A DNA stretch of 64,000 nucleotides, taken from contig NHBR02000105.1 in assembly GCA_002167435.2 (NCBI GenBank), forward strand, positions 1 through 64,000. Direction: 5' to 3'. A program made the translations under genes and the position numbers. Of the stretch, positions 1 to 64,000 are shown piece by piece. Position 1 is the stretch's first letter. Every line of letters starts with the position of its first letter. The notes under the pieces are model-generated. The model saw nothing but the letters and a program-made list of their open reading frames with translations, did no database searches and was not told the DNA's origin. The stretch is from Allomuricauda sp. TMED12 (GTDB lineage Bacteria > Bacteroidota > Bacteroidia > Flavobacteriales > Flavobacteriaceae).

Positions 1-1353
1 TAGAGAAAGGAATCCATTTGAAACTTGAGTCTGAGAATATGTTTCTGATTTCAAATAATAAGCAGCGTTTGTTAATAACTCATATACCTGAACATCAACG
101 ACAGAGCCTGATGTTACATTATATGTGAATGCTACTGAAGTTCCTGTTGTGGCAACAAAGTCGTTTGATGATCCATATACTTGTTTAACACCGTTGACAT
201 ATACAACAATTGTTGTAGAGTTAGAAGTGGTATCATAGAATAATGTTGGGCTTGCTGTGCCTGTACCTGATCCTGCACCCGTGGAAGTGAAGACAACACC
301 AACTGTATTTGCTGATGCACCAATTGCTGTGAAGTCTGTTGTGCCAACAGAAACAATAGTATATTTGTGGCCGCTTACAAAATCCCCTGCAGTGATTGTT
401 CTATCATCAACCCCTTGAATACTATTTGTTGTTGAGCTAAGCGTGTATGTATATGATCTGAATGTTGAATTAGCATCAGAAGAACCGCCTCCCCCGCCTC
501 CTCCACCACCGGCGGGGACAGCGTCCACAAAAGTAGACCCCGTATAAACTTTTAATTTTTGATTCAAGGAATCGAAGAAGAACGACCCCTGAACTGGTGT
601 TCCAGAATATGTAGACCCATACTGTAATTTTAGATTTGCAAGAGACCCTGTCAGCGAACCACCAATGGGGGTGGACGCCGCTGACGTTACACGGCCTTTC
701 GCATCAACAGTAATATCTGCAGCAGTGTATGATCCAGCACTAACACCTGAATTCTTTAATCGAGCAGTAATAACTTCTGCAGAGGAATCAATGACCTCTG
801 TACCTGCTACTGCAATTGATCCTGTACCTGAAGTGCCACCAACATCTAACATATATTGAGGAGATGTGTCTCCAATACCAACTCTATCATTGGCAGTATC
901 AACGTAAATTGTTCCCCCATCGATAGTTAGATTTGTTGCACTCTGAACAGCTGAAACCGCCTGAGCATCTGTATACAAATCACTATTATTTGCTAGCTCA
1001 ACCCAGTTTCCTGCATGAGCATAATATCCTTTACCTGTTGCATGAACATGAGCAAACATACCATGGTATGTGCTTGCACTAGGTAAATCACTAAGTGCGG
1101 AATAAACATTAGCAAAGAGGACCTTACCACCAGATGTAATATCACCAGATACTGATAGATTGCCTGTAATGTTGTTTACATTAACAGTACCCCAACTAAG
1201 ATTACCAGAACCATCTGTTTTTAAATATTGATTTGCTGATCCATCTGATACAGGATAAGCGAGACCAGATGCAGTAAGACTGCCAGTGATTGTCGTATTT
1301 GCACCGACCTGGAGTCCGTTTTTTACTATAAAATCTTTATTATACGTCGTCAT
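1..1353 (-). CDS. Tail fibre / virion structural protein, C-terminus cut by window edge
   Basis: The frame is open from the ATG at 1353 to base 1 without a stop, so about 450 N-terminal residues are seen and the C-terminus lies outside the window. The start (MTTYNKDFIVKNGLQVG) and the repeated 'dGsGnLsWGt', 'VGIGDTSP' and 'YTGSTFVDA' modules are typical of marine T4-like fibres. A glycine run (AGGGGGGGGS) acts as a linker, followed by a module ending GAGSGTGTA that recurs in cyanophage virion proteins. About 160 bp (roughly 520-680) is a diverged duplicate of part of the neighbouring large fibre gene. A late promoter box lies 29 bases upstream. The role as a receptor-binding or fibre protein is inferred from repeats and context. 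Confidence 0.75.
   Translation of the reverse strand, partial: MTTYNKDFIVKNGLQVGANTTITGSLTASGLAYPVSDGSANQYLKTDGSGNLSWGTVNVNNITGNLSVSGDITSGGKVLFANVYSALSDLPSASTYHGMFAHVHATGKGYYAHAGNWVELANNSDLYTDAQAVSAVQSATNLTIDGGTIYVDTANDRVGIGDTSPQYMLDVGGTSGTGSIAVAGTEVIDSSAEVITARLKNSGVSAGSYTAADITVDAKGRVTSAASTPIGGSLTGSLANLKLQYGSTYSGTPVQGSFFFDSLNQKLKVYTGSTFVDAVPAGGGGGGGGGSSDANSTFRSYTYTLSSTTNSIQGVDDRTITAGDFVSGHKYTIVSVGTTDFTAIGASANTVGVVFTSTGAGSGTGTASPTLFYDTTSNSTTIVVYVNGVKQVYGSSNDFVATTGTSVAFTYNVTSGSVVDVQVYELLTNAAYYLKSETYSQTQVSNGFLSL
520..680. repeat. Diverged duplicate fibre module, copy 1
   Basis: About 160 bp encoding GSLTGSLANLKLQYGSTYSG and then 'FFFDSLNQKLKVYTGSTFVD' is repeated at about 3940-4095 in the 960-residue fibre. 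Roughly three quarters of bases match by eye. Shared module suggests gene duplication or fibre recombination. Confidence 0.65.
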
Positions 1354-1382
1354 CTAGTTCACTGTCCCTTAGATGTTTTGTT

Positions 1383-1390
1383 TATTTATA
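1383..1390 (-). promoter_or_regulatory. T4-type late promoter box TATAAATA
   Basis: Perfect TATAAATA on the minus strand, 29 bases upstream of the fibre ATG at 1353, in a 40-bp intergenic gap. The leader between box and ATG contains AAGGGA, a usable Shine-Dalgarno. T4 late promoters recognised by the gp55/gp33/gp45 machinery consist of this single element. Confidence 0.7.
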
Positions 1391-1393
1391 TAA

Positions 1394-1657
1394 CTATTCA
1401 GGTAAAGAAGCTAAAAACTCGGCCTCTCTGTCTGCTGCTGTTTTTGCTATACTTAATTCAAATGCTTGCGCCACTTGGGCCTCTTTACCCACAGCTAAAG
1501 CAATACCATTTTCATTACAATGGGATACTAAATTTTTTAATATCTCATCCATAGCCTCATTAGCTCGTACCTTTGCAAAATTTTCAATAAAATCTTGTGG
1601 ATCATTAGCAATATATTCAAGAGCTTTTAATTCTGTTTCTGTTAAGTTAATTTCCAT
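1394..1657 (-). CDS. Small conserved phage protein between fibre genes, unknown function
   Basis: An 87-residue acidic, helical protein (starts MEINLTETELKALEYIAND). I do not recognise a domain. Similar small 'ELKALEYIA' proteins are commonly found next to fibre genes in marine T4-like phages, so a role in fibre assembly (chaperone-like) is possible but only inferred from position. It lies 4 nt downstream of the 960-residue fibre gene, in the same transcription direction, and no transmembrane or signal segment is visible. Confidence 0.7.
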   Translation of the reverse strand: MEINLTETELKALEYIANDPQDFIENFAKVRANEAMDEILKNLVSHCNENGIALAVGKEAQVAQAFELSIAKTAADREAEFLASLPE

Positions 1658-1661
1658 TTTT

Positions 1662-4544
1662 TTATCCTATCATTATTCCACCAGCCCAATTGACTGTATC
1701 GTTATAACCTGACACAATACCACCTGATCTTGCTACGACCCACTCAATGTAGTCTCCCTGATTAAACTTTGCTACATGACTATGGAAACCATGGGCATAA
1801 TTATATCTACCCCACACTTCTACGTGTTGTCTTGCAACTACAGATCCATTTAGATACAAATAAATGTTACCAGCCCCTGGTGTATTTTCACATCTAATTG
1901 TACACCAAATCTTATATGTTCCAGTAACTAGAATATTTATTCGGCCTGAGCTATTAGCATTCATAGTACCTGATGTTGAAGCACTTAATGAAACGCTAGT
2001 TGAATGGCAGAATTGGCCACTACTACCATTGGTAGCTGCACTCCATCCAATTATTTCAGCTGAAGAACCCATTGTAACATTACCACTACTATTAGGTCTC
2101 AAATTCCAACTTGGTTGTCTTGCAGCTCTAATGAAATCTGTTGTACCAAACCCCATCCATTTAGATGATGAATTTGCTCCAGCAATTGGATTTAGAATTT
2201 TATTTTCAGTGTAGTTGCTAGGTGCATCGTTTCTTTGTAAATTTGTTGTTAATGTTGGATAACCCCAACCGCTTCTTGATGTAGGCCAATAGGCCTTCAT
2301 GTAAATAGGATCTGTTCCAGATAAATTTGTAAAATAAATTTGTAAAATAGCGCCGCCATATGTCTGGTTACTTGTAACGTGCATCAATCTTGCTCGTTCA
2401 AATATCCTTAACGAGTGTCTTCCACCGTTAATAATAGATATTGCACCTTGACCATATGCCCAAGTAATCTCCATCTTAACATGGTTGTGCCTTGAACCGC
2501 CGTTTTCATATAATTCAATGGTACCCTGAGACCTTGAGCCAGGAAAAGTGGCAATAGTATACCACCCAGTTCCTCCAGTTGGTGTTGAAGAAACTTGTGA
2601 CTGCGTTTCAATAAGACCATCAATAGCAGTCAAACGACCGCCTGATGTTACTGTCATAGCTGAACCCCCGCCACCTGGTTGGACTTGAAAACCACCTGAG
2701 GCTGTTGCTAACTCTACATTACCAGAGTTGTCTCTAAGTCTTATCGCAGCTGTGCCATCTGTGCTTTCAAAGTCCGCTACGACATTTGAAGAACCTGAAT
2801 TTACATGGAGCCTATATGTAGGATTCTGTGTGCCAATACCAACATTACCACCTGATGTGATGCGCATACCTTCTGGTTCATTTCCACCAGTTCGTGTATG
2901 AAATCTCATTGAAGACTCAGCAGTTCCGCTATCGTGTGAAACTTTAATTATACCAAGTCTACTGTAAGTAGCTGCTCTAAAATCAATCTCTGCACTTCCA
3001 AGATCGGCCATACCAATAGTAAGGTTTGATGTTGGACTAGTTGTACCAATACCAACATTACCATCGCCACGAACAAAAAGATAAGGTGTTGATCCGGATT
3101 GATCGTACAATCTAAAGTTTGCATCATACGAGTTGGTACCAGCATTAATTAATGCACCATAGCTTTGACCAGTTGTAGAATTTCCACCTACAAATAATCC
3201 ATTTGTATTTGCATCACCTCTTACAACTAACTTTCCTTCTGTAGGAGTAGTGTCTCCAATACCAACATTGCCACCGTTTTTAAGAGTTAGTCCAATAGCA
3301 TTATTGGCAATTAGATGTGTATCTGCTATGTAAGCGGTGCCAAGGACAAGATCAATATTAGTTGCACCAGTGGTTATTTCATTATTACCTTTTGCCATAC
3401 CAACATAAGCGCCAACCATATCATCTGTATCTGTAAATACAATTGAAGCATTTTCAGTAGCAGTTTCTTTGATAGTCATTTTATGACCAGTAACTGGACC
3501 CGTTGCACCAATACCGATCCTACCACTACCATCTATTGTCACGAGTTCTGTACCACTCGTTTGAGGAGCGTCAGTGGCAGTTATTCCGTTTTTAAATATA
3601 ATTTTACCTGCACTTGCAGTTGATCCAATGTAAACATTGTTACTATCATATCCAACCTTTCCACGATCACCTACAGTGTTTAGATCAATATAGTCATTGA
3701 ACTGACCTATACCATCTGTGGTAATTTTTTGAAAACCTACTATATTCCTCAAGAATGTTACACTTGTGCTCGTGCCATTCATTAATTGATATCCGTCTGC
3801 ATACAAACTAACGTTGCCATCAGGACCGAATTGTAAATAAGTGTCTGTATCGCCAGCGTGGATCAACTTGTTTGGTATAGTTAGATCACCAGTAAGTGTA
3901 CCGCCAGTGAGTGCAAGATAGCCAAGACCACCGGTAGGGGTAGCATCAACAAAGGTAGATCCCGTATAAATTTTTAATCTTTGATTTAAGGAATCAAAGA
4001 AGAACGATCCCTGGGCAGGAGTGCCACTATAAGATGTTCCATACTGCAGTTTAAGATCGTCGAAGGTACCAGTGATTGATCCTCCAATAGTAGTGGCTGA
4101 AGCTGATGTAATTCTTCCATACGTATCAACCACAACAGATGGTATTGCTGAAGAGCTTCCGTATGTAGCAGCAGACACCCCTGAAGTATCAAGTGCAAAT
4201 GTTCTGTTAGCAGATAGATCTCCTCCACCTGTGAGGCCTGTCCCAGCTGTTAATGTGGTTGACGTTGGGGCCTTTGTGGCGAGGCTGGTTGTAACAGTAG
4301 TAGAAAAGCTGGCGTCATCATTGAGCGCTGCAGCTAGTTCATTAAGAGTGTCAAGTGAGGTCGGAGCGGAGTCAACAAGGTTGGCCACAGCTGTGTCAAC
4401 ATATAATTTTGTAGCTGGATGTGTGTTACCTGAAGGTGCTGCAATCTGTACTGTTTTACCTGTAAGGTCCATATCCGTATGAAGCAACGCATGAGTAATT
4501 TGAAGAGGTTCAATATTACTGGTTTTAATTTTTGTATCAGACAT
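1662..4544 (-). CDS. Large tail fibre protein (960 aa)
   Basis: Long repetitive beta-rich protein. The N-terminus (MSDTKIKTSNIEPLQITHALL) is followed by a 'GNTHPATKLYVDTAV' segment, a series of 'NVGIGTTSP/NPTyrLHV' repeats (about residues 330-620) typical of phage fibre shafts, and a C-terminal domain around residues 840-960 (TGTYKIWCTIRCENTPGAG, IYLYLNGSVVA) resembling a C1q/TNF-like jelly roll as used for receptor binding. It overlaps the upstream fibre gene by one base. It shares a roughly 160-bp module with the partial fibre at the left edge. It is probably the distal or proximal adsorption fibre; exact T4 equivalence cannot be assigned. Confidence 0.8.
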   Translation of the reverse strand: MSDTKIKTSNIEPLQITHALLHTDMDLTGKTVQIAAPSGNTHPATKLYVDTAVANLVDSAPTSLDTLNELAAALNDDASFSTTVTTSLATKAPTSTTLTAGTGLTGGGDLSANRTFALDTSGVSAATYGSSSAIPSVVVDTYGRITSASATTIGGSITGTFDDLKLQYGTSYSGTPAQGSFFFDSLNQRLKIYTGSTFVDATPTGGLGYLALTGGTLTGDLTIPNKLIHAGDTDTYLQFGPDGNVSLYADGYQLMNGTSTSVTFLRNIVGFQKITTDGIGQFNDYIDLNTVGDRGKVGYDSNNVYIGSTASAGKIIFKNGITATDAPQTSGTELVTIDGSGRIGIGATGPVTGHKMTIKETATENASIVFTDTDDMVGAYVGMAKGNNEITTGATNIDLVLGTAYIADTHLIANNAIGLTLKNGGNVGIGDTTPTEGKLVVRGDANTNGLFVGGNSTTGQSYGALINAGTNSYDANFRLYDQSGSTPYLFVRGDGNVGIGTTSPTSNLTIGMADLGSAEIDFRAATYSRLGIIKVSHDSGTAESSMRFHTRTGGNEPEGMRITSGGNVGIGTQNPTYRLHVNSGSSNVVADFESTDGTAAIRLRDNSGNVELATASGGFQVQPGGGGSAMTVTSGGRLTAIDGLIETQSQVSSTPTGGTGWYTIATFPGSRSQGTIELYENGGSRHNHVKMEITWAYGQGAISIINGGRHSLRIFERARLMHVTSNQTYGGAILQIYFTNLSGTDPIYMKAYWPTSRSGWGYPTLTTNLQRNDAPSNYTENKILNPIAGANSSSKWMGFGTTDFIRAARQPSWNLRPNSSGNVTMGSSAEIIGWSAATNGSSGQFCHSTSVSLSASTSGTMNANSSGRINILVTGTYKIWCTIRCENTPGAGNIYLYLNGSVVARQHVEVWGRYNYAHGFHSHVAKFNQGDYIEWVVARSGGIVSGYNDTVNWAGGIMIG
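3940..4095. repeat. Diverged duplicate fibre module, copy 2
   Basis: Counterpart of the module at 520-680, encoding GSITGTFDDLKLQYGTSYSG and then 'FFFDSLNQRLKIYTGSTFVD'. Same order and length, in the same orientation. Confidence 0.65.
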
Positions 4545-5509
4545 TATACAGCCACCGTTTGTCTCTGAATTTTAATTGTTGTATTTGTATTAACAGGAGT
4601 ACAAACAAGTCTTACATTCCCACTAGTAAAATCAGAAGATAAACTTAGTAATGAAGCATTTGTATATATTGTACCATATTCTGATATGTATGTATTTGTT
4701 CCATCATGCATTAACAATACCTTTGTTGTATGATAACCAGCTGATCCATGAGAAGCAGAAACAAGGTATTCAGCTGATCTATATGTTGCTGCAGGAAAAT
4801 AATCGACAACTTGATTTGCTGATGTTGTTGTTAGAGAAGTTGAAGTAGAACTGAATACATCATTGTTAACTATAGATGCTCTACCAAATGACTCAACTTC
4901 AATAACATCTCCGTTTTCTGCAGAGGTTGTTAATGCTATATATGTGCCATTTGTTGCAGTAAAGTCAGCTCCATCAATTAATTTTACACCGTTTTGAAAC
5001 ACATGAACTTTACCAGGAGTATACAGAAGAGATAAACCATTATCATCATTACCACTGAGAGATGTTGTAGTAGTGGTGATTGTGTAGATATATCTTTGAT
5101 GTGATTGTAATATGACATCTGTGGCCACATCTTCACGTACTCTAAATTCAATATTATCAGCACTAGCGGGGGCAGTGGTGAATGTTAATGTGTTACCAGA
5201 AATACTATATGTGTCTATGTCCTGAACCAGACCATTAATAATAGCAAATACAGATTGCTCATTTGCAGGAATTTTTGGAAGAGTGAAAGCTGCCTGTGAC
5301 CCTGTTCCTGTTGCCCCAGAAACAAACATTGAACTACTACCTGCGCTAGTAGAAGGAGAGAAGGTTACAATGGAATCGGATCCGTCGTTTTTCTTGATAA
5401 ACAATTTACCATCATATGTATTGATGGCAATTTCACCCAAAGCAAGATCAGAAGTCGTGGGGGTCGATCCTGTTGATGAGTTTCTTTTATGTCTTAGTAC
5501 AGTTGCCAT
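4544..5509 (-). CDS. Tail fibre / virion protein with Mtd-like N-terminal head (321 aa)
   Basis: It begins MATVLRHKRNSSTGSTPTTS followed by 'LALGEIAINTYDGKLFIKK', a short N-terminal beta module seen at the head of many phage tail fibres and reminiscent of the Mtd/short-fibre attachment domain. The middle contains 'FVSGATGTGSQAAFTLPKI' and 'VLLMHDGTNTYISEYGTIY' segments common in marine myophage fibres. It is followed directly (1-nt overlap) by the 960-residue fibre gene and preceded by a 59-residue coiled-coil protein. Function as a fibre component is inferred from these modules and its neighbours. Confidence 0.75.
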   Translation of the reverse strand: MATVLRHKRNSSTGSTPTTSDLALGEIAINTYDGKLFIKKNDGSDSIVTFSPSTSAGSSSMFVSGATGTGSQAAFTLPKIPANEQSVFAIINGLVQDIDTYSISGNTLTFTTAPASADNIEFRVREDVATDVILQSHQRYIYTITTTTTSLSGNDDNGLSLLYTPGKVHVFQNGVKLIDGADFTATNGTYIALTTSAENGDVIEVESFGRASIVNNDVFSSTSTSLTTTSANQVVDYFPAATYRSAEYLVSASHGSAGYHTTKVLLMHDGTNTYISEYGTIYTNASLLSLSSDFTSGNVRLVCTPVNTNTTIKIQRQTVAV

Positions 5510-5522
5510 CGACTATGAAATC

Positions 5523-5702
5523 CTACTTGTATCCAGTGTCATCTTTACTCTTTTTTTCTTGCTTTTCCTCCAACGACCTTATATGATTCATTGCTACAGC
5601 AAGTTGCGAGTCAAGCATTAAGTTCTTATTAATCAATTCACCAATCAGTTTATTCTGTTTGGACACATATTCATTCATAATCTGTGTTTGATCTAGTTCC
5701 AT
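5523..5702 (-). CDS. Small coiled-coil protein (59 aa) between fibre genes
   Basis: A short ORF from ATG 5702 to TAG 5523. The start is supported by a strong Shine-Dalgarno (GGAGG, 6-8 bases upstream, around 5708-5712). The protein (MELDQTQIMNEYVSKQNKLI...) is charged and heptad-like, ending in a Lys-rich tail (EEKQEKKSKDD), consistent with a small coiled coil. Similar small coiled-coil proteins occur between fibre genes of cyanophages. Its function is unknown; a role in oligomerising or assembling the adjacent fibre is possible. Confidence 0.65.
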   Translation of the reverse strand: MELDQTQIMNEYVSKQNKLIGELINKNLMLDSQLAVAMNHIRSLEEKQEKKSKDDTGYK

Positions 5703-5735
5703 AATATACCTCCATAATAATGCTATTTAGAGGTG

Positions 5736-7550
5736 TTAGAATGTACCACAATCAATATGACCAAATACAGGAACACCAGAACTATTCATTTGCAGGATCT
5801 GTCCTTCTGTACCATAAGGAGATGTACTATCCTCCTCTTTAAATACTGCATTACCTGTACCATCAGTTGCTACAATTGCATTTGCAGTATAGTTACTTGT
5901 AGAGAATGTAATTCCATCAAGAAGAACATTACCAAACTCTGCTCCAGCAGCAGAACCAGAAAACACCTCTGATACATTAGTTGCATCTGCAATAAATTTG
6001 AATCTTGAAGCCGAATCATCGTAACCAAAGAAACCAACCTTTGCAGAAGAACCATCGTGCCATCTAAACTCAATACCTCGATCTTTGTTATCATCAGAAG
6101 CAGGAGCAGTGTCACCACCCAAGGTAAAGATAGGATCATCTACTGTTACAGTCGTTGAATTAACCTGAGTGGTTGTACCCATAACATTGAGGTTACCGTA
6201 AATGATAACATCATTGATTGGGTTACCTGAACCAGTGTTACCAGGATCTAAGACCAAATTACCTGAAGTTGTGGAAAGTGTATTTCCATTCAAGTTCAAG
6301 TTGTTCATGGTCAGACCATTGGCTGAGTCCAATTCCATCTCAAGGTTACCACCTGTTACAAAATACAATGTATTTGCTGCTGTACCAGGAACAGTGAGAG
6401 AAGATGTTACTTGTGCAATAACATATGTGTCTTGGTCCACATCAATAACACCGCCAAGGCCTTGCCATGCAGCGTTTGAGTATCCTTCATATTGATTTGT
6501 AGTGGTGTTATAACGAACCTGACCAGTTGCAGCTGAAGCTGGTCTCTGAGAGGTATTACCAACAGGAACTTTAATTGCTGATGTAGTGTTAAAATCTGTT
6601 AGGGAGTTAGCATTTGGTGCAATAGTCAAATTACCGGAGGTGGTTGTAATTGTACTACCGTCAAGATTAATGCTGTCAACTTCCAGTGAACCAGTAATAG
6701 AAAGTTTGTCTGTAGTATTGTTAAATGTAAAATTGGCGTCATCAACCAGCTCGCCATCTGCACCAGCAAACACAACCCGAGTTGCTGTCAGATCTTCAAC
6801 ATTTAGGGATGCAAGTTCTGTTTGACCTGTAACATCCAAATTAGTAGTAATATTTACACCATTAACTGTCAGGGTACCAGCAATGTCAGTGTTACCTGAG
6901 GCAACAGCAACAGTGAACTTATCTGTACCTGTCGTACCTACTTTTAGGTTAGTTCCGTCAAATGTAAAATTAGCATCATCTTCAAGTGCACCAGCAGTAC
7001 CTGCGATCACAACTCTATTATCAGTTAGATCACTAACAATAGCACTTGCAAGAGTTGATTCACCTGTTACACCAAGAGTTCCAGAGATTGTCTGATTACC
7101 TGTATGTACGAGAATACCATTTGTTTCAATCTGCGTTGCAGTAAGCTGAATATCACCCGAACCACCTGGAATAAGTTTTATATCGCTGTTTGCACTAGAC
7201 GTTTGGTCTACACTGATGGTATTACCATCAATAACACCAATCTGCAGATGATCAACGCGCCATTCATCGATCTTCTTGTTAGAATCAACAATAGCTGCAC
7301 TCGAAGCGGTGTTTGTACCCGCTACATGGTTGAGCATGTCTGTGAAATATTTACCACCGACAACTGCAATACTAGCAGAAAGACCAGATGTTTCTGTTCC
7401 CGTACCTATGTAAAGTCTATCGCCGTTGTTACTTTGTGTACCTGTTGCGTAGGAATAGGCAAGTTCACCTGTTGCTACAACACTATCACCATTACCATCG
7501 ACCGGTTGCTTGTCGATGTTGGTATTTTTAATTTTAATGACTGTAGCCAT
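5736..7550 (-). CDS. Tail fibre-like virion protein (604 aa)
   Basis: Beta-repeat protein with the head 'MATVIKIKNTNIDKQPVDGN' then 'GELAYSYATGTQSNNGDRLY', the usual start of a family of marine T4-like structural proteins. Internal repeats of the form 'DLTDNRVVIAGTAGALEDDANF / DLTATRVVFAGADGELVDDANF' and 'GTLTVNGVNITTNLDVTG' mark a repeating shaft. The C-terminus is 'MNSSGVPVFGHIDCGTF', a common ending in this family. It overlaps the 71-residue gene upstream by one base. Fibre or decoration role inferred. Confidence 0.75.
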   Translation of the reverse strand: MATVIKIKNTNIDKQPVDGNGDSVVATGELAYSYATGTQSNNGDRLYIGTGTETSGLSASIAVVGGKYFTDMLNHVAGTNTASSAAIVDSNKKIDEWRVDHLQIGVIDGNTISVDQTSSANSDIKLIPGGSGDIQLTATQIETNGILVHTGNQTISGTLGVTGESTLASAIVSDLTDNRVVIAGTAGALEDDANFTFDGTNLKVGTTGTDKFTVAVASGNTDIAGTLTVNGVNITTNLDVTGQTELASLNVEDLTATRVVFAGADGELVDDANFTFNNTTDKLSITGSLEVDSINLDGSTITTTSGNLTIAPNANSLTDFNTTSAIKVPVGNTSQRPASAATGQVRYNTTTNQYEGYSNAAWQGLGGVIDVDQDTYVIAQVTSSLTVPGTAANTLYFVTGGNLEMELDSANGLTMNNLNLNGNTLSTTSGNLVLDPGNTGSGNPINDVIIYGNLNVMGTTTQVNSTTVTVDDPIFTLGGDTAPASDDNKDRGIEFRWHDGSSAKVGFFGYDDSASRFKFIADATNVSEVFSGSAAGAEFGNVLLDGITFSTSNYTANAIVATDGTGNAVFKEEDSTSPYGTEGQILQMNSSGVPVFGHIDCGTF

Positions 7551-7765
7551 TAGTATATGCCTCCAATGATTTTAAGATCGGGGTTGTCGATCTGATTAGT
7601 GAGAATGAACTTTTGCTGAGCCAAATTATAGATCAACATTGCTCCGTTATCCAATGCGGAAGTATCCACATCAGAAAGGTCTGTGAGTTTAACACCAGCA
7701 CCAACATCAACAGTACGGGCTTGAACTCTTGCAGTTTTATTTATAGTAGCTTTAACATTTGCCAT
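7550..7765 (-). CDS. Small virion-associated protein (71 aa)
   Basis: Encodes MANVKATINKTARVQARTVD... ending IDNPDLKIIGGIY. The 'LTDLSDVDTSALDNGAMLIYN' stretch is a motif that also occurs at fibre heads of marine T4-like phages (a fibre-type 'DLsDVdts..dG..L.yN..t.kf' module), so this looks like a stand-alone fibre adaptor or small virion protein. It is sandwiched between two structural genes with 1-nt spacing or overlap. A TATAAATA sequence lies within its first codons (7738-7745). Confidence 0.65.
   Translation of the reverse strand: MANVKATINKTARVQARTVDVGAGVKLTDLSDVDTSALDNGAMLIYNLAQQKFILTNQIDNPDLKIIGGIY
7738..7745 (-). promoter_or_regulatory. Possible internal late promoter box TATAAATA
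   Basis: Perfect TATAAATA inside the start of the 71-residue gene, about 190 bases upstream of the 604-residue fibre gene. It could give extra late transcription of the fibre block, but it also simply encodes Thr-Ile-Asn-Lys, so chance is not excluded. Confidence 0.35.
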
Positions 7766-8104
7766 TTATACCACCGTTGCTCTAGGAAATATTTCTACCT
7801 GCCCCTCAACAACTCTTGTGATGTTACCAGTGGATGATTCAATTATCTCAACATCATATACGTACCTTCCTGCTTTTAATGCAGCTGTCTGGGTACTTGT
7901 CAGAGACAAATTGATCTCCCCTTGTTGTGCGTTGTTTATTGTTGTAGAGAAAGCAGTAAAAGAAGAGGATGAATAATTTTTACGAATATGTCCTCTTGCA
8001 CTGTATCCTGTCAGATTGAACGGCAGACTATTGCCACCCTCAACAGAAACAGTGGATGTATATGTTGATCCCTGATCAATAGGAAGATTTGCATAAACGG
8101 CCAT
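7766..8104 (-). CDS. Conserved virion structural protein (112 aa)
   Basis: A beta-rich protein starting MAVYANLPIDQGSTYTSTVS with 'FNLTGYSARGHIRKNYSSSS' and 'LKAGRYVYDVEIIESSTGNI'. This pattern is found in small marine T4-like virion proteins and recalls the N-terminal domain of baseplate/fibre adaptor (BppU-like) proteins. It is the first gene of the leftmost structural block, with a late promoter box 32 bases upstream and a GGAG Shine-Dalgarno, so it is most likely expressed late. Exact role unknown. Confidence 0.7.
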   Translation of the reverse strand: MAVYANLPIDQGSTYTSTVSVEGGNSLPFNLTGYSARGHIRKNYSSSSFTAFSTTINNAQQGEINLSLTSTQTAALKAGRYVYDVEIIESSTGNITRVVEGQVEIFPRATVV

Positions 8105-8136
8105 AATAACTCCAGTTAGTACTCATGTGTTGAGAG

Positions 8137-8144
8137 TATTTATA
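8137..8144 (-). promoter_or_regulatory. T4-type late promoter box TATAAATA
   Basis: Perfect TATAAATA in the 60-bp gap between the accessory island and the 112-residue structural gene, 32 bases before its ATG, with TGGAG as Shine-Dalgarno in the leader. It marks where late structural transcription restarts after the island. Confidence 0.7.
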
Positions 8145-8164
8145 ACTTTGGAGAACTTGAATTT

Positions 8165-8665
8165 TTATATTTTAGGAGAAACACTAAACACGAGATGAAC
8201 TCTGTCTTCACGTCGTGATAGCATAAGAGCTGAATGATTTTGTGTTGCATCAAGATAGTAAAGGCGGCCCAACTGATCCATTTGATGCATTGAGTTGTCT
8301 GCTAACATAAACCAGCTATCTTTGTTTGTGATAATTGGGATGTGTAATCTTATACTATCATCATAATGAAATGACAACGCTCGATTGGTTTGATGCATTC
8401 TCATAAATCGCACTCTACCAATTTTCCATTCAGTTTTCAGTTGGTTGTATATTTCTTCAATGTAGGTGGATGCAAACACATTGTGTATTGTGTCCCACTT
8501 CCATTCATCATCAGGAAGATAATTAAAGATGCTACCAACACCATCTTTCAAATCACTGCTACCGCGAGATGTAATCATTATCTGATTACTGTTATCATCC
8601 AACATTTCATATAGCAACAATAATTTGTCTACATCGTAAATATTATCTAATTTACGAAGTTGCAT
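8165..8665 (-). CDS. Putative 2OG/Fe(II)-type (aspartyl hydroxylase-like) oxygenase (166 aa)
   Basis: I place the start at the ATG 8665 (MQLRKLDNIYDVDKLL), which overlaps the upstream stop by 14 nt; a longer reading into the upstream gene is unlikely. The C-terminal half has the sequence 'ALSFHYDDSIRLHIPIITN', then 'YLDATQNHSALMLSRREDRV' and 'HLVFSVSP', i.e. an H-x-D followed by a distal His and Arg, the facial triad and 2OG-anchoring pattern of aspartyl/asparaginyl beta-hydroxylase-like jelly rolls. Substrate unknown. It is the last gene of the accessory island. Confidence 0.55.
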   Translation of the reverse strand: MQLRKLDNIYDVDKLLLLYEMLDDNSNQIMITSRGSSDLKDGVGSIFNYLPDDEWKWDTIHNVFASTYIEEIYNQLKTEWKIGRVRFMRMHQTNRALSFHYDDSIRLHIPIITNKDSWFMLADNSMHQMDQLGRLYYLDATQNHSALMLSRREDRVHLVFSVSPKI

Positions 8666-9242
8666 ATAACTCACCGTTGTTATATAATTCAACCATTTCA
8701 TCAAAGGTTTTGTCTGTTGTAAATTGAGCGCCAAACCTTTTTGCACTTCTCAAATTTATAGCAGAATGATATTCTTGTAAATTCAAAATAGCAGGCTTTC
8801 CAAGACTCCAATCGACACTCGCTCTTTTTTTCCAAACGGCATCATCATATTCCTGATATGATCCTTTTTCGAGAGTGTAGAAGTTCGTGGGGTCAATGTT
8901 ATCACGATTCAAAGGCCACACAGGAAACATAATTAAACTAATCCGAGGAGGGAGACCAGGAACTATTCTGTCTTGATGAATCTTTCCATCAGTGAAAGGA
9001 TCTTGTCCTAAAATCTCATGTGTCAGATCAATTTTGAAGTGTTTGCCAAGTTCGTTCATTAACTCAGTTGGTATATATTGAGCAGGAAGAAAATAATTAT
9101 AGTCATATCTTCCATACTTGTTGGTTAGACGAGATGACGACCTTTCAAACTTATCAAAGTTATCAAAACAATATTGACCAATTTGATCATTAACACCTTT
9201 GTCGTATTGATAATTTTCTAAGTATTGGAAATAAGGCTGCAT
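8652..9242 (-). CDS. Putative 2OG/Fe(II)-type oxygenase-like protein (196 aa)
   Basis: A protein with 'DGKIHQDRIVPGLPPRISLI' (H-x-D) around residue 90 and 'LQEYHSAINLRSAKRFGAQF' near residue 155, giving a His...Arg at the usual distance for the second iron ligand and the 2OG-binding Arg of a jelly-roll oxygenase. The assignment rests on this motif spacing and on several similar genes nearby. It overlaps the SDR gene upstream by 25 nt and the next oxygenase-like gene by 14 nt, suggesting coupled translation and a shared pathway. Confidence 0.45.
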   Translation of the reverse strand: MQPYFQYLENYQYDKGVNDQIGQYCFDNFDKFERSSSRLTNKYGRYDYNYFLPAQYIPTELMNELGKHFKIDLTHEILGQDPFTDGKIHQDRIVPGLPPRISLIMFPVWPLNRDNIDPTNFYTLEKGSYQEYDDAVWKKRASVDWSLGKPAILNLQEYHSAINLRSAKRFGAQFTTDKTFDEMVELYNNGELYATS

Positions 9243-9724
9243 ATAATCTTCCCCGCTTCTTCGACTGGAATAAAAGTACTTACAAGATTTGGATATTTAG
9301 CTCTGATATCATCGGTGTCGATATATCCAAATGATACATACTTCAGTTCACATTCACTGTTATTATACTGTATAATTCTCGATGCTTTTTTATGAGCTGC
9401 TTTAACAGCAGCATATTGAATACCTTCAATCGTTTGATCATCATAATCAGCTGCATCTGATCCAATTACAATAATTTGTTTTCCGTTTATATCTTTCCAG
9501 TTTTGATATAATTTAATCAACAGTTTTGTGTTTTCCCATCGGGCCGATGAAGCGTCAATAAACACATCACAATCATCCATATCATCAATCATACTTTGGT
9601 GTTGTGCTACATTAGAAACATCCCAACCAGTGGATCTTGAATACCCTTTTATTTTATCATTACCTAAAATACTACTGATCTCCATTCCTATTTGACCAGT
9701 ATGACCTACGAGCGCTACTTTCAT
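9218..9724 (-). CDS. Short-chain dehydrogenase/reductase-like NAD(P)-binding protein (168 aa)
   Basis: N-terminal Rossmann motif VALVGHTGQIGMEI (residues 3-16), then 'DVFIDASSARWENTKLLIKL', 'QIIVIGSDAADYDD' and a Y-x-x-x-K catalytic pair in 'QYAAVKAAHKKA'. The serine of the SDR triad may lie in IGSDA. It is shorter than typical SDRs (about 250 aa), so it may be a reduced epimerase/reductase. It overlaps the adenylating-enzyme gene by 4 nt (ATGA), which argues that the two act in sequence, for example activation then reduction or epimerisation of a carboxylate or sugar. Substrate unknown. Confidence 0.65.
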   Translation of the reverse strand: MKVALVGHTGQIGMEISSILGNDKIKGYSRSTGWDVSNVAQHQSMIDDMDDCDVFIDASSARWENTKLLIKLYQNWKDINGKQIIVIGSDAADYDDQTIEGIQYAAVKAAHKKASRIIQYNNSECELKYVSFGYIDTDDIRAKYPNLVSTFIPVEEAGKIICSLISNT

Positions 9725-10401
9725 TTTCTACCCCTATAATAGATTCCATTTGATTTTTTAATAACTAGATCACCTGTAGCAAACCAGTCATCATAAACAC
9801 ACATATCGCCTTTGACATATAGTTCATCATTTACAATTTTATAATCACACCATATCTTATCACCAAGCATTGGTAATGGATCATCACATTGTTCAACAGT
9901 ATTTATATCAGTGAACACTTTATTTATTACCACAGGACCAATTTCACTCATTCCCCAATTTGGTTGGACAATGGCACCTCTACTAACAAATGCATAAATC
10001 AAATCCCAGCTGACAGGAAAACTACCACCAAGAATCCACTTGCCTCTGAGGTCAGCATTTTGAAAATCTTTTGTTTGGATCAATGCTTTCATATGATCTG
10101 GTGTAAGAAATGTATGAGTACTATACTTCAGTCGTCTTAAAAAACCATAAGGATTGAATGGAATTATCTCCACGTCAGCACCAACTTCATACGCAGGTAG
10201 TGTTTGTGCAAGAAGACCTCCTGCATGAGTCATTCGTGTTACAGTAAGAATTTTACTCTGGGAACTTATCTGTTGTGCTTCTCGTGCAACTTTGTTACAT
10301 GCTCTAATGTTATCAGGATCTCTAAATACATATTTTGGTGGTCCAGTAGTACCAGACGACTGGATAGTTACACCATTCATTAAAATGTCATTTAGATCCA
10401 T
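9721..10401 (-). CDS. Minimal ANL-family (AMP-forming) adenylating enzyme, lacks C-terminal domain (226 aa)
   Basis: It contains the ATP-binding loop QSSGTTGPPKYV (A3), NWGMSEIGPV (A5) and WFATGDLVIKKSNGIYYRGR (A7-A8) at normal mutual spacing, so the adenylation core is present. Relative to a 500-residue acyl-CoA synthetase it lacks about 150 N-terminal residues and the whole C-terminal lid domain: the protein stops at the hinge motif RGRK, so the catalytic A10 lysine is missing. ATG 10401 is preferred over an upstream TTG. It overlaps the GMP-reductase-like gene by 14 nt and the SDR by 4 nt. It may adenylate a small acid; partner or substrate unknown. Confidence 0.7.
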   Translation of the reverse strand: MDLNDILMNGVTIQSSGTTGPPKYVFRDPDNIRACNKVAREAQQISSQSKILTVTRMTHAGGLLAQTLPAYEVGADVEIIPFNPYGFLRRLKYSTHTFLTPDHMKALIQTKDFQNADLRGKWILGGSFPVSWDLIYAFVSRGAIVQPNWGMSEIGPVVINKVFTDINTVEQCDDPLPMLGDKIWCDYKIVNDELYVKGDMCVYDDWFATGDLVIKKSNGIYYRGRK

Positions 10402-11425
10402 ATCGTTCAAGACTTCTATTAATTGTATTGTTAACTCTTACAAATGCTGATTTATTATATAGAGCATTAATTGAAGGAGCTCCTACATATGTGCATGTAC
10501 TTCTAAGAGCACCTTTGATCTGCTTAATAACTTCAACAATGGAACCTGTAACAGGAATCATTAAGTCACGGCCTTCATTTGGTCTGTATTCTGCTTGATC
10601 TGGTTTTTTTATTGAGTACATTTTATCACTTCCAAGACCATAGAAACTTACAAACTTGTCACCATTAATGTCAATAATATTATCACATTCCTCACAATGC
10701 GAAACCATTCCTGCTATCATTACTAATTCTGCACCGGCCGCAATTGCTTTTGAAACATCTCCAGCAGTAACACACCCCCCATCAGATATAATTTTTACTC
10801 CATATGATCGTGCATGATGATGACAATCCATAATTGCACTTAGTTGTGGAATACCAATACCTACTTCACTTCGTGTTTTACAGGCGGCACCGCTACCAAC
10901 ACCAACCTTGATATAGTTAGCCCCTGCATCGACAAGATCAGCAATAGGTTCAGGTGTAGCTATATTTCCAGCAATAATAATTATATTCGGAAAACGATTT
11001 CTGATTTCTGATACTGTTTCCCACATACCCTGTATATTTGCATATACATTTGCTATATCAACATTTACAGCGGGGATATCAGGGAACTCTTCAAGAATCG
11101 ATAATGTTTTAATTAAATCCTTTTCTCTAACACCAGAAGATATTGCAATGTATCTCTGATCAATTGATGGTAAATGTTTTCTATGTTCTTCTATAGTATA
11201 CTCTTTTGATAAAAAAGTCAACACTTTTTCTTTACTGGCAATTTTTGCTATTTTGTAAGTACCGGTGCTCATCATATTTGCAATAACAATTGGTGTTGCT
11301 TCTGTGGATGCCCATGGAATATTAATGTTGACATCTGCACGAGTCAGTGTTATATCAGACACCTTTGGTTTAATTAACACATCATCGAAGTCAAGAAGTA
11401 ACTCCGTTTCCACTTTTTTTATCAT
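10388..11425 (-). CDS. guaC-like: GMP reductase / IMP dehydrogenase family enzyme, GuaC-like (345 aa)
   Basis: Full-length TIM-barrel of the IMPDH/GMPR family. The catalytic-loop Cys182 lies in 'KVGVGSGAACKTRSEVGIG', the phosphate-binding part is 'IISDGGCVTAGDVSKAIAAG', and the C-terminus 'LRSTCTYVGAPSINALYNKS' with 'FVRVNNTINRS' matches GMP reductases rather than IMPDH. No CBS domain is present and length (345) equals GuaC. GuaC converts GMP to IMP with NADPH and ammonia release. In a phage this would pull guanine nucleotides towards the adenine branch, or feed an island pathway. ATG 11425 has an AGGA Shine-Dalgarno and follows the upstream stop by 3 nt. Confidence 0.8.
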   Translation of the reverse strand: MIKKVETELLLDFDDVLIKPKVSDITLTRADVNINIPWASTEATPIVIANMMSTGTYKIAKIASKEKVLTFLSKEYTIEEHRKHLPSIDQRYIAISSGVREKDLIKTLSILEEFPDIPAVNVDIANVYANIQGMWETVSEIRNRFPNIIIIAGNIATPEPIADLVDAGANYIKVGVGSGAACKTRSEVGIGIPQLSAIMDCHHHARSYGVKIISDGGCVTAGDVSKAIAAGAELVMIAGMVSHCEECDNIIDINGDKFVSFYGLGSDKMYSIKKPDQAEYRPNEGRDLMIPVTGSIVEVIKQIKGALRSTCTYVGAPSINALYNKSAFVRVNNTINRSLERYGSK

Positions 11426-11427
11426 TA

Positions 11428-12105
11428 TTAATATCCTATCTTTGCTCCTGGTGTATTGAAGATTGCTTCAGGAATAAAATGAACGTTAAAACTAACACAT
11501 AATTTATCTATTCCTGCTGGCTGAGGTGCAGTCCCATGAGGGATATCACTCCTAAACAATATCAATTGATTTTGTTTTGTAACAAAGGATCTTTGTGTTG
11601 CATTAACGGAGTTGAATGTATCAGGTACTTTATGCATATTAGTATAGTCTCTGAAGATTAGTTTGGTATCCTCTGGCACTTCAAAATAGTAAGCACCACT
11701 TATAAAACTATGGCTATGTAAATGTTGCTGTATATGAGTATTCTCTTTTCCAATAAATGCCCACATATCCTTTATGAACAAATAATCAGAAGATTTTTCA
11801 TATCCCATAACATCTGCAAACTCTTTACAGCACTTCAACACTGCTTGATTAAACACAGAGAGCTGTGGGTTGTCTTGTAAATTAGGATCCCAACCATGTG
11901 TACTAACTGTCACAGTTGTTTTATTCATACCATGACCCTTTTCGGGATATAATGGAGCTCCATCATTTGATTCTTTTGGGTCTATGGCATTATTCTCGAA
12001 GTGCTGTTTTAGCCATGTGTTGGCTTTTTGAAATTCTTCTTCTGAGAGTAAGTTCTGAAATGACATTACAGGTTTAGCAAATAGTAGGTTTAATTTTCCT
12101 GACAT
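11428..12105 (-). CDS. 2OG-Fe(II) oxygenase family protein (TIGR02466/2OG-FeII_Oxy_5-like, 225 aa)
   Basis: The central 'HLHSHSFISGAYYFEVPED' segment, then 'LILFRSDIPHGTAPQ' and 'KLCVSFNVHF', follows the order of the marine-phage 2OG-FeII_Oxy_5 family (HtHPns.lSGvYY..., G.lv.Fps..H.v.pn, R.SisFN). The first iron-ligand region is H-x-H-like instead of H-x-D, a variation worth checking. Start ATG 12105 overlaps the upstream radical SAM stop by 1 nt. Such enzymes hydroxylate small molecules or protein side chains; the substrate is unknown. Confidence 0.7.
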   Translation of the reverse strand: MSGKLNLLFAKPVMSFQNLLSEEEFQKANTWLKQHFENNAIDPKESNDGAPLYPEKGHGMNKTTVTVSTHGWDPNLQDNPQLSVFNQAVLKCCKEFADVMGYEKSSDYLFIKDMWAFIGKENTHIQQHLHSHSFISGAYYFEVPEDTKLIFRDYTNMHKVPDTFNSVNATQRSFVTKQNQLILFRSDIPHGTAPQPAGIDKLCVSFNVHFIPEAIFNTPGAKIGY

Positions 12106-13040
12106 TAATAATTCCCTTCATTCATTTTAATGTGCTCATACATAGGAGCAATAGTCCAATTCTCTGTTAAACGACCTCTACGCTTGCTTCCAGGATCAGG
12201 TATTCCTACATGATTATCTGTATCCCAATCTGTTATCTTAATCCAGCGTTTATTATATCTATCTGTATTATCTTCATCCATTGGAAATTCTATTGTACCA
12301 GGTTCTACTCTTCCCCCATATCTGTGAACCTTGCCATAATGACTCCAAATATAATCTTCTGATAATTGAAACTGATCTGCACACAACTTTACCAATCCGG
12401 CAAGTTTAATATTTTCATCTTCTTGTTTTTGGTAGCGACCTAACTGCCCGACATTTTTTATTCTCATTGTTACAGTTTGAATATCTTTTGTATCCATTAA
12501 GTGTAACAATCTTGAAGGAGCTTCTTCATTGATACCCTTTACGATAATGGTTCCTGTGTCTATACTAAACCCAAAGTCTTTTATATTCTGTACGGCTTGT
12601 AATTTTTTTTTGGCACATCTCAACTCATCAATCTCTTCATACCAATCATCATTATCAACACCATTGAGACTAATATAAACGCCTCGCAAGGTAGTTTCTT
12701 TTAACCTTTGGGCAAAACTTGTACTTGATAATCTCAATCCATTTGTACACAGAACATTCATGTGGCCATGTTCTGTTGTTGCATTAATGAATTTATCTAT
12801 TTCAGGGTGTAGTGTCGGTTCTGCTCCGACTAGTCTTATCATACATTTACCTGACAGTCTACTCAACCAACTGTTAAATTTTTCAAAGTTCATATCAGGA
12901 AATGTTCTGTTGGGAATATAGCAGTTTTTACATTCCATATTACATCTATGTGTGATATCAATTACAATATCACTAAAGGTGTTATCCTCTGGTTGCTGTT
13001 CATAGTAATTGATATTAGAGAAATCTATTTTCTTTGTCAT
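12105..13040 (-). CDS. Radical SAM protein (311 aa)
   Basis: The 4Fe-4S/SAM motif CxxxCxxC is CNMECKNC (Cys33, 37, 40), followed by 'RLVGAEPTLHPEIDKFI' (GAEPT-type SAM-contact motif) and 'NVLCTNGLRLS'. Length fits a compact radical SAM barrel with a short C-terminal extension; no SPASM cysteines are seen. It overlaps the B12-binding radical SAM gene by 4 nt (ATGA), so the two are probably co-translated and act on related intermediates. The reaction cannot be deduced. Confidence 0.85.
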   Translation of the reverse strand: MTKKIDFSNINYYEQQPEDNTFSDIVIDITHRCNMECKNCYIPNRTFPDMNFEKFNSWLSRLSGKCMIRLVGAEPTLHPEIDKFINATTEHGHMNVLCTNGLRLSSTSFAQRLKETTLRGVYISLNGVDNDDWYEEIDELRCAKKKLQAVQNIKDFGFSIDTGTIIVKGINEEAPSRLLHLMDTKDIQTVTMRIKNVGQLGRYQKQEDENIKLAGLVKLCADQFQLSEDYIWSHYGKVHRYGGRVEPGTIEFPMDEDNTDRYNKRWIKITDWDTDNHVGIPDPGSKRRGRLTENWTIAPMYEHIKMNEGNY

Positions 13041-14530
13041 CTATACATTTCCAACTTTTGTTTCTTATATTCCTTAATTTGGTTTAAATATAATTTATTT
13101 AAGTTTCTTTTAATGTAAATATCTTCACAGGTAAAACTCATTAACTCTTTATGATCAAATTTACTCATATGTTCTGTTAAATCAAAATTAAATAATTTTT
13201 GTTTCATAAAATCATTATTTATATAATCATCAGCAAATTCTGTGGCGCGCTTAAAATCACTCCATTCACTTTCCCAAACTAAAATCCTACTATCAAGTTT
13301 ATTATTTTGTCTTCCAACCTCTACATAATTATTATATCCTTTGGAAGCTGCCCAATCTAAAATTTCTTTGTTGTCAGTAAGTTTATATCCATATTTAGCT
13401 GCATCTATACTAAAATCGCTTTGTGTGGTATTGTCAGTGTCAGTGCTAATATGAAGTCCCCAATAGAAAAAACTCTCCCAATTATCACGCATCCACTGTA
13501 TACCATCATACCATGACTCAGGTGGTTCATAAGGTAATCCAGCAATCATACCTGTCGTTCCTCTATAGACACCTATACGTTTTATAAACTCTTCACGTAT
13601 CCAGAGCAGGCCTGCTTTTATCTTATCAGGATGCATACCCTTACCAATTGCTTTTGCAGCCAAAGGGTGGAATGTTTCTATACCATAAAAATGTGCCCAG
13701 CATCTTGCTCTACACAACAACTCAACTTGATGTGGTTTGCTGATTACCAAATCAATTCTTATGAAGCAGCTGAAGTTAGGTTCAAATGGTAATCGTTCAA
13801 CAACATTAGCAAGCATTTCAATTTTACTATCTCTATCGTTGAATGTATCGTCGCTGATAATGTAATTAGTAGTCCCCCATCGAATGTAATTTTCCATAAG
13901 TTCATTATACAATGAATCCTCACTTCTACTATAATCTTCTTTTACTCCCAAGAAAGCATAATTACAGTATTTACATTTAAATCTACATCCTCTACTAATC
14001 TCTAAAGTTAGTGCCTCATGACTTTTTATAAAATCGTTTTCATGATAGTTGACATGATACTTTGAAATCGATAGTCCCTTATAACTATGATTGGCATCAA
14101 CTAAGAGAGAGTTGGGAGCCCACTCAGGAAATTTACCAACTGGTATATCACCGCCATTGAACAACCATTGAATCACAGGTTTCAATGCATGCTCACAATA
14201 TCCAAAAACCATTGCATCTGCTCCAAAATCTCTCTGGTATGGTTTTGGTCCTCCCATAACAATTTTAGCTTTAGGATATTGAGATTTCAGATAATTAATT
14301 TGTTCTATAATAACATGGTCTTGCATCCATAGATTGCTAACACCAATCATATGAATTTCATATGGTAAACTATCAATAAACTTTTTCAGTTCTTGATTGG
14401 ACCAACGTGTAGACCAGTCAATAACCTCCACCGTCCATCCATCAGCACGCATCATATCTGCAATCTTATACGCGCCCATGGTTCTACGTATAATTTCTTC
14501 ACCACTATCATTTAAAATAACAGCATTCAT
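13037..14530 (-). CDS. B12-binding-domain radical SAM protein (497 aa)
   Basis: An N-terminal Rossmann-like cobalamin-binding-type domain (residues about 1-120, with 'IHMIGVSNLWMQDH' and 'AKIVMGGPKPYQRDFGAD') precedes a radical SAM core with CRFKCKYC (Cys182, 186, 189). The classical DxHxxG of base-off B12 binding is not evident, as in many P-methylase/oxidoreductase types. ATG 14530 is chosen because it forms an ATGA overlap with the upstream methyltransferase stop; a longer reading starts inside that gene. Members methylate unactivated carbons or remodel complex metabolites; substrate here unknown. Confidence 0.8.
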   Translation of the reverse strand: MNAVILNDSGEEIIRRTMGAYKIADMMRADGWTVEVIDWSTRWSNQELKKFIDSLPYEIHMIGVSNLWMQDHVIIEQINYLKSQYPKAKIVMGGPKPYQRDFGADAMVFGYCEHALKPVIQWLFNGGDIPVGKFPEWAPNSLLVDANHSYKGLSISKYHVNYHENDFIKSHEALTLEISRGCRFKCKYCNYAFLGVKEDYSRSEDSLYNELMENYIRWGTTNYIISDDTFNDRDSKIEMLANVVERLPFEPNFSCFIRIDLVISKPHQVELLCRARCWAHFYGIETFHPLAAKAIGKGMHPDKIKAGLLWIREEFIKRIGVYRGTTGMIAGLPYEPPESWYDGIQWMRDNWESFFYWGLHISTDTDNTTQSDFSIDAAKYGYKLTDNKEILDWAASKGYNNYVEVGRQNNKLDSRILVWESEWSDFKRATEFADDYINNDFMKQKLFNFDLTEHMSKFDHKELMSFTCEDIYIKRNLNKLYLNQIKEYKKQKLEMYR

Positions 14531-15114
14531 TTTTTGCACACTATTTGCCAGCACGGATATTCACCCCATGTTCCATGGGGCGGTAATATAGCTTCATTGA
14601 TTTGTATCAATTGTAAATGATCTTTAATATCTTGAAAGTCTTGTAGTTGAAACTGAGGTGGTTTATATAGTGGTCCTCCTATCTGATGATCTCTGAGTCT
14701 TCCAGATTCATTAATATAAATTCCACCTGGGTTTAGAACCTTTAGAAGTTCTTGTACATAAACATACCTTCGTTCACTGGGAAAGAAATGATAAAAACCA
14801 AAATCAATTACAACATCAAATGTATCATCTATCCAATTTGTTTCTTCAACGAGATTTTTTGTAATAAATGTTGCATCACACAATTGCTTTGCATCATTTA
14901 TAGCTACATCACTAAAATCAATACCAGTTACTTGAAAACCTAGGTTGTAAAGATATGATATATTTCTACCATGGCCACAACCCAAATCTAGTATCTTGGC
15001 GTTTGTAGGAAATTGGTATACCATTCTTTGGAGGAATGTTGAAGGAAGATGCCCCCATGGAATTTTTCCCTTGTAATAGAAACTATTCCACCAGGTATTT
15101 TTATCTGGTTCCAT
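14527..15114 (-). CDS. Class I SAM-dependent methyltransferase (195 aa)
   Basis: The SAM-binding motif 'KILDLGCGHGRNISYLYNLG' (residues about 40-59) and the acidic second-strand 'QVTGIDFSDVAINDA' identify a class I methyltransferase of the UbiE/TehB type. The next motif 'VVIDFGFYHFFPSERRYVYV' follows at the normal distance. Its gene overlaps the downstream B12-radical SAM gene by 4 nt and the upstream oxygenase-like gene by 14 nt. Acceptor substrate not evident. Confidence 0.85.
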   Translation of the reverse strand: MEPDKNTWWNSFYYKGKIPWGHLPSTFLQRMVYQFPTNAKILDLGCGHGRNISYLYNLGFQVTGIDFSDVAINDAKQLCDATFITKNLVEETNWIDDTFDVVIDFGFYHFFPSERRYVYVQELLKVLNPGGIYINESGRLRDHQIGGPLYKPPQFQLQDFQDIKDHLQLIQINEAILPPHGTWGEYPCWQIVCKK

Positions 15115-15697
15115 TTCCCAGAACCTCTACTGCTTCTTCGTATGTACCTGTATATCCCCAGGCCATAATAAATCTTGGATTTGGATCAGTGGGATTGGCG
15201 TGTTGATTGTATACACTATGAGGTTTAGTAGTATTAATTATTGCAGGATTTTTATCCAGCACATAGTCTAATACTGGTGTTGCATCTTGTACGTATGTTT
15301 GATATTCATTGCTTTGAAAACTATCTTTAATAATACCAAAATTACCATACCACTCATTGACCTGTGTACCTCCTTCATAGAACCTCGTTATCTTTCCTTC
15401 ACCAGTGTTCATAATAGGAATGTTTATACTAACAAGTCTGTTGACATCAAGATGTACAGGCCATGATTTGTTGGAATTTTTTAATATTCTTAGAGTGTTA
15501 CCTAATCTCGGAAACCTTTGTTGGAACTGTAACAGGTAATCGTGGTCAGCTACTTTGATAAGTGTTTTATCAGTAAACGATATCAGTCCCATGAAGTCAT
15601 CAGTTTGTTTCCACTCCTCTGTGATATAAGGTAATGCTATCTTCTTGAGTTCTTCAAGATCAAATAAATTTTTAAGTTCATAGTAGTAATCACTCAT
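15101..15697 (-). CDS. Putative 2OG/Fe(II)-type oxygenase-like protein (198 aa)
   Basis: It contains 'WPVHLDVNRLVSINIPIMNT' (H-x-D) around residue 82 and 'AIINTTKPHSVYNQHANPTD' then 'RFIMAWGY' towards the C-terminus, matching the H-x-D...H...R layout of aspartyl hydroxylase-like jelly rolls. It forms an ATGA overlap with the adjacent oxygenase-like gene at 15694, and the pair may be a duplicated or heteromeric set. Substrate unknown; family assignment is motif-based. Confidence 0.55.
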   Translation of the reverse strand: MSDYYYELKNLFDLEELKKIALPYITEEWKQTDDFMGLISFTDKTLIKVADHDYLLQFQQRFPRLGNTLRILKNSNKSWPVHLDVNRLVSINIPIMNTGEGKITRFYEGGTQVNEWYGNFGIIKDSFQSNEYQTYVQDATPVLDYVLDKNPAIINTTKPHSVYNQHANPTDPNPRFIMAWGYTGTYEEAVEVLGNGTR

Positions 15698-16215
15698 ATC
15701 ATTGTTCCCACTAGCTTCTCGTTGTAAATATCAATCACTTCATGATACATATTTTCAAAACAAAGTTGAAATACGATTCTCGTATTGTTATGTATAGAAA
15801 AATTAACATTGTGAAATTGTTCACCAGTATTTAGGATAGCTCCATAACCATTATAATCTACTTTTGCAACAATATTTTTTTGTTCATCATAGAAGCATGT
15901 TTCTCCACTGTTATCTGTTAACGGGAAACTAATCACTGTCTGTCTTGGCATATATGTGCCTTCATATTCATTATGACGATTCCTGTCTTTGTGTATCACA
16001 CTATCAGGTTCGTTAACCCTTAGCAGTTGACACACACAATCAAGACCAGTATTATTAAATCTCTGCAGCTTGCTGGGAAGTTTAAAAAAACTAATTTTGT
16101 AACTGATATCAACAAACGCTCCAGGAGCATGAGCAATCTCCAAAAGATCTTGCTTTGTCGAATCGGTTATTGCATACGGTATTACTCTATAATATGGATC
16201 ACAATTATGAAGCAT
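15694..16215 (-). CDS. Putative 2OG/Fe(II)-type oxygenase-like protein (173 aa)
   Basis: The motif 'SVIHKDRNRHNEYEGTYMPR' gives an H-x-D iron-ligand pair, 'QTVISFPLTDNSGETCFYD' the following strands, and 'GAILNTGEQFHNVNF' with 'NNTRIVFQLCF' the distal His and the Arg that would hold 2-oxoglutarate. Length is short for the fold but complete in motif order. It overlaps the class IV aminotransferase gene upstream by 11 nt and the next oxygenase by 4 nt. Confidence 0.55.
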   Translation of the reverse strand: MLHNCDPYYRVIPYAITDSTKQDLLEIAHAPGAFVDISYKISFFKLPSKLQRFNNTGLDCVCQLLRVNEPDSVIHKDRNRHNEYEGTYMPRQTVISFPLTDNSGETCFYDEQKNIVAKVDYNGYGAILNTGEQFHNVNFSIHNNTRIVFQLCFENMYHEVIDIYNEKLVGTMI

Positions 16216-17002
16216 TATGTGCTACTTTATATTCATAATGATTCCTCAATATTTCAGTAATGTTATTAGAGGGAAATTGGTGTTCATTCAATGATTTGAC
16301 AGGAGTTAATCCTCCTGATGTAGAACATATGAAGCATTCAGAGAATTGGTTATATTCCTTGAAATCTCTTCTTTCAAATCCAATAGCAAGCTCCTTACAC
16401 ATTTCCTCTACAACATGGATTGTAACACTATTCAATACATCTGTCTTTGGCGTAACCACTATGTTATCAACTACAAAACATATTCCAAATCCAGGCCCTT
16501 CATTGATATATCCCTCAACACTTCGTACAATAGCTGTGTCAGTCTCCGCAAATCTCTGGGCTCGGGTGAGCTCTATCCAAGAGAAATTTTTATGTGTTTG
16601 ATATCCTGGTGACCTTGGAAGATCTTCATTGATAGAAAGTGTTATGGGACTATCGGAAATCCCATAGTATGGTTTTGCATATATCAGTGTGTGTTCGGGG
16701 CCCGATAGATCTCTTGGTGATCCTGAAGGAGGTGTACCTCTCCACTTAATAAACCACACAAATGAATTAGGACAATCGTTAATTAAATTATTGACAATAT
16801 CTGAGTAATCATTGTAAGTAAATCCATAGAAATTACAATTCTCTTTGAACCTTTTCATATGAATATCATAAAAGCATGGCCGAGCATTTACTGATTTCAT
16901 AACATCATATGTCGCGTCGCCATGAATGAATCCAAAGTCAAGTGGTGATATTCTTACATCATCTATGGAACAATATGATCCATCAAACCAACAATTAATC
17001 AT
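16205..17002 (-). CDS. Class IV (BCAT / D-amino acid type) PLP aminotransferase (265 aa)
   Basis: With the ATG at 17002 (MINCWFDGSYCSIDDVRISP) the protein has 'LDFGFIHGDATYDVMKSVNA' (fold-type IV N-domain), the likely PLP lysine K138 in 'YQTHKNFSWIELTRAQRFAE' and 'GYINEGPGFGICFVVDN' with the PLP-nitrogen glutamate E168. This is the pattern of D-alanine/branched-chain aminotransferases and ADC lyases. The start overlaps the upstream stop by 8 nt and has a GAGG Shine-Dalgarno. In the island it could supply an amino group to a sugar or keto-acid, or make a D-amino acid; which is not known. Confidence 0.8.
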   Translation of the reverse strand: MINCWFDGSYCSIDDVRISPLDFGFIHGDATYDVMKSVNARPCFYDIHMKRFKENCNFYGFTYNDYSDIVNNLINDCPNSFVWFIKWRGTPPSGSPRDLSGPEHTLIYAKPYYGISDSPITLSINEDLPRSPGYQTHKNFSWIELTRAQRFAETDTAIVRSVEGYINEGPGFGICFVVDNIVVTPKTDVLNSVTIHVVEEMCKELAIGFERRDFKEYNQFSECFICSTSGGLTPVKSLNEHQFPSNNITEILRNHYEYKVAHNAS

Positions 17003-17264
17003 CACTATGAGCCTCGATGAATAAAACTTGCTGCAGCTGCACATCATTAGGAAGTTTTTCCTTGAGAGTTTTCAACCTGTTAATTCTCCACTGCAGTAAC
17101 TTGAAGTCAAGTACCCATGGTACAAACGCATGAATGACACTACCAATACACATTAACAGCAGAAATCCAGCCTCACCCATCGCCAACTTAAAATGCCAAA
17201 AGTAACCACCGCTAACGCTGGCAGCCTCTTTTGCTTCTCTCAAATGATTTTTATTAAACCACAT
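16995..17264 (-). CDS. DUF6356-like small membrane protein (89 aa)
   Basis: A hydrophobic stretch 'GEAGFLLLMCIGSVIHAFVP' forms one membrane helix followed by 'LQWRINRLKTLKEKLP'. The order (Y.W..k.A...a...l...i.s.iHAfvP) resembles the DUF6356 family found in alphaproteobacteria and their phages. Function unknown. It sits between a GNAT-like gene and the aminotransferase with short overlaps both sides, suggesting a membrane-proximal step. Confidence 0.6.
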   Translation of the reverse strand: MWFNKNHLREAKEAASVSGGYFWHFKLAMGEAGFLLLMCIGSVIHAFVPWVLDFKLLQWRINRLKTLKEKLPNDVQLQQVLFIEAHSDD

Positions 17265-17781
17265 AGGTTTGTATTTTACTCCTTACATTAAAATATTTTT
17301 TACTATTGAACTTCCATACTGTTTGATCTGTATTAAATATACTATCATTTCGAACAAAAGTCAACATGTTTTGTTTAGCTATCAACTGCATAGCACGATG
17401 GTTTTTTGTTCCAATATTCGTTGTGATATATAATACATCTGATCCAAAAGTTTCAGCCCATTTAATCTGATAAGGTATCAGTTCACGAAAAGTGCTTGAG
17501 TTCCAATGACCTCTTGCAAGAGATTTTTTAACATCTGTTCCTGGTATCTCACATCCCCTAAATTGAATCCTAAAACCATCTTCAAAAGCATGACATCCAC
17601 CAGTTCCTATCACAACATCATTGTTCATCAGCGCCCACATATTTCCACATACTGACGGAAGCCAATCCAGCTTCATTCTCTTAGCAGATACGTTATTCGA
17701 ATATCCTAGGTCCTTACACTTAGAATAAAACACATCCATTTGTTCTGGTATAGTACTAAGATTGGATATAACAGTCAACAT
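17254..17781 (-). CDS. GNAT-like acetyltransferase (putative, 175 aa)
   Basis: The pattern 'SVCGNMWALMNNDVVIGTGGC', then 'RGHWNSSTFRELIPYQIKWAETFGSD' and 'LYITTNIGTKNHRAMQLIAK' follows the beta-4/alpha-3 and 'N..n.raikli.k' order of GNAT folds in marine-phage proteins, although the classic R/Q-x-x-G-x-G/A is not clear. ATG 17781 overlaps the kinase-like gene by 26 nt. Acetyl donor and acceptor are unknown; assignment is tentative. Confidence 0.5.
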   Translation of the reverse strand: MLTVISNLSTIPEQMDVFYSKCKDLGYSNNVSAKRMKLDWLPSVCGNMWALMNNDVVIGTGGCHAFEDGFRIQFRGCEIPGTDVKKSLARGHWNSSTFRELIPYQIKWAETFGSDVLYITTNIGTKNHRAMQLIAKQNMLTFVRNDSIFNTDQTVWKFNSKKYFNVRSKIQTYVV

Positions 17782-18205
17782 ATTTTTCTTTAAATTTTCT
17801 CATTCTTATGTCATGTTCTTCACATCCAAATCCCTCAAGATCTACAGCATACAGTATGTTTGTGTCTCGCTCAATTATAAAGTTAGAAGGTGATATATCC
17901 CTATAAGTAAAAATATCATCCCTCTCAACACAGTACTTTTGTATCATGTTAATATATTTTATGAACGCCCTACCAACCAATAACTGATCACCTTTAATAA
18001 ATTGTGATACTATTTCTAATGTTCTTCCGTTACTGGTGAAAGTGAATTCAGGGATTTGTATTTCTCCAAAGTCATTACGAACCTTTTGTAGTGTTATCAA
18101 ATCTTCAATATGTCTTTCAACACCTTGTATGTTGCTCATTATATATTTCTTGTGTATATAATAACTAGCTACTTTGTCAGCACTATGATATAATTTTTCT
18201 TCCAT
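17756..18205 (-). CDS. Compact protein-kinase/APH-fold phosphotransferase-like protein (149 aa)
   Basis: It contains 'IFTYRDISPSNFIIERDTNI' (catalytic-loop Asp103 and metal-binding Asn108) and 'LYAVDLEGFGCEE' (Asp122, DFG-equivalent), i.e. the catalytic half of an aminoglycoside-phosphotransferase/lipopolysaccharide-kinase type fold. At 149 residues the N-lobe is strongly reduced and no clear ATP-binding glycine loop or lysine is visible, so it may be inactive, use a shortened lobe, or act with a partner. First gene after a consensus sigma70-type promoter, with GGGG as Shine-Dalgarno. Confidence 0.6.
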   Translation of the reverse strand: MEEKLYHSADKVASYYIHKKYIMSNIQGVERHIEDLITLQKVRNDFGEIQIPEFTFTSNGRTLEIVSQFIKGDQLLVGRAFIKYINMIQKYCVERDDIFTYRDISPSNFIIERDTNILYAVDLEGFGCEEHDIRMRKFKEKYVDCYIQS

Positions 18206-18231
18206 ATACCCCGCCCGAAGACCATAGTCTT

Positions 18232-18259
18232 ATTATACATGATTTTTCATAAAAGTCAA
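18232..18259 (-). promoter_or_regulatory. Sigma70-type promoter for the left half of the accessory island
   Basis: On the minus strand TTGACT (18259-18254), a 16-bp spacer and a perfect TATAAT (18237-18232), preceded by GCTG as in the other early promoters of this window (core CTGTTGAC). It lies in a 57-bp gap, one of the few real gaps in the island, and points into the kinase-like gene at 18205. This implies part of the island can be transcribed by host polymerase independently of the upstream virion operon. Confidence 0.75.
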
Positions 18260-18262
18260 CAG

Positions 18263-19006
18263 CTAATACCAAAAATTATTGATCCACTGATCCTTAATCA
18301 ATTCCATATTGTTGTCGGCATTTGAGAAGTGTACCATTTTTATACATTCATCAAATTCACCACCGAGATAGTAAGGCTCATCTTTACCAACTATTGTTTG
18401 CCAGTTATATTGTATCTTTACTATTTCTTCATCATTGTACTTCGCAAACCATTCCATTGGAAACCAAGATCTGTCTTGTATAACGTGTTGGTCAATAAAG
18501 TTTTGCTCACCATTAACAGGACCTTTTGCCTCGCCAATATTGATATAATGTTCTTGCCAGTGTCCTGGATTAGATGAGAATGTCTGCCAAAGATAATTTG
18601 TATCCCCCATATAGAACATTTGAAATCCACCGTTGATCATGCAATCGTCTAACCTATTTGACCACCATCTTTTGAAACATCCAAAGTGTTTTGGAGGTAG
18701 GGGATACAGCAGAATGTCATCCATCTCACCAGTAATTATCCAATCAATGTCAAGGATCAAACATTTTTCTCCATTGGGGATTCCACCAAAACCTTCTTGA
18801 TGGAACTTTAGTTTGTGCCACTGCAGTTTAAATTCTAACGGATCCTCTATTGGAACAATGATAATATCTTTGTCCAATACTTCTGGATCTTCTGTATAGC
18901 AATAAAATTTAAAGTCTACTGTTGAATTCCTTTTGATACTATTGTATAGTCTATTGACGTACACAGATGAGTATTTGGATCCAACTTTTAAAGTAAGAAT
19001 ATTCAT
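18263..19006 (-). CDS. GT8-like glycosyltransferase (247 aa)
   Basis: Begins MNILTLKVGSKYSSVYVNRL with 'FKFYCYTEDPEVLD' and a D-x-D metal/nucleotide-sugar motif in 'KCLILDIDWIITGEMDDIL', then 'NGGFQMFYMGD' as in family 8-like transferases of marine phages. It is a paralogue of the plus-strand gene at 22448 (same N-terminal block VNRLy..v.rN.tv.F.FYCYT.DPE). It starts immediately after the stop of the QueC-like gene. Donor and acceptor unknown; likely decorates a cell-surface or virion glycan. Confidence 0.75.
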   Translation of the reverse strand: MNILTLKVGSKYSSVYVNRLYNSIKRNSTVDFKFYCYTEDPEVLDKDIIIVPIEDPLEFKLQWHKLKFHQEGFGGIPNGEKCLILDIDWIITGEMDDILLYPLPPKHFGCFKRWWSNRLDDCMINGGFQMFYMGDTNYLWQTFSSNPGHWQEHYINIGEAKGPVNGEQNFIDQHVIQDRSWFPMEWFAKYNDEEIVKIQYNWQTIVGKDEPYYLGGEFDECIKMVHFSNADNNMELIKDQWINNFWY

Positions 19007-19762
19007 TTATCTATCAAAACACAAATCATATTGACCAAACGCCCAATATTTTTCCCTACACCAAAAACAATTTTTACATGGCTCAGTAAAGCTCTTTGTT
19101 TCTTTTTGATATCCAGTGCATGATGCTGTATAAGGATATAACCACTCCATCAATCCTTCTTTTTCGTACATTCCAGCAACCCATTTTTTATCAACATTTC
19201 GAAATGGTCTATAGTTTACATTATTAAGAAATGTTTCGCCGTCAAGATTGACTTTATACCGTCTTGACTCTACAAAAATAGGCCACGTCTCACATATTTC
19301 TTGAGGAGGTGCAGCTGTCATTCCATTTAGAAAAATATTCCAATATTTGTATTTGTGTCTCATTAGCATTTCATTATGAGCACATATTAATCTTTTGGTG
19401 GCACCGCCTTCTTTACTCTCAGCTACATGATGCTTCCACATAGGATGCGCCATAGCTCTTGCTCTTTCTTTGGGGTCTTTTACATCGATATCAAACTCGT
19501 ATAGTTTGTCTGGTATATCAACATGAGGAAATCTTTCCTTCATCATTTGAAATATTTCTCTTGCAAACCAAATATGAGGCGGTCTTGCAACATCAATACC
19601 ACACCAAGGAAAGTATTTTGCCTCAGGAACATATTTACAAGCAAGATAAAACAATAAAGCTGAATCAGCTCCTCCAGACAAACTCATTCCAACAGGTTGT
19701 CTGGATCGTAATAAATCATCATTTAGATAAACTGTCTGTCCTGCTGCTTCTAGTTCAATCAT
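19007..19762 (-). CDS. PP-loop (adenine nucleotide alpha-hydrolase) ATPase, QueC-like with Cys4 zinc site (251 aa)
   Basis: The PP-loop SLSGGADSALL (S29-S34) sits in the N-terminal third. The C-terminus has Cys215 plus CKNCFWC (Cys229, 232, 235), the same C-x(13)-C-x2-C-x2-C arrangement as the zinc site of 7-cyano-7-deazaguanine synthase (QueC). The N-terminus (MIELEAAGQTVYLNDDLL) and the middle segment are unlike ordinary QueC, and no QueD, QueE or FolE-like partner is visible, so a related ATP-dependent amidation or nitrile/thiol chemistry on another substrate is equally possible. It overlaps the radical SAM gene upstream by 4 nt. Confidence 0.7.
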   Translation of the reverse strand: MIELEAAGQTVYLNDDLLRSRQPVGMSLSGGADSALLFYLACKYVPEAKYFPWCGIDVARPPHIWFAREIFQMMKERFPHVDIPDKLYEFDIDVKDPKERARAMAHPMWKHHVAESKEGGATKRLICAHNEMLMRHKYKYWNIFLNGMTAAPPQEICETWPIFVESRRYKVNLDGETFLNNVNYRPFRNVDKKWVAGMYEKEGLMEWLYPYTASCTGYQKETKSFTEPCKNCFWCREKYWAFGQYDLCFDR

Positions 19763-20769
19763 TCTACTAACTTTCCTTTTATCATCCTATCAAGCCATTT
19801 TTTTGATCCACAGTTGCGGTTGCAGATATGAAATCTTTTTTCTTCCCAAATAAGCTCTAAAATTTCTCTTTTTGTTTCATATCCATCAATAATACTCTGA
19901 ATATCGGTTGTGTGAATATTTAGATCAAAGTCTACAAGATAATTGAATCTCTCAACTGTATAGTCTCTTACCTTTGCATCATACTTGTAGTACCAGTAGT
20001 GTATTCCCCACCAACAACAGGGATAGACATCACCATCACAAGCAACATACATTTCCTCTTTGTGAACAACTCTACATTCAACTTCTCTTACAACACTTTT
20101 ATCATAAATAAATGGATTATTAAGATCAGGGTTCTTAGGATGGTTTAAAACAACACCTGACTTTTTTCCTCTTTCGTTTACACCTTGAGGGGTGTTAATA
20201 CGGTAAGATTTTTTAACATCAAAACTAACGAATCCATTTTTTTTTGCTTCTTCCCTACATTTTTCAATCACATGCTCATTATGTTCAAATGGAATAAAGA
20301 TCCATTTTGATCTCCCACCCGCCTCATTAAATGCCTTGGCGTTAGCTATGATCTTATGATAATTGGTTCCAACTCTGTAGATATGATTAGTATCCTCATC
20401 ACCATCAATATGCCACTGAATGTATAATTTTGGGTGTACCATCTCTACCCAGTATTGTGGTGTTCTTGGAGCTCCGTTGGTTGATACGGATACAAAAATA
20501 TCGTTGGAGGTAAAGTATTGTACAATTTCCTTAAATTCAGGACATACAGCAGGATCACCAAGATTTCCACAAAGATGTACTGCATTGAGGTCAGGAAGTC
20601 CACTATGAATTCTCTTTATATCATCTAACGATAGATCATGAAATCCAGCGTTAATCATATGATCATCTAAACCTCCAGCAAAAACACCAGTTCTAACACA
20701 TGCTGGACAACCAGCATTACACCTATTTGTAAGTTCTATATGGAGTTTCTTTACAGTACTATTATACAT
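19759..20769 (-). CDS. Radical SAM protein with SPASM-like C-terminus (336 aa)
   Basis: CNAGCPAC (Cys17, 21, 24) is the radical SAM cluster motif when the ATG at 20769 (MYNSTVKKLHIELTNR) is used; this ATG overlaps the upstream stop by 8 nt. A C-terminal cysteine group ('EMYVACDGDVYPCCWWGIHY' and 'RFHICNRNCGSKKW') resembles a SPASM auxiliary-cluster domain, as in peptide-maturing or sugar-dehydrogenating radical SAM enzymes. Adjacent to a second radical SAM/twitch protein and the QueC-like ATPase. Substrate unknown. Confidence 0.8.
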   Translation of the reverse strand: MYNSTVKKLHIELTNRCNAGCPACVRTGVFAGGLDDHMINAGFHDLSLDDIKRIHSGLPDLNAVHLCGNLGDPAVCPEFKEIVQYFTSNDIFVSVSTNGAPRTPQYWVEMVHPKLYIQWHIDGDEDTNHIYRVGTNYHKIIANAKAFNEAGGRSKWIFIPFEHNEHVIEKCREEAKKNGFVSFDVKKSYRINTPQGVNERGKKSGVVLNHPKNPDLNNPFIYDKSVVREVECRVVHKEEMYVACDGDVYPCCWWGIHYWYYKYDAKVRDYTVERFNYLVDFDLNIHTTDIQSIIDGYETKREILELIWEEKRFHICNRNCGSKKWLDRMIKGKLVE

Positions 20770-21889
20770 TATATTCTGGCCACAATTCTTCAAAGTTAGA
20801 ATTTCTATGTGCATTGAGTCTCTTTATATAACTTAACGCATACTTCCATTCATCTTCATTTCTATCTCTGTGAAGATTTCTTAAAATATAAAACATATCT
20901 TTGTCGTTTTTATATTTTTTTATTAACTGCTCTTTGTTTGGATGATTTTTTATATTAAGATAAAGGGGTGAATTTACGGTATTGGTAAAATCTACTTCGA
21001 ATCCCATATCACTATAATAGTCTCTAATCTCAAACAGATCTTCTACATTAAGGATAGAAGTTGTTACATTAATTCTTACCTTATAATTGTATGGAGCATT
21101 GTCTTTAAAAAATCTAAGATTATCTTCAAATTTTTTTATATCTATTGGATATCTTATCCAGGATAACTTATCACCAAAGTGATCACATGATATACCAAAA
21201 CTAGTATGAAAAAATCTTTCTGTATAATCAAAAATGTTTTTACCTTTATAGTTGAGCTCAGTAAAATTAGTATCAAAACTTAATGAAATATTTTTAGCAA
21301 CATCATCGGGTATGCTTTCGATAAATTTATACTGTTTTGGTAATTGAAGTGGTTCGCCTCCTGTAATGTGTAAATGTTTTACTCTATCAATATGATTAAG
21401 AATATCCTCGGTCATTACTTTCCATTGATTTACATCAATTCTTGCATCAAAGTCTTTTTTTGATATCTCTTCAAACATATTTGCTTCTTTAAGCTCTTTT
21501 ATTCTTGTTGAACTGTTGTAGGGTATACACATATAACAAGCTAGATTACAATAATTACCGAACACTCTTAACTTTAGTGTAACGTCCCCAACATCAAATC
21601 TTTGAAACTTTGGAATATGACTATGATACTTAAACAGTCTTGGGGATTGAAATCCCTCTCGTTCTATATCATAACATTTTTCACATCCACCAATCTCTTC
21701 TCCCTCAATCATTCTTTGTCTTATATCTTCCATCGCGTCAGATAGAAAAAATTCAAAGGGAGCAGTATCCTTTGAACTAAAATGTTTAAGTTCATTTTTA
21801 TCATCATAAGCATGACAACATAATTTATAGTTACCAGCGCTATCTGAATAGATATGAGTAAATGCCGCTGTACAATATGTCTTATTCAT
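20762..21889 (-). CDS. Twitch-domain radical SAM protein (375 aa)
   Basis: N-terminal cysteines at 6, 24, 25, 69 and 72 ('GNYKLCCHAYDD', 'GGCEKCYDIEREGFQSPR') precede the core motif CNLACYMC (Cys114, 118, 121) and 'HLHITGGEPLQLPKQYKFI'. This is the layout of 'twitch domain-containing radical SAM proteins' common in marine phages, where an auxiliary FeS site comes first. Start ATG 21889 overlaps the methyltransferase-like gene by 4 nt. Reaction unknown. Confidence 0.8.
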   Translation of the reverse strand: MNKTYCTAAFTHIYSDSAGNYKLCCHAYDDKNELKHFSSKDTAPFEFFLSDAMEDIRQRMIEGEEIGGCEKCYDIEREGFQSPRLFKYHSHIPKFQRFDVGDVTLKLRVFGNYCNLACYMCIPYNSSTRIKELKEANMFEEISKKDFDARIDVNQWKVMTEDILNHIDRVKHLHITGGEPLQLPKQYKFIESIPDDVAKNISLSFDTNFTELNYKGKNIFDYTERFFHTSFGISCDHFGDKLSWIRYPIDIKKFEDNLRFFKDNAPYNYKVRINVTTSILNVEDLFEIRDYYSDMGFEVDFTNTVNSPLYLNIKNHPNKEQLIKKYKNDKDMFYILRNLHRDRNEDEWKYALSYIKRLNAHRNSNFEELWPEYNV

Positions 21890-22449
21890 TTTTTTCCTAT
21901 CACCATAAATCTTGTATATGTTGGAAAATCCAAACTTCCAGTATAATATGTATGTGAAAGTTCATACTGCCGCGCTAGTTCTTGAGGCGAGTCCACACAG
22001 TTAATATGATCATCAACTTCTCTATAGTTATTACTTTGTAAGATGCATAATGTTCCAGGTCGCATTTTTATAGGTTCCATATGCTCGCAGGAACAATTTA
22101 TCACCATATGTTTATACTCAAAATCAACACTATCAGTTACTTCAGCCTTGACATACATATCATCATCAAAGAAAATGTTTCTTGCAATTCGAATAGCCTC
22201 TTCATCAATATCATGCAACTTTATATGAGTCTGATATACATCTTTAAGAAGTGGTACCAGAACATTACCATACCAAGACCCAGCGACATATATTCTTTTG
22301 GGGGTTGGAAGTCCAAGATTGATTAATTCTTTTATCAACCATTGTTTACACTTAATCTGTTTGATGTCGTATGACTGAGCAATATCAACGGCTCTGTGAG
22401 GAAACTTCTTAATTGCTGTCTGTGTTTTTGTATCCATAAATAAATTCAT
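21886..22449 (-). CDS. Methyltransferase-fold protein (187 aa)
   Basis: 'KRIYVAGSWYGNVLVPLLKD' followed by 'IKLHDIDEEAIRIARNIF' and 'VINCSCEHMEPIKMRPGTLC' gives a class I methyltransferase-like fold with a modified glycine loop (AGSWYGN). The ATG at 22449 (MNLFMDTKTQ) is preferred; an ATG at 22437 is also possible, and neither has a clear Shine-Dalgarno. The ATG at 22449-22447 lies head-to-head with, and overlaps, the ATG of the plus-strand glycosyltransferase (22448-22450). Confidence 0.65.
   Translation of the reverse strand: MNLFMDTKTQTAIKKFPHRAVDIAQSYDIKQIKCKQWLIKELINLGLPTPKRIYVAGSWYGNVLVPLLKDVYQTHIKLHDIDEEAIRIARNIFFDDDMYVKAEVTDSVDFEYKHMVINCSCEHMEPIKMRPGTLCILQSNNYREVDDHINCVDSPQELARQYELSHTYYTGSLDFPTYTRFMVIGKK
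22435..22442 (+). promoter_or_regulatory. Late promoter-like box CATAAATA, 5 nt before an ATG
   Basis: CATAAATA (one mismatch to TATAAATA; NATAAATA is accepted in marine T4-like phages) ends exactly five bases before the ATG of the plus-strand glycosyltransferase. There is no Shine-Dalgarno, so if used the mRNA would start at or next to the A of ATG. Two other genes here have the same geometry. Confidence 0.5.
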
Positions 22450-23185
22450 GCTTAATGTAATCTCAGTAAAATGGGGAGTTAAATATCCCTCTTCAATGGT
22501 AAATCGACTATTTACAATGGTCGATAGAAACCTCACCGTTCCATTTACGTTCTATTGTTATACAGATGATCCAGAAGGTCTTGATCCTAGAATACAAGTT
22601 ATTGATATTCCAGAAGACAACGAACTTGAGATTTACTGGAATAAGCTAGCACTTCACAAACCAGGAATGTTTACTGGCACTTGCTTGTTCTTTGATCTCG
22701 ATGTTGTAATCCAAAACAATATTGATCACCTTTTGGGTTATTTATCTGACAAATTAACTATGGTAAATTCATATTGGAAGGGTGAGTCATTCATCACTGA
22801 TGGAAGTTCAAAGAAACCTAATCATAGATGGGATATGTATGCCAACTCATCTATCATGTTATGGGAAGCTGGAAAGACAGAGAACATATGGAAAGAGTTT
22901 GACTCTAATCCTGACTACTATATGATACAATACAATGGAATTGATAGGTTTATTTTTTGGAACTTTTCAGTTGACTATTTCCCTGAAGGTCATGTATATT
23001 CAAGGATGTGTGGTTATTCATTAACTAACAATAATTATAAAGTCTTGTATAAGAATCAAAAAAAGACAGTTATTCTGGATTGGGATGAATTTAATCTATA
23101 CTATGTTCCAGAAGCATCTGTTTGTTTATTCAATGGTCCAACAGAGGACTGGATGTATGACGACTTTAAACACTATTGGGAATAA
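22448..23185 (+). CDS. GT8-like glycosyltransferase, antisense to its operon (245 aa)
   Basis: Begins MLNVISVKWGVKYPSSMVNR and carries 'FTFYCYTDDPEGLD' and a D-x-D motif in 'TCLFFDLDVVIQNNIDHLLG', then 'YANSSIMLWEAGKTENIW'. It is a diverged paralogue of the minus-strand transferase at 18263. It is the only plus-strand gene in about 43 kb of minus-strand genes: its start overlaps the divergent methyltransferase start and its stop overlaps the convergent oxygenase gene by 13 nt, so it looks like an insertion or inversion with its own late promoter. Confidence 0.75.
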   Translation: MLNVISVKWGVKYPSSMVNRLFTMVDRNLTVPFTFYCYTDDPEGLDPRIQVIDIPEDNELEIYWNKLALHKPGMFTGTCLFFDLDVVIQNNIDHLLGYLSDKLTMVNSYWKGESFITDGSSKKPNHRWDMYANSSIMLWEAGKTENIWKEFDSNPDYYMIQYNGIDRFIFWNFSVDYFPEGHVYSRMCGYSLTNNNYKVLYKNQKKTVILDWDEFNLYYVPEASVCLFNGPTEDWMYDDFKHYWE

Positions 23186-23790
23186 AGATCTTCACACATC
23201 ATCTCCCACATATCCTCATCAGGTACAACAAAACCAAAAGTTAATCTCTCCTCATATGCTCTAGCGCAGTGCCAATACACTTTATCATCTTCTTCTTTTG
23301 ATCCATAATATCCAACCTTAGCGGTCCAGCCTGGTGTATCATATAACGTAACAATTTCTTTAGACAGAGGATCTTGATATCTAAACCATCCATCTCCGTT
23401 TTGGGTATACGACAAAAGGATGTTATATCCAGGCACATTATGATTATTATGCCACCCCATATATCCTCCAGCTGGATAATACATTTTCACAGCATTAAAT
23501 TTTGTACCAAAAAATGTATTTAAATCTGCTGTGGTTTTATTAATATCATCTCTAAAACTTAGAGGGGTGACTTCTGTGTCCGAAAGATCAATTCCATGTG
23601 ATACTTCTGGAAACCCCACATGTTTTTCTCGATTGATAGATTCAAGATATTCATTAGATGTATAATATTCTCCTTCATCCCTGTCCCCTTTAATTTTAAT
23701 CAATGATCTGTTTTGATTGAAAAACCAATTAGAAAATGGTTCAATAATATCTAACACCTCTTGGTTCAATCCACCTTCAATTACTTTCAT
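23173..23790 (-). CDS. 2OG-Fe(II) oxygenase-like protein (205 aa)
   Basis: 'GGYMGWHNNHNVPGYNILLS' followed by 'GDGWFRYQDPLSKEIVTLYD', 'GWTAKVGYYGS' and 'YWHCARAYEERLTFGFVV' is the motif order of a phage 2OG oxygenase family in which the first ligands are H-x-N/H and the distal ones H...R. ATG 23790 (MKVIEGGLNQ) has an AAGGA Shine-Dalgarno and is preferred over a TTG 18 bases upstream. Located downstream of the DoxX-like/pseudoazurin pair. Confidence 0.65.
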   Translation of the reverse strand: MKVIEGGLNQEVLDIIEPFSNWFFNQNRSLIKIKGDRDEGEYYTSNEYLESINREKHVGFPEVSHGIDLSDTEVTPLSFRDDINKTTADLNTFFGTKFNAVKMYYPAGGYMGWHNNHNVPGYNILLSYTQNGDGWFRYQDPLSKEIVTLYDTPGWTAKVGYYGSKEEDDKVYWHCARAYEERLTFGFVVPDEDMWEMMCEDLYSQ

Positions 23791-23804
23791 TATATTTTCC
23801 TTTG

Positions 23805-24206
23805 TCAAGTTCTATTTCCGCGTAAAGCGAAATACATTCCACCTACCCATAACAGGACGTGGAAGTGATCATATAAAACAACGTCCCAGAAACTTTCTGG
23901 ATCACTTGTCCATATTACTCCCGTTAATATACTTGCAATAACAATGCCTGAGAAACGTGTAATTAGATCGCCCAACTCTTTGAAATATTTTTGATGGACA
24001 ATCAAACCTCCTACTAACAATCCTGCACCTGCTCCTAGTTCACCTAGTACAACAAAGGTCCAAACAAGTAGTGTTAGTTCTACGGGCGAGTCGTTTACGT
24101 CAATTGGCCACTTGTCGAGTCCTTGCTGTAGAAAAACTACAACAAGGGGAATTCTCAACAACCAATGAGTCATACAAAACTCTGGGATACGGCTTACCCA
24201 ACTCAT
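23805..24206 (-). CDS. DoxX-like integral membrane protein (133 aa)
   Basis: Four hydrophobic helices can be seen: 'HWLLRIPLVVVFLQQGLDKW', 'LLVWTFVVLGELGAGAGLLVG', 'RFSGIVIASILTGVIW' and 'DHFHVLLWVGGMYFALRG'. The arrangement and the first-helix 'R...vf..qGldKw' pattern are DoxX-like. DoxX relatives are subunits or partners of membrane redox systems. The gene overlaps the pseudoazurin gene by 4 nt (ATGA), implying the two products work together in an envelope electron-transfer or redox-stress function. Confidence 0.65.
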   Translation of the reverse strand: MSWVSRIPEFCMTHWLLRIPLVVVFLQQGLDKWPIDVNDSPVELTLLVWTFVVLGELGAGAGLLVGGLIVHQKYFKELGDLITRFSGIVIASILTGVIWTSDPESFWDVVLYDHFHVLLWVGGMYFALRGNRT

Positions 24207-24625
24207 AGGTCAGCCAGTAGTGCCTTTAGTTTCTTCTTTGACTTGCCACGTACTTTAGCACCGGACACATCATTAGTGCCTTCACCTACAACCACAAGTG
24301 CAATCATACCCATTGCTTTGTGTGGTGTACATTGGTACAAATATACGCCTGGCGCATCAAATGTAATTGAAACTTCTTTGTTGTTCTTTGATTTCTTAGG
24401 TGCGTCCCAACCATCTGGACCAGCAATAAATTCTACATTGTGACCTTTTGATGTTGGTACCCAAGTTACTGTGTCACCTACGTCAATGCGTGTGATGTCT
24501 TCGGAGTAAACCATTTTGGCTCCGTCATCACGTTTGTTTAACATTTCGACTGTGGTGTCTGCGGCCGCTACTGGCGAGCAGGCCATTACGCCCAAGAGGG
24601 CAACTGTTGATAGTAATTTTTTCAT
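24203..24625 (-). CDS. Pseudoazurin, periplasmic blue copper protein (140 aa)
   Basis: A signal peptide (MKKLLSTVALLGVMACSPVAA, cleavage near residue 21) is followed by a cupredoxin. Copper ligands are His62 ('SKGHNVEFI'), Cys99, His102 and Met107 in 'YLYQCTPHKAMGMIALVVVG', the diagnostic pseudoazurin loop, and the C-terminal helical extension is also pseudoazurin-like. In bacteria pseudoazurin donates electrons to copper nitrite reductase, N2O reductase or other periplasmic oxidoreductases. A phage copy implies manipulation of host periplasmic electron flow. Overlaps neighbours on both sides by 1-4 nt. Confidence 0.9.
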   Translation of the reverse strand: MKKLLSTVALLGVMACSPVAAADTTVEMLNKRDDGAKMVYSEDITRIDVGDTVTWVPTSKGHNVEFIAGPDGWDAPKKSKNNKEVSITFDAPGVYLYQCTPHKAMGMIALVVVGEGTNDVSGAKVRGKSKKKLKALLADL

Positions 24626-25320
24626 TATATCATATCCTTTGGTAATGTGTGATGATAAACAACTATTGGTTTATCTGTTTCATCTTCTTTATATGTATTA
24701 ATAAAATTCCATCTTGCGTCATCCTGAAGATATGCTCTTTTAATACTATACTTAGTTTGGTTCTGTAGCCACCAATATGTCCACTGATCCCAGCTTCTAA
24801 GTTCTTCAGGATAAAGTTCTGTGTCCCAGTTCCATTCTCTTGTTGATTGTTTAAACCACAACTGATACCATTGCTGCATAAATTCAATAGTTTTTTTATT
24901 CGATCTGTACATAAACATCCCACAGTGATCGGTCAGGTTACCGCCAGGAAATTCAGATATCTTTCCTGAGTATGGCCTGATCTTTGTTATCATAAGATCG
25001 ATACCCTTTGTATGATAATCAAATATTGTTGAGATATCTTCATGCATAATTTCTGTATCAGAATCAAGATATACAGTGTGTTTATAGGGGGTACGACTCA
25101 ATGCCCATAACTTAGCACGCGCGTTATTTGGGACATCTTCTGTTACGATATGATCAAATGTGTTATAGAGATCATCTGTTACCCACTCTTTGTGAGTAAA
25201 CAGTGTTACATGTGCTTTGGGATAATAATCTTTAAGAGAAGTGGCAGAATAGATTGCTCCTGTTAGAAACTTCTTCTCAACAGATGCGGCGTAGAGGAAC
25301 CCTTTACTCGGTATCTCCAT
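24625..25320 (-). CDS. Glycosyltransferase-A fold protein (GT8-like, 231 aa)
   Basis: It has 'GFLYAASVEKKFLTGAIYSA', 'KAHVTLFTHKEW', the D-x-D motif in 'KHTVYLDSDTEIMHEDISTI', then 'GGNLTDHCGMFMYRSNKKTI' and 'QTKYSIKRAYLQDDARWNFI', consistent with a GT-A/GT8-like nucleotide-sugar transferase. It starts within the last codons of the gene upstream (17-nt overlap) and abuts the pseudoazurin gene. It marks the right boundary of the accessory island. Substrate unknown. Confidence 0.7.
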   Translation of the reverse strand: MEIPSKGFLYAASVEKKFLTGAIYSATSLKDYYPKAHVTLFTHKEWVTDDLYNTFDHIVTEDVPNNARAKLWALSRTPYKHTVYLDSDTEIMHEDISTIFDYHTKGIDLMITKIRPYSGKISEFPGGNLTDHCGMFMYRSNKKTIEFMQQWYQLWFKQSTREWNWDTELYPEELRSWDQWTYWWLQNQTKYSIKRAYLQDDARWNFINTYKEDETDKPIVVYHHTLPKDMI

Positions 25321-25750
25321 CTTGTATTTCCTTCATATATAGTGCTGTTGTAAGAACTTGCACTTCCATAATACTTTTTGCTTTTCTAATCCTTGACTTT
25401 GAAACTCTGTCTGTTGAATTTTTGATTTCAGGAATTTCAAATGCCTCGAGTTTAACAGTAAATAGTGCATCAGCCTTTGCACGATCTTCTGATTCTTTCT
25501 GTTGCTGTTCCTTTAACTTTCTAGCATTCTCTCTTTCTGTAGCAAATTTCTCTGTAGAAGCATCAATAGCCTCAGTACCAAAGGTGTCAATAATCTCTTT
25601 CCAATCAGGATTACCTTCTTCAGTGTCTGATACTGCTGCCTCCATTACTCGTCCATCTGAATAATGAAACTGACAAATAATTTGTGTCTTCTCGTCAGTT
25701 GCCCAGAATGGGTGTTTGATTTCTCTTGTGATTTGTTCTTCATTTTCCAT
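25304..25750 (-). CDS. Conserved marine-phage protein downstream of fibre gene (148 aa)
   Basis: Start ATG 25750 (MENEEQITREIKHPFWATDE) forms a TAATG overlap with the fibre gene stop. The N-terminal half ('QIICQFHYSDGRVMEAAVSD', 'EGNPDWKEIIDTFG') is a conserved block I associate with T4-like cyanophage hypothetical proteins next to fibre genes; the middle is a charged coiled coil (about residues 60-100). It may be a fibre assembly factor, inferred from position only. Confidence 0.65.
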   Translation of the reverse strand: MENEEQITREIKHPFWATDEKTQIICQFHYSDGRVMEAAVSDTEEGNPDWKEIIDTFGTEAIDASTEKFATERENARKLKEQQQKESEDRAKADALFTVKLEAFEIPEIKNSTDRVSKSRIRKAKSIMEVQVLTTALYMKEIQDGDTE

Positions 25751-26868
25751 TAAGCTGTCCTCAACCATAAACTTACGTTTGAAATATCTTCAGTGCTGCT
25801 AAGAATCGTAGCTCCTGTATAAGATCCTGTGTAGCTTCCTGCATAGTTTGCTGAATATGTTCTACTACCGGCATAATAACCAGTGTACGAACCAGAGAAA
25901 AAGTTAGCATAGTATCCAGTATAATAACCAGTAAAGCTACCAGCAATTCTTCCAGAGAAGGTCCTTACGTATACACCAGCATATGTACCAGCAAAGTTAC
26001 CCTGATAAGATCCTGTGTAGCTTCCTGCATAGTTAGCACTATATGTTCTGTTACCTGCATAATATCCCGTATATGTTCCAGAATAGTTTGCATTCTGTCT
26101 CTGTCTTCTTGTATCAGTAAAAGCTGATCCTTGTCTTGTCCATGTACCACCAGTTGTTGGTGCACTTGTTTGAATTTTATATGTACCAATACCAGAAGAA
26201 ATAATTCTATTTCTAAAGATATTTACAAGTGTTTTAATCTCTGTGTCTGACATCTCTTGTAGCATATTATCATTGCTACGAACTTTTATCGGTCTGACTG
26301 TAGGAATAGAATTGCTTGGATTTATATTTTGTGTTTGCTTTTTCCATAAAACTGTTTGATTCTCATCAAAATTTCCCTGAGCATTGACAACTCTATTAAA
26401 AATAATAGCTTGTTGTCCCCACGTACCATTACCTGGGTTATTAGGTTGTAGTTTATAAGATCCTAATCCATACCCTGTAGCTGCAGATTTTAACATATTT
26501 AAAGCATTAGTAATAATAGTATCATGTAGATTACTATTATCCATCTCACGAACACCACTATCATACTCAACAGGTCTTACAGCAGATGATTCTGATTCAG
26601 TTGCGGTTCTTTGATAGAAGTTTGTTGTAGATGTGAGAATATTTGTACCTGCGGGATGTGTTCCCACTGCTTGATCTCTTCTGGTATCTACAAAACTTCC
26701 TATCGACACAGCACCTGCAGGTGTACTTCCAACTGCTACATTACCTGTATTGATATCACTAGTAACGAACTCTTCTAGAACCCTAAATGCAGCATAATTC
26801 AGTTCTGAACCATTCATCTCTTTAAGAGATTTAGGATTTGTATTATTAATTTTAAGCGGAAGAACCAT
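25750..26868 (-). CDS. Tail fibre-like protein with Tyr/Gly-rich YTGxY repeats (372 aa)
   Basis: The N-terminus (MVLPLKINNTNPKSLKEMNG...) is followed by two related segments of about 110 residues ('SNLHDTIITNALNMLKSAATG' and 'EMSDTEIKTLVNIFRNRIISS', each ending in a GxYK...P..GtW pattern). A C-terminal low-complexity region (about residues 258-355) is built of Y-x-G-x-Y units, with the block from TGYYAG through YSANYAGSYTGSY occurring twice. The ending 'TGATILSSTEDISNVSLWLRT' resembles marine T4-like fibre or spike ends. Role probably receptor contact or trimer shaft. Confidence 0.75.
   Translation of the reverse strand: MVLPLKINNTNPKSLKEMNGSELNYAAFRVLEEFVTSDINTGNVAVGSTPAGAVSIGSFVDTRRDQAVGTHPAGTNILTSTTNFYQRTATESESSAVRPVEYDSGVREMDNSNLHDTIITNALNMLKSAATGYGLGSYKLQPNNPGNGTWGQQAIIFNRVVNAQGNFDENQTVLWKKQTQNINPSNSIPTVRPIKVRSNDNMLQEMSDTEIKTLVNIFRNRIISSGIGTYKIQTSAPTTGGTWTRQGSAFTDTRRQRQNANYSGTYTGYYAGNRTYSANYAGSYTGSYQGNFAGTYAGVYVRTFSGRIAGSFTGYYTGYYANFFSGSYTGYYAGSRTYSANYAGSYTGSYTGATILSSTEDISNVSLWLRTA
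25808..26105 (-). repeat. Tandem YxGxY coding repeats in fibre gene
   Basis: About 300 bp encoding near-tandem Y-x-G-x-Y units. Two copies of about 60 bp, around 25820-25885 and 25998-26062, are almost identical (both encode YAGxRTYSANYAGSYTGSY), consistent with recent duplication or recombination. Confidence 0.7.
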
Positions 26869-26879
26869 TATCTAAAACC

Positions 26880-28916
26880 TTATGGGAACACCTGAGTGCC
26901 GCTGACATTAAACACCTTTAAAACATTGGAAGCTGCTATCGTAGTAGTAATATTAACAGACCCGAGGTTGGACATTACAGCAGATCCTGTAACAGCCCCT
27001 GATAATGTAATAGTTGGATCAATGGTATCAAAGTTCAGCTTACCTGTTGAATCATTATATGTTACAGAGATACCTGCTTCTGTATTTGTTGGATTGACCA
27101 TATTTCCGACAATATCTTGAACAGATTCTGTAAAGTTATCAATGTTGCTAGTTACATGATTATGTGAATCGTCAACAATAGAAACGGCGAGGTTAAACGT
27201 TGATGAAGCAAGGTTTGATAGAGTAACGGAACCGGTTGCATCCCCTGTTAGGTTAATTGTTGGGTCAGCAGTAAGAGTAAAATCAAATTCATTGCTAGCA
27301 TCATCGTATGTGACGCTGATTCCTGTCTCTGTGTTGCCAGTAACCATAGATCCTGCAAAATCTTGAACAGCTTCTTGTGATAAAGTAGTAGCAATAGATA
27401 CATTACCCAGATTTGTCATTGTGGCTGAACCTGTTACTGGTCCTGTCAATGTGATTGTAGGATCAGCTACATTAAAGTTCAGTTTACCACTACCATCATC
27501 ATATGTTACTGCAATACCCGATTCTGTATTACCAGAAATCATTGTACCAACAACATCTTGTACGTTTTCTGTAAAATCAGAAATGTTTGATACAACATGG
27601 TTGTGACTATTATTAGCAATTGCTAATGTAATCTTTCCTGTAGAATCGTCATATACACCCGTGATACCACCAGACTCAGAGTTTGATGTGAACATTGCTC
27701 CAACAAGATCTTGAGAAAATTCTGTAAACGTGAATGAATCTGCATCAAAAACAACTTCTGAACCAATAGTAAAATCACCCGTTACAGCTGTAGCTCCTTG
27801 AAGATTAAGTCCAACAGTAATTGCTGTTGTTCCTCCTGAACCACCACCTGCTCTCAAATAACGGGTATCTGTGTCTTCACCACTATATCTAAGAGTTGTT
27901 GCATTAAGTGATCCTTGTACATCCATTTTATATGATGAAGGAGCTCTACCCACTCCAATATTACCTGATGTATTGATTGTAATCCTTGTTGTGTCAGAAG
28001 CTCCTGTTGCAATCAGAAACGAATTGGAGCCAGAGGATATACCATCTGTATGAACTGTGAGACGTCCAAGCATGTCGCCGACACCATCACGTCTGAGATA
28101 TGCTGCGTTCAGTGTAGCCGAACTACCTGCAGCTGCAAGATTATTCAAAGCAGATATAATATTTGTATCAGCTCCTCCAGTGTAATCAGTGGACATGTTA
28201 CCACCAATTTCTGTTTGAGCATCATCTGCCACTACCTTAACTTCATTGATCGCCGCAGTGATATTAGTTGCAGTAGTATTCAATGACATGTTACCTATAT
28301 CTGTTTCATGTTCATTGATTGCGCTTGTCAGAGTTGTGGCGGTAGTGTTGAGAGCGTCATTACCCTGAAGAACATCGAGTTCATTAATAGCTGCGGACAA
28401 ATCTGTAGCGGTTGTAGTAAGTGAAGCATTGCCCTGCCGTGTATCTAATTCATTGATTGCCTGAGAAAACGTCTGAGCAGTTGTTGTTAGTGTTGTTGTA
28501 CCAGCTTCTGTTCTTAAAGTATTTAATTCAGCGACAACGTCAGGAGCAGAGGTACCACTAAATGTAAATGTATCAACAGCAAACCCAACGGTAACAGCAG
28601 TAAGAGAAATTGTAATATCGTTAGTACCATCAGAACCTCCTACAAGGGAACCAAGAATGATAAATGTGTCGGATGCAGAGTACCCTGAACCTCCTGTATT
28701 AACCGTTACAGCTGAATAAGTACCTGCAGATACAACAACATTAAAAGTTGCTAATGTTCCTGTGTGTCCTGTTGGTGGTTGGGCTGTTACTCCTGTGTAT
28801 GTTACTGACGAATTAGCACTAAGAGTGCTCAGGTCACCAAGGCCAGCACCAATTGTGTTGGTTTTAACACGCCATTGTTCAAAGGTATCTGTCTGGGGGA
28901 CTTTAACTATTGCCAT
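26880..28916 (-). CDS. Tail fibre / adhesin-like virion protein (678 aa)
   Basis: N-terminus MAIVKVPQTDTFEQWRVKTN is a recurrent virion-protein head in marine T4-like phages. Residues about 70-110 contain a 'GGSGYSASDTF' module also seen in the gp8-like protein. A run of about 24-residue repeats ('TTATDLSAAINELDxxxGN', about residues 140-230) is followed by three 'GNTEtGISVTYDDxsgkLnF / vTGSaxmsNLGsV' repeats forming a shaft. It overlaps the small gene upstream by 14 nt. A TATAAATA box lies about 140 bases upstream. Confidence 0.75.
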   Translation of the reverse strand: MAIVKVPQTDTFEQWRVKTNTIGAGLGDLSTLSANSSVTYTGVTAQPPTGHTGTLATFNVVVSAGTYSAVTVNTGGSGYSASDTFIILGSLVGGSDGTNDITISLTAVTVGFAVDTFTFSGTSAPDVVAELNTLRTEAGTTTLTTTAQTFSQAINELDTRQGNASLTTTATDLSAAINELDVLQGNDALNTTATTLTSAINEHETDIGNMSLNTTATNITAAINEVKVVADDAQTEIGGNMSTDYTGGADTNIISALNNLAAAGSSATLNAAYLRRDGVGDMLGRLTVHTDGISSGSNSFLIATGASDTTRITINTSGNIGVGRAPSSYKMDVQGSLNATTLRYSGEDTDTRYLRAGGGSGGTTAITVGLNLQGATAVTGDFTIGSEVVFDADSFTFTEFSQDLVGAMFTSNSESGGITGVYDDSTGKITLAIANNSHNHVVSNISDFTENVQDVVGTMISGNTESGIAVTYDDGSGKLNFNVADPTITLTGPVTGSATMTNLGNVSIATTLSQEAVQDFAGSMVTGNTETGISVTYDDASNEFDFTLTADPTINLTGDATGSVTLSNLASSTFNLAVSIVDDSHNHVTSNIDNFTESVQDIVGNMVNPTNTEAGISVTYNDSTGKLNFDTIDPTITLSGAVTGSAVMSNLGSVNITTTIAASNVLKVFNVSGTQVFP

Positions 28917-29127
28917 CGTTTGTAATCTCTCTGTTTATAAGTTGCTTCACCAAATCCTTGAGCTCAGCAACATCTTGTTTTAAATCTTCTACGTCTTGTA
29001 CCCTTTGTTTAGCAAGCTGATGAGCGGACATTCCTTGTGTGGTCATCTGCTTATTCATATTTATAATAGCATTTGTAGTCGTATCTCTAAAAAGTCCAGG
29101 ATAACCTTCAACAGGAATATAATTCAT
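28903..29127 (-). CDS. Small coiled-coil virion-associated protein (74 aa)
   Basis: Starts MNYIPVEGYPGLFRDTTTNA ('vEGy.gLyRD..t.aIiN'), a motif found in small proteins preceding fibre genes in T4-like marine phages, and ends in a heptad-rich helix 'RVQDVEDLKQDVAELKDLVK'. It overlaps the DUF4815 gene by 1 nt and the fibre gene downstream by 14 nt. Probably a fibre or baseplate connector; function unknown. Confidence 0.7.
   Translation of the reverse strand: MNYIPVEGYPGLFRDTTTNAIINMNKQMTTQGMSAHQLAKQRVQDVEDLKQDVAELKDLVKQLINREITNDGNS
29058..29065 (-). promoter_or_regulatory. Possible internal late promoter box TATAAATA
   Basis: Perfect TATAAATA within the 74-residue gene, about 142 bases upstream of the 678-residue fibre ATG. 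Position is plausible for boosting fibre expression, but it lies in coding sequence, so chance cannot be excluded. Confidence 0.4.
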
Positions 29128-32100
29128 TATGGTAGTACCGCAATAGCTCTCAGATCTCTAGCTGTTGGAACACGAGAACTGTTAGTGGTTCTGAATACAA
29201 GTTTCAATTGGAATACAGAGAACAAGCCCGTAGGATCAATTTCCCATTTAACTTCGCGATGCTGATCACCATCAGAAATTTGAATTGCTTCTAGTGGTGT
29301 TGCAAGAGTCCATGCAGAAGTCTCAAGATCTTCTTCTGTATTGTTAGCTTTATAATATAGATCTATAAATGTGTTTGAAGGTCTATTAATATCAATATAT
29401 ACGTTGATACCATCAGCTGCATCTGTCAACTTGATAATCTTTGTTAGATACTTTGCAGCTGCAGATCCTATTCCTGTTTCTGCTACAAAATCACTAACAA
29501 TATTAAATGGTGCGGCTGCACCTGTTGCAGCAGGATTATCAATTCTATTTGCTATTGTAAATACGGAACATCTCTCAAGGTCAATCACAGGGGAGATGTT
29601 ATCTCTTGTAGATGTGAATGACCCTCTGATGAACATAGTTTTTCCTGCTTGTTCATTATCATCAGAAGCAATAACTTTTGGTCTATCGACTCGATAATTT
29701 TGGTTAACAATGATTGGAGAAAATGAAGTACTTGTTACGTAAGGAGTAGGAGATGTTTGTCCTAAAGACATCCCCGAAGATAATCTGACACCATATGTAG
29801 AATTTGTTCCTGGGAAATTCAGCTGCTGAATAAATGGATAGAATGTGTCAAACTTTTGATTTTCTGTTGCTGTGACGTTTGATCCACCAGCAATCCCTGT
29901 ACCTGTTGCATTTGTTGTTAATGTGATAGTATAGCTGTCCATTTCAATACTTGACACCACATGAGTACCGTTTAACTCTGATGCAGGGATGCCATTAGCA
30001 GCAACCGCTCCTGTAATAGTAACACTAGATGAAATACTATTTGTTGTTTCAAAGAAATGATGGTTGGGGTGGGAAACTCTGACTGTATTTGTTCCACTTG
30101 TTGTTTTAAAAGGATTTTTTACTAACTGTCTTGTTAGAGTCGAAGCATTCTGTAGAACAACCTGGCCAGTACTTGCAATATCAAAATCAGCTCTTTTGAG
30201 ATTAAATTTTAAGTCTTTATTTTGATCGGGAGTCCATGTAGAAGCATTCTGTGACAAGAACATAACACCAGCATAAGGCTGCTTTGAAATACGCTCGCCG
30301 GTGATATAGTTATCCTCACCAATCTCAGAATACCAAACCTGATACTCATTAGTATTTGCCATAACAACAAAACAATATTCAACATTCTCTTGTAGATAGA
30401 CAGGAGAAGGAAATGTAAATGTTGTGACTTGATTAGGATCGGGATTACTAACAGTAAGATCAACCACATTAATATTTGCAGCATTTACTGTAACTTCACC
30501 AAATGGAATTATTCGAGGAGTAGGAATACCATTTTCCATTTCACGAAGTTGTACTGTAACAGGAATTGATGAATCTTTTGTGTGGAAGAATAGATCAACA
30601 GATGTAATAAACGCTCCACCTGTAACATCAATCATAAACGATTGGGCGAGAGGATCACCCCATCCACGATTATCTCTCTCCTGTCTCCAAGCAATAAATT
30701 CACTACTCTGAGCCTGTCTTGGTACAATTCTATCATCAGTAACCTCTCTACGTTCAATTCTTGGAACACGTGTTGAGATAGTTACGTTTTCTTTTGTTTC
30801 AATCAAGCCCTTTGCAGAATACGCCTCTGAAGCAGATGTACTTGTCAAAGCATCATTGTTAGTACTGTTATCTGTTAGTTTAAATATTCTTGTACCCGTT
30901 TGGAATCTTGTGGTTGAATTGTTTGGAACAAAGAATGATCCAATAACTTCACCCTGAGCGTCCGTAGAAAGGGCTGTAGCGCCTGAGGGGTGTGCAGTGA
31001 TTGTATTGGAACCATTTACAACACCATTATCTGTATCTTCAAATGTTGTGAATGAGGACTCTTCTCTGACAAAATTTGCCACCGATACGCCATCGAAGAA
31101 AGCATATACAGTTGTGTTCGGCTTCATTCTTGTTGCTTTAAAGTTTATAATACGGGATCTGACAAAAGGAGCAAAATTAACTTCTACAACTCTATCACCA
31201 ATATCTGTAGTGATAGTCTCGGGAACGACAGATGTCTCAACCCCTCTTCTACTTTGTCCTTCATCAAATGATTCTGTTACCCTTTGAAAAATACGGTTGC
31301 CTTGAGTAAATCGATCCCCTCTTCCCGTAATAACAGGAGTGCCAGTCCAGTTGGTCTGCCATTCTCCCCACACGGTACCTAAAGCATTTGTTTCATCAAT
31401 AATACCAAGCATGGCATCAAAAACACCTTCTTGGTCAACGATGACGTTAGGACGACGTGATGTGTCCTTCCATTCATCAGATGTGGGTGACAATTCAAGT
31501 GTACCTGTCCATGAGAATACATCGTAAGGATTGACATTTATAAAAGAAGATGCCTGGCTTTGATTAAATAATGATACTTGTGTGTATGGAAGAGTCACAA
31601 GTGCACCAGTCTTCTGTACATTAGATGATAAAGCACTACTGTACATCAACCTAACATTGTCCTCGGAGAACATAGGCCTGACAAGTCTCCTATCACGATC
31701 TATTGCAGCTCTATACTCTGAATTAGTTACATCACCAACATTATGAGAAGCAAAACTGTCTGTTATAAATCCTGCCTTCTGTCTTGTTGTGAGAGTTGTT
31801 GGATCAATAATTTCTTTACCAGCAGCCTCTTTTTCAAGAAGAGAAAGAGATGTAAAATATTCTATTCGATTCAATCGACGCTCAAGTTTACCAATATCTC
31901 TCATTGTGTAGCGTTTATTGTCGATAATTTTTATACCAACTTCTTCAGGTGATAATGTATAAGCAGGAATTGATAAGTGATATAGTATCATTGCATCTTT
32001 TGGATCTTCTGGTAACTCTGGTTCAATAGCGGGAACGCCTTCTACAACACCAAATTTACCTACCTTATCAAGGAAAACTTTATCCATTCTATTCAGATAG

Positions 32101-34397
32101 AATTGAAGATCTGTTGTGAAGGTAGTTAACGGCTCAGGACAAAAACCTACAGAGGCACCTGTACCAGAGAAGTTGTTACCAGCATTTGATTGACGTGGTC
32201 TAAAATCAATAGCTGATCTTAGTTCAATAACCTCACCTGTATTCTTTGAAGTAAATGAAGGAATATCTTCATATGAAACAGCCACCCCTTCACTGTCCAC
32301 CAAATTACTATATGAGTCAACAGAGAAGAAATCTCCTGCACCAACATGTGTAAAATACTCATATTTAATGAGCAGTTGTCCTGTTGGCCTGAATGCGGTA
32401 TTTGTTTTTAATTTAATTCTTGCTGGAGCATAGAAGTTATCTCTATGACCATTATCAAAGTCATAATACTCTGAAACATCTGTATCTGTAATTGTTGCAG
32501 CAGTAGAGAAGTCAGCTGCCATATAAACTGCTCTTAACTTATAACCATCAGCATGGCCCAGCTGCATGTCCCCAGACTCAACAGTTGATTGAACGCTAAC
32601 AGGAAACAAATTAAGATTTGGTGAACCACTGGTTGTTAATGACTTTTGTTTATGTTCCAATGTTCTCTTTACACCAGCAACTAACTTAACAGTTTGAGTG
32701 TTATATGCTGAAAGGTTTGAAATAATTACTGACTCTGATCCTGTTTGAATATTAACATCACTTGACGATAGTGACACATTTGTGCCGTTACCTGTACCTG
32801 TAGCAATCGTAAGAATCCAGTTCTCATTATCAAACGGTTCAAATAATTCGTTCGTACCAACAGTACCAAATGTTACCTGCCCACCAGAAACTGTTTGTGC
32901 AGAAAATTCCCTGTTACTAAAATATACATAGTTAAAATCATCAGCAACACCGTCGGGTTGACTATCACAAGTTTTTACTCTTGAGAACGGCAAAGGAAAT
33001 ACTAATTTATTTCGTTGTGGTTCGTTAATTACAGCATTGGTACCAACAAGAACAAGATCGCCCTTAAATTCAGGGGTGCCAGCCATTCTCAAAGATCTTG
33101 CTGTATTAAACAGCTGTGCTGAGTTCATTTGAATATCAAACAGGTAAACTCTGTATGTACTCGACCCCGCATATACAATTGATCTTGCTCTAGCAAATCC
33201 AATAATACTACCGCCACCAGATACAGCATTTCTAATTTCTATCTGACTAAATGTTGTGATATCAGGAATACCTTCAACATTATTAATATTAACATAGTTA
33301 CCAACAACCATTGGTGTTGAGGTAGCTTCTAGTAATGATGTTGATCTTGCTTTATTGATATTGACAAAGCGAGTTGCAAGTGTTTCAATTTCATAACCAC
33401 GAACGTATGCTTTAGAAGGCTCGACACCAATTGATAATTTAGTGTTATCACCAGGCGTGTTGATCTCTGTATGTTCTTTAATATTAGCAAGAAATGGTCT
33501 GACAGCATAGTTACCCGACTCATCAAATGTTCTACGTGCAAGAGTTTCTTCGATAATATTGTAATCAGTTGTTGTTATAAATTTTTGAGGAACACCATTA
33601 ACAATTCTCAATAATAGTAAGAAATCATCAATAGTTGTACCTTCCACTGCTTGTTTAGAAAGAGTTGTTTTAATTTGATATCTATGAGCTCCAGGAGCAG
33701 CATAATTGGATGTACCGTTTGCATTATCATTAAGAGTAGCATCAGCAGCAGGTGTCACAATCGATTCATCAATAGTAAGACCAACATCATAGGATGCGTT
33801 TGATGTATATTTGTTGAGTATAAGCTCTTGTGATTGAACAATTACAAACTTACCTTTAATGTAGTAAATACCTTCACTTATAAAAGCTAACGATCCAAAA
33901 CCAGTTGCTGCCGATGCAGCAGTCGTAGCAGTGAATCCACCTGAGTCGGCTGTGAGCGTTTCACCCGCTGCAAATTCTTTTGCTTGACTTGTACCAGTAG
34001 TTTGATATTTCAAATAAAGTGTATCGGGATCTGATCCTGCAGCAGCTGCAACAGCAACAACCTTAGCAGTAACACCTGAAGTGCCTCCCGTCATAACCTT
34101 ACCTTTGAGACTTGTAAGACTTGCAGCAGATGATGTTGCTAACTTTACAAAATCTTGATAATTTTCATATGTGATTCCCCCTGGAATAACCATTGCTCCT
34201 TCTTTGAACAAATGATTGCCCATTGAATTGACTTGATTCTGAAGTATGGATTGAATCTGCGTCAGCTCTCGTGCTTGAACAGCATGGCCTGGTCTAAAAA
34301 GAATTTGATTGTACTTCTCTTTTGGAGAAAGACCATCTACGGCTGTTGCCGTTTCAAAATCATCATAGTATGGTTCTACATTAAGTTTAATTGCCAT
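29127..34397 (-). CDS. DUF4815-containing giant virion protein (1756 aa)
   Basis: The N-terminus MAIKLNVEPYYDDFETATAV, then 'YNQILFRPGHAVQARELTQI' and 'LQNQVNSMGNHLFKEGAMVI', is the DUF4815 signature of a large structural protein in marine T4-like phages, placed after gp8 where T4 carries gp9-gp12. Residues about 60-170 and 1420-1480 are Gly/Thr-rich insert modules. The C-terminus ('WEIDPTGLFSVFQLKLVFRT') is beta-rich. It is the longest gene in the window and probably connects baseplate wedges to fibres. No frame disruption seen. Confidence 0.85.
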   Translation of the reverse strand: MAIKLNVEPYYDDFETATAVDGLSPKEKYNQILFRPGHAVQARELTQIQSILQNQVNSMGNHLFKEGAMVIPGGITYENYQDFVKLATSSAASLTSLKGKVMTGGTSGVTAKVVAVAAAAGSDPDTLYLKYQTTGTSQAKEFAAGETLTADSGGFTATTAASAATGFGSLAFISEGIYYIKGKFVIVQSQELILNKYTSNASYDVGLTIDESIVTPAADATLNDNANGTSNYAAPGAHRYQIKTTLSKQAVEGTTIDDFLLLLRIVNGVPQKFITTTDYNIIEETLARRTFDESGNYAVRPFLANIKEHTEINTPGDNTKLSIGVEPSKAYVRGYEIETLATRFVNINKARSTSLLEATSTPMVVGNYVNINNVEGIPDITTFSQIEIRNAVSGGGSIIGFARARSIVYAGSSTYRVYLFDIQMNSAQLFNTARSLRMAGTPEFKGDLVLVGTNAVINEPQRNKLVFPLPFSRVKTCDSQPDGVADDFNYVYFSNREFSAQTVSGGQVTFGTVGTNELFEPFDNENWILTIATGTGNGTNVSLSSSDVNIQTGSESVIISNLSAYNTQTVKLVAGVKRTLEHKQKSLTTSGSPNLNLFPVSVQSTVESGDMQLGHADGYKLRAVYMAADFSTAATITDTDVSEYYDFDNGHRDNFYAPARIKLKTNTAFRPTGQLLIKYEYFTHVGAGDFFSVDSYSNLVDSEGVAVSYEDIPSFTSKNTGEVIELRSAIDFRPRQSNAGNNFSGTGASVGFCPEPLTTFTTDLQFYLNRMDKVFLDKVGKFGVVEGVPAIEPELPEDPKDAMILYHLSIPAYTLSPEEVGIKIIDNKRYTMRDIGKLERRLNRIEYFTSLSLLEKEAAGKEIIDPTTLTTRQKAGFITDSFASHNVGDVTNSEYRAAIDRDRRLVRPMFSEDNVRLMYSSALSSNVQKTGALVTLPYTQVSLFNQSQASSFINVNPYDVFSWTGTLELSPTSDEWKDTSRRPNVIVDQEGVFDAMLGIIDETNALGTVWGEWQTNWTGTPVITGRGDRFTQGNRIFQRVTESFDEGQSRRGVETSVVPETITTDIGDRVVEVNFAPFVRSRIINFKATRMKPNTTVYAFFDGVSVANFVREESSFTTFEDTDNGVVNGSNTITAHPSGATALSTDAQGEVIGSFFVPNNSTTRFQTGTRIFKLTDNSTNNDALTSTSASEAYSAKGLIETKENVTISTRVPRIERREVTDDRIVPRQAQSSEFIAWRQERDNRGWGDPLAQSFMIDVTGGAFITSVDLFFHTKDSSIPVTVQLREMENGIPTPRIIPFGEVTVNAANINVVDLTVSNPDPNQVTTFTFPSPVYLQENVEYCFVVMANTNEYQVWYSEIGEDNYITGERISKQPYAGVMFLSQNASTWTPDQNKDLKFNLKRADFDIASTGQVVLQNASTLTRQLVKNPFKTTSGTNTVRVSHPNHHFFETTNSISSSVTITGAVAANGIPASELNGTHVVSSIEMDSYTITLTTNATGTGIAGGSNVTATENQKFDTFYPFIQQLNFPGTNSTYGVRLSSGMSLGQTSPTPYVTSTSFSPIIVNQNYRVDRPKVIASDDNEQAGKTMFIRGSFTSTRDNISPVIDLERCSVFTIANRIDNPAATGAAAPFNIVSDFVAETGIGSAAAKYLTKIIKLTDAADGINVYIDINRPSNTFIDLYYKANNTEEDLETSAWTLATPLEAIQISDGDQHREVKWEIDPTGLFSVFQLKLVFRTTNSSRVPTARDLRAIAVLP

Positions 34398-34411
34398 ATC
34401 GCTTTATACCT

Positions 34412-35746
34412 TTAAAATTCAAGAACAAGTTTGATAGTCTCAATTTGATCTCCTGCTCTATTGATGGGTGCTCTGTTCTCAAGGAACACAACATCGCCGG
34501 AGTATGGTTGAGCCTCAGGGTTATTTACCGCAGTTACATCTTGCCCAGATCCACTTGTGCCATTTGGTCTTACAAAATCAGAAGTAGTGAAGTTCGTAAA
34601 TCCTGTAGCCTCTGTTTGGTGGTATCTAATAATACCATTTGTTGCATCATAATGATCAACAACACCTTTGGCACCTGTTACTGTACCTTCAAACACAGAG
34701 TCAGCAGCAAATGTACCACCAACTGCTATTGTCAATGATTTTGTTGCTGAAAGAGTATCTGCTGTTGCAACTGTTGTTGTACCAAAATTAAAAGGATTTT
34801 TAATTAGACCAATTTGTCTAAAATCGTTACCAACAATAAAGTCGCCGGAACCATCAGCATAAATCAGCTGTGTGTTGATATTACAGAAGTGAGCTCGTAG
34901 TTCGTTTCTTGCATCATATCCAAATCCATTTTTTGGTCCATGAACAACTCTTGCTGTAGCACCAGAACCACCACCGCCTGTGATAGTAACGGTTGCTTGA
35001 TTGTATCCTGATCCTGCGGCTGTTACAGTGATATCTGTTACTACACCACCAACTACAGTTGCGGTTGCAGTACATCCTGATCCATCACCAGAGATTGTTA
35101 CTGTTGGGGTTGATGTGTAACCAGATCCCCCTGTAGTGATTTTAACATTATAAATTGCTCCATGTACGGCATTTTGTTGAACATCCCATTGGTTTCTTAA
35201 TGCAGTGTCTGCTGAAACACCTGGGTCTGAAGTAATCTCAACTAAAGGAATAAATGCAGAGGTCAAGAATTTTGTTGCATTGCCTGTAGACACAGTGAAT
35301 AAATATTTCCAGATGTAACCATCAGATCCTGATTGATTAATTACACCTGATGTTTGAACACCTGTTGTGTCAGGGTTAACTGTTGATACCCCACCCGACT
35401 TTAAACAAATATACACATTATTGTTGTCAGAAATAACAAAGTATTGTTTGCCTTCCAATGCACTATCTCTGTCATCATACTCTGCGTATGTTGTTCCTGA
35501 TATCCACTGGTATCTTGGGGCTCCAAATACAATGTCAGCTGTAACCAACTTCTTCATCGCAGTCATTCTTTGCCATGCATCAGTGAAAGTTGAATATGTA
35601 TTGTCGTAAGGGTTGTCTGGGGATGCGTCATTAGTCCAGGCTTCGGATCTACCAATAAACAAGTAGTATGTTGATGTGCTTGTTGCATCACTAATAAATT
35701 CTTTGGCAGCATTGAGCCTAAAACTGCTAGATACGATAGCCGTCAT
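34412..35746 (-). CDS. gp8: Baseplate wedge protein, gp8-like (444 aa)
   Basis: The beginning 'AIVSSSFRLNAAKEFISDAT', 'YYLFIGRSEAWTNDASPDNP', 'GTTYAEYDDRDSALEGKQYF' and 'GSDGYIWKYLFTVS' follows the marine T4-like gp8 family closely. Around residues 195-265 it has two 'GGSGYTSTPTVTISGDGSGC'-type modules, an insertion common to cyanophage gp8 proteins. It lies between the gp7-position protein and the DUF4815 protein, matching T4-like order. A late promoter box lies 58 bases upstream. Confidence 0.8.
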   Translation of the reverse strand: MTAIVSSSFRLNAAKEFISDATSTSTYYLFIGRSEAWTNDASPDNPYDNTYSTFTDAWQRMTAMKKLVTADIVFGAPRYQWISGTTYAEYDDRDSALEGKQYFVISDNNNVYICLKSGGVSTVNPDTTGVQTSGVINQSGSDGYIWKYLFTVSTGNATKFLTSAFIPLVEITSDPGVSADTALRNQWDVQQNAVHGAIYNVKITTGGSGYTSTPTVTISGDGSGCTATATVVGGVVTDITVTAAGSGYNQATVTITGGGGSGATARVVHGPKNGFGYDARNELRAHFCNINTQLIYADGSGDFIVGNDFRQIGLIKNPFNFGTTTVATADTLSATKSLTIAVGGTFAADSVFEGTVTGAKGVVDHYDATNGIIRYHQTEATGFTNFTTSDFVRPNGTSGSGQDVTAVNNPEAQPYSGDVVFLENRAPINRAGDQIETIKLVLEF

Positions 35747-35757
35747 TATTATTGCTC

Positions 35758-36948
35758 CTAGTTACTCAACTGTACAGTTGATTCTATATTAAACTTGATA
35801 TTCTTATTTATAGCATCTTGAAACGTAAAATGTCCAAAAGCCGAAATTGGTGAAGAGTATTTAAACTTTAGATCTTCAAACCACTCCTGAGCACCTATCT
35901 TATTCTCATGAAGTGTATGGTTAAATGCGATCTCAACATGGGATACAATATTTGTATTGCTTGTAAATAATGTTGAATCTTGTTTTCTCTTTATATAGGC
36001 ACTTTCTAAAACCTTAAAAGCAGGAATAACAATTGGAATTGGAAGACCACCAATTTGTCTTCCTGGTTGGGCTGCAGCTGCTCCTCCAAGTGATTGTAAG
36101 AACAATTGAATCTCACCAAAGAAGATGAATCCAGCTGGATGTACAAGTCTGTTAAATGCATTCTTCCATTGATCAGCGTTTGTACCAGTTCTTAGAACAT
36201 ATGAAAACTTTTGATAATAAAATGAATCTTGTAGTTTTTTTGTATCTGATATGAAACCATCATTAGTAGAAAATCCACCAGAGACATAGATCTTAACAAC
36301 ATCAGATGAACTCAGAGCAGTGTCAAATTTAAGTGAATAATCAAGTTTATTAGTAGTTGTGTTTACTGTTGTAATTGCTTTAAAGTCTGTTCTTCTTACA
36401 TTGTTAACATATACAAGCGGAAGATCATATGTTAATGGTCTACCAGCATCATCATTGCCTGATATTGTGTCTGTTCCTGATGAAAGTGTATATGTAAATA
36501 GAGGTGTGGTTGTAGAGGGATCAGCAATAGTTTGATTTGCTGTTGCAAACCATCTTCCATCAGAAGGTATAAACATATCCTCTTTTGGAAAATATATCTC
36601 CACTTCATCATTGTACAAAAATCTAAAAAATGCTTCAATGGAGGCAGGAGTACCACGTGAAGTATAAAGATCTGTGACTTTTTTATAAAATGTTCTTGGA
36701 TCAGCAGCAAATTGTCTTGGGATTGGCGCGCCAATTTCCTTTTGAAGTTCGGTTAATAATGTTGTCTCAACCCTATCAATATCTCGATGCTGATCAATAC
36801 TGTTTAGATAAAATCCACTTTGATTTTGCTTCTCCATATATTTAAGAAGCTCTTTTGTGAATACAATAATATTTGGAAAGTCTGCAAGGACATGATCCGC
36901 TAGTACTGTCTCAACAACAGGATGAAAATTTGCATAATCTTCTGACAT
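35758..36948 (-). CDS. Baseplate wedge-associated protein at the gp7 position (396 aa)
   Basis: 'FPNIIVFTKELLKYMEKQNQ', 'FYKKVTDLYTSRGTPASIEA' and 'FFRFLYNDEVEIYFPKEDMF' form a block conserved in marine T4-like baseplate proteins directly downstream of gp6. It is far shorter than T4 gp7 (1032 aa), so I call it by position. Between residues about 140-250 lies a 'TYTLSSGTDTISGNDDAGRP' module also present in fibre proteins of this phage. It follows gp6 with a 2-nt gap and probably helps nucleate the wedge. Confidence 0.7.
   Translation of the reverse strand: MSEDYANFHPVVETVLADHVLADFPNIIVFTKELLKYMEKQNQSGFYLNSIDQHRDIDRVETTLLTELQKEIGAPIPRQFAADPRTFYKKVTDLYTSRGTPASIEAFFRFLYNDEVEIYFPKEDMFIPSDGRWFATANQTIADPSTTTPLFTYTLSSGTDTISGNDDAGRPLTYDLPLVYVNNVRRTDFKAITTVNTTTNKLDYSLKFDTALSSSDVVKIYVSGGFSTNDGFISDTKKLQDSFYYQKFSYVLRTGTNADQWKNAFNRLVHPAGFIFFGEIQLFLQSLGGAAAAQPGRQIGGLPIPIVIPAFKVLESAYIKRKQDSTLFTSNTNIVSHVEIAFNHTLHENKIGAQEWFEDLKFKYSSPISAFGHFTFQDAINKNIKFNIESTVQLSN
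35805..35812 (-). promoter_or_regulatory. Possible late promoter box TATAAATA upstream of gp8-like gene
   Basis: Perfect TATAAATA inside the 3' end of the gp7-position gene, 58 bases before the gp8-like ATG (35746). T4 late promoters often lie within the preceding gene, so a functional role is plausible. Confidence 0.45.
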
Positions 36949-36950
36949 AT

Positions 36951-38807
36951 TTAATACCTTGAAGTAGTAGTGTATTCAATACCAGCTGAAGTACCACCTG
37001 TTACCATTGTATCAACCTCTCCTGTTATTGTAGCATCAGAAACAAGAATTGACAACAGTTCATTTCGTTTTGGTGATAGATCATTTGAATTTGGTGTTGC
37101 AGTAATTTCAATGTATGTGCCAATGATAGCGGTAGGAGCAAAACCATTCAATACAATTTTACCTTCTGATTCAGTTACAGTTCCTACATCATTAAGTAAA
37201 ACCGATTGACTTATTCCTGTACCAGATACAATCTGTATTCTTCTTGTACCATCTGTATTTAATTTATCTCTTAGTGTACACTGTTTTGATAGATAAGTAA
37301 ACTCTGAAGATGAAATAATTTGTTCTTCTGATGATGTGGAATAAAGAGGAGAAGAAAACACAATTTGATATCTTGTTTCTGTATTCAGTGTAGGATTAAA
37401 CCTTTTTTTCATTTTAATTCTGGTTGTACTTGATACGATTGCTGCATCAGTATTATCTATTTTTGTTGATAGATTAGAATATCTGAATACCCCATCAAAC
37501 CTTTTCAATTCATCATTATTGTAAGTGTCGACAGTTGTTCTAATTAAATTGGAAATTGCATCAGCTGAGAGGTCTGACACATTGGGATTATATTTGTAGA
37601 ATATTTGAAGATCAATATATGTGTATGCAGGATCAACAATTTCAGGTGTAATAGAAACAACATTCTTTGGTTTTAGATATTGTGATTTAATAAACTCTTT
37701 ATCGGTGGAAGAAAGCGTTTCAGCATCCTTTGGAGCAATAGAAATATATACCTTCCCATAATCTGGTGGATCATTATCCTCTCCTCCCCAAACTGCAATA
37801 GCATCAATATTAGCAAAGTTTTGTTGAATAATTGATTTATAATCATCAGGTGTGACTGCTCTGTTTTGAGACACAAAGGAAAGAGGAGCATTAAATTTAA
37901 CTGAATCAATATCCTCCTTGTCAGAACCACCTGATGCCCTTGTCACTGTTGTAATAGTGACATCAGAATTACCTTGAATAGTGTCAGCAAGTGTGAATAC
38001 ATTAGCACCATTAGCAGCATCAAGATTGGTATTAAGGTATTCTAATTGTATAATATTACCATTTGTGGGTCTTTTACCTACAATATTATCACCAAAACTT
38101 ACTTCATAAAAACCCGATCTTCCTTCATTGAGAAAATATGCTGTAGAAGTCGAGAGAATGTCAACGAGGTTTGATGCAAGTGTATAATTTGTTGTTGCTG
38201 TGTTGGTTTCCGATTCTTGTACATTCACTGTAAGTGAAGACGTAACAGCATTTTCTGAAGTTAATTCAAATTTTTCTGCTGTGGATGTATCGTAAATATA
38301 TTCCTGTGTTTGATATTTACCCTGTTGAACCTCCACACCACTGAATATATAAGCACCGTTTGAATCTCGTGATGTAACTATTGTTTTTGTGGTCACAAAT
38401 GTATAGGTTGTACCGTTGATCAAGGAAGAAAACTGAGTACCTTTATTCATTGTAATAGTTTTGTACGATCCATCTTGATTGACAATATCAACAGGATTGT
38501 TAATTGTAATATTAATAACAGCCTTAGGAGCAAAAGCAGAGCGCGGTGTATATCCTAATAGTTTAGCATGAGAGACAACAGATTCTCTCAGTTGAGCTGA
38601 ATCAATAAAAGTTTCATTGAGGGCTAGGTTAGCATTAAATGAGTTATAATGTGTTACATAAGCAAACACATCTAACATAGCATCAATTGCACTACCCTCA
38701 AAATTATAATCGTTAAGAACACTTTGATTTTCAAGATACGCTTTCAAATTACCTTTGATGGTATTGAAATCAAGTTCTGATACTCTTAATAGTTTTCCTG
38801 TTGTCAT
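36951..38807 (-). CDS. gp6: Baseplate wedge protein gp6 (618 aa)
   Basis: The N-terminus 'LRVSELDFNTIKGNLKAYLE', 'YNFEGSAIDAMLDVFAYVTH' and 'LNETFIDSAQLRESVVSHAK' with 'LLGYTPRSAFAPKAVINI' is the conserved core of T4 gp6 / baseplate J-like wedge proteins, and length (T4: 660) agrees. Residues about 320-420 ('NRAVTPDDYKSIIQQNFAN', 'VYISIAPKDAETLSSTDKEF') are the J-like domain. It follows gp25 without a gap, as in T4. gp6 joins neighbouring wedges and forms the inner baseplate ring. Confidence 0.93.
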   Translation of the reverse strand: MTTGKLLRVSELDFNTIKGNLKAYLENQSVLNDYNFEGSAIDAMLDVFAYVTHYNSFNANLALNETFIDSAQLRESVVSHAKLLGYTPRSAFAPKAVINITINNPVDIVNQDGSYKTITMNKGTQFSSLINGTTYTFVTTKTIVTSRDSNGAYIFSGVEVQQGKYQTQEYIYDTSTAEKFELTSENAVTSSLTVNVQESETNTATTNYTLASNLVDILSTSTAYFLNEGRSGFYEVSFGDNIVGKRPTNGNIIQLEYLNTNLDAANGANVFTLADTIQGNSDVTITTVTRASGGSDKEDIDSVKFNAPLSFVSQNRAVTPDDYKSIIQQNFANIDAIAVWGGEDNDPPDYGKVYISIAPKDAETLSSTDKEFIKSQYLKPKNVVSITPEIVDPAYTYIDLQIFYKYNPNVSDLSADAISNLIRTTVDTYNNDELKRFDGVFRYSNLSTKIDNTDAAIVSSTTRIKMKKRFNPTLNTETRYQIVFSSPLYSTSSEEQIISSSEFTYLSKQCTLRDKLNTDGTRRIQIVSGTGISQSVLLNDVGTVTESEGKIVLNGFAPTAIIGTYIEITATPNSNDLSPKRNELLSILVSDATITGEVDTMVTGGTSAGIEYTTTSRY

Positions 38808-39215
38808 TTATCTAATCCGCTCTACAATGAATTCTACATCTGTTGAAAGTTCTGTTGGTGAAAGAATATCAAACTCAACTCTAATTCTTAAAGCATTTCT
38901 ATATGAGAGATCTACTACTTCAACGTTTGTTACTGATACTCTTGGCTCGTAATTTATCAAGGCTGTTTCAACAACAGATTTGATAATTGCTTCTTGAACA
39001 GGATCAAAGTTTTCAAATAAATATGCTCTGAGGTTTGCTCCAAAAATTGGTCTGAATGGTTTTTCACCATGATTGGTCAACAGGATGTTGAGAACACTCT
39101 GTTTGACAGCAGCTACGTCTTTTTTGAGACCAGCATCTCCTGTGTTTGGATTAGCTATAAAGCGAAAATCCAAATCGGTAAATGCGTTGACTCTTGATGT
39201 TCTTACCTGTTCCAT
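38808..39215 (-). CDS. gp25: Baseplate wedge protein gp25 (135 aa)
   Basis: 'FTDLDFRFIANPNTGDAGLK', 'AVKQSVLNILLTNHGEKPFR', 'IFGANLRAYLFENFDPVQEA' and 'IINYEPRV'-like segments are the hallmark gp25/T6SS TssE-like wedge fold with conserved E-P-R. Length matches T4 gp25 (132). gp25 and gp6 form the sheath-initiating wedge core. There is no Shine-Dalgarno; instead a TATAAATA box ends 5 bases before the ATG, so this mRNA may be leaderless when transcribed late. Confidence 0.93.
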   Translation of the reverse strand: MEQVRTSRVNAFTDLDFRFIANPNTGDAGLKKDVAAVKQSVLNILLTNHGEKPFRPIFGANLRAYLFENFDPVQEAIIKSVVETALINYEPRVSVTNVEVVDLSYRNALRIRVEFDILSPTELSTDVEFIVERIR

Positions 39216-39220
39216 AGTTC

Positions 39221-39228
39221 TATTTATA
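39221..39228 (-). promoter_or_regulatory. Late promoter box TATAAATA, 5 nt before gp25 ATG
   Basis: Perfect TATAAATA preceded by GG and followed by GAACT then ATG. In T4 late promoters the box occupies about -13 to -6, so the predicted start of transcription is the A of the gp25 ATG. No Shine-Dalgarno lies between. Confidence 0.7.
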
Positions 39229-39229
39229 C

Positions 39230-39532
39230 CTAATTATTAACGATTACATCATCAGATCCAGTTAAAGCACTATTTGCTACCCAACTTCCATGCCCCCCAG
39301 TAGAATCACTTTGTCTATGAATAGCAATGTTATTGACATACACATCTCCTGACCCTCCCGTTGCAGGATCACCACAACTTGTTGCATCCCCTATTCTTAT
39401 TGAGTTGTCACTGTTAACATACACATCTCCTGATCCCCCCGTATAGTTTGTTTGGTGAAAAGGATTGGGGGTTGGACTTGCATGTCCTACATGTGAATCT
39501 GTTCCTGATCTAACTGCGCCTAGTGTTGCCAT
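39230..39532 (-). CDS. PAAR-like spike-tip protein (100 aa)
   Basis: ATG 39532 (MATLGAVRSGTDSHVGHASP) is chosen because it forms a TAATG overlap with the gp5 stop. Repeated 'GGSGDVYVNSDNSIRIGDAT' / 'GGSGDVYVNNIAIHRQSDST' units and conserved His/Cys (HVGH, SCGDP, GGHG) match the PAAR fold (T4 gp5.4), which caps the central spike with a metal-bound tip. Its place directly downstream of gp5 supports this. Confidence 0.85.
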   Translation of the reverse strand: MATLGAVRSGTDSHVGHASPTPNPFHQTNYTGGSGDVYVNSDNSIRIGDATSCGDPATGGSGDVYVNNIAIHRQSDSTGGHGSWVANSALTGSDDVIVNN

Positions 39533-41217
39533 TATACAAAGATCCCCGATAGCCATGAAGGAGCATTTGCACTTTTACCACCAGCTCCCCAATATCCTGC
39601 ATAAGTTACTTCTGGTACATATGTTTTAGCTATATCAACATGAATACCAACACCACCCATATACCCAGGTCCTGCGCCAATTGATTCTGCTCCTGCAGAT
39701 CTCAATGCTTGAATGAATGCCACTGTTTGAGCATCACCATTTGCAACATAGATTCTATTTGTTCTAGCTTCGTCTGTGTAGATCCAAATATCTGCAGCAT
39801 AACCATCATCATGTCTATGTGAACCAACGCTTCCTGTTGTTTCATTTTGACCACCTGAGAAGATTGCTACATGGAGACCAGTAGCACTTGCTGCCGATGT
39901 TATTATGTTTTCTAGTACAGAATTTAGTTTTAAACTTCTTGTAGCTTGTTGATTAACATATGTAACAGAACCACTTCCTACAGCTGGATCTAGTAATGTA
40001 ATATCTCGTGTAGTTGTTTCTGTAGTTGATGTTATGGTATCTGATGATACAGTATTACCTGTAGCAGCTGTCCGTGTTCCATCATCTGCTGTTTCATCTT
40101 GTGCCTGGGCTCTCTGTGAGGTCGGCATTTCAATTTTATATAACTCAGCAGCAGTAAACAATGGTTCATCTTTTGGAACAGTCACATCAACATGACCTTG
40201 ATCATATGCCCACGCTGCAACATCAATTGCATCGACTGTTGTTGGGTCTTGACCTGCTGGGTTAAGATCAATCCTTGGTGCTTCGAGATGCATATTGCCA
40301 ATAGAGGAAATCTTTGATGTTGTCTTAACCGCAAGGTCAAGTTCTTTTTCAGCTCTAAGTTTTATTTTACCTTTTACTGCAAGATCAAAATCACCCTCTG
40401 CTCTCACAGTAAGATTACCTTCACTATTCAATGCAACATTACCATGAAGATTTAATGTAGAAGTTCCCTTAACATGGGCTTGTAAATTACCACCAACACT
40501 TACAGTTGAATTACCAACAGTGTCGATAACAGAGTTACCTTGTACTTGAACATCCAGATCATTTGATACTGTCACATGTGCATTACCATCAACGTTAATT
40601 ACCATTTCACCAAGTGATGTATTGTACTGATTGTTTGATCTGATTCTAACATCACCGTTAGGATGCATTTCAATAAACGATCCTGATCTATGTTGAATCA
40701 TTATCCTTTCATGGTTGGGGGTATCATCATATTCAATTAAATGTCCTGATTCAGTTTCGACAACATGATTATAAGGATAAACTGCCTTATAAGGATCTAA
40801 TGGTTCAAGATTAGAAGGGTTTTTTTCTCTTCTTCTCAAACCACGTGCGCGTTGGTTGACATCAGGCTCATCAAGATAACCATCTCGTGGATAGTAACCT
40901 CGAGGATCACTAAATCCCACTGACGATGATCTTTTTTGTTCGGGGTGACCTGGTACTGTACCAATCACTATAGGGTCCTGAAGATGTTGATCACGGAATA
41001 TCAATACAACCCACGATCCTTCGATCAGAAACGGTGTTTGGCCAATACCGTTAACAGAAGGAGATGTTGTCGGTGTCATTACAGCTGCCCATGGAAGAGA
41101 TGCTGTTGGTACCTCTGATATGTTAGGCGAATGATATCCTAGTACACGCACCCGTACTCTACCCATTTTTTCAGGATCAAGTCTGTCTTCCACTACTCCA
41201 AAATAAAAATTATTCAT
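39532..41217 (-). CDS. gp5: Baseplate hub/central spike gp5-like protein with C-terminal M15-type peptidase-like domain (561 aa)
   Basis: The N-terminal OB-fold ('YFGVVEDRLDPEKMGRVRVR', 'PWAAVMTPTTSPSVNGIGQT', 'GSWVVLIFRDQHLQDPIVIG') and the central beta-helix region (about residues 165-310, 'GNAHVTVSNDLDVQVQGNS') equal T4 gp5/VgrG. The T4 lysozyme domain is absent. Instead residues about 420-561 contain 'AIFSGGQNETTGSVGSHRHD' followed by DGYAADIWIY and 'GYMGGVGIHVDIAKTYV', an H...D...H-x-D pattern of peptidase M15/DD-peptidase-type zinc enzymes, implying peptide cross-link cleavage during entry. Confidence 0.85.
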   Translation of the reverse strand: MNNFYFGVVEDRLDPEKMGRVRVRVLGYHSPNISEVPTASLPWAAVMTPTTSPSVNGIGQTPFLIEGSWVVLIFRDQHLQDPIVIGTVPGHPEQKRSSSVGFSDPRGYYPRDGYLDEPDVNQRARGLRRREKNPSNLEPLDPYKAVYPYNHVVETESGHLIEYDDTPNHERIMIQHRSGSFIEMHPNGDVRIRSNNQYNTSLGEMVINVDGNAHVTVSNDLDVQVQGNSVIDTVGNSTVSVGGNLQAHVKGTSTLNLHGNVALNSEGNLTVRAEGDFDLAVKGKIKLRAEKELDLAVKTTSKISSIGNMHLEAPRIDLNPAGQDPTTVDAIDVAAWAYDQGHVDVTVPKDEPLFTAAELYKIEMPTSQRAQAQDETADDGTRTAATGNTVSSDTITSTTETTTRDITLLDPAVGSGSVTYVNQQATRSLKLNSVLENIITSAASATGLHVAIFSGGQNETTGSVGSHRHDDGYAADIWIYTDEARTNRIYVANGDAQTVAFIQALRSAGAESIGAGPGYMGGVGIHVDIAKTYVPEVTYAGYWGAGGKSANAPSWLSGIFV

Positions 41218-41222
41218 TATTA

Positions 41223-42467
41223 CTAATACCTATCATCATTAATACCATCTCTCGACAACATTAGTTCAACTTCATACTTACCACCATTTGCAGCGGAGTA
41301 TTTGTGAATTATTTCATTAACAACAAACACACCTGAATTGATTTTATCCTTACTATCGTCTCCTGTTGATAACATAGGCATAAATTTAGGATATTTCATA
41401 TACAAAGTTTCTCCAACACTCAATCCCTCTGCATGATCTCCATGCGCGATGATGTTAATATTGTTTCTAAATGTTTCTTGTGTTCGATAAGAACTTTTAG
41501 ATAGACTATCTTTTGATGAAATACTTTGTAATGTTTCAAATGATCTTGGAGCTTTATAATTTATCTTTGCTAATGATTTTGTGTTAATTCCTTGTTTAAA
41601 TTGATCTGTAATGAAATCCTCTGAATTAACATTCGAATGTTCGGAATAGTTAAAATCAATTTCAGTAAATTTTTTATTATTATAATCTATCTCTTCAATC
41701 TTATGTGATAAAAAACCATTATCAAGAAGATAGAAAGCATTATATGCTTGCTCAATATGGACATTACTGAGAAGACCTTTTTGGTTTTGAGCATCAATTG
41801 TTGATGAACCTTTTGTGTTTGTATTAGCAGATATTCTTGATGTGACATCAATTGGATCTTCCTTATACATATCACTAAATGATTTCAGTATTACATCATT
41901 ATCATATAATCTCTCATACAGGAAAAGAGGAGAATTGTCAACAGAAGAAGTTTTAGATATAATATAATCTAATGCTTGTAAAGGTTTCATATAGGGAAAC
42001 ACAATATTATGTGATGACCCACCAATACTTTGAACAGTAACGTCTATCTCAAAAAAATCTTTATAAATTTGAGCTATCAAGTCGGTGTTAAGTCCCGAAT
42101 ATGATCTTGAAAAAATGCTCTGTGCATTAATAACAGCATTGATACTTGTCATACTCATCAGGATACCACCAGTCCCAACATTCACCTGAGCAACGTTTTG
42201 AGGACCTGTGAGGAAAAATTCTTTTCTAATAAATTTATCTTGGTTTTTTCTTTTTATTGTAATCTCAATACGTTCTTGGCCAATAAGAGGATATGATGCA
42301 AGTATACCACTATTATCGAGAATAGCTATTTCTCCCTCAACAAAATAATTTGAAATACCTTCAAACAATGCTATTTCAGTGACAATCGGTGTTATATCAT
42401 ATAGTTCATCATCGAATGTTCTCAGGATTACCTGAATAACTTCAACACTATTGGGGCCGTTAAACAT
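41223..42467 (-). CDS. Baseplate hub protein, gp27-like (414 aa)
   Basis: Located between gp53 and gp5, the hub position. 'IVTEIALFEGISNYFVEGEI', 'DNSGILASYPLIGQERIEIT' and 'PYMKPLQALDYIISKTSSVD' with 'SPLFLYER' follow the hub proteins (T4 gp27/phage-tail-like GpD fold) of marine T4-like phages, and the C-terminal 'SVGETLYMKYPKFMPMLSTG' with 'GVFVVNEIIHKYSAANG' is the last hub barrel. T4 gp27 is 391 residues. It should form the trimeric ring carrying the gp5 spike. Confidence 0.75.
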   Translation of the reverse strand: MFNGPNSVEVIQVILRTFDDELYDITPIVTEIALFEGISNYFVEGEIAILDNSGILASYPLIGQERIEITIKRKNQDKFIRKEFFLTGPQNVAQVNVGTGGILMSMTSINAVINAQSIFSRSYSGLNTDLIAQIYKDFFEIDVTVQSIGGSSHNIVFPYMKPLQALDYIISKTSSVDNSPLFLYERLYDNDVILKSFSDMYKEDPIDVTSRISANTNTKGSSTIDAQNQKGLLSNVHIEQAYNAFYLLDNGFLSHKIEEIDYNNKKFTEIDFNYSEHSNVNSEDFITDQFKQGINTKSLAKINYKAPRSFETLQSISSKDSLSKSSYRTQETFRNNINIIAHGDHAEGLSVGETLYMKYPKFMPMLSTGDDSKDKINSGVFVVNEIIHKYSAANGGKYEVELMLSRDGINDDRY

Positions 42468-43195
42468 TATTTCATTTCTCTTCGGAAGTCGTCAATCACT
42501 GATTGAATCAGGGCTGGTTTAATAACCTTAATTCGTGAATTTTTTAGTTCTCTTTCTTGCTCATATTGAAAAAATGTTACAGGGGATGTTCCTGCAACTC
42601 TTCGTTTTGTTCTTTCTTTTGTTGAGTTATCTATATGATGATGGGGAGCAAGTGATTTTTTGACAATTGAAGCAGCGGTCAATGAATCTTGTGTAGTTAT
42701 TCCTAAAATACCTTCTCCAGCTGGATTGAATGTTCCCGTGCTGGGTTGAATTTCAATAAAACCAAGTGTGGGATATTTTCGAACAACAGTTCCTGTTGCG
42801 CCAGAAAGCTGACCTGTTACTGTTTCACCTATGTTAAATTTACCAAAAATATTATCTTCAGCAGTGACTGTTGCTTGTGTGATTGCCGCAAGATTTGAAT
42901 ATTTTGAATCAACCCACTCAGAAAAAAATGCATTTCCTTTTGGCCAATCGTTATAGGAATTTTTCAGATGTGCGTTTACAACAAAAAATGTCCAGTAGTG
43001 GTTGGGCGTATCATATAACTTTTGAGATACATTATCTGGTCTATCGCCATCCTGAATATCATAAAAACTGTAGTATGTAATATCATCTGTCAGTTTTGTA
43101 TCAATAGATGTGAATGCTGTAATCAGAGGAACATTCTGGGGATTACCGTCTCTGTTGATATCATAAAGTATTGTGGGGAAGAAAGAAAAATACAT
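42467..43195 (-). CDS. gp53: Baseplate wedge protein gp53 (242 aa)
   Basis: 'YFSFFPTILYDINRDGNPQN', 'YYSFYDIQDGDRPDNVSQKL' and 'YDTPNHYWTFFVVNAHLKNS' followed by 'DWPKGNAFFSEWV' is the conserved gp53 N-terminal domain (LysM-like wedge protein). A SH3-like insert ('GETVTGQLSGATGTVVRKYP') occurs around residues 120-150. Overlaps gp27-like and gp48 genes by one base each. Confidence 0.9.
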   Translation of the reverse strand: MYFSFFPTILYDINRDGNPQNVPLITAFTSIDTKLTDDITYYSFYDIQDGDRPDNVSQKLYDTPNHYWTFFVVNAHLKNSYNDWPKGNAFFSEWVDSKYSNLAAITQATVTAEDNIFGKFNIGETVTGQLSGATGTVVRKYPTLGFIEIQPSTGTFNPAGEGILGITTQDSLTAASIVKKSLAPHHHIDNSTKERTKRRVAGTSPVTFFQYEQERELKNSRIKVIKPALIQSVIDDFRREMK

Positions 43196-44118
43196 TAGAA
43201 GCCACCTGCAATCATTTCTTTGTGCATCGGCTGAAGTTCACTAAATTGGAGAGACATATTGATTTCAACTGGACGCTTATTTTGTTTAAAGTAGGACATG
43301 GAGTTAGGATTATATGTTGTGTTAACAGCTGTAAGTACAAGCTCAGGTAATTTTGGAATACCATCAATGTTCACAAACTCAAGCTGAAACGCATTCGGAA
43401 AAGTGTAGGTAAATCCTGAATCAGATAGTTCAGGATACATAGCTTGTCGGAAGTGTTTAATGATTGATATGACACTATCTGATTCTCCAGCACTTTCTGG
43501 AATAAACCTGAACTCCATACTGAATGATCTCATGTTTGGTGATTTAAACAACATGAATTGACGAGGGTTAATAACTGCTTGTGTCTGTTTCCTGACCTCA
43601 TTAGCTGCAATCTGCATTGCTCCAATACCAGCAGCACCACCAATAATTGATGCAAGACCTGATGCACCAAACCTTTTACCAAGCGCAGCAATGGTTGCAC
43701 CAGTAGCCGCAGGTCCATAGGTTGTTGCAATAGCTGATGTGTCAGGATTAGCTATATTCGAGAAATTGTTGTATAAATCAGTCATATTCTGACTAATACT
43801 TTCATCAACAACACTTCCTACAATACTTCCAATAATACCTGTCTCCACACTATCATACACAACAGAATCACCAACAGAAAAATTCAATGGCATATACATT
43901 GCTACCATGGTATCAGTTTCTGAATGTTTAAGAGTCTTTTTTTCTGCTGCCTCTGCTGCTTTTTGTCTATCAACAGCTCTCATATACTCTTGCCGAGACC
44001 CATATGTTTTGTCTTGAGGAGGAGAAGACGCATTGTCATATGTTGCCTTCATTGCCTTAAACAATACAAATGGCGCACCTTCCGCGAATGATTTTTGTGG
44101 ATAAGTAAGGGTAGGCAT
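43195..44118 (-). CDS. gp48: Baseplate tail-tube cap protein gp48-like (307 aa)
   Basis: The C-terminal half 'INPRQFMLFKSPNMRSFSME' with 'FRFIPESAGESDSVISIIKH' and 'NRPVEINMSLQFSELQ' is typical of marine T4-like gp48 (tube-cap/tube-fold protein that caps the baseplate hub). A Gly/Ala-rich hydrophobic segment (about residues 145-170) lies in the middle. First gene of the minus-strand baseplate operon; a TATAAATA box lies 24 bases upstream with GGAG as Shine-Dalgarno. Confidence 0.85.
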   Translation of the reverse strand: MPTLTYPQKSFAEGAPFVLFKAMKATYDNASSPPQDKTYGSRQEYMRAVDRQKAAEAAEKKTLKHSETDTMVAMYMPLNFSVGDSVVYDSVETGIIGSIVGSVVDESISQNMTDLYNNFSNIANPDTSAIATTYGPAATGATIAALGKRFGASGLASIIGGAAGIGAMQIAANEVRKQTQAVINPRQFMLFKSPNMRSFSMEFRFIPESAGESDSVISIIKHFRQAMYPELSDSGFTYTFPNAFQLEFVNIDGIPKLPELVLTAVNTTYNPNSMSYFKQNKRPVEINMSLQFSELQPMHKEMIAGGF

Positions 44119-44142
44119 AATGTCTCCAAATGTGTTTAAAGG

Positions 44143-44150
44143 TATTTATA
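44143..44150 (-). promoter_or_regulatory. T4-type late promoter for the minus-strand baseplate operon
   Basis: Perfect TATAAATA on the minus strand, 24 bases before the gp48 ATG (44118), leader with GGAGAC. The box coincides with the first base of the divergent plus-strand gp4 ATG. Confidence 0.75.
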
Positions 44151-44593
44151 TGGCTTACAGAGGTAAATATAAAGTAAAACGCAGAACCAAATACCTTGGT
44201 GATGTTGACAATGTCGTTTATCGTTCATTATGGGAACGCAATGTATTTAGGTGGTTAGATTCCAACGCAGATATCATTGAATGGAATAGCGAGGAAGTTG
44301 TTATCCCTTATGTCTGCGGTACAGACAGAAAGGTTCATCGATACTTTATTGATGTTTATTTTAAAACACGTACAGGTCAAAAGTATTTGATAGAGATCAA
44401 ACCAAAAAAAGAAACCATGCCACCAAAAAAACCAGCTCGTAGAACAAGAAGATATATTGTAGAGGGATTAACATATATAAAGAATCAATCCAAATGGCAG
44501 GCAGCAAAAGATTTTGCAAAAGATAATGGAGCTAAGTTTGAAATATGGACTGAAGATACTTTGAAAAGTATGGGAATTAAGATCCTCAAATAG
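44150..44593 (+). CDS. gp4: Head completion protein gp4-like nuclease (147 aa)
   Basis: ATG 44150 (MAYRGKYKVKRRTKYLGD) has AAAGG 7 bases upstream and is preferred over an upstream alternative. 'VVYRSLWERNVFRWLDSNAD', 'EWNSEEVVIPYVCGTDRKVH' and 'RYFIDVYFKTRTGQKYLIEI' followed by KPKKE follow T4 gp4 (50/65), with E...D-V...E-x-K forming the PD-(D/E)XK (TnsA-like) active site. gp4 completes DNA-filled heads before tail joining. Divergent from the gp48 operon. Confidence 0.9.
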   Translation: MAYRGKYKVKRRTKYLGDVDNVVYRSLWERNVFRWLDSNADIIEWNSEEVVIPYVCGTDRKVHRYFIDVYFKTRTGQKYLIEIKPKKETMPPKKPARRTRRYIVEGLTYIKNQSKWQAAKDFAKDNGAKFEIWTEDTLKSMGIKILK

Positions 44594-44594
44594 G

Positions 44595-44602
44595 TATAAA
44601 TA
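44595..44602 (+). promoter_or_regulatory. Late promoter box TATAAATA, 5 nt before an ATG
   Basis: GGTATAAATAG then CAGT and ATG (44608). Same base context (GGTATAAATAG) and same 5-base spacing as at gp25, with no Shine-Dalgarno, predicting a leaderless late transcript. Confidence 0.7.
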
Positions 44603-44607
44603 GCAGT

Positions 44608-45195
44608 ATGGCAGATTCATTATTTCAAAAATTAGAGTACGAAGCATTTAGATCGGGCATACGACCACGGTCTCAAGAATCTATGGCATGGTTCCGTAAC
44701 AAGGCTAGAAACCTTCGGAATGTCAATAGAGAGGCTTTGATAAAAGATCCAGCATTAGCAAGAGCACGAAGACCGATGCTTGGTGATATGCTGATGTATT
44801 TTTATGATCCAAAGACAAAGGACAAGTTACCATACTATGATACATTCCCACTGACTATTGTTGTCGATAATGCTCCTGGTGGTTTTTATGGATTAAACCT
44901 CCATTATCTTCCACCAACATTAAGAGCAAAGTTTCTTGATGCATTGATTGAAACATCTTCAGGTGGTCAAGATGAAGGATCAAAATTACGTGCAAGATAT
45001 AATCTTCTCAAGTCCTCAAGAAAAATGAGATACTTTGAACCATGTTTTAAAAGATATCTCACACGACATATTAAAGGTAACATTGCAAAGATTGATGGAC
45101 CTGAGTGGGAGATTGCAGTATTCTTACCAGTGCAGAGATTTGAAAAAGCCAATGTTAATAAAGTTTATGCTGATTCAAGGAAAATTCTACGATGA
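44608..45195 (+). CDS. Conserved T4-like phage protein, possibly gp2 DNA-end protector-like (195 aa)
   Basis: The central 'GDMLMYFYDPKTKDKLPYYD' and 'TFPLTIVVDNAPGGFYGLNL' with 'HYLPPTLRAKFLDALIET' form a strongly conserved block in marine T4-like phages, followed by 'KLRARYNLLKSSRKMRYFEP'. In T4, gene 2 (protects DNA ends from RecBCD) lies next to gene 4, so by neighbourhood this may be the gp2 counterpart, but I cannot confirm homology. Overlaps the tube gene downstream by 4 nt. Confidence 0.6.
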   Translation: MADSLFQKLEYEAFRSGIRPRSQESMAWFRNKARNLRNVNREALIKDPALARARRPMLGDMLMYFYDPKTKDKLPYYDTFPLTIVVDNAPGGFYGLNLHYLPPTLRAKFLDALIETSSGGQDEGSKLRARYNLLKSSRKMRYFEPCFKRYLTRHIKGNIAKIDGPEWEIAVFLPVQRFEKANVNKVYADSRKILR

Positions 45196-45869
45196 CATTA
45201 CCGGCCTCAATTGACGATCTTAAAGCTAGTATTGCAGGCCGAGGTGGTCTTGCACGTTCTAATCGCTTTGCAATTTATGTTACACATCCGAATACAAAAC
45301 AATCATTGTTAAACACAGATGTGGAAAGTCTTGCAGGAAATGCAGCTGCTTCTCTTCTTGGTGGTGGTTCACTATCAGCAAAAAGTTTTTTCAATGACCC
45401 GAGAGATATGTTTATGCTGTGTGAATCTGTTACATTACCTGGCCGACAGATTGTTACTCAAGAGCATCTAACATCTATGAAGGCGATCAAAAAACCTACA
45501 GCATTCTTAAACGAGGATGTTTCTCTCACATTTAATCTCACCAACGATTACTTTGCGTGGGAGTACTACAAGACATGGATGGACCTTGTTATTGAGGAAC
45601 TTGGTGAGAATCACTATGGAATTAATTTCAAATCGGATTATACAACAGATATGCAGATACAACAATTGGGAAGCAATGATTTCATTCCCGCTAAAAGTAT
45701 TACATTAAAAAACTGTTATCCAATTACACTAAATAGTATTGAATTGAGCAATGCAGCAGATAATGCGGTTACACAATGTACAGTTACTTTGGCATATGAT
45801 AACTGGCAGGAAACTGGATTGATTGATGGACTAAAAGATCTTGTGAACATGGGCTCGTCCCTTATATAA
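45192..45869 (+). CDS. Tail tube family protein (gp19/gp54-like, 225 aa)
   Basis: 'GRGGLARSNRFAIYVTHPNT', 'MFMLCESVTLPGRQIVTQEH', 'FLNEDVSLTFNLTNDYFAWE' and 'CTVTLAYDNWQETGL' match the T4 tail-tube fold (gp19 and its paralogue gp54, the tube initiator). Its location among baseplate/hub genes, away from a sheath gene, favours the gp54-like initiator, but gp19 is not ruled out. It overlaps the preceding gene by 4 nt. Confidence 0.75.
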   Translation: MTLPASIDDLKASIAGRGGLARSNRFAIYVTHPNTKQSLLNTDVESLAGNAAASLLGGGSLSAKSFFNDPRDMFMLCESVTLPGRQIVTQEHLTSMKAIKKPTAFLNEDVSLTFNLTNDYFAWEYYKTWMDLVIEELGENHYGINFKSDYTTDMQIQQLGSNDFIPAKSITLKNCYPITLNSIELSNAADNAVTQCTVTLAYDNWQETGLIDGLKDLVNMGSSLI

Positions 45870-45886
45870 AATAGGAGTAATACATT

Positions 45887-46594
45887 ATGGCTTTGCCAAC
45901 CCTTGAAGTCTCTCGGTACGAATTAAATGTACCATCAACAGGAGAGAAAATTGATTATAGACCATATCTGGTCAAAGAAGAAAAACAACTGATGATGGCC
46001 CTTGAAACAAAAGACCAAAATCAAATGTTGAAAGTATTAGGTGAGATTGTTGAGGTTTGTACATTTAACAAGCTGTCATCACAGAATATGACAATTTTTG
46101 ATCTGGAGTATATTTTTGTTAAGCTCAGAGGTAAGAGTGTCGGGGATACATCGGAAATTGGAATGAAATGCTCACACTGTGAGCATGAAAATAAAATTAA
46201 AATTGATTTTAATGCAATTGAAGTTCCTGTTGATCTAAACGACAATATGCTTCTGGATATCTCTGATACAATTAAAGTTAAGTTGAGATATCCAAAAATG
46301 AAAAATATGTTGGATATCATGGCCGGAGGTCATAATGAAGTAGATGCAATTTTTTACACAATTGCAGGACACATTGAAACAATTTTCATGGGAGATGATA
46401 CGTATCACGCTGATGAATATAAATCACAGGAGTTATTGGAGTTTCTTGAGTCTTTTAATTCAGAACAGTTTTCGAAGATTAGAGAAAAGGTCAACAATGC
46501 ACCAACAGTGAGGATGCCCCTCAACTTTACTTGTGAGGAATGTGGTAAGGAAAATGATCTAGTTGTTACGGGAACCGAAAATTTTTTCGCATAA
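45887..46594 (+). CDS. gp26: Baseplate hub assembly protein gp26-like / tail assembly chaperone (235 aa)
   Basis: 'ALPTLEVSRYELNVPSTGEK', 'IDYRPYLVKEEKQLMMALET' and 'DLEYIFVKLRGKSVGDTSEI' are the T4 gp26 (T4_baseplate) family core. Two CxxC pairs ('MKCSHCEHENK' and 'FTCEECGKEND') form a zinc-ribbon-like element. TAGGAG precedes the ATG. The last codons GAA AAT TTT TTC GCA TAA contain an A7/T6 homopolymer (U UUU UUC), after which the -1 frame is open and encodes a conserved-looking C-terminal extension (separate entry). Confidence 0.85.
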   Translation: MALPTLEVSRYELNVPSTGEKIDYRPYLVKEEKQLMMALETKDQNQMLKVLGEIVEVCTFNKLSSQNMTIFDLEYIFVKLRGKSVGDTSEIGMKCSHCEHENKIKIDFNAIEVPVDLNDNMLLDISDTIKVKLRYPKMKNMLDIMAGGHNEVDAIFYTIAGHIETIFMGDDTYHADEYKSQELLEFLESFNSEQFSKIREKVNNAPTVRMPLNFTCEECGKENDLVVTGTENFFA

Positions 46595-46782
46595 CCCTCT
46601 CACATGATAACCTTGTTAACCATTATAGGACCAACTTCAGTTTGATGCAGCACCATAATTATTCTTTAGGAGATCTTGATAGTATGTTACCATGGGAGAG
46701 GGAAGTATATGTAGCCATGTTGATCGATCATATTAAAGAAGAAAACGAAAAACAGAAACAAGCGGAAGCTAGAAGAAAATAA
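46588..46782 (+). CDS. gp51-like ORF without its own start, probably made by -1 frameshift from gp26
   Basis: The -1 frame relative to gp26 is open from 46558 to TAA 46780-46782. It reads RITLSHDNLVNHYRTNFSLM and then 'QHHNYSLGDLDSMLPWEREV' and 'YVAMLIDHIKEENEKQKQAE'. No ATG, GTG or TTG occurs before 46642, though the protein-like sequence starts right after the slippery run at 46580-46588, so a -1 shift at U UUU UUC would fuse it to gp26. Internal start at ATG 46645 (45 aa, weak AGGA 14 bases upstream) is the alternative. Product probably a hub/tail assembly factor. Confidence 0.65.
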   Translation, partial: RITLSHDNLVNHYRTNFSLMQHHNYSLGDLDSMLPWEREVYVAMLIDHIKEENEKQKQAEARRK

Positions 46783-46794
46783 TAGGATTAAGAA

Positions 46795-47172
46795 ATGGCA
46801 CCGAAGAAACTAGAACCAGGATCTAAATACGCCTATTTAGATAAAAATGGCGATGGAGTTGTAAGTGATGAAGAAATGATGATGGAAGAAAAAATGATTG
46901 AACTTGAAGATTTAAGATCGGATATGGAGAATGAAGATAAAAAACAAGACGCACAAAGGAACATGGCTTGGTTTGCTCTTTTCGGTATGTTGCTATACCC
47001 AGCTCTTGTTGTTATTTCTATATGGGCTAACCTGGCTCAAGCAGCAGATGTTCTAGGCGATATAGCTCCTACTTACTTTGTCTCTGTTGCCGCAATTGTA
47101 GCAGCTTTCTATGGTAAAGAAGCGCTATCTGCAAGACGAGGCGACTCAGTGAAGGTTTCACAAAGGAAATAG
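46795..47172 (+). CDS. EF-hand-containing membrane protein (125 aa)
   Basis: Residues about 15-26 form a perfect EF-hand calcium loop (DKNGDGVVSDEE). It is followed by an acidic helix (MMMEEKMIELEDLRSDMENE) and two hydrophobic helices ('WFALFGMLLYPALVVISIW' and 'IAPTYFVSVAAIVAAFYG'). Located between the gp26/gp51-like frame and the tape-measure-like protein. Two membrane helices plus a small size are holin-like, but a cytoplasmic calcium site in a phage tail-operon membrane protein is unusual. Function unknown. Confidence 0.75.
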   Translation: MAPKKLEPGSKYAYLDKNGDGVVSDEEMMMEEKMIELEDLRSDMENEDKKQDAQRNMAWFALFGMLLYPALVVISIWANLAQAADVLGDIAPTYFVSVAAIVAAFYGKEALSARRGDSVKVSQRK

Positions 47173-47176
47173 TTAA

Positions 47177-49039
47177 ATGGCAGACAATAAATCTCTCAGT
47201 GATGTAATTCAAACCCTTCGAGAAGAGGGTGGTTTAACAAGAGAAAAAGACAACAATTCTATCAAGTCTCTGAGAGAGGCTTTAGTGTCTGGTGGATTGC
47301 AAGCCAAAGAAGATCGACGAGAGGATGTTGCTCGTGAAGAAAAAATCATTGACCTGTTAGCTGGTCTTGATTCATCTTCGAAATCTATTCCTAAAGATGA
47401 TACTAAATTTACTGATGGTCTTCTTGGTCTTGTTGCGCTAAAGGCAATTATTGCAGGTGTTGCTGCTGTAGGAGCGGCTCTAGCGGGATTACGTGGTTGG
47501 GAAGCAGGTGCTCTAAAAGCAATCAAAGACATTAAAATTTTACCTGATACAGTATTCAATGCTATGATTAGACTTAGAAATGCGGCCTACGGAATGTTTG
47601 GATTAACACCCAAAGGATTACTCAGGCGAAATGCACTAGGACAATTCGAAAAGGCACCACCCATTACAACTCAAATTCGCATGAGAATGAATGCAATTCG
47701 TCTTCGTGTGTTAAGATTATTTGGTATAGGGGCTGATGGAAAACTACTAACATTGACGGATGAAGATGGGTTATTCAAGAAAAATATTATTGGACGAGTT
47801 ACGACTTCGATCTCACGTCTTCTCCAACCACTTCTTTCTGTTACTCGTGGTGTAACTCTTTTTGCAGCTGGCTTAGGTAAACCAATTTTTGCATTTTTTG
47901 ACGGGCTTGGTTCGACAATTAAAGGACAGGCTGGGGGAATAATAAAACGGTTTGCTTCAATTCTGAAACCAATTGGATTCTTTATTTCATTGTTTGATGG
48001 TTGGAAAGCATATCAAGGATCAAAGGAGGAAAAGGATCTTTTGAGGCTTAGTGATGGTGTAGCAGGATTCTTTGGATCATTTCTAGGTGCTCCCTTTGAT
48101 CTTCTAAAGGCAGGTTTGAACTGGGTCTTCGATAAAATATTCGAGGTTAAAAGAGATGAAAAAGGAAATGTTACAAGTGAGGGTTGGGCCAGCTGGGCAT
48201 CAGAAAAAATGAAACAGTTTTCGTTTGTGGAGTTAGTTCAAGGATTTGTTAAAGCTCCGTTTCAATTACTATCTGCTTCAATTGACTGGATCAAAAAATT
48301 ATTGGATGATCCAACTAAAGCGCTCGAAGAAATGTGGTCAGGTCTTAAAGGGGTACTTGGTCTGAAAGAGAGTGAGGGGTTTGTAGACCTACTATTTAAA
48401 CCATACAACCTTGCTATCAACTGGGTAATGGATAAATTTGGTTGGTCGGATCCTGGCGGAGAACAATTCAATCTCAAAAATTACATAATGGATGTATGGC
48501 ATGATGTTGTTGATGGTGTTACAAGCGGGTTCCGAAAATTTGGTAATTGGCTTATGTCAATTCCATCAAGAATCAAACTTGTTGCCCTAGATGCCATTGA
48601 CAGTATTCTACCTGATTGGGCAAAAGATTGGTTTGATATGGATAAAGAGCGTGCTGATATTAGACGAGATCTCGATGCAATGAGACGTGCAGAAGAACTT
48701 GCAAGTAAGGGAAGAACTATTGCAGAGACATATACTCCAACATATAATGAAGAACAAATGATGGCAGCTGCATATGGCACAGCAGGACCATCAGGCTATG
48801 GAGGATTTAGTATTCCAGCACCAAGTACATCAAATCTATTAGATGTAGAAGCACAACGACGATCATATATGGATGCTGCTGGCCTCTTGCCCAATGTTAC
48901 GATTGCTCCTTCCAGTAATTCTGTAGAAGTTAAGCCTACAAATATTAATAAAAAAACAAATATCTTTGGAGTATCGACCGGCGGATCAAAAGGTCGGAAT
49001 AAGCCGAGAACACAACGGTTAAGTATAAATGATGATTAA
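47177..49039 (+). CDS. Tape-measure / gp29-like hub protein (620 aa)
   Basis: A mostly helical protein with several hydrophobic segments ('TDGLLGLVALKAIIAGVAAV', 'LKPIGFFISLFDGWKAYQG', 'VAGFFGSFLGAPFDLLKAGL') and an Ala/Lys-rich N-terminal coiled coil, ending in a Pro/Ser-rich tail. Position after gp26 and the gp51-like ORF equals T4 gp29/gp28, and composition fits a tape measure that fixes tail length and passes through the host membrane. T4 gp29 is 590 residues. Homology is inferred from position and composition. Confidence 0.7.
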   Translation: MADNKSLSDVIQTLREEGGLTREKDNNSIKSLREALVSGGLQAKEDRREDVAREEKIIDLLAGLDSSSKSIPKDDTKFTDGLLGLVALKAIIAGVAAVGAALAGLRGWEAGALKAIKDIKILPDTVFNAMIRLRNAAYGMFGLTPKGLLRRNALGQFEKAPPITTQIRMRMNAIRLRVLRLFGIGADGKLLTLTDEDGLFKKNIIGRVTTSISRLLQPLLSVTRGVTLFAAGLGKPIFAFFDGLGSTIKGQAGGIIKRFASILKPIGFFISLFDGWKAYQGSKEEKDLLRLSDGVAGFFGSFLGAPFDLLKAGLNWVFDKIFEVKRDEKGNVTSEGWASWASEKMKQFSFVELVQGFVKAPFQLLSASIDWIKKLLDDPTKALEEMWSGLKGVLGLKESEGFVDLLFKPYNLAINWVMDKFGWSDPGGEQFNLKNYIMDVWHDVVDGVTSGFRKFGNWLMSIPSRIKLVALDAIDSILPDWAKDWFDMDKERADIRRDLDAMRRAEELASKGRTIAETYTPTYNEEQMMAAAYGTAGPSGYGGFSIPAPSTSNLLDVEAQRRSYMDAAGLLPNVTIAPSSNSVEVKPTNINKKTNIFGVSTGGSKGRNKPRTQRLSINDD

Positions 49040-49078
49040 TGTAACTAACGCATAAAACAATAATATGCGTTAGTTACA
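49040..49078. terminator. Hairpin between convergent late and early operons
   Basis: A perfect 15-bp inverted repeat (49040-49054 and 49064-49078; core GTAACTAACGCAT) with a 9-base loop fills the 48-bp gap between the plus-strand tape-measure-like stop and the minus-strand gp32 stop. T-rich but not pure U-tracts flank it, so it is likely a bidirectional terminator or mRNA 3'-end stabiliser. Confidence 0.75.
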
Positions 49079-49087
49079 ATTTATATA

Positions 49088-49999
49088 CTAGCCATCTTGT
49101 GCTAATTTAGCAAAGTATGACATCGTATCATCATCGTCTGACGATGATTTAGCCACTGGTGGAGATGTAGGAGCAGCTTCACTGATAACTGGTTCTGCTG
49201 CTGGCTCATCTAGTGATACAGATTCAGCAGTTGTGAATGAAGCGGTAGTGCCTCCCAGTACGCGATTAAGTTTTTCCTTCAACTCATCATATGACTTATA
49301 CTTCGTGGGATCAGCAAACTCTTGTAGTGGGTACATAGAGTTATAAACCTTTCGAAGTTCTTCCTCATCACCGTTGAGCAAAGCTCCAGGTGATGCGAAT
49401 TCTGATTTATCATAGTTGCGGTATCCCTCTACCTTTCGAATCTTCAACTTGAAGGAAGCTCCTTCCCAGAAGTCAAAAGGATTGATAGGATCTTCATCCT
49501 GAAATTCAGGCTGCATTGCATCCATGATCATATCAAAGATCTTCTTGCCAAACTTATACAAGAATACCTTACCCTCGTTCTGCGGATTACCAGGATCCGA
49601 TTCAACGAGAATGTTCGCTACATAATGAAGCCTACGCTTCTGCTTACGAACAGTGGCTTTGTCATCCTCGACGCCAGAGTTCCACAACTTTGAGTTTAGC
49701 TCAGAAACAGGATCTGGTTTATTAATGGATGTGAGAGAGTTCTCGATATACCATTGACCGGTTGGACCTTGGAATGCATGATCCCAATAACGAACCCATG
49801 GTAGATCTTCACCAGCTGCTGCTGGAAGAAAACGAATAACAGCATAGCCGTTACCTGCTTTATCTACAGTAGGTTTCCAAACTCGTTCATCAACATAAGA
49901 TTTCTTCTCTTGTTGACCGTTACCGTTGATTGCTTCTGCGGCCTTGATCATACTTGCGATCTGGTTACCACGATTAGATTTAAGTGCATCAAATGACAT
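49088..49999 (-). CDS. gp32: Single-stranded DNA-binding protein gp32 (303 aa)
   Basis: The N-terminal LAST-like basic motif (LKSNRG), the OB-fold core 'AVIRFLPAAAGEDLPWVRYW', 'HAFQGPTGQWYIENS' and 'LYKFGKKIFDMIMDAMQPEF', plus a Ser/Asp-rich acidic C-terminal tail (SSSDDDDTMSYFAKLAQ), identify gp32. The His of the T4 zinc site is kept (DHAF), but the zinc cysteines are replaced (ENSLTSINKPDPVSELNSKL), as in other marine T4-like phages. It binds ssDNA in replication, recombination and repair. AAGGAG Shine-Dalgarno; promoter just upstream. Confidence 0.95.
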   Translation of the reverse strand: MSFDALKSNRGNQIASMIKAAEAINGNGQQEKKSYVDERVWKPTVDKAGNGYAVIRFLPAAAGEDLPWVRYWDHAFQGPTGQWYIENSLTSINKPDPVSELNSKLWNSGVEDDKATVRKQKRRLHYVANILVESDPGNPQNEGKVFLYKFGKKIFDMIMDAMQPEFQDEDPINPFDFWEGASFKLKIRKVEGYRNYDKSEFASPGALLNGDEEELRKVYNSMYPLQEFADPTKYKSYDELKEKLNRVLGGTTASFTTAESVSLDEPAAEPVISEAAPTSPPVAKSSSDDDDTMSYFAKLAQDG

Positions 50000-50039
50000 T
50001 TGTATCTCCTTGTGTCTTTTTGTGTCTTTTTATATGTTT

Positions 50040-50068
50040 ATTATACTAGTTTTCGAAGATAGAGACAA
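50040..50068 (-). promoter_or_regulatory. Sigma70-like promoter upstream of gp32
   Basis: Minus strand: AACTG then TTGTCT (50068-50063), 17-bp spacer, perfect TATAAT (50045-50040), 40 bases before the gp32 ATG. The AACTGTTG core is shared with the other early promoters here. Two copies of AAAAGACACA lie in the leader. It overlaps the 3' end of gp59. Confidence 0.65.
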
Positions 50069-50651
50069 CAGTTTTTTTCATTTTTTCTAAGTTAACCCTC
50101 ACAAAAGGTTGGGTTTTTTTCAATTTGCGATATAGATCAGGCCAGACAAGCGTTTCTTTAATATTGCAATTTGCTTGATTAAGAAACCCTGTCAATTGAT
50201 CTAGTATCACCACTGTTACGATATCTATATCCCCACGTGCATACATGGTGCAAACCAACGGATGTTGATTATCTCTGACGATTAGCACGTCATCAAAAGT
50301 TGATTGCTCCGAGGTGCACCATGCATGCAGTTTATATATATCCCTTTCGAAGATATATGATAAAGACTGGCTAGATTTTAACCACTGATTGTAGTTTTTT
50401 TCACCAATCTCTTCATTCATGTCCCCAACCCATTTTGCATCATTTACAAAGTTGGAGACATAAAATTCTGTTAGTTGTTCAGTCTTAGGATACTTCTTAG
50501 CTAGCTTGGCAAAATAGTATTTGTCACGCCGCTTGAAGAATGCCTGAGGCTTTGCAGACGTCTTATAGTTGTACTTAATCGCATCGTAGCTATCACTTTC
50601 AAAGTGTAGCTTCATAGCCTGGTACAATTTATAAGCGTCATAAGGATCCAT
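50046..50651 (-). CDS. gp59: Loader of DNA helicase gp59 (201 aa)
   Basis: 'PYDAYKLYQAMKLHFESDSY', 'DAIKYNYKTSAKPQAFFKRR' and 'DKYYFAKLAKKYPKTEQLTE' are the gp59 helicase-loader signature, which places gp41 helicase on gp32-coated DNA. Start ATG 50651 (MDPYDAYKLY) aligns with family N-termini; an ATG at 50678 would add nine residues and overlap gp33 by 23 nt. The gp32-gp59-gp33 order is as in T4. Confidence 0.88.
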   Translation of the reverse strand: MDPYDAYKLYQAMKLHFESDSYDAIKYNYKTSAKPQAFFKRRDKYYFAKLAKKYPKTEQLTEFYVSNFVNDAKWVGDMNEEIGEKNYNQWLKSSQSLSYIFERDIYKLHAWCTSEQSTFDDVLIVRDNQHPLVCTMYARGDIDIVTVVILDQLTGFLNQANCNIKETLVWPDLYRKLKKTQPFVRVNLEKMKKTVVSIFEN

Positions 50652-50655
50652 TGTT

Positions 50656-50901
50656 TCAATCGTCGAACGGTAATTCATTTGGCTTCGGTAACAAATTAAG
50701 GTTCATTGCTTCTGCTTCTATCTTCCCACGAATGGAATCAGTTAGCAGACGTCTGACATCACCAGGATCAATCTGCTTATTTTCACAGACAGTTAGAACA
50801 GCATCCATGAAAGGCATCGGTCGATCAACTATAACCTTCTCAACCTCTTCACTGAATCTTTTCTTAGTTATGATGCGGCGTTCTAGCTCAGCATCAGTCA
50901 A
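50656..50901 (-). CDS. gp33: Late transcription coactivator gp33-like (81 aa)
   Basis: 'IITKKRFSEEVEKVIVDRPM', 'PFMDAVLTVCENKQIDPGDV' and 'RRLLTDSIRGKIEAEAMNLN' follow the compact gp33 pattern of marine T4-like phages. gp33 bridges RNA polymerase and the gp45 clamp at TATAAATA promoters, in agreement with such boxes in this window. It lies directly upstream of gp59, as in T4, and overlaps the next gene by 8 nt. Confidence 0.8.
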   Translation of the reverse strand: MTDAELERRIITKKRFSEEVEKVIVDRPMPFMDAVLTVCENKQIDPGDVRRLLTDSIRGKIEAEAMNLNLLPKPNELPFDD

Positions 50902-51163
50902 TGTCTAGCTCCATCTGTTCTTCTTGATGCTTCTCGTTTTTGTTATTAAACATATCAACGTGAATAATATTACCTTCTTGAGTTATAGGATCTTTTAAAA
51001 TAACATCTCCAGGTTCTACTTCAAACCCACATACTTTAAGAAACGTATTGAAAGCTCCCATGAGTTGATCAAGATTAGCATCCTCATCAAGATCTAGTTG
51101 GATGAAGTTGATACCATCACCATCTTCATCATATTCGTCGGTTTTATATTGTAATGTATACAT
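50894..51163 (-). CDS. Acidic hypothetical protein (89 aa)
   Basis: ATG 51163 (MYTLQYKTDEYDEDGDGINF) forms a TGATG overlap with the SleB-like gene. The protein is very acidic (long D/E stretches, C-terminus EEQMELDID) and has 'LMGAFNTFLKVCGFEVEPGD', a motif I associate with small T4-like phage proteins of unknown role. No membrane segment. Confidence 0.65.
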   Translation of the reverse strand: MYTLQYKTDEYDEDGDGINFIQLDLDEDANLDQLMGAFNTFLKVCGFEVEPGDVILKDPITQEGNIIHVDMFNNKNEKHQEEQMELDID

Positions 51164-51669
51164 CACTTACTCCATCTGTAAAAAATATGATCGTCGACAA
51201 CTCCGATCAATTGAAGGTCTCTTGACCACGAAGGGCTGACCGCTCTTGTATGATAATGGGTTGCGGCTTTTGTAAAATCCTCCCCATCTATCCACCATGT
51301 GTAAGCCTGCACTGCATTGTCAACAGCTACTTTGTAGGCTTCATGTTCTTTTATCCTATCAGATTTACCATCACAGAACCAACTAAATTGACATTTGTGA
51401 CGTTTGATTCTTCCATCTCTATATCTCTTTGCTTGATACACGACATCGCATATTGTGTTAGGAAATCGTGTATCTCTAACTCTATTCAATGTTACTAATC
51501 CAATAGCAAGCTGGCCAATTGTAGATTGATTGCGACCTTCAAAGTAAATATTTTTTGCAAGGCAAGTTAGTTGATCAGCAGGAGGATGGTACAACTGATT
51601 TTCACCGGCGGTAGCTGTTGTACTAAATGTGATAGCAGCTACCGCAATTGTCATTATTTTTTTAATCAT
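51163..51669 (-). CDS. Secreted SleB/CwlJ-like cell-wall hydrolase (168 aa)
   Basis: An N-terminal signal peptide (MIKKIMTIAVAAITFSTTAT, cleavage near Ala21) is followed by a Hydrolase_2 domain: 'LTCLAKNIYFEGRNQSTIGQ' with the catalytic-type E, 'LAIGLVTLNRVRDTRFPNTI', 'KCQFSWFCDG', 'THYHTRAVSPSW' and 'IGVVDDHIFYRWS'. SleB-type enzymes cleave the peptidoglycan glycan strand. With its own signal peptide it can reach the periplasm without a holin, so it is a strong candidate for the endolysin. Alphaproteobacteria and their phages often carry this family. Confidence 0.85.
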   Translation of the reverse strand: MIKKIMTIAVAAITFSTTATAGENQLYHPPADQLTCLAKNIYFEGRNQSTIGQLAIGLVTLNRVRDTRFPNTICDVVYQAKRYRDGRIKRHKCQFSWFCDGKSDRIKEHEAYKVAVDNAVQAYTWWIDGEDFTKAATHYHTRAVSPSWSRDLQLIGVVDDHIFYRWSK

Positions 51670-52784
51670 TTTGAAAGTGCTCTCAATATTACTGTTTCGT
51701 TGTTGAACCTACCAGTCGTTGTCCTTGACTTTGTGCCCAACTTACTCCATGCATTATCCACCTGACGCGGGGTCTTGGTCAACGCTAAAGTTAAAAATTC
51801 TTCTGGTTTTCTCAATTTGACTCGTCTCGATTCTTCTGAATCAAAATGTTGGAGAGTTGTACCTCTAACCTCGAACCCTTCACGGCGCTGGGAAACATAT
51901 TCATATAGTTCACGAGACTTTGTGTTGAATGCATACAGTCTTATTGCACCTACGATGTTTGCTGGGTCGATTGAGGCGACTTTGAAGTTTGAGTCTTCTT
52001 TTTTGAACTGGAGTTTGCTGACTTGGGTGTCTGCTGACTTAATCTTCTTTGTGCGCGGCTTACGCTTTGCCTTAGCAGCGTTCTTGAAGGATTCTGCGCC
52101 ATTAATAATCTCCTCTAGTGTTTTGATAACTGAATTGATGTTGCGTTTTGTCATGTGTGAGTATGCTTCCACACACTGATCATCCGTCTTATCCCTTACA
52201 CAAATATAATCAGCAAGACGATCTGCTGCCCACTGAATAACCATCTGTGCAGGAATAGTTCCCTTGAGGTCATACTTCCCCATTAACTTGTATACGTCGA
52301 TTGAAGACTTATAATTATCTTCACACCACTCGTCTTCGAGACTATCGAGGTCAATCATAATAGTTTCATGTGTTTTTTGTTTAAGACGAATAGAAGGAGG
52401 AATACGAACAATATCTTTCTGCTTCTTTTTGCGCTCAACTATTATCTGAGCACCCTCTTCAGCAAGCTCTTTAATCCACACATCAAGTTTACCAATATAT
52501 CCAGGATGGAGTTTATCAGGTGCATTTTCTTCAAGATGAGCAGCAGTTGCCCAATGACTCTTATGACCATATTTCCATTCAGGAAGATTGTTGATTGCAG
52601 ACACAATCTCTTTGCCATAGTGCTTCTTGATGTAGTCGTGTATTCGTTCACCCCACTTCTTAGCTTCGATGTTGTAGTGAATAAAGTATTGACACGCATA
52701 CCAACCTTTATCAATAGGAACAAGATCCCATTCATTTGCTCTACGAATGACTCTTTGCTTTCTACGCTTTACGCTCTTAGCCAT
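51666..52784 (-). CDS. Conserved phage protein, unknown function (372 aa)
   Basis: Very basic N-terminus (MAKSVKRRKQRVIRRANEWD) and a Lys/Arg-rich linker (about residues 240-255, 'AKAKRKPRTKKIKSAD') separate a helical N-domain ('YACQYFIHYNIEAKKWGERI', repeated WKYGHKSHWATAAHLEEN) from a C-terminal domain ending 'QVDNAWSKLGTKSRTTTGRF'. Proteins of this layout are conserved in T4-like cyanophages without assigned function; charge suggests nucleic acid binding. It overlaps both neighbours (1 and 4 nt). Confidence 0.7.
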   Translation of the reverse strand: MAKSVKRRKQRVIRRANEWDLVPIDKGWYACQYFIHYNIEAKKWGERIHDYIKKHYGKEIVSAINNLPEWKYGHKSHWATAAHLEENAPDKLHPGYIGKLDVWIKELAEEGAQIIVERKKKQKDIVRIPPSIRLKQKTHETIMIDLDSLEDEWCEDNYKSSIDVYKLMGKYDLKGTIPAQMVIQWAADRLADYICVRDKTDDQCVEAYSHMTKRNINSVIKTLEEIINGAESFKNAAKAKRKPRTKKIKSADTQVSKLQFKKEDSNFKVASIDPANIVGAIRLYAFNTKSRELYEYVSQRREGFEVRGTTLQHFDSEESRRVKLRKPEEFLTLALTKTPRQVDNAWSKLGTKSRTTTGRFNNETVILRALSK

Positions 52785-53080
52785 TATTTGCCTCCTTTAT
52801 ATGTCTCTCTCAAAGACATTAATCCACCTTTAACACGCTCAGGGTATTCACCCAAATATGTGCCTGCATTAAGATCATCTTTACTGATTAAATGCTTGTG
52901 AAAGTGATCTATATTGTCCCAGTTGCTGTACATGAATTTACCAAGCGCATCAAACATACCATCAGAAAGAATTGGATCGTCCTGTTTGTAGTAGGCGTAT
53001 GATGCCATCAGATAGAACGGAACAGTCATGCTTGGCTCTAATGGGTTCATGTGCTTTGAAACAATATTATCTATGTTCAT
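52784..53080 (-). CDS. Small protein resembling the Ia domain of NAD-dependent DNA ligase (98 aa)
   Basis: 'PFYLMASYAYYKQDDPILSD' with GMFDALGKFMYSNW resembles the YY...d.p.iSD.eyD.L motif of the LigA adenylation-accessory (Ia) domain that binds NMN. 'HFHKHLISKDDLNAGTYLGE' follows, conserved in marine T4-like homologues. Without the ligase core it cannot ligate, so it may bind nicotinamide nucleotide or be a relic or regulator. ATGA overlap with the next gene. Confidence 0.6.
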   Translation of the reverse strand: MNIDNIVSKHMNPLEPSMTVPFYLMASYAYYKQDDPILSDGMFDALGKFMYSNWDNIDHFHKHLISKDDLNAGTYLGEYPERVKGGLMSLRETYKGGK

Positions 53081-53355
53081 GGTATCTCCACTCGTTGAAT
53101 CTCACTTACTAATATAGTCTCCCATGAATTCGAGTCAATGTCAACAGCATTTATTGCACCTTCATCAAAAAAAGCGGCCTCTCGGTCATTATAAAAACCG
53201 ATAGGCCGATTATCTAGTTCAGAAAGTATCTCAGGCATTAAGGTTAACCTGCGAGTACATCTTGTGCTTGATTCTGGTGTGTAAGTGATAGTAACTATCC
53301 TGACTTCTAACGCTTCAACAAGCTCACGTCTTGTTAATCGGTCCTTCCACCCCAT
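53077..53355 (-). CDS. SH3-like (DUF2693-type) small protein, copy 1 (92 aa)
   Basis: 'LEVRIVTITYTPESSTRCTR', 'RLTLMPEIL' and 'INAVDIDSNSWETILVSEIQ' follow the small SH3 beta-barrel pattern (vtft..dG..R....L.p......v.D...W..f....i). It is a diverged neighbour of the following gene (53324), with which it overlaps by 32 nt, suggesting tandem duplication. Function unknown. Confidence 0.6.
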   Translation of the reverse strand: MGWKDRLTRRELVEALEVRIVTITYTPESSTRCTRRLTLMPEILSELDNRPIGFYNDREAAFFDEGAINAVDIDSNSWETILVSEIQRVEIP

Positions 53356-53605
53356 TGAAATCCCTCACACTATCTAAAAGAAAAGAACGCCATTCATTGA
53401 TACTAAGATCATATACGCGAACAGCTCTGATGGTATTTAGAACACCTTGCTCTTCTAAAATATCAATTTGCTTTGGATGATCTTTAACAGGAATCATATC
53501 AAAGTTTAGAGTGCACTTCATATTGCGGTCAGTGCCATCCTTCTTAACAAAGTTAACATAACAAGCAGCAGTTTTAAGTGCTGTGATCATATCATTGTAT
53601 TTCAT
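53324..53605 (-). CDS. SH3-like (DUF2693-type) small protein, copy 2 (93 aa)
   Basis: ATG 53605 (MKYNDMITALKTAACYVNFV) forms a TAATG junction with the upstream stop. 'VNFVKKDGTDRNMKCTLNFD', 'MIPVKDHPKQ' and 'VRVYDLSINEWRSFLLDSVR' match the DUF2693/WYL_2-like SH3 barrels common in T4-like cyanophages. These are thought to bind nucleic acid or proteins, but none has a clear function. Confidence 0.7.
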   Translation of the reverse strand: MKYNDMITALKTAACYVNFVKKDGTDRNMKCTLNFDMIPVKDHPKQIDILEEQGVLNTIRAVRVYDLSINEWRSFLLDSVRDFNGVEGPINKT

Positions 53606-53814
53606 TACCAATCTCCATTTGATTTATATTCATTATAGGAATCAAAGATTTCTGACCCCCGAAGGAACTCTGCAGTATTTTCCTGTGAGTAGTGCATGTT
53701 TTTTTCTTTAAATGATTCAAAGTAATCATTTATTTTTCGTGATGCGCGCACGTTGCGGCCTAACTTTTTGGTTTTGCGCTGCAATTCTTTTTTTAAGTTG
53801 GTGGACTGTGTCAC
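53605..53814 (-). CDS. Small hypothetical protein, GTG start (69 aa)
   Basis: Start is GTG 53814, supported by AAAGGAG 7 bases upstream, while the ATG two bases earlier runs straight into TGA. Basic N-terminus (TNLKKELQRKTKKLGRNVRA) followed by an acidic C-terminus. The first 89 nt are also coding in another frame for the preceding gene. Confidence 0.6.
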   Translation of the reverse strand: MTQSTNLKKELQRKTKKLGRNVRASRKINDYFESFKEKNMHYSQENTAEFLRGSEIFDSYNEYKSNGDW

Positions 53815-53977
53815 ATGATTTCTCCTTTATTAATTTTACATTTCGCGTATCAACGGTCATCAGCATTACACGTTGGTAATCACTGAGATCATTATACGCA
53901 TTCTCTGCTTGCCACAGATCATGATAATCCCATATATGGATATCATTACTTTCTGTTTGAAGAAGCACTCGGTACAT
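53726..53977 (-). CDS. Small hypothetical protein (83 aa) overlapping next gene out of frame
   Basis: Encodes MYRVLLQTESNDIHIWDYHD... with a basic C-terminus (QNQKVRPQRARITKNK). ATG 53977 overlaps the upstream stop by 1 nt. The last 30 codons overlap the next gene in another frame. The N-terminal half looks like a regular small folded protein; the basic tail may be the consequence of overprinting. Function unknown. Confidence 0.55.
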   Translation of the reverse strand: MYRVLLQTESNDIHIWDYHDLWQAENAYNDLSDYQRVMLMTVDTRNVKLIKEKSCDTVHQLKKRIAAQNQKVRPQRARITKNK

Positions 53978-54195
53978 TACACACCGAGTGCTGTAGCAAT
54001 AACTTTTTTATCACCAGGAAGTGATTTGCCTGACCGAATCCAATCTTCAATTTGCTCAAAGTAAAAAGCAGCATCTTCTTCACCCTGCTCTTCGAGTAAC
54101 TCCTTTGCATATTTAAAGAAGGCAACGGTCTTCATACCATCCATTTGATCGGCCATTGAAGCCTTTTTCCATTTACCGGAACGTTGATTGCTCAT
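53977..54195 (-). CDS. Small hypothetical protein (72 aa)
   Basis: Encodes MSNQRSGKWKKASMADQMDG... with an amphipathic helix (KYAKELLEEQGEEDAAFYFE). It overlaps neighbours by 1 and 4 nt in the early operon. No family recognised and no membrane segment visible. Confidence 0.6.
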   Translation of the reverse strand: MSNQRSGKWKKASMADQMDGMKTVAFFKYAKELLEEQGEEDAAFYFEQIEDWIRSGKSLPGDKKVIATALGV

Positions 54196-54404
54196 TGTGT
54201 ATACTCCTTATCTACAGCAGATGCATCCCAAACATAGGGATTATACTTGGTTCCTTTGGCAATGACAACAGTATCTTTAGGACCAACTTCAGTCCAGACC
54301 CGATCGTCCAACCACTTGTGATAGTAAGCAGGACCGCCAAAGATTTGTCGAGCTCGTTGGTACTGAGATTCAGTACAGCCAACGTAGTGTACAGCTCTGA
54401 CCAT
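54192..54404 (-). CDS. Small hypothetical protein (70 aa)
   Basis: Encodes MVRAVHYVGCTESQYQRARQ... with 'IFGGPAYYHKWLDDRVWTEV' and 'DTVVIAKGTKYNPYVWDASA'. Aromatic-rich, no membrane segment. Conserved-looking hydrophobic pattern but no recognised family. 1-4 nt overlaps with both neighbours. Confidence 0.6.
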   Translation of the reverse strand: MVRAVHYVGCTESQYQRARQIFGGPAYYHKWLDDRVWTEVGPKDTVVIAKGTKYNPYVWDASAVDKEYTQ

Positions 54405-54652
54405 TATATCACCTTTTCATTCAAACAAACATTACCAATCATACGAAACAACTTGTTGCGAGCATAAGTCTCACGATACGATTCTGACCCCTCACCATTA
54501 TAGTAAAGGTATTCAATTTTCTTAATAGCACTGAGGTGTTGTGCTTGCTTACCAGCTCTATACTCGGAAACCATTTCCTTGCAAAATTTGATAAGGTCAT
54601 CAACTGTCTTACAGCTCTCTGCCTCAGTAATTAGTTTTTCAAGATCCTTCAT
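54404..54652 (-). CDS. Small helical hypothetical protein (82 aa)
   Basis: Encodes MKDLEKLITEAESCKTVDDL... with two amphipathic helices and 'YRETYARNKLFRMIGNVCLN' at the C-terminus. ATG 54652 directly follows the stop of the small membrane protein upstream. No family recognised. Confidence 0.6.
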   Translation of the reverse strand: MKDLEKLITEAESCKTVDDLIKFCKEMVSEYRAGKQAQHLSAIKKIEYLYYNGEGSESYRETYARNKLFRMIGNVCLNEKVI

Positions 54653-54802
54653 TTATTTCTCCATCTGATTAAGAACAACAACACCTGAGAACATCAACAG
54701 TAACCCAGGAACTGCAAAAGCAGGTATTAACCATAAGGGTGCAAAATCATCTACACTACACCCAACAATCACAAGACTTAGTCCCAACACAACTCTAAAC
54801 AT
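54653..54802 (-). CDS. Very small membrane or lipoprotein-like protein (49 aa)
   Basis: ATG 54802 preceded by GAGGAG 7 bases upstream. Protein MFRVVLGLSLVIVGCSVDDF then 'PAFAVPGLLLMFSGVVVLNQ' has two hydrophobic segments; the first ends in VGCS, a lipobox-like site. It overlaps the upstream gene by 8 nt. Function unknown; may act at the inner membrane. Confidence 0.55.
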   Translation of the reverse strand: MFRVVLGLSLVIVGCSVDDFAPLWLIPAFAVPGLLLMFSGVVVLNQMEK

Positions 54803-55013
54803 TTTCTATCTCCTCTACTGTAACTCTATAGAGCTTACCATTTATATCGGACAAAGTCAACGTTTTTTTTGTCGAAACCATATATTTTTCTTCGGGGTGA
54901 AGATCAAACTCAACGTTCCCCACATCGCTAATCAATGTATCATTATCACTGATCTCACGATTTAAAAGTGTCTTGATTCTATCCACAATGTAATCACAAT
55001 ATACCATATTCAT
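54795..55013 (-). CDS. Small hypothetical protein (72 aa)
   Basis: Start placed at ATG 55013 (MNMVYCDYIVDRIKTLLNRE), which gives an ATGA overlap with the upstream membrane protein; longer readings would overlap that gene in another frame. 'STKKTLTLSDINGKLYRVTV' at the C-terminus suggests a small beta domain. No family recognised. Confidence 0.6.
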   Translation of the reverse strand: MNMVYCDYIVDRIKTLLNREISDNDTLISDVGNVEFDLHPEEKYMVSTKKTLTLSDINGKLYRVTVEEIENV

Positions 55014-55174
55014 GTCAAAAACCACACTAACAAAGCACCAGCAGCAACATAGGGGAACAGTTTCCATCCAATGTGAATAAATGCAACAATAACAGCCAGT
55101 GTCACACCAAATGTAACACCACCAACAATTAGAGGGACAAGTACGTCCCATGCCATTTGTAAATCACCACCCAT
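55010..55174 (-). CDS. Small two-helix membrane protein (54 aa)
   Basis: ATG 55174 overlaps the upstream stop (TAATG). Protein MGGDLQMAWDVLVPLIVGGV then 'TFGVTLAVIVAFIHIGWKLF' and 'YVAAGALLVWFLT' forms two membrane helices with almost no soluble part. It could be a holin-like or envelope-modifying early protein; the ATGA coupling to the next gene supports that it is real. Confidence 0.6.
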   Translation of the reverse strand: MGGDLQMAWDVLVPLIVGGVTFGVTLAVIVAFIHIGWKLFPYVAAGALLVWFLT

Positions 55175-55587
55175 TACGCGGCCTCCTTCATCCAGCGTTG
55201 CAGAGTGGGAATATCAATCCCTAGCGATTCCGCTAGCTTTTGCTCCTCTTCCTTTGCACGCTTTTCTTCTTCCTCAGCCCACTTACGCTCTCTTTCCATT
55301 GAGTCACAAGCATCTTTTAACATCTCTTGTAACTGCGCATCAGACATTGTTGAGAAATTAAAACTGCGAGCATAACTTTTACTGTATGCATCTGCAGTTG
55401 CATAGTACGCATCCTCTTCCAGCTCAATACGCTGAAACTCAGCAAGCGTACCAGAAGGAACACGCTCGTTCCAGTACGTGGTATCTTCTGGGGATACCAT
55501 ACTACCCATCCAGCAGCCTGGCTGCTTTGAGAATTCCTCAGCTTCTTTGCGCTGAGTATTGATGTAATCTATAAGTGCTTGTTCCAT
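55174..55587 (-). CDS. Charged protein with C-terminal HTH-like segment (137 aa)
   Basis: ATG 55587 (MEQALIDYINTQRKEAEEFS) is preferred because GAGGAGAG lies 7-9 bases upstream. Residues about 90-120 form a long charged helix (ERERKWAEEEEKRAKEEEQK), followed by LAESLGIDIPTLQRWMKEA, which resembles a helix-turn-helix recognition segment. It could be a small regulator; unproven. First gene behind an early promoter. Confidence 0.65.
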   Translation of the reverse strand: MEQALIDYINTQRKEAEEFSKQPGCWMGSMVSPEDTTYWNERVPSGTLAEFQRIELEEDAYYATADAYSKSYARSFNFSTMSDAQLQEMLKDACDSMERERKWAEEEEKRAKEEEQKLAESLGIDIPTLQRWMKEAA

Positions 55588-55612
55588 AATGTCTCTCCTC
55601 ATTTGATACCTT

Positions 55613-55641
55613 AATTTACAACATATTTACCTAAAGGTCAA
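55613..55641 (-). promoter_or_regulatory. Early promoter: AACTGTTGACC - N17 - TAAATT
   Basis: Minus strand TTGACC (55641-55636), 17-bp spacer, TAAATT (55618-55613) and downstream AAGGTATC. Upstream AAGTAAATTAACTG is shared with the promoters at 56020 and 60686. It serves the gene at 55587. Confidence 0.7.
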
Positions 55642-55654
55642 CAGTTAATTTACT

Positions 55655-55960
55655 TTATTTTGTAAAAGTTTGAGTAAATACCGGAAGACTCTCAAGGGGG
55701 GCAACTCCGCCAAGCTCGTGAACATTAAGCTCACTTACAATACCATAATCAACATCCTTAGTAACAAGAACGATAGACTCATCACATCCGATAAATCTCT
55801 CAACTGCGATACCGCTGTTCCAACTTTCGATCTGACTCATTAAGGAAGAACAGAAATTATTGACCACTACCGTATCAGTAGTACCGATCTCAATTTCTAG
55901 TTCCTCTAACTTGTTAATCTTAGAAGACTTAATTATATTTTTAAAGTTCTTGAAATCCAT
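55655..55960 (-). CDS. Hypothetical early protein (101 aa)
   Basis: Encodes MDFKNFKNIIKSSKINKLEE... Mixed alpha/beta with hydrophobic 'DTVVVNNFCSSLMSQIESWN' and 'ESIVLVTKDVDYGIVSELNV'. GGAGAG Shine-Dalgarno upstream. No family recognised. It is the sole gene between two copies of the same early promoter. Confidence 0.6.
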   Translation of the reverse strand: MDFKNFKNIIKSSKINKLEELEIEIGTTDTVVVNNFCSSLMSQIESWNSGIAVERFIGCDESIVLVTKDVDYGIVSELNVHELGGVAPLESLPVFTQTFTK

Positions 55961-55991
55961 TTTTCTCTCCTTTGTTTCATTCTATACCCTC

Positions 55992-56020
55992 CTTATCGCA
56001 CATTTTTACCAAAAGGTCAA
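55992..56020 (-). promoter_or_regulatory. Early promoter: AACTGTTGACC - N17 - GATAAG
   Basis: Minus strand TTGACC (56020-56015), 17-bp spacer, GATAAG (55997-55992). The upstream sequence AAAAAAGTTAAATTAACTG is nearly identical to that at 60686. The -10 is weak, so an upstream-element or activator contribution is likely. Confidence 0.6.
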
Positions 56021-56053
56021 CAGTTAATTTAACTTTTTTTAAATTTATTTTAT

Positions 56054-56061
56054 TATAAATA
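56054..56061 (+). promoter_or_regulatory. T4-type late promoter box TATAAATA for plus-strand cassette
   Basis: Perfect TATAAATA 70 bases upstream of the ATG at 56132, divergent from the early promoter at 55992-56020. The 170-bp intergenic region thus separates an early leftward and a late rightward unit. Confidence 0.7.
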
Positions 56062-56131
56062 CCAACGAGTCTGAGGTGGAAATATCATTACATAATTGTT
56101 ATATCATAATCAACTAAAGAGGGAAAAGATT

Positions 56132-56617
56132 ATGATTGATCCAATATCAGCTTTAGCAGTTGCGTCATCTGCATTTAATGCTGTGAAATCCGCTGTTGGG
56201 GCGGGTCAAGATATAGAGAATATGGCTGGTGCTTTAGGCAAGTGGATGGGCGCTGTTAGTGATATTAAAAAAGCAGAAGAGTATAATAAAAAACCACCAT
56301 TATTTAAAAAATTATTTGCATCTGGTTCTGTCGAAGAAGAGGCAATGCAAATCTTCATGGCTAAAAAGAAAGCCGAAGATATGCGTGAGCAGTTACGTCA
56401 AATTATCATACACACTCGTGGCCTTAGTGCATGGGATGAATTGGTGCGTACAGAGGTTAATATTAGAAAAAAACGGCAAGAAACGATCTATGCTCAAGAG
56501 GAACTTAGAAGAAAGTGGATTGAAGCTATTGCTATTGGTCTTGCGGCGCTAGTTGTTTTAGGAGCAATTGTTGGTCTTGGATGGCTTGTTTATGCTAGTA
56601 GAAATGGTATCATTTGA
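56132..56617 (+). CDS. Conserved marine-phage membrane-anchored protein (161 aa)
   Basis: ATG 56132 (MIDPISALAVASSAFNAVKS) with AGAGGG upstream is chosen over an in-frame ATG 36 bases earlier. The N-terminal helix 'VGAGQDIENMAGALGKWMGA' and 'NKKPPLFKKLFASGSVEEEA' then a charged coiled coil lead to one C-terminal membrane helix ('AIAIGLAALVVLGAIVGLGW'). This protein type recurs in marine T4-like phages without known function. Late expression and a single C-terminal anchor make a lysis or envelope role possible. Confidence 0.7.
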   Translation: MIDPISALAVASSAFNAVKSAVGAGQDIENMAGALGKWMGAVSDIKKAEEYNKKPPLFKKLFASGSVEEEAMQIFMAKKKAEDMREQLRQIIIHTRGLSAWDELVRTEVNIRKKRQETIYAQEELRRKWIEAIAIGLAALVVLGAIVGLGWLVYASRNGII

Positions 56618-56934
56618 TGAGATATGTATTTGTTGTATTGTTGTTAATGTTACCCACTCAAGCTCTATCGGTGGAGTGGACTCATCAACAAAAATTAAGA
56701 TTGGGTATTATTGAAGATAAGCAAATGGTTACTTGTAGACTTGCTACAAAAAAAATAATCCGTAACCAAAAAATTTGTATCTTCTCGGGAGCCAACAATA
56801 CAACCGATACAATCTTCATTGACCGATTTGAATATTGTCCTAGACAAATAAAATGTGTTTATAAACCAGATCAAGAAAAGCCAAATATACTAGAAATGAT
56901 GGAAAGTCTCGAGAAAAGTCTAAAGAAGAGATAA
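56614..56934 (+). CDS. Secreted small protein (106 aa)
   Basis: A signal peptide (MRYVFVVLLLMLPTQALS, cleavage after Ala-Leu-Ser) precedes a basic mature region with four cysteines ('VTCRLATKK', 'QKICIFSG', 'FEYCPRQIKCVYKP'), suggesting two disulfides in the periplasm. It overlaps the preceding gene by 4 nt. Function unknown, probably periplasmic partner of the cassette. Confidence 0.65.
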   Translation: MMRYVFVVLLLMLPTQALSVEWTHQQKLRLGIIEDKQMVTCRLATKKIIRNQKICIFSGANNTTDTIFIDRFEYCPRQIKCVYKPDQEKPNILEMMESLEKSLKKR

Positions 56935-56935
56935 C

Positions 56936-57160
56936 ATGCGTGTAATATACTATGAGAACAAAGCTATTGAATACGATGGTGCAAAAGGCAAAGTTTATGT
57001 AGACAATAAGTTGGTTTTTCATGGATTTGCTTACTATGCCATACTAAATTTTATTAGCGCTTGTAACAACAATCCGAAAGTAAGAGAAAAGTTCAAGGAT
57101 GTTTTGAATATGCGTGAAAAATGTAAGTTTGAAAAAAAAGAAGCTAAGAAAAATGACTGA
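56936..57160 (+). CDS. Small hypothetical protein of late cassette (74 aa)
   Basis: Encodes MRVIYYENKAIEYDGAKGKV... with a small beta-hairpin start ('VYVDNKLVFHGFAYYAILNF') and a Lys-rich C-terminal tail. It follows the secreted protein by 1 nt and overlaps the next gene by 8 nt. No family recognised. Confidence 0.6.
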   Translation: MRVIYYENKAIEYDGAKGKVYVDNKLVFHGFAYYAILNFISACNNNPKVREKFKDVLNMREKCKFEKKEAKKND

Positions 57161-57389
57161 GACGTTTGTTGTTTTTGCTTTGGTGTTTCTTCTTGGAGAC
57201 AAACCACAAAAACTTGATATGCATTTTTTATCTATTAACACGTGCAATTATTATGCTTCGAGAATTGTTAAGCGATATGGAAACTATAAGGCTTATGCAT
57301 ATGTTCCCAAAGAGCATAAGGCTACAGCATACTGTAAGCCTATCAACACTTACCCTGGTGACCCAAAAGTCACCAGGTTATATCAATAA
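57153..57389 (+). CDS. Small secreted or membrane protein of late cassette (78 aa)
   Basis: ATG 57153 (MTETFVVFALVFLLGDKPQK) overlaps the upstream stop by 8 nt. A short N-terminal hydrophobic segment is followed by 'LSINTCNYYASRIVKRYGNY' and 'TAYCKPINTYPGDPKVTRLY'. Two cysteines could pair. The last codons form one arm of a hairpin (57354-57377). Confidence 0.6.
   Translation: MTETFVVFALVFLLGDKPQKLDMHFLSINTCNYYASRIVKRYGNYKAYAYVPKEHKATAYCKPINTYPGDPKVTRLYQ
57354..57377 (+). terminator. Hairpin at the end of the plus-strand cassette
   Basis: Nine-base perfect stem CCTGGTGAC / GTCACCAGG with a 6-base loop, within the last codons of the cassette, followed by TTATATCAATAATTTT. GC-rich stem plus a weak U-tract suggests a terminator facing the convergent minus-strand gene at 57402. 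Confidence 0.6.
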
Positions 57390-57401
57390 TTTTGGATATG
57401 T

Positions 57402-57812
57402 CTACAGAGAACTTTTTTTTCTGTAAGGAGTAAACATTCTTCCATTTACAAACATGCACGCTGTGCCATCAGCAAATACACCTATTATACTATAGGTTTT
57501 TGTTGTGGGATTAACAAGCATAAACATTTCTGCTTGAAAATATTGGCCATTTTGAGCTGACTGTGCTAGTGTTTGTCCTGAAGCAAATGGCAATTCCCCA
57601 TACTGTTGTTGTACAACATTAAACATCTTCTTTGCATCAGCTTCACAGGGAAGTGAAGAAAAGAAATTTCGATAGCTAGGAATGGGATTCTCAATTGGAG
57701 GAGTTGGTGATTCCAACTCGTCTGTCTCCTGTGATTGTGCTCCTGCGGCAAACGCCATGCAGATAGCAAATACATATAATGATTTTTTAAACCAATTCAA
57801 AGTGAGGGGCAT
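57402..57812 (-). CDS. Secreted hypothetical protein (136 aa)
   Basis: MPLTLNWFKKSLYVFAICMA then AFAAGAQSQ is a clear signal peptide with cleavage near Gly/Ala-Gln. The mature part has a Pro-rich linker and 'SLPCEADAKKMFNVVQQQYG', 'MFMLVNPTTKTYSIIGVFAD' and 'TACMFVNGRMF' with two cysteines. It overlaps the M15-type endolysin gene by 26 nt. Perhaps a periplasmic partner (spanin-like or inhibitor); the family resembles marine-phage hypothetical proteins only. Confidence 0.65.
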   Translation of the reverse strand: MPLTLNWFKKSLYVFAICMAFAAGAQSQETDELESPTPPIENPIPSYRNFFSSLPCEADAKKMFNVVQQQYGELPFASGQTLAQSAQNGQYFQAEMFMLVNPTTKTYSIIGVFADGTACMFVNGRMFTPYRKKSSL

Positions 57813-58239
57813 CTATAAAAGGTCTCCGTCCTTGAGAGCGGCGAAGGTCAATGTAGTCATTCATGGCTTCTTCCATCGTACCATCCCATTCTCTAATGTC
57901 GTCGATGTGCCATGCCGCTCCCCAGCGGATTGGTACACCAAGCTCAATAGCGGCTGCTTTCATAGCATCCGCAACTTCATCATAGATAGAAAGTTCCCAA
58001 GATCCCTTTCCAGCTAGATATGCCATCAAATCTACAGCTCGTCCTTCGAGGTGTTTTGATTTCATAGTTTGGGAAGCTCCTTTAGCAACAAGAGCTTCTT
58101 GTTCTTCAATGGTTCGCATACCTTGAATTACTCCAAAGTCAACTGTTGTCAGTTCAATTGCTCGGCAGACAACATCAATCATATCTTGATCAACGCCGTC
58201 CATCTTACTCATCGATCTTGATGATAGTTTATATGCCAT
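57787..58239 (-). CDS. Peptidase M15-type (L-Ala-D-Glu/VanY-like) endolysin (150 aa)
   Basis: 'MKSKHLEGRAVDLMAYLAGK' provides the metal ligands His63 and Asp70, and 'FIDAPHFELV' the third, His146, as in M15C endopeptidases (T5 endolysin, ChiX-like). No signal peptide, so it needs a holin or the tail for export. It cleaves the peptide part of peptidoglycan. It would complement the SleB-type enzyme encoded at 51163. Confidence 0.85.
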   Translation of the reverse strand: MAYKLSSRSMSKMDGVDQDMIDVVCRAIELTTVDFGVIQGMRTIEEQEALVAKGASQTMKSKHLEGRAVDLMAYLAGKGSWELSIYDEVADAMKAAAIELGVPIRWGAAWHIDDIREWDGTMEEAMNDYIDLRRSQGRRPFIDAPHFELV

Positions 58240-58241
58240 AA

Positions 58242-58433
58242 CTAGTCCTTTACGTTGTTTGATTTGGCTGTTCTAAAAACAGCATTAGAATACTGACGAG
58301 AATATTCTTCTGTCATTTTTGCAATGTTGTCCATTGCAGCTTTCTGAAAAGCCACTAACAAATCTGTTTGCTTTTCTCCAGGCACAAGAAGTTCCTTGAA
58401 CTCATCAGGGGTCATTTCAATATTTACCTTCAT
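58242..58433 (-). CDS. Small hypothetical protein (63 aa)
   Basis: ATG 58433 (MKVNIEMTPDEFKELLVPGE) is chosen because a GGAG Shine-Dalgarno lies 7 bases upstream; longer frames reach into the upstream gene. A 'MTPDEFKELLVPGEKQTDLL' start and helical rest. No family recognised. Confidence 0.55.
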   Translation of the reverse strand: MKVNIEMTPDEFKELLVPGEKQTDLLVAFQKAAMDNIAKMTEEYSRQYSNAVFRTAKSNNVKD

Positions 58434-58434
58434 A

Positions 58435-58827
58435 TTAACTCCATCCTTCAAATTTAATTTCATTACAATAAGGCGTACGATCTTGTGGTCGCCCATCTCT
58501 GATCCACGCAGCTCGATCAAACTCTTGATAATCGTGACACATTTTATGAATGATCATATCAGCCGCTGTCTTCATACCAAGAGCTATATTATATAGCTCA
58601 ATGATTGAGGCCTCATCAGCTACTTCATCAACTTTAGGAAGAAGATTTGATAGTGCAATCGATCTATAATTTAACTCAGAGTTAATCACTGTACTCCAAT
58701 CAAAGTGATGTGAAATAGACTCATCGTTTTCGCCAATAAAAAGATCTACTTGGACACCTCTTGGATTGACACCAACATATGTCTCAATCCCAATATTAAC
58801 ATTTGTGGTAGCTTGACTATGTTCCAT
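58435..58827 (-). CDS. Hypothetical protein (130 aa)
   Basis: ATG 58827 (MEHSQATTNVNIGIETYVGV) with GAGGAC upstream is preferred over a start within the previous gene. 'NVNIGIETYVGVNPRGVQVD' and 'LYNIALGMKTAADMIIHKMC' are seen; no family recognised. Upstream coupling to the gene at 58847 by proximity. Confidence 0.55.
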   Translation of the reverse strand: MEHSQATTNVNIGIETYVGVNPRGVQVDLFIGENDESISHHFDWSTVINSELNYRSIALSNLLPKVDEVADEASIIELYNIALGMKTAADMIIHKMCHDYQEFDRAAWIRDGRPQDRTPYCNEIKFEGWS

Positions 58828-58846
58828 TTTGTCCTCACTCAGGATA

Positions 58847-59086
58847 TCAATTAGGCGAAAATTCGTCAAGGTCTAGCATCTGCTCTTGATCAAAATACTT
58901 TTCTACCATTTCGAGTAGATCATGGTATTCGGCAACAACTTTCATTTCTATTTCAATTGCTTCCAGAATATCCGAGTGCTCCCCAATACCTACAGGATTG
59001 GCGAGATACACTTCCACGTTAGCAACGTGTTTGTCAATATGGCCTTTGGCGTGGCTCTTAAACGCATTTAGTAGTTTTTCTCTCAT
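58847..59086 (-). CDS. Conserved small T4-like phage protein (79 aa)
   Basis: 'AFKSHAKGHIDKHVANVEVY', 'LANPVGIGEHSDILEAIEIE' and 'MKVVAEYHDLLEMVEKYF' form a short helical protein very common in marine T4-like phages (pattern h..NVeVyL.NPVGIGEH.DileAie.E). No function is known to me. Confidence 0.75.
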   Translation of the reverse strand: MREKLLNAFKSHAKGHIDKHVANVEVYLANPVGIGEHSDILEAIEIEMKVVAEYHDLLEMVEKYFDQEQMLDLDEFSPN

Positions 59087-59739
59087 TGTTTTTTGCTCCT
59101 TACAAAAAAACCAAGACGGGGGTCAGGTAACAAACCATCACCATCTTCATAGTTGACGATAAACTCATACCCAGGTTTTGAAGTTTGTACATCTGAACTC
59201 CACACAGGTATCAACTCATCATAATCAGGATCAGGTGATCCTCTAAGATGTACTTCAATAATATAATCACCTATCCACTCAACATTTATATGTGAATATT
59301 GATATTTTAATGAACCTAATAATTTAGTTGGAAAGTCCTTCATATTATCCACCTTGACCCACTTATCAAATTTCCATAGAGGAGAAGTGGGATCGCGATG
59401 TGCTTCATACGTGGAGAGAGGAGAGCAGTTTTCGTATGTAACAGAATACTGAGGACCTTCCAACTGTTGAACAAAAAAATGACCAGTGGGGACTGTTGTT
59501 TTGTCTCCTGCAGCTAGTTTCATTATCTTTGCTCCTAAACTCATACCCACCATATTGGTGATAGGTCTTATTATATAATTATTTGTTTCGGGAATGTTTA
59601 CTCCCGCAGGACCACATTTCAATTGTTGTTTTTTTGCAACAATTAATTTATCATACACCCAAAGATCATCAGGGTGTGCGATTTGCCAAACATCTTCATC
59701 CTGTAATAATTTCGTAAATTTCTTTCCAGTTTCCAACAA
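59083..59739 (-). CDS. Conserved phage protein, unknown function, non-ATG start (218 aa)
   Basis: 'HPDDLWVYDKLIVAKKQQLK', 'CGPAGVNIPETNNYIIRPIT', 'NMVGMSLGAKIMKL' and 'DPTSPLWKFDKWVKVDNMKD' belong to a protein type conserved in marine T4-like phages (D-LWVYDKLI..k...CGPaGv.vP). No in-frame ATG precedes the conserved part, so translation likely starts at TTG 59739 or 59736, inside the HAD gene (44-nt overlap). Nucleotide or sugar handling has been guessed for such proteins, but no function is proven. Confidence 0.65.
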   Translation of the reverse strand: MLETGKKFTKLLQDEDVWQIAHPDDLWVYDKLIVAKKQQLKCGPAGVNIPETNNYIIRPITNMVGMSLGAKIMKLAAGDKTTVPTGHFFVQQLEGPQYSVTYENCSPLSTYEAHRDPTSPLWKFDKWVKVDNMKDFPTKLLGSLKYQYSHINVEWIGDYIIEVHLRGSPDPDYDELIPVWSSDVQTSKPGYEFIVNYEDGDGLLPDPRLGFFVRSKKQ

Positions 59740-60286
59740 CCTTAGCGGGTCCTTTATAGTTTACATTGTGATGATGCCTCACTAAAAGACTATTTAGACC
59801 CATTCTATGACCACAGTCAGCGTTTTCAGCTTTATCTTCAATCCAAAAACATTCACTGTTTTTATAGTTGGCAAGAGCTTCATCTTTATCTGCTCCTGTA
59901 TCAAGATAAATAAACTTTTCAAAAGCAGTTTGACCAAATAGCCTTTTTAGATTTTGAGTTCTTAGTTCACAAGCATGATTATCAGTACTCAGTGATGTAA
60001 TACAGTGAAACACATAACCATGTTTCTCGTGTAGCATTCTTACATAATGGATAGCATCTCTCAGAGGAGGTAAGAACCCTATAGCTGCACTCTCGTTAAA
60101 CATTTTTACCAGACGTTTTGCGTCCGGTTTAGTGAGACCATACTGCTCACCTGCATCATAGATGTCTTCTTTAGTCTGTGTATGACCATGTGAATCCATC
60201 CAAACTTGGAAAGCGTATTTCCAATCTAATAAGACACCATCGGCATCTGTTAAAATTACTTTTTGTGAATCTGTGTACATTTTCAT
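59696..60286 (-). CDS. HAD-superfamily hydrolase (196 aa)
   Basis: The catalytic DxD motif is 'VILTDADGVLLDW' (Asp14, Asp16), followed by 'HCITSLSTDNHACELRTQNL' (motif II Thr/Ser) and 'CFWIEDKAENADCGHRMGL' (motif III/IV acidic residues). It is a small phosphatase of the kind frequent in T4-like cyanophages, possibly a nucleotide or sugar phosphatase. AGGAGAGAG precedes the ATG. Confidence 0.8.
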   Translation of the reverse strand: MKMYTDSQKVILTDADGVLLDWKYAFQVWMDSHGHTQTKEDIYDAGEQYGLTKPDAKRLVKMFNESAAIGFLPPLRDAIHYVRMLHEKHGYVFHCITSLSTDNHACELRTQNLKRLFGQTAFEKFIYLDTGADKDEALANYKNSECFWIEDKAENADCGHRMGLNSLLVRHHHNVNYKGPAKVVGNWKEIYEIITG

Positions 60287-60295
60287 TCTCTCTCC

Positions 60296-60628
60296 TTACA
60301 TAATTCCTGTCCAGCGAATGCATTTCTGCATGCTATCTTCTTCAAAGACGTTGCCTCGTGCAAAGTTTGTTGCAGGTGCGCTCCAAGAAGCAGCTTTAAG
60401 CAAATCGCCTTTTTTGAATTTCTTGGTATCTTTCTTAACAATAAAACCAGCAACAGTTTGTTGATTTCCATGCTTGTCGACAACAATCTTAAAGTAGTTG
60501 CGACCCTCTTCAAGACTGTATTCGTTTGTCTTGAGCAACTTGATGTTGGCACGATCTGTCCATTCAGCATAATCGTTATTGAAGATTTCCAAGATGCGCT
60601 CGATTCCTTGTTCAAATGTGTAAGTCAT
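60296..60628 (-). CDS. Hypothetical early protein (110 aa)
   Basis: Encodes MTYTFEQGIERILEIFNNDY... with 'RNYFKIVVDKHGNQQTVAGF' and 'FKKGDLLKAASWSAPATNFA', ending GIM. The 'F.kGDllka.sw.aPA.n.aRGNvf' block recurs in small T4-like phage proteins. AAGGAGAGAG precedes the ATG. First gene after an early promoter. Function unknown. Confidence 0.65.
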   Translation of the reverse strand: MTYTFEQGIERILEIFNNDYAEWTDRANIKLLKTNEYSLEEGRNYFKIVVDKHGNQQTVAGFIVKKDTKKFKKGDLLKAASWSAPATNFARGNVFEEDSMQKCIRWTGIM

Positions 60629-60657
60629 GTTTCTCTCTCCTTTTTAACTTATACCTT

Positions 60658-60686
60658 ATATTAGGACATTTCTGAGTAGAGGTCAA
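60658..60686 (-). promoter_or_regulatory. Early promoter: AACTGTTGACC - N17 - TAATAT
   Basis: Minus strand TTGACC (60686-60681), 17-bp spacer, TAATAT (60663-60658), then AAGGTATAAG. Upstream AAAAAAGTTAAATTAACTG is nearly identical to the copy at 56020. Confidence 0.7.
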
Positions 60687-60712
60687 CAGTTAATTTAACT
60701 TTTTTCATTTTT

Positions 60713-60937
60713 TTACAAAGTTATTTCAGGCTTGATTACCTCTTCTAAGAACTCATCTGTAAATTTGTATTCAACTTCGACTATATGTTTACATTTTTTA
60801 AATGCGGGGCAGTTACACTCAAAGCCTCTATCCAACATCTCAACTTTATAGAAGTTGCCCTTTGATCCCTTAATTGACCACTCTACACCTACAAATGGGT
60901 GACCCTTTGTATTGATTATTTCAGATAAATGCGCCAT
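60713..60937 (-). CDS. SWIM-type zinc-finger protein (74 aa)
   Basis: 'GFECNCPAFKKCKHIVEVEY' gives Cys41, Cys43, Cys49 and His51, the CxC...CxH spacing of SWIM zinc domains found in Swi2/Snf2 and MULE transposase-like proteins that bind DNA or protein. The rest is a small 'GVEWSIKGSKGNFYKVEML' beta sheet. Stand-alone SWIM proteins occur in T4-like cyanophages. A consensus promoter lies just upstream, within the GT4 gene. Confidence 0.75.
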   Translation of the reverse strand: MAHLSEIINTKGHPFVGVEWSIKGSKGNFYKVEMLDRGFECNCPAFKKCKHIVEVEYKFTDEFLEEVIKPEITL

Positions 60938-60958
60938 AATGATATCTCTCCGTCAGTT

Positions 60959-61957
60959 TTATTTACTACTCTTCAAATTGTCTCTGAATATTAGCCATGC
61001 TCTTTCCCAGGACCATTTTATACTCATATTATATACTTTTTCTCGGTCAAGGTCAAGCGCTTTTTTGGTTGCTATTGATAAATTATTGTCCATTGCTCCT
61101 GTTATATTGTCATCAATTACATCTAACGGGCCTTGCACAGGATAAGCTGCAACAGGTGTGCCACAGGCCATTGCCTCTATCATAACTAATCCAAAAGTGT
61201 CCCAACAACTTGGGAACACAAATACATCTGCCTGTTGATAGTAGTGGGCAAGTTCAACACCCCTCTTTGCTCCAATAAAATGAACATCGGGGTAGCGTTT
61301 GATATATTGTTTAAGCATCGGTCCATCACCTACCTGTATCTTTTGACAGTTGGGATAGTCCATCTCATAGAACGCTTCAAGATTCTTTTCCTTGCTTACA
61401 CGGCTTACGTTTAATAGTATGACTTTGTCACGTACTTCGTGTTCAGCAGGTTTAAACAGTTCTCTATCTACGCCACGTGTCCAAGGTTTTACATTATCAC
61501 CAAAACCGTGACTTTGCAGTTGTTTGACCATAGAAGGAGTGGTAGTCAACACACAATTAGAATTACTATGAAACCAACATATCAAAGGCCAAGTAACAAA
61601 TTCTGGGACATTAAATATCTTTTTTATAGCTTCAGGAAATTTAGTGTGATAAGCAGTATTGTAGCTATACCCGTGTATTGTAAGATACCTTCTAGCAAAC
61701 AAACCAAGAAGACCCTCTGTGGCGATGTGGATATGATCCGGAGATATTTCCTCGATCGTTTTACCCAAGTCTTTGGGATAGGCAAGTTTGACTTCGTTAT
61801 ACTTAGGGCAATCAACATAGCGGTACCGCCCGGGGTTAATATAATCAATAGAATAACCATCCCGAGCCGCATACGGTTCAATGTTTTTGTAGGTCGTAAC
61901 AACGCCATTGATTTGATCAACTAGATTGTCCGTGATTATCAGTATCTTTTTCGTCAT
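60959..61957 (-). CDS. agt-like: GT4 glycosyltransferase, Agt-like glycolipid synthase (332 aa)
   Basis: 'ILIITDNLVDQINGVVTTYK' and 'CPKYNEVKLAYPKDL' are the N-terminal signature of the GT4 branch (D.w.pQvNGVv.Tl..., P.YpEI.La) that sits next to plcP in alphaproteobacteria. The C-domain has 'ILLNVSRVSKEKNLEAFYEM', 'IQVGDGPML' and 'VFPSCWDTFGLVMIEAMACG', in which the first glutamate of EX7E is Asp. Agt adds glucose or glucuronate to diacylglycerol. It overlaps the PlcP-like gene by 41 nt out of frame, strong coupling. Confidence 0.8.
   Translation of the reverse strand: MTKKILIITDNLVDQINGVVTTYKNIEPYAARDGYSIDYINPGRYRYVDCPKYNEVKLAYPKDLGKTIEEISPDHIHIATEGLLGLFARRYLTIHGYSYNTAYHTKFPEAIKKIFNVPEFVTWPLICWFHSNSNCVLTTTPSMVKQLQSHGFGDNVKPWTRGVDRELFKPAEHEVRDKVILLNVSRVSKEKNLEAFYEMDYPNCQKIQVGDGPMLKQYIKRYPDVHFIGAKRGVELAHYYQQADVFVFPSCWDTFGLVMIEAMACGTPVAAYPVQGPLDVIDDNITGAMDNNLSIATKKALDLDREKVYNMSIKWSWERAWLIFRDNLKSSK
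61028..61056 (-). promoter_or_regulatory. Consensus sigma70 promoter inside the GT4 gene
   Basis: Minus strand TTGACC (61056-61051), 17-bp spacer, perfect TATAAT (61033-61028), located in the 3' part of the GT4 coding sequence about 90 bases before the SWIM gene ATG. A second TTGACC overlaps the spacer. Probably drives the SWIM protein. Confidence 0.6.
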
Positions 61958-62696
61958 TAAAATAAAGTTCCCATTTACCGTCGTGATGTTCTAGCAAGGC
62001 AGTAGCACTCTCCACCCAATCACCGTCATTCATGTATTCTATGTTCCTTATCTTTCTCATTTCTGCGTTGTGTATGTGTCCGCAGATAATGCCATCATAG
62101 CCTTTATTTTCACAATATTCTGATAGGTATTCCTCGTAACGATTTATAAACTTCACAGCCTGTTTAGCATTGGCTTTCAACCACTTTGAGAGACTCCAAT
62201 ATTTCAAACCAAACAACTTTCTAACTTTGTTGAAATATGTATTAAACATTATCATAAAATCATATAGGTTATCACCTATGTGCATAATCCATTTTTTATC
62301 TTTACGCATTAGTACATCAAACTGATCACCATGTACCACAAGATACTTTTTACCATTCACAGCTGTGTAATTATAACGGTTTAGTATTCTCACTCTACCT
62401 ATATCAATTCCATACTTTAGAAAAGGTCTTAAGCCTTCATCATGGTTACCAAGAATATAGTAAACTTTGGTTCCTTGTTTAGCTGCCGTTAGTATTCTAC
62501 GAACAACGTTAGCATGACTCTGTGGGAAATACCAACGTTTTGTTAAACGCCAACCATCAAATATATCCCCAACAAGAAATAGATTATCTGATGTATAATT
62601 TTTAAGAAACTCGCAAAGGGCATCTGCCTGACATCCACGTGTGCCAAGATGTATGTCACTTATAAAAATACTTTTATATTTTTTTTCCAGAGTCAC
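61917..62696 (-). CDS. plcP-like: PlcP-like metallophosphoesterase (UDP-diacylglucosamine hydrolase family, 259 aa)
   Basis: 'SIFISDIHLGTRGCQADALC' (Asp14, His16), 'LVGDIFDGWRLTKRWYFPQS' (Asp44), 'YILGNHDE' (Asn84, His85), 'VVHGDQFD' (His122) and 'ICGHIHNAEM' (His207, His209) give all metallophosphoesterase ligands. The 'WRLtk.WyfPQSHa.VVr' and 'YWSLSKWLKANAKQAV' blocks are those of PlcP, the enzyme that removes phosphate head groups from phospholipids under P limitation, rather than LpxH. Paired with the Agt-like transferase. Confidence 0.85.
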   Translation of the reverse strand: MTLEKKYKSIFISDIHLGTRGCQADALCEFLKNYTSDNLFLVGDIFDGWRLTKRWYFPQSHANVVRRILTAAKQGTKVYYILGNHDEGLRPFLKYGIDIGRVRILNRYNYTAVNGKKYLVVHGDQFDVLMRKDKKWIMHIGDNLYDFMIMFNTYFNKVRKLFGLKYWSLSKWLKANAKQAVKFINRYEEYLSEYCENKGYDGIICGHIHNAEMRKIRNIEYMNDGDWVESATALLEHHDGKWELYFNDEKDTDNHGQSS

Positions 62697-62889
62697 CGCT
62701 TACGTACACCCTTGTATGGTTTTTAAAAGTTTTAAAAATACATACTATAAACCATATTTGACAAATTATTAGATATTCATCAAACATATTATTACCTGCG
62801 GCAAAGTATTCAAATTGATCGCCAATTGTAGCTGCCCATATCAACATGATAAAAAATGACACAAATGGTGTTACGATATATTTTATCAT
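62674..62889 (-). CDS. Small membrane protein upstream of the PlcP-like gene (71 aa)
   Basis: Encodes MIKYIVTPFVSFFIMLIWAA... with two hydrophobic helices ('IVTPFVSFFIMLIWAATI' and 'YLIICQIWFIVCIFKTF') and a basic C-terminus. It overlaps the PlcP-like gene by 23 nt, so it might help place the lipid enzymes at the membrane, but no family is recognised. Confidence 0.65.
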   Translation of the reverse strand: MIKYIVTPFVSFFIMLIWAATIGDQFEYFAAGNNMFDEYLIICQIWFIVCIFKTFKNHTRVYVSGDSGKKI

Positions 62890-62899
62890 GTCATCATTG

Positions 62900-63043
62900 C
62901 TATCTCCGAGAACCTTGTCCTCGGTATTTTTTAAAAGAACTACGTCTATGTTTATTCATAGTAGATGTTATTGGTTTTCTACCAATAGAGGTTCCTTTTG
63001 GCAAGGACTCGTGTATGTAGGTTCCCTTTGCTTTTGTTGGCAT
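62900..63043 (-). CDS. Small basic protein conserved in T4-like marine phages (47 aa)
   Basis: Encodes MPTKAKGTYIHESLPKGTSI... with the basic tail 'STMNKHRRSSFKKYRGQGSR'. The 'MNKHrR.s.KKYRGQG' motif is a feature of a tiny protein family I know from T4-like cyanophages; likely nucleic-acid or ribosome binding. AAAGG precedes the ATG. Confidence 0.65.
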   Translation of the reverse strand: MPTKAKGTYIHESLPKGTSIGRKPITSTMNKHRRSSFKKYRGQGSRR

Positions 63044-63057
63044 AATATATTACCTTT

Positions 63058-63723
63058 CTATCGCTTGTATGCTTCAATAGCATCAAGTAGTTTTTCTGTC
63101 CAGTTATCACGGTGTTCAATGAACACTTGAGGAGACTCATTGTCAACAGATATGAGAACAACGAGTTGTGTGACAGGAACCCTAGTTCGTTCCTCCCACA
63201 TTATTGCATATGCAGCTGCTTGCATAAAATAGTTTTCAATCCACTCTTTCCTTTTAGGTTTGAGAGATGTCTTAAAATCTATGATGGATCTTTTACCATC
63301 GAAATAACCAACACAATCAACACGACCAGCTAAACGCAGGTGATCAGAATATAATGCTGCTTCCTGTGCATAGACAACATCTAATCTTTGATCGAGTATT
63401 GGTTTAAGATTTTGAAAATCACTGATAATATTTGGTAAATATCCTTCTGTGTATTCAGGATCATTATCAATATATTTTTCAATCATATTGTGCACAGCAG
63501 TGCCGCGAGATGAAGCTCTACGAGATATCTTGTTGGCTTCCTTCTCACCGACACGCTGTCGCCATTCGAGGATTGACTGTTTCTTCAGCGCACCAAGTAC
63601 TGTGGTAACTGATGGATATAATTGTCCATCAGGACCAACATACTTGCGTCCTGAGTCTGTAGTCGTTGATTTCAAATCACTATACCCAAGATCGACTGGG
63701 TTATGTTTGAACTTTTTCCTCAT
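63058..63723 (-). CDS. PD-(D/E)XK (Cas4/RecB-like) exonuclease (221 aa)
   Basis: 'ASSRGTAVHNMIEKYI' (RecB-family His78), Glu121 in 'YAQEAALYSDHLRLAGRVDC', Asp136 and the core 'SIIDFKTSLKPK' (Asp149, Lys151) with 'YFMQAAAYAIMWEE' form the complete PD-(D/E)XK nuclease of RecB/Cas4 type. Such single-domain exonucleases are widespread in T4-like marine phages. No iron-sulfur cysteines as in Cas4 are seen. Confidence 0.85.
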   Translation of the reverse strand: MRKKFKHNPVDLGYSDLKSTTTDSGRKYVGPDGQLYPSVTTVLGALKKQSILEWRQRVGEKEANKISRRASSRGTAVHNMIEKYIDNDPEYTEGYLPNIISDFQNLKPILDQRLDVVYAQEAALYSDHLRLAGRVDCVGYFDGKRSIIDFKTSLKPKRKEWIENYFMQAAAYAIMWEERTRVPVTQLVVLISVDNESPQVFIEHRDNWTEKLLDAIEAYKR

Positions 63724-63868
63724 ATTCTAATACCATTTCTGTTTTGTATTTTTGTCTTTTTAATAGTACAGGATCTTTAATTCTTCTCCCTTGGATCCCA
63801 CTCTTTACTAGATTTTTATGTTTGTTAGCTTTTTTGTTACGTACATCATACCTCGAGTACTTAGCCAT
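63701..63868 (-). CDS. Small basic hypothetical protein (55 aa)
   Basis: ATG 63868 to TAA 63701. Protein MAKYSRYDVRNKKANKHKNL then 'GIQGRRIKDPVLLKRQKYKT' is strongly basic, compatible with RNA or DNA binding. Overlaps the exonuclease gene by 23 nt and the gene upstream by 8 nt, supporting translation coupling. Function unknown. Confidence 0.6.
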   Translation of the reverse strand: MAKYSRYDVRNKKANKHKNLVKSGIQGRRIKDPVLLKRQKYKTEMVLEYEEKVQT

Positions 63869-63992
63869 TTGACTCCAAATGCTCCTTAGTCATTATGTAT
63901 TCGCGGACGAAGTCCGAACGAACAATGTCTTCCCATGAGAATTGAACGTGTGTGAAATATTTCATATGATCCACAATATTAAGGAATTTCAT
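63861..63992 (-). CDS. Small hypothetical protein, possibly 5'-incomplete (43 aa seen)
   Basis: Frame MKFLNIVDHMKYFTHVQFSW then 'EDIVRSDFVREYIMTKEHLE' ends at TAA 63861. ATG 63992 is the first in-frame start seen, but the frame stays open to the window edge, so this may be the C-terminus of a longer gene. The Shine-Dalgarno-like AAGGA lies only 3-7 bases upstream within a hairpin. Confidence 0.5.
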   Translation of the reverse strand: MKFLNIVDHMKYFTHVQFSWEDIVRSDFVREYIMTKEHLESNG

Positions 63993-64000
63993 AATTCCTT
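63981..64000 (-). promoter_or_regulatory. Hairpin around ribosome binding site and start codon
   Basis: Perfect inverted repeat AAGGAATT / AATTCCTT with a 4-base loop containing most of the ATG at 63992. If transcribed as RNA it would bury the AAGGA in a stem and leave the start in the loop. May be chance, at the window edge. Confidence 0.35.

Follow-up and report, generated by a model that had tools for sequence, protein, structure and literature searches.

The window, the whole stretch of 64,000 nucleotides that was analysed, is part of an 87,435-bp contig (C123) in a 4.3-Mb assembly of 150 contigs with an estimated contamination of 3.4%. Near its end lie two overlapping ORFs, one for a PlcP-like metallophosphoesterase and one for an Agt-like GT4 glycosyltransferase (GT). 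The features to which the text refers are as follows.

61917..62696, minus strand: plcP-like metallophosphoesterase ORF, GTG start, 259 aa; predicted to act as a phospholipase C on phospholipids of the membrane
60959..61957, minus strand: agt-like GT4 glycosyltransferase ORF, ATG start, 332 aa; predicted sugar transfer from a UDP-sugar to diacylglycerol
61917..61957, minus strand: overlap of the plcP 3' end and the agt 5' end, 41 nt common to both ORFs
62674..62889, minus strand: hydrophobic 71-aa ORF overlapping the plcP start
63058..63723, minus strand: phage exonuclease, PD-(D/E)XK, phrog_298; upstream of plcP on the same strand
63861..64000, minus strand: C-terminal part of a phoH-like gene, the rest of which extends to contig position 64547; upstream of plcP, same strand
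36951..38807, minus strand: T4-type baseplate wedge gp6 (phrog_219, 2.1e-170), a phage hallmark
39532..41217, minus strand: baseplate hub subunit/tail lysozyme family protein
49088..49999, minus strand: single-strand DNA-binding protein (phrog_224)

Contig C123 is an approximately 87-kb T4-like myophage contig inside a bacterial assembly. A preliminary description, made from the letters of the window, had placed the pair on a phage and had reported a 41-nt overlap of its ORFs; both statements hold, T4-type baseplate, tail, and replication genes being present on the same contig. The nearest records to gp6 are those of Melnitz phages, Mosig, and HTVC008M (38–41% identity), the phoH-like gene matches PhoH (PF02562, 3.4e-39), and further phage genes on the contig encode tail proteins, a helicase loader, and an endolysin. 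The pair therefore has the character of phage auxiliary metabolic genes, that is, genes of bacterial metabolism on a genome with phage hallmarks. It should be noted that the assembly contains a second, different PlcP on contig C50, with 41% identity to that of the window, and the assembly was for this reason rejected as evidence of the host of the phage. The proteins of the assembly suggest, tentatively, a Flavobacteriales-like bacterium. The 71-aa ORF has no match in Pfam or PHROGs, and the T4 late-promoter motif TATAAATA does not occur on the minus strand between 60 and 64 kb. The overlap of the two ORFs may provide translational coupling of plcP and agt. Both genes are under purifying selection, with dN/dS relative to near relatives of 0.05–0.10 for plcP (four comparisons with dS >1, two further ones being saturated) and 0.12–0.22 for the GT (eight comparisons), and their products match Pfam Metallophos (2.2e-15) and Glycos_transf_1 (6.5e-22), respectively.

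The residues Asp14, His16, Asp44, Asn84, His122, His207, and His209 of the esterase, which we take to be its metal ligands, are all present, as the preliminary description had said of the ligands without naming them, and the blocks GDIFDGWRLTKRWYFPQSH and YWSLSKW are likewise present. The seven metal-site columns are shared with LpxH, being identical in 76 of 76 cellular PlcP and 12 of 12 LpxH-like proteins and 99–100% conserved in 155 viral rows. At the columns that separate these 76 PlcP from the 12 LpxH-like proteins, the esterase has the PlcP-diagnostic residue in 21 of 23, the misses being positions 138 and 177. Its identity is 42–53% with cellular PlcP encoded upstream of related GTs and 22% with Escherichia coli LpxH, and its scores fall below the LpxH cut-offs of NCBIfam (61.4 versus 134 bits for NF003743 and 49 versus 190.35 for TIGR01854). 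The identity of 47.5% with the product of a Pseudomonas aeruginosa gene that a GT gene follows, in the PA3219-PA3218 arrangement, makes it about as close to that protein as characterized PlcPs are to each other, a value given in the text of PMC8528852 as 46–47%.

The preliminary description had proposed a phylogeny of PlcP against LpxH, with clustering of the esterase with LpxH set beforehand as the result that would count against its assignment. Quick trees were built for both proteins (SH-aLRT support only), and E. coli LpxH, S-SRM01, and the other GT4s have long branches in them. In that of the esterase, which has no row for Mosig itself, the LpxH-like proteins split off with a support of 99 and the window esterase lies on the PlcP side. 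Twelve of the 13 viral representatives form one clade (SH-aLRT 99) among proteobacterial PlcP. A structure prediction, also proposed earlier, gave AF2 models with mean pLDDT values of 82 for the esterase and 92 for the GT; the solved fold nearest to the former is LpxH, and those nearest to the latter are GT4 enzymes, MshA and BshA among them. Identity as LpxH is rejected on the cut-offs, the tree split, and the diagnostic residues, and the assignment of the esterase to the PlcP type is well supported; the predicted reaction is hydrolysis of phosphatidylglycerol and phosphatidylethanolamine to diacylglycerol.

The GT retains all 14 residues described as crucial in GTcp of SAR11 (Gly18, Gly82, Gly85, His104, Thr160, Arg161, Arg186, Lys191, Asp253, Thr254, Phe255, Gly256, Glu261, and Trp317), the correspondence having been made by number and motif from the text of PMC8231724. 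According to that source, substitution by Ala inactivates GTcp at 13 of these residues as stated in the text and at Thr162 as stated in a figure legend only. The motifs SRVSKEKN and FPSCWDTFG differ from GRVAXEKN and FPSXTDTFG in three letters (Gly and Ala to Ser, and Thr to Trp), and the functional residues are intact. Of the two blocks that had been described at the start of the GT, PKYNEVKLA (PxYxExxLA) is present as given, and the other is there as DQINGVV, so that the motif stands but its second letter is Ile and not the Val that had been reported (QINGVV for QvNGVV). The GT is 39–46% identical to Agt-like proteins, and the Agt clade is given as <25% identical to other GT4s in the text of PMC8231724. 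Among the 80 best of at least 572 cellular relatives of the GT, 50 have PlcP encoded directly upstream and 30 do not. The proposed comparison with other GT4s, represented by nine from the assembly and two phage GTs, placed the GT with the Agt-like, plcP-linked GTs; three of the rows that the GT search had supplied grouped with the other GT4s instead. The catalytic Asp, which is replaced by Glu in 61 of 91 near viral relatives, is retained in the window GT; the same replacement in GTcp lowered activity by >90%, as reported in the text of PMC8231724. The identity of the GT as Agt-type is thus well supported, and glycosylation of diacylglycerol is its predicted reaction, with UDP-Glc, UDP-Gal, or UDP-GlcA as the donor expected of an Agt.

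The pair recurs in many viral sequences. From IMG/VR, 80 of 113 relatives of the PlcP and 80 of 391 relatives of the GT were taken, with seven contigs common to the two sets. In 76 of the 80 GT-selected loci, a plcP gene of the same orientation is located no more than 2 kb upstream, and in the PlcP-selected loci 24 of 80 have no GT4 beside plcP although the contig continues; in some phages the GT4 is missing behind plcP or a GT2 occupies its slot. The two ORFs overlap in 75 of 127 GT rows and are separated by at most 60 nt in a further 31 (the window is included and duplicates are unmerged). Distances among the PlcPs and among the GTs are correlated (Mantel r 0.66, reached in 0 of 2000 permutations; r 0.81, without permutation, in the group that contains the window). 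This recurrence suggests that viruses may remodel host membranes in the interest of phosphorus economy.

A link to the saving of phosphate, which the preliminary description had guessed at, receives independent support from the neighbors of plcP and from PhoB-box-like sites in the relatives. The phoH gene upstream of the pair in the window's phage also speaks for it. A PstS-type protein is encoded in nine of 28 genomes or records, and in eight of the nine its gene is at most 6 kb away from plcP, whereas the control gene, for ribonucleotide reductase, is that close on three of 21 records. For these counts nine small records of 35 were dropped and Mosig, whose phosphate-transporter neighbor had already been seen beforehand, was added; the ratio is 7 of 8 when Mosig is removed and 6 of 7 when one near-copy is also removed (P 5e-6; Fisher 0.002 against ribonucleotide reductase). 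Phage metabolic genes may cluster in any case, and co-location with pstS does not prove joint function. No PstS-type match was found across the assembly, C123 included. With representatives at 85% identity and 400 permuted consensus words, PhoB-box-like sites with at most 3 mismatches precede 5 of 49 plcP genes (permuted mean 0.44; 1 of 400 permutations reaches 5) and 3 of 10 pstS genes (mean 0.08; 0 of 400 reach 3), a minority of loci, related ones among them not being independent. At up to 4 mismatches the counts are 9 of 49 for plcP (mean 3.1, reached in 4 of 400; 5 in reverse orientation), 5 of 10 for pstS (mean 0.73, reached in 5 of 400; 1 in reverse orientation), and 4 of 16 for a BPL_N-type neighbor family (mean 1.1, reached in 8 of 400), and other ORFs show no excess (28 of 568 against a mean of 29.3). 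A less strict comparison at up to 3 mismatches gave 7 of 116 for plcP and 9 of 686 for other ORFs. The window plcP has no such site with at most 3 mismatches in the 7.3 kb upstream, where the best sites have 4.

On these grounds the T4-like phage would carry a two-gene operon, presumably transcribed as one unit, that remodels the membrane lipid of its presumed host. PlcP would cut the phosphorylated head group from phosphatidylglycerol or phosphatidylethanolamine, and the Agt-like GT4, with a UDP-sugar as donor, would transfer a hexose or a uronic acid to the resulting diacylglycerol, so that the bilayer would persist as glycolipid. Phosphate from the head groups would then feed nucleotide synthesis for phage DNA, to the advantage of a phage in a phosphorus-limited cell. 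Phospholipase C releases phospho-head groups and not free phosphate, and a phosphatase step supplied by the host is therefore also assumed. A virus-borne module for the conversion of phospholipid to glycolipid, tied to phosphate economy, is the best reading of the locus, with a probability of about 0.72. The wider proposal, that large phages carry a cassette for phosphate economy, made up of pstS, plcP, and a lipid GT that can be of either kind (GT4 Agt or GT2), partly under the control of host PhoB, which would turn host phospholipid into glycolipid and pass the freed phosphate to phage DNA, is advanced tentatively and at somewhat less than even odds.

Membrane glycolipid might also be made for a different gain, a change in the envelope that brings about superinfection exclusion, an altered receptor environment, or easier lysis. 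Glycosyltransferases of pelagimyophages have been interpreted as changing the envelope (text of PMC7029224), fatty-acid desaturase genes, which in 4 of the 9 viral records that have one are at most 6 kb from plcP (P 0.011, a weak association), would suit a broader membrane change, and the window plcP is without a Pho box; however, the co-location with pstS and the enrichment of PhoB boxes in the relatives favor phosphate, and the characterized PlcP-Agt systems are described as phosphate-starvation systems (texts of PMC4796936 and PMC8528852), and this explanation is unlikely. It is very improbable that the pair consists of an LpxH-like lipid A enzyme and an LPS or O-antigen transferase that modify lipopolysaccharide: the database entries of phage relatives name them UDP-2,3-diacylglucosamine hydrolase or diphosphatase, LpxH is the nearest solved fold, and the GT is 32% identical to one of the two phage GTs in the tree, annotated as an LPS GlcNAc transferase, but the esterase fails both LpxH cut-offs, separates from LpxH-like proteins with a support of 99, and has 21 of 23 PlcP-diagnostic residues, and the GT clusters with plcP-linked GTs. 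Least probable of all is that C123, although deposited within a bacterial assembly, represents bacterial DNA or the remains of a decayed prophage, with an ordinary cellular operon, which is rejected on its T4-type baseplate, tail, and replication genes and opposed by the position of the nearest relatives found on IMG/VR contigs (PlcP 86%, GT 83%), by the different PlcP of the assembly, and by a terminase on 12 of 27 relatives' records (12 of 15 of those >115 kb).

The virus-borne module has its closest counterpart in the PlcP-Agt lipid remodeling operon that marine bacteria such as SAR11 and Erythrobacter have, the "type 2" plcP context as described in the text of PMC4796936, and in the PA3219-PA3218 pair of P. 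aeruginosa (text of PMC8528852). The enzyme families, their order, and the overlapping or adjacent genes are the same, the crucial GT residues and the PlcP-diagnostic residues are kept, and Pho-box-like sites precede some phage copies. The phage pair differs in being carried on phage genomes, in identities to cellular copies of 42–53% (PlcP) and 40–46% (GT), in the lack of a recognizable Pho box and the presence of phoH and exonuclease genes upstream in the window, and in the absence of the GT4, or its replacement by a GT2, in some phages. Phage pstS and phoH belong to a known class of phosphate auxiliary metabolic genes and, like plcP-agt, are phage-borne and linked to phosphate starvation of the host; PstS serves phosphate uptake, whereas PlcP-Agt would free the phosphate of membrane lipid and replace that lipid. 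The cultured Pelagibacter phage Mosig EXVC030M encodes a PlcP-like protein (Mosig_00120) that is 56% identical to that of the window. A gene with the annotation of a phosphate ABC transporter stands back to back with Mosig_00120, 150 bp away, but no Agt-like gene was found in Mosig at E 1e-5. Mosig_00120 is deposited as a putative UDP-2,3-diacylglucosamine hydrolase, and a term search of the Mosig genome paper (PMC7892664) found no mention of lipid, phosphate, auxiliary, glycosyltransferase, or diacylglucosamine. LpxH itself, the UDP-2,3-diacylglucosamine diphosphatase, resembles the esterase in its calcineurin-like fold, metal-site columns, and nearest solved structures and differs in its 22% identity (E. 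coli) and its lack of the PlcP-diagnostic residues. Ocean viruses have also been reported to carry the membrane-lipid genes pssA and ArnA (text of PMC11360552), which are likewise virus-borne genes proposed to alter the host membrane, but pssA acts in phosphatidylethanolamine synthesis and hence makes phospholipid; the main text of that paper does not name plcP, lpxH, phospholipase, or glycolipid.

A search of titles and abstract openings in the open-access literature brought up no earlier description of a plcP-agt pair in a phage. The proposed reading also raises the possibility that part of the genes called "lpxH" in viral surveys are plcP. As a rough estimate, a marine cell of very small size has a few million phospholipids, and the phosphate in them equals that of about ten 140-kb phage genomes. 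If the proposed reading is correct, phages would have an intracellular source of phosphate beside uptake by PstS, the replacement of phospholipid by glycolipid in waters poor in phosphorus would be driven by viruses and not by bacteria alone, and glycolipids taken as a marker of phosphorus-starved bacteria could stem in part from infected cells.

The contig that bears the window (C123, 87,435 bp, its positions 1-64000 forming the window) belongs to a 4.3-Mb, 150-contig assembly and carries T4-like myophage genes, namely those for a baseplate wedge protein of the gp6 family (2e-170), a baseplate hub, a tail tube cap, an ssDNA-binding protein, a helicase loader, and an endolysin. Among phage records, gp6 is closest (38-41%) to the proteins of the Methylophilales phages Melnitz and of two pelagiphages, Mosig and HTVC008M. 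Both open reading frames put forward in the preliminary description, and their 41-nt overlap, are borne out by the coordinates, and three further genes lie upstream of them on the same strand.

61917-62696, minus strand: esterase, 259 aa, like PlcP (phospholipase C-type metallophosphoesterase)
60959-61957, minus strand: glycosyltransferase (GT), 332 aa, like Agt (GT4 diacylglycerol glycosyltransferase)
Upstream, same strand: 71-aa hydrophobic open reading frame
Upstream, same strand: exonuclease gene
Upstream, same strand: phoH gene

The same phage encodes an IMPDH/GMP reductase-like protein (10388-11425) and four radical-SAM-type proteins (12105-21889), one with a B12-binding domain and one under the Pfam cut-off. 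A second, separate PlcP, 41% identical to that of the window, is encoded on a different contig of the assembly.

In Pfam, the window esterase matches the calcineurin-like phosphoesterase family only. An alignment of 155 viral and 76 cellular PlcPs with 12 LpxH-like proteins yielded 23 columns that separate PlcP from LpxH-like sequences; the window esterase has the PlcP residue at 21 of these, and viral proteins have it at 15-22 (median 20). It contains every residue that we take to be a metal ligand (Asp14, His16, Asp44, Asn84, His122, His207, and His209), so that the earlier claim of a complete set stands. Identity is 22% to Escherichia coli LpxH, 47.5% to a plcP-like gene product of Pseudomonas aeruginosa whose gene is followed by a GT gene, 46% to the Sphingomonas protein, and 43.5% to that of Sinorhizobium. 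To PlcPs encoded directly upstream of related cellular GTs it is 42-53%. From its gene order the P. aeruginosa gene appears to be PA3219, with which two other characterized PlcPs share 46-47% identity according to the text consulted of PMC8528852. In the esterase tree (a quick tree with SH-aLRT supports), the window protein groups with PlcP and the LpxH-like rows are separate (support 99); 12 of 13 viral representatives form a single clade (99) among proteobacterial PlcPs, with cyanophage S-SRM01 outside. The solved fold closest to the predicted structure (mean pLDDT 82.1) is LpxH, as expected for this fold. Identification as LpxH itself was rejected, the protein scoring under both LpxH cut-offs (61 versus 134 bits and 49 versus 190 bits).

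For GTcp, the Agt of SAR11, the sections consulted of PMC8231724 describe 14 relevant positions as crucial, 13 being inactive as Ala in the text and Thr162 in a figure legend. All 14 residues are identical in the window GT, the positions being matched by number and motif from that paper's text rather than by an aligned GTcp sequence. The UDP-sugar motifs SRVSKEKN and FPSCWDTFG are two letters and one letter, respectively, off those published. In a 99-row tree, 29 viral rows group with one SAR86 and one Dehalococcoidia row (95) within Agt-like proteins, and other GT4s lie elsewhere on long branches, with moderate supports; the window GT thus falls among Agt-like proteins, apart from the other GT4s compared. 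The predicted structure (mean pLDDT 91.8) is closest to the GT4-type enzymes MshA, sucrose-phosphate synthase, and BshA. The window GT shares 32% identity with one phage GT that carries an LPS transferase annotation. Among the nearest cellular GT loci, chosen by GT alone as the best 80 of at least 572, a PlcP gene is directly upstream on the same strand in 50 and absent there in 30. The catalytic Asp256 of the SAR11 enzyme is replaced by Glu in 61 of 91 near viral relatives, and Lys occupies the site of the diacylglycerol-contact Arg163 in 30 of 35 distant viral GTs; to judge from sequence, these substitutions may reflect a different sugar or acceptor.

The pair recurs in viral records from IMG/VR. 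Among the matches listed, a same-strand PlcP gene lies no more than 2 kb upstream in 76 of 80 loci selected by GT, and two of the other four begin at a contig end. Over 127 GT rows (window counted, duplicates unmerged), plcP and the GT gene overlap in 75 and are ≤60 nt apart in 31. Conversely, of 80 listed loci selected by PlcP, 49 have a GT4 behind plcP, 7 are on contigs too short, and 24 have no GT4; in 14 of the latter a family-2 glycosyltransferase (GT2) starts at −88 to +166 nt from the plcP stop (L005, L006, L007, L013, L014, L015, L026, L027, L028, L030, L032, L035, L075, and L079), which suggests that the lipid glycosyltransferases are exchangeable. After merging of duplicates, PlcP is found on 151 of 155 contigs, GT4 on 123, and the next commonest neighbor family on 25. 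Since these contigs were picked by plcP or GT themselves, the informative part is the absence of any other constant neighbor: plcP and the GT gene travel together while the genes around them vary. Distances among PlcPs correlate with those among GTs (Mantel r 0.66, 0 of 2000 permutations; r 0.81 within the window's group), although some GTs have been swapped (e.g. L009, L011, and L029). Of 27 records, 12 also encode a terminase (12 of the 15 above 115 kb), and T4-type gp6 is on 9 of 35, with a strong match on 6. The dN/dS ratios are 0.05-0.10 for PlcP (dS above 1) and 0.12-0.22 for GT. The window pair is a real, conserved, and probably functional phage version of a bacterial lipid-remodeling operon. 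Three database entries classed as P. aeruginosa plasmids, pHOU1-1 among them (L282, 2189-4053), also have a plcP-agt-like pair.

Other lipid and sugar genes occur nearby. A fatty-acid desaturase gene is ≤6 kb from plcP in 4 of 9 records (P 0.011), and 18 viral contigs have a desaturase in the neighborhood of plcP-agt (for example L130:7632-8342), possibly as part of a wider lipid-remodeling set. Ten viral loci have a class 3 lipase gene near plcP (L005-L007, L013-L015, L031, and L097-L099). UDP-glucose dehydrogenase-like genes (9 contigs) and sugar-nucleotide epimerase genes (15 contigs), near plcP with or without GT4, would be consistent with provision of UDP-glucuronate or of a compound made from it.

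PlcP-like genes are present in 5 of 50,697 phage records (E 1e-5), these being Mosig (56%), two records of S-SRM01 (34%), and two from uncultured phages, at 37% and 28%; the same set holds no close relative of the window GT, the best match at ≥80% coverage being 32%. The PlcP homologues in phage records MT647606.1 and MW015081.1 were deposited as UDP-2,3-diacylglucosamine hydrolase/diphosphatase, and the "lpxH" listed in the consulted text of two viral surveys, of offshore sea water and Lake Baikal (PMC10653327 and PMC9611531), may in part be plcP. From the portions consulted, ocean-virus lipid genes such as pssA and ArnA are on record (PMC11360552), and freshwater pelagimyophages have a desaturase, with pelagimyophage glycosyltransferases interpreted as LPS enzymes (PMC7029224). 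No report of a phage-borne plcP-agt pair was found in the titles and opening lines of abstracts covered by searches of the open-access literature. To that extent carriage of the pair by phages appears new, whereas the bacterial operon, and lipid genes on phages in general, were known before.

A link to phosphate was sought through PstS-type PF12849 in 28 genomes or records, comprising the assembly, Mosig, which entered although its phosphate-transporter neighbor was already known, and 26 viral records (35 chosen before PstS was examined, minus nine small ones). The family is present on 9 of the 28, with no match anywhere in the window's assembly. Eight of the nine genes are ≤6 kb from plcP, the records being 62-218 kb long (random placement gives P of about 1e-7); the proportion is 7 of 8 without Mosig and 6 of 7 without Mosig and a near-copy (P 5e-6). 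The control, ribonucleotide reductase, is as close in 3 of 21 records (Fisher test versus PstS 2e-4; strictest version 0.002). In Mosig, a cultured pelagiphage, the PstS-type gene and plcP are back to back with 150 bp between them (L001:4897-6732). PhoB-box-like sites (≤3 mismatches) precede 5 of 49 plcP and 3 of 10 pstS representatives, compared with permuted-consensus means of 0.44 and 0.08, the observed counts being reached by 1 and 0 of 400 permutations; the window plcP has no such site upstream at this threshold. Under low phosphate, infected Pseudoalteromonas alter their phospholipid recycling, according to the part consulted of PMC12282109.

The main rival explanation invokes identical chemistry and places the benefit in a change of the envelope rather than in phosphate. 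By analogy with the bacterial pathway, whose PlcP and GT chemistry is the same in the text consulted of PMC4796936, PMC8528852, and PMC8231724, the most likely role of the pair during infection is that PlcP would strip host phospholipid of its phosphate-bearing head group, the GT would cap the resulting diacylglycerol with a sugar, and the freed phosphate would become available for phage DNA.
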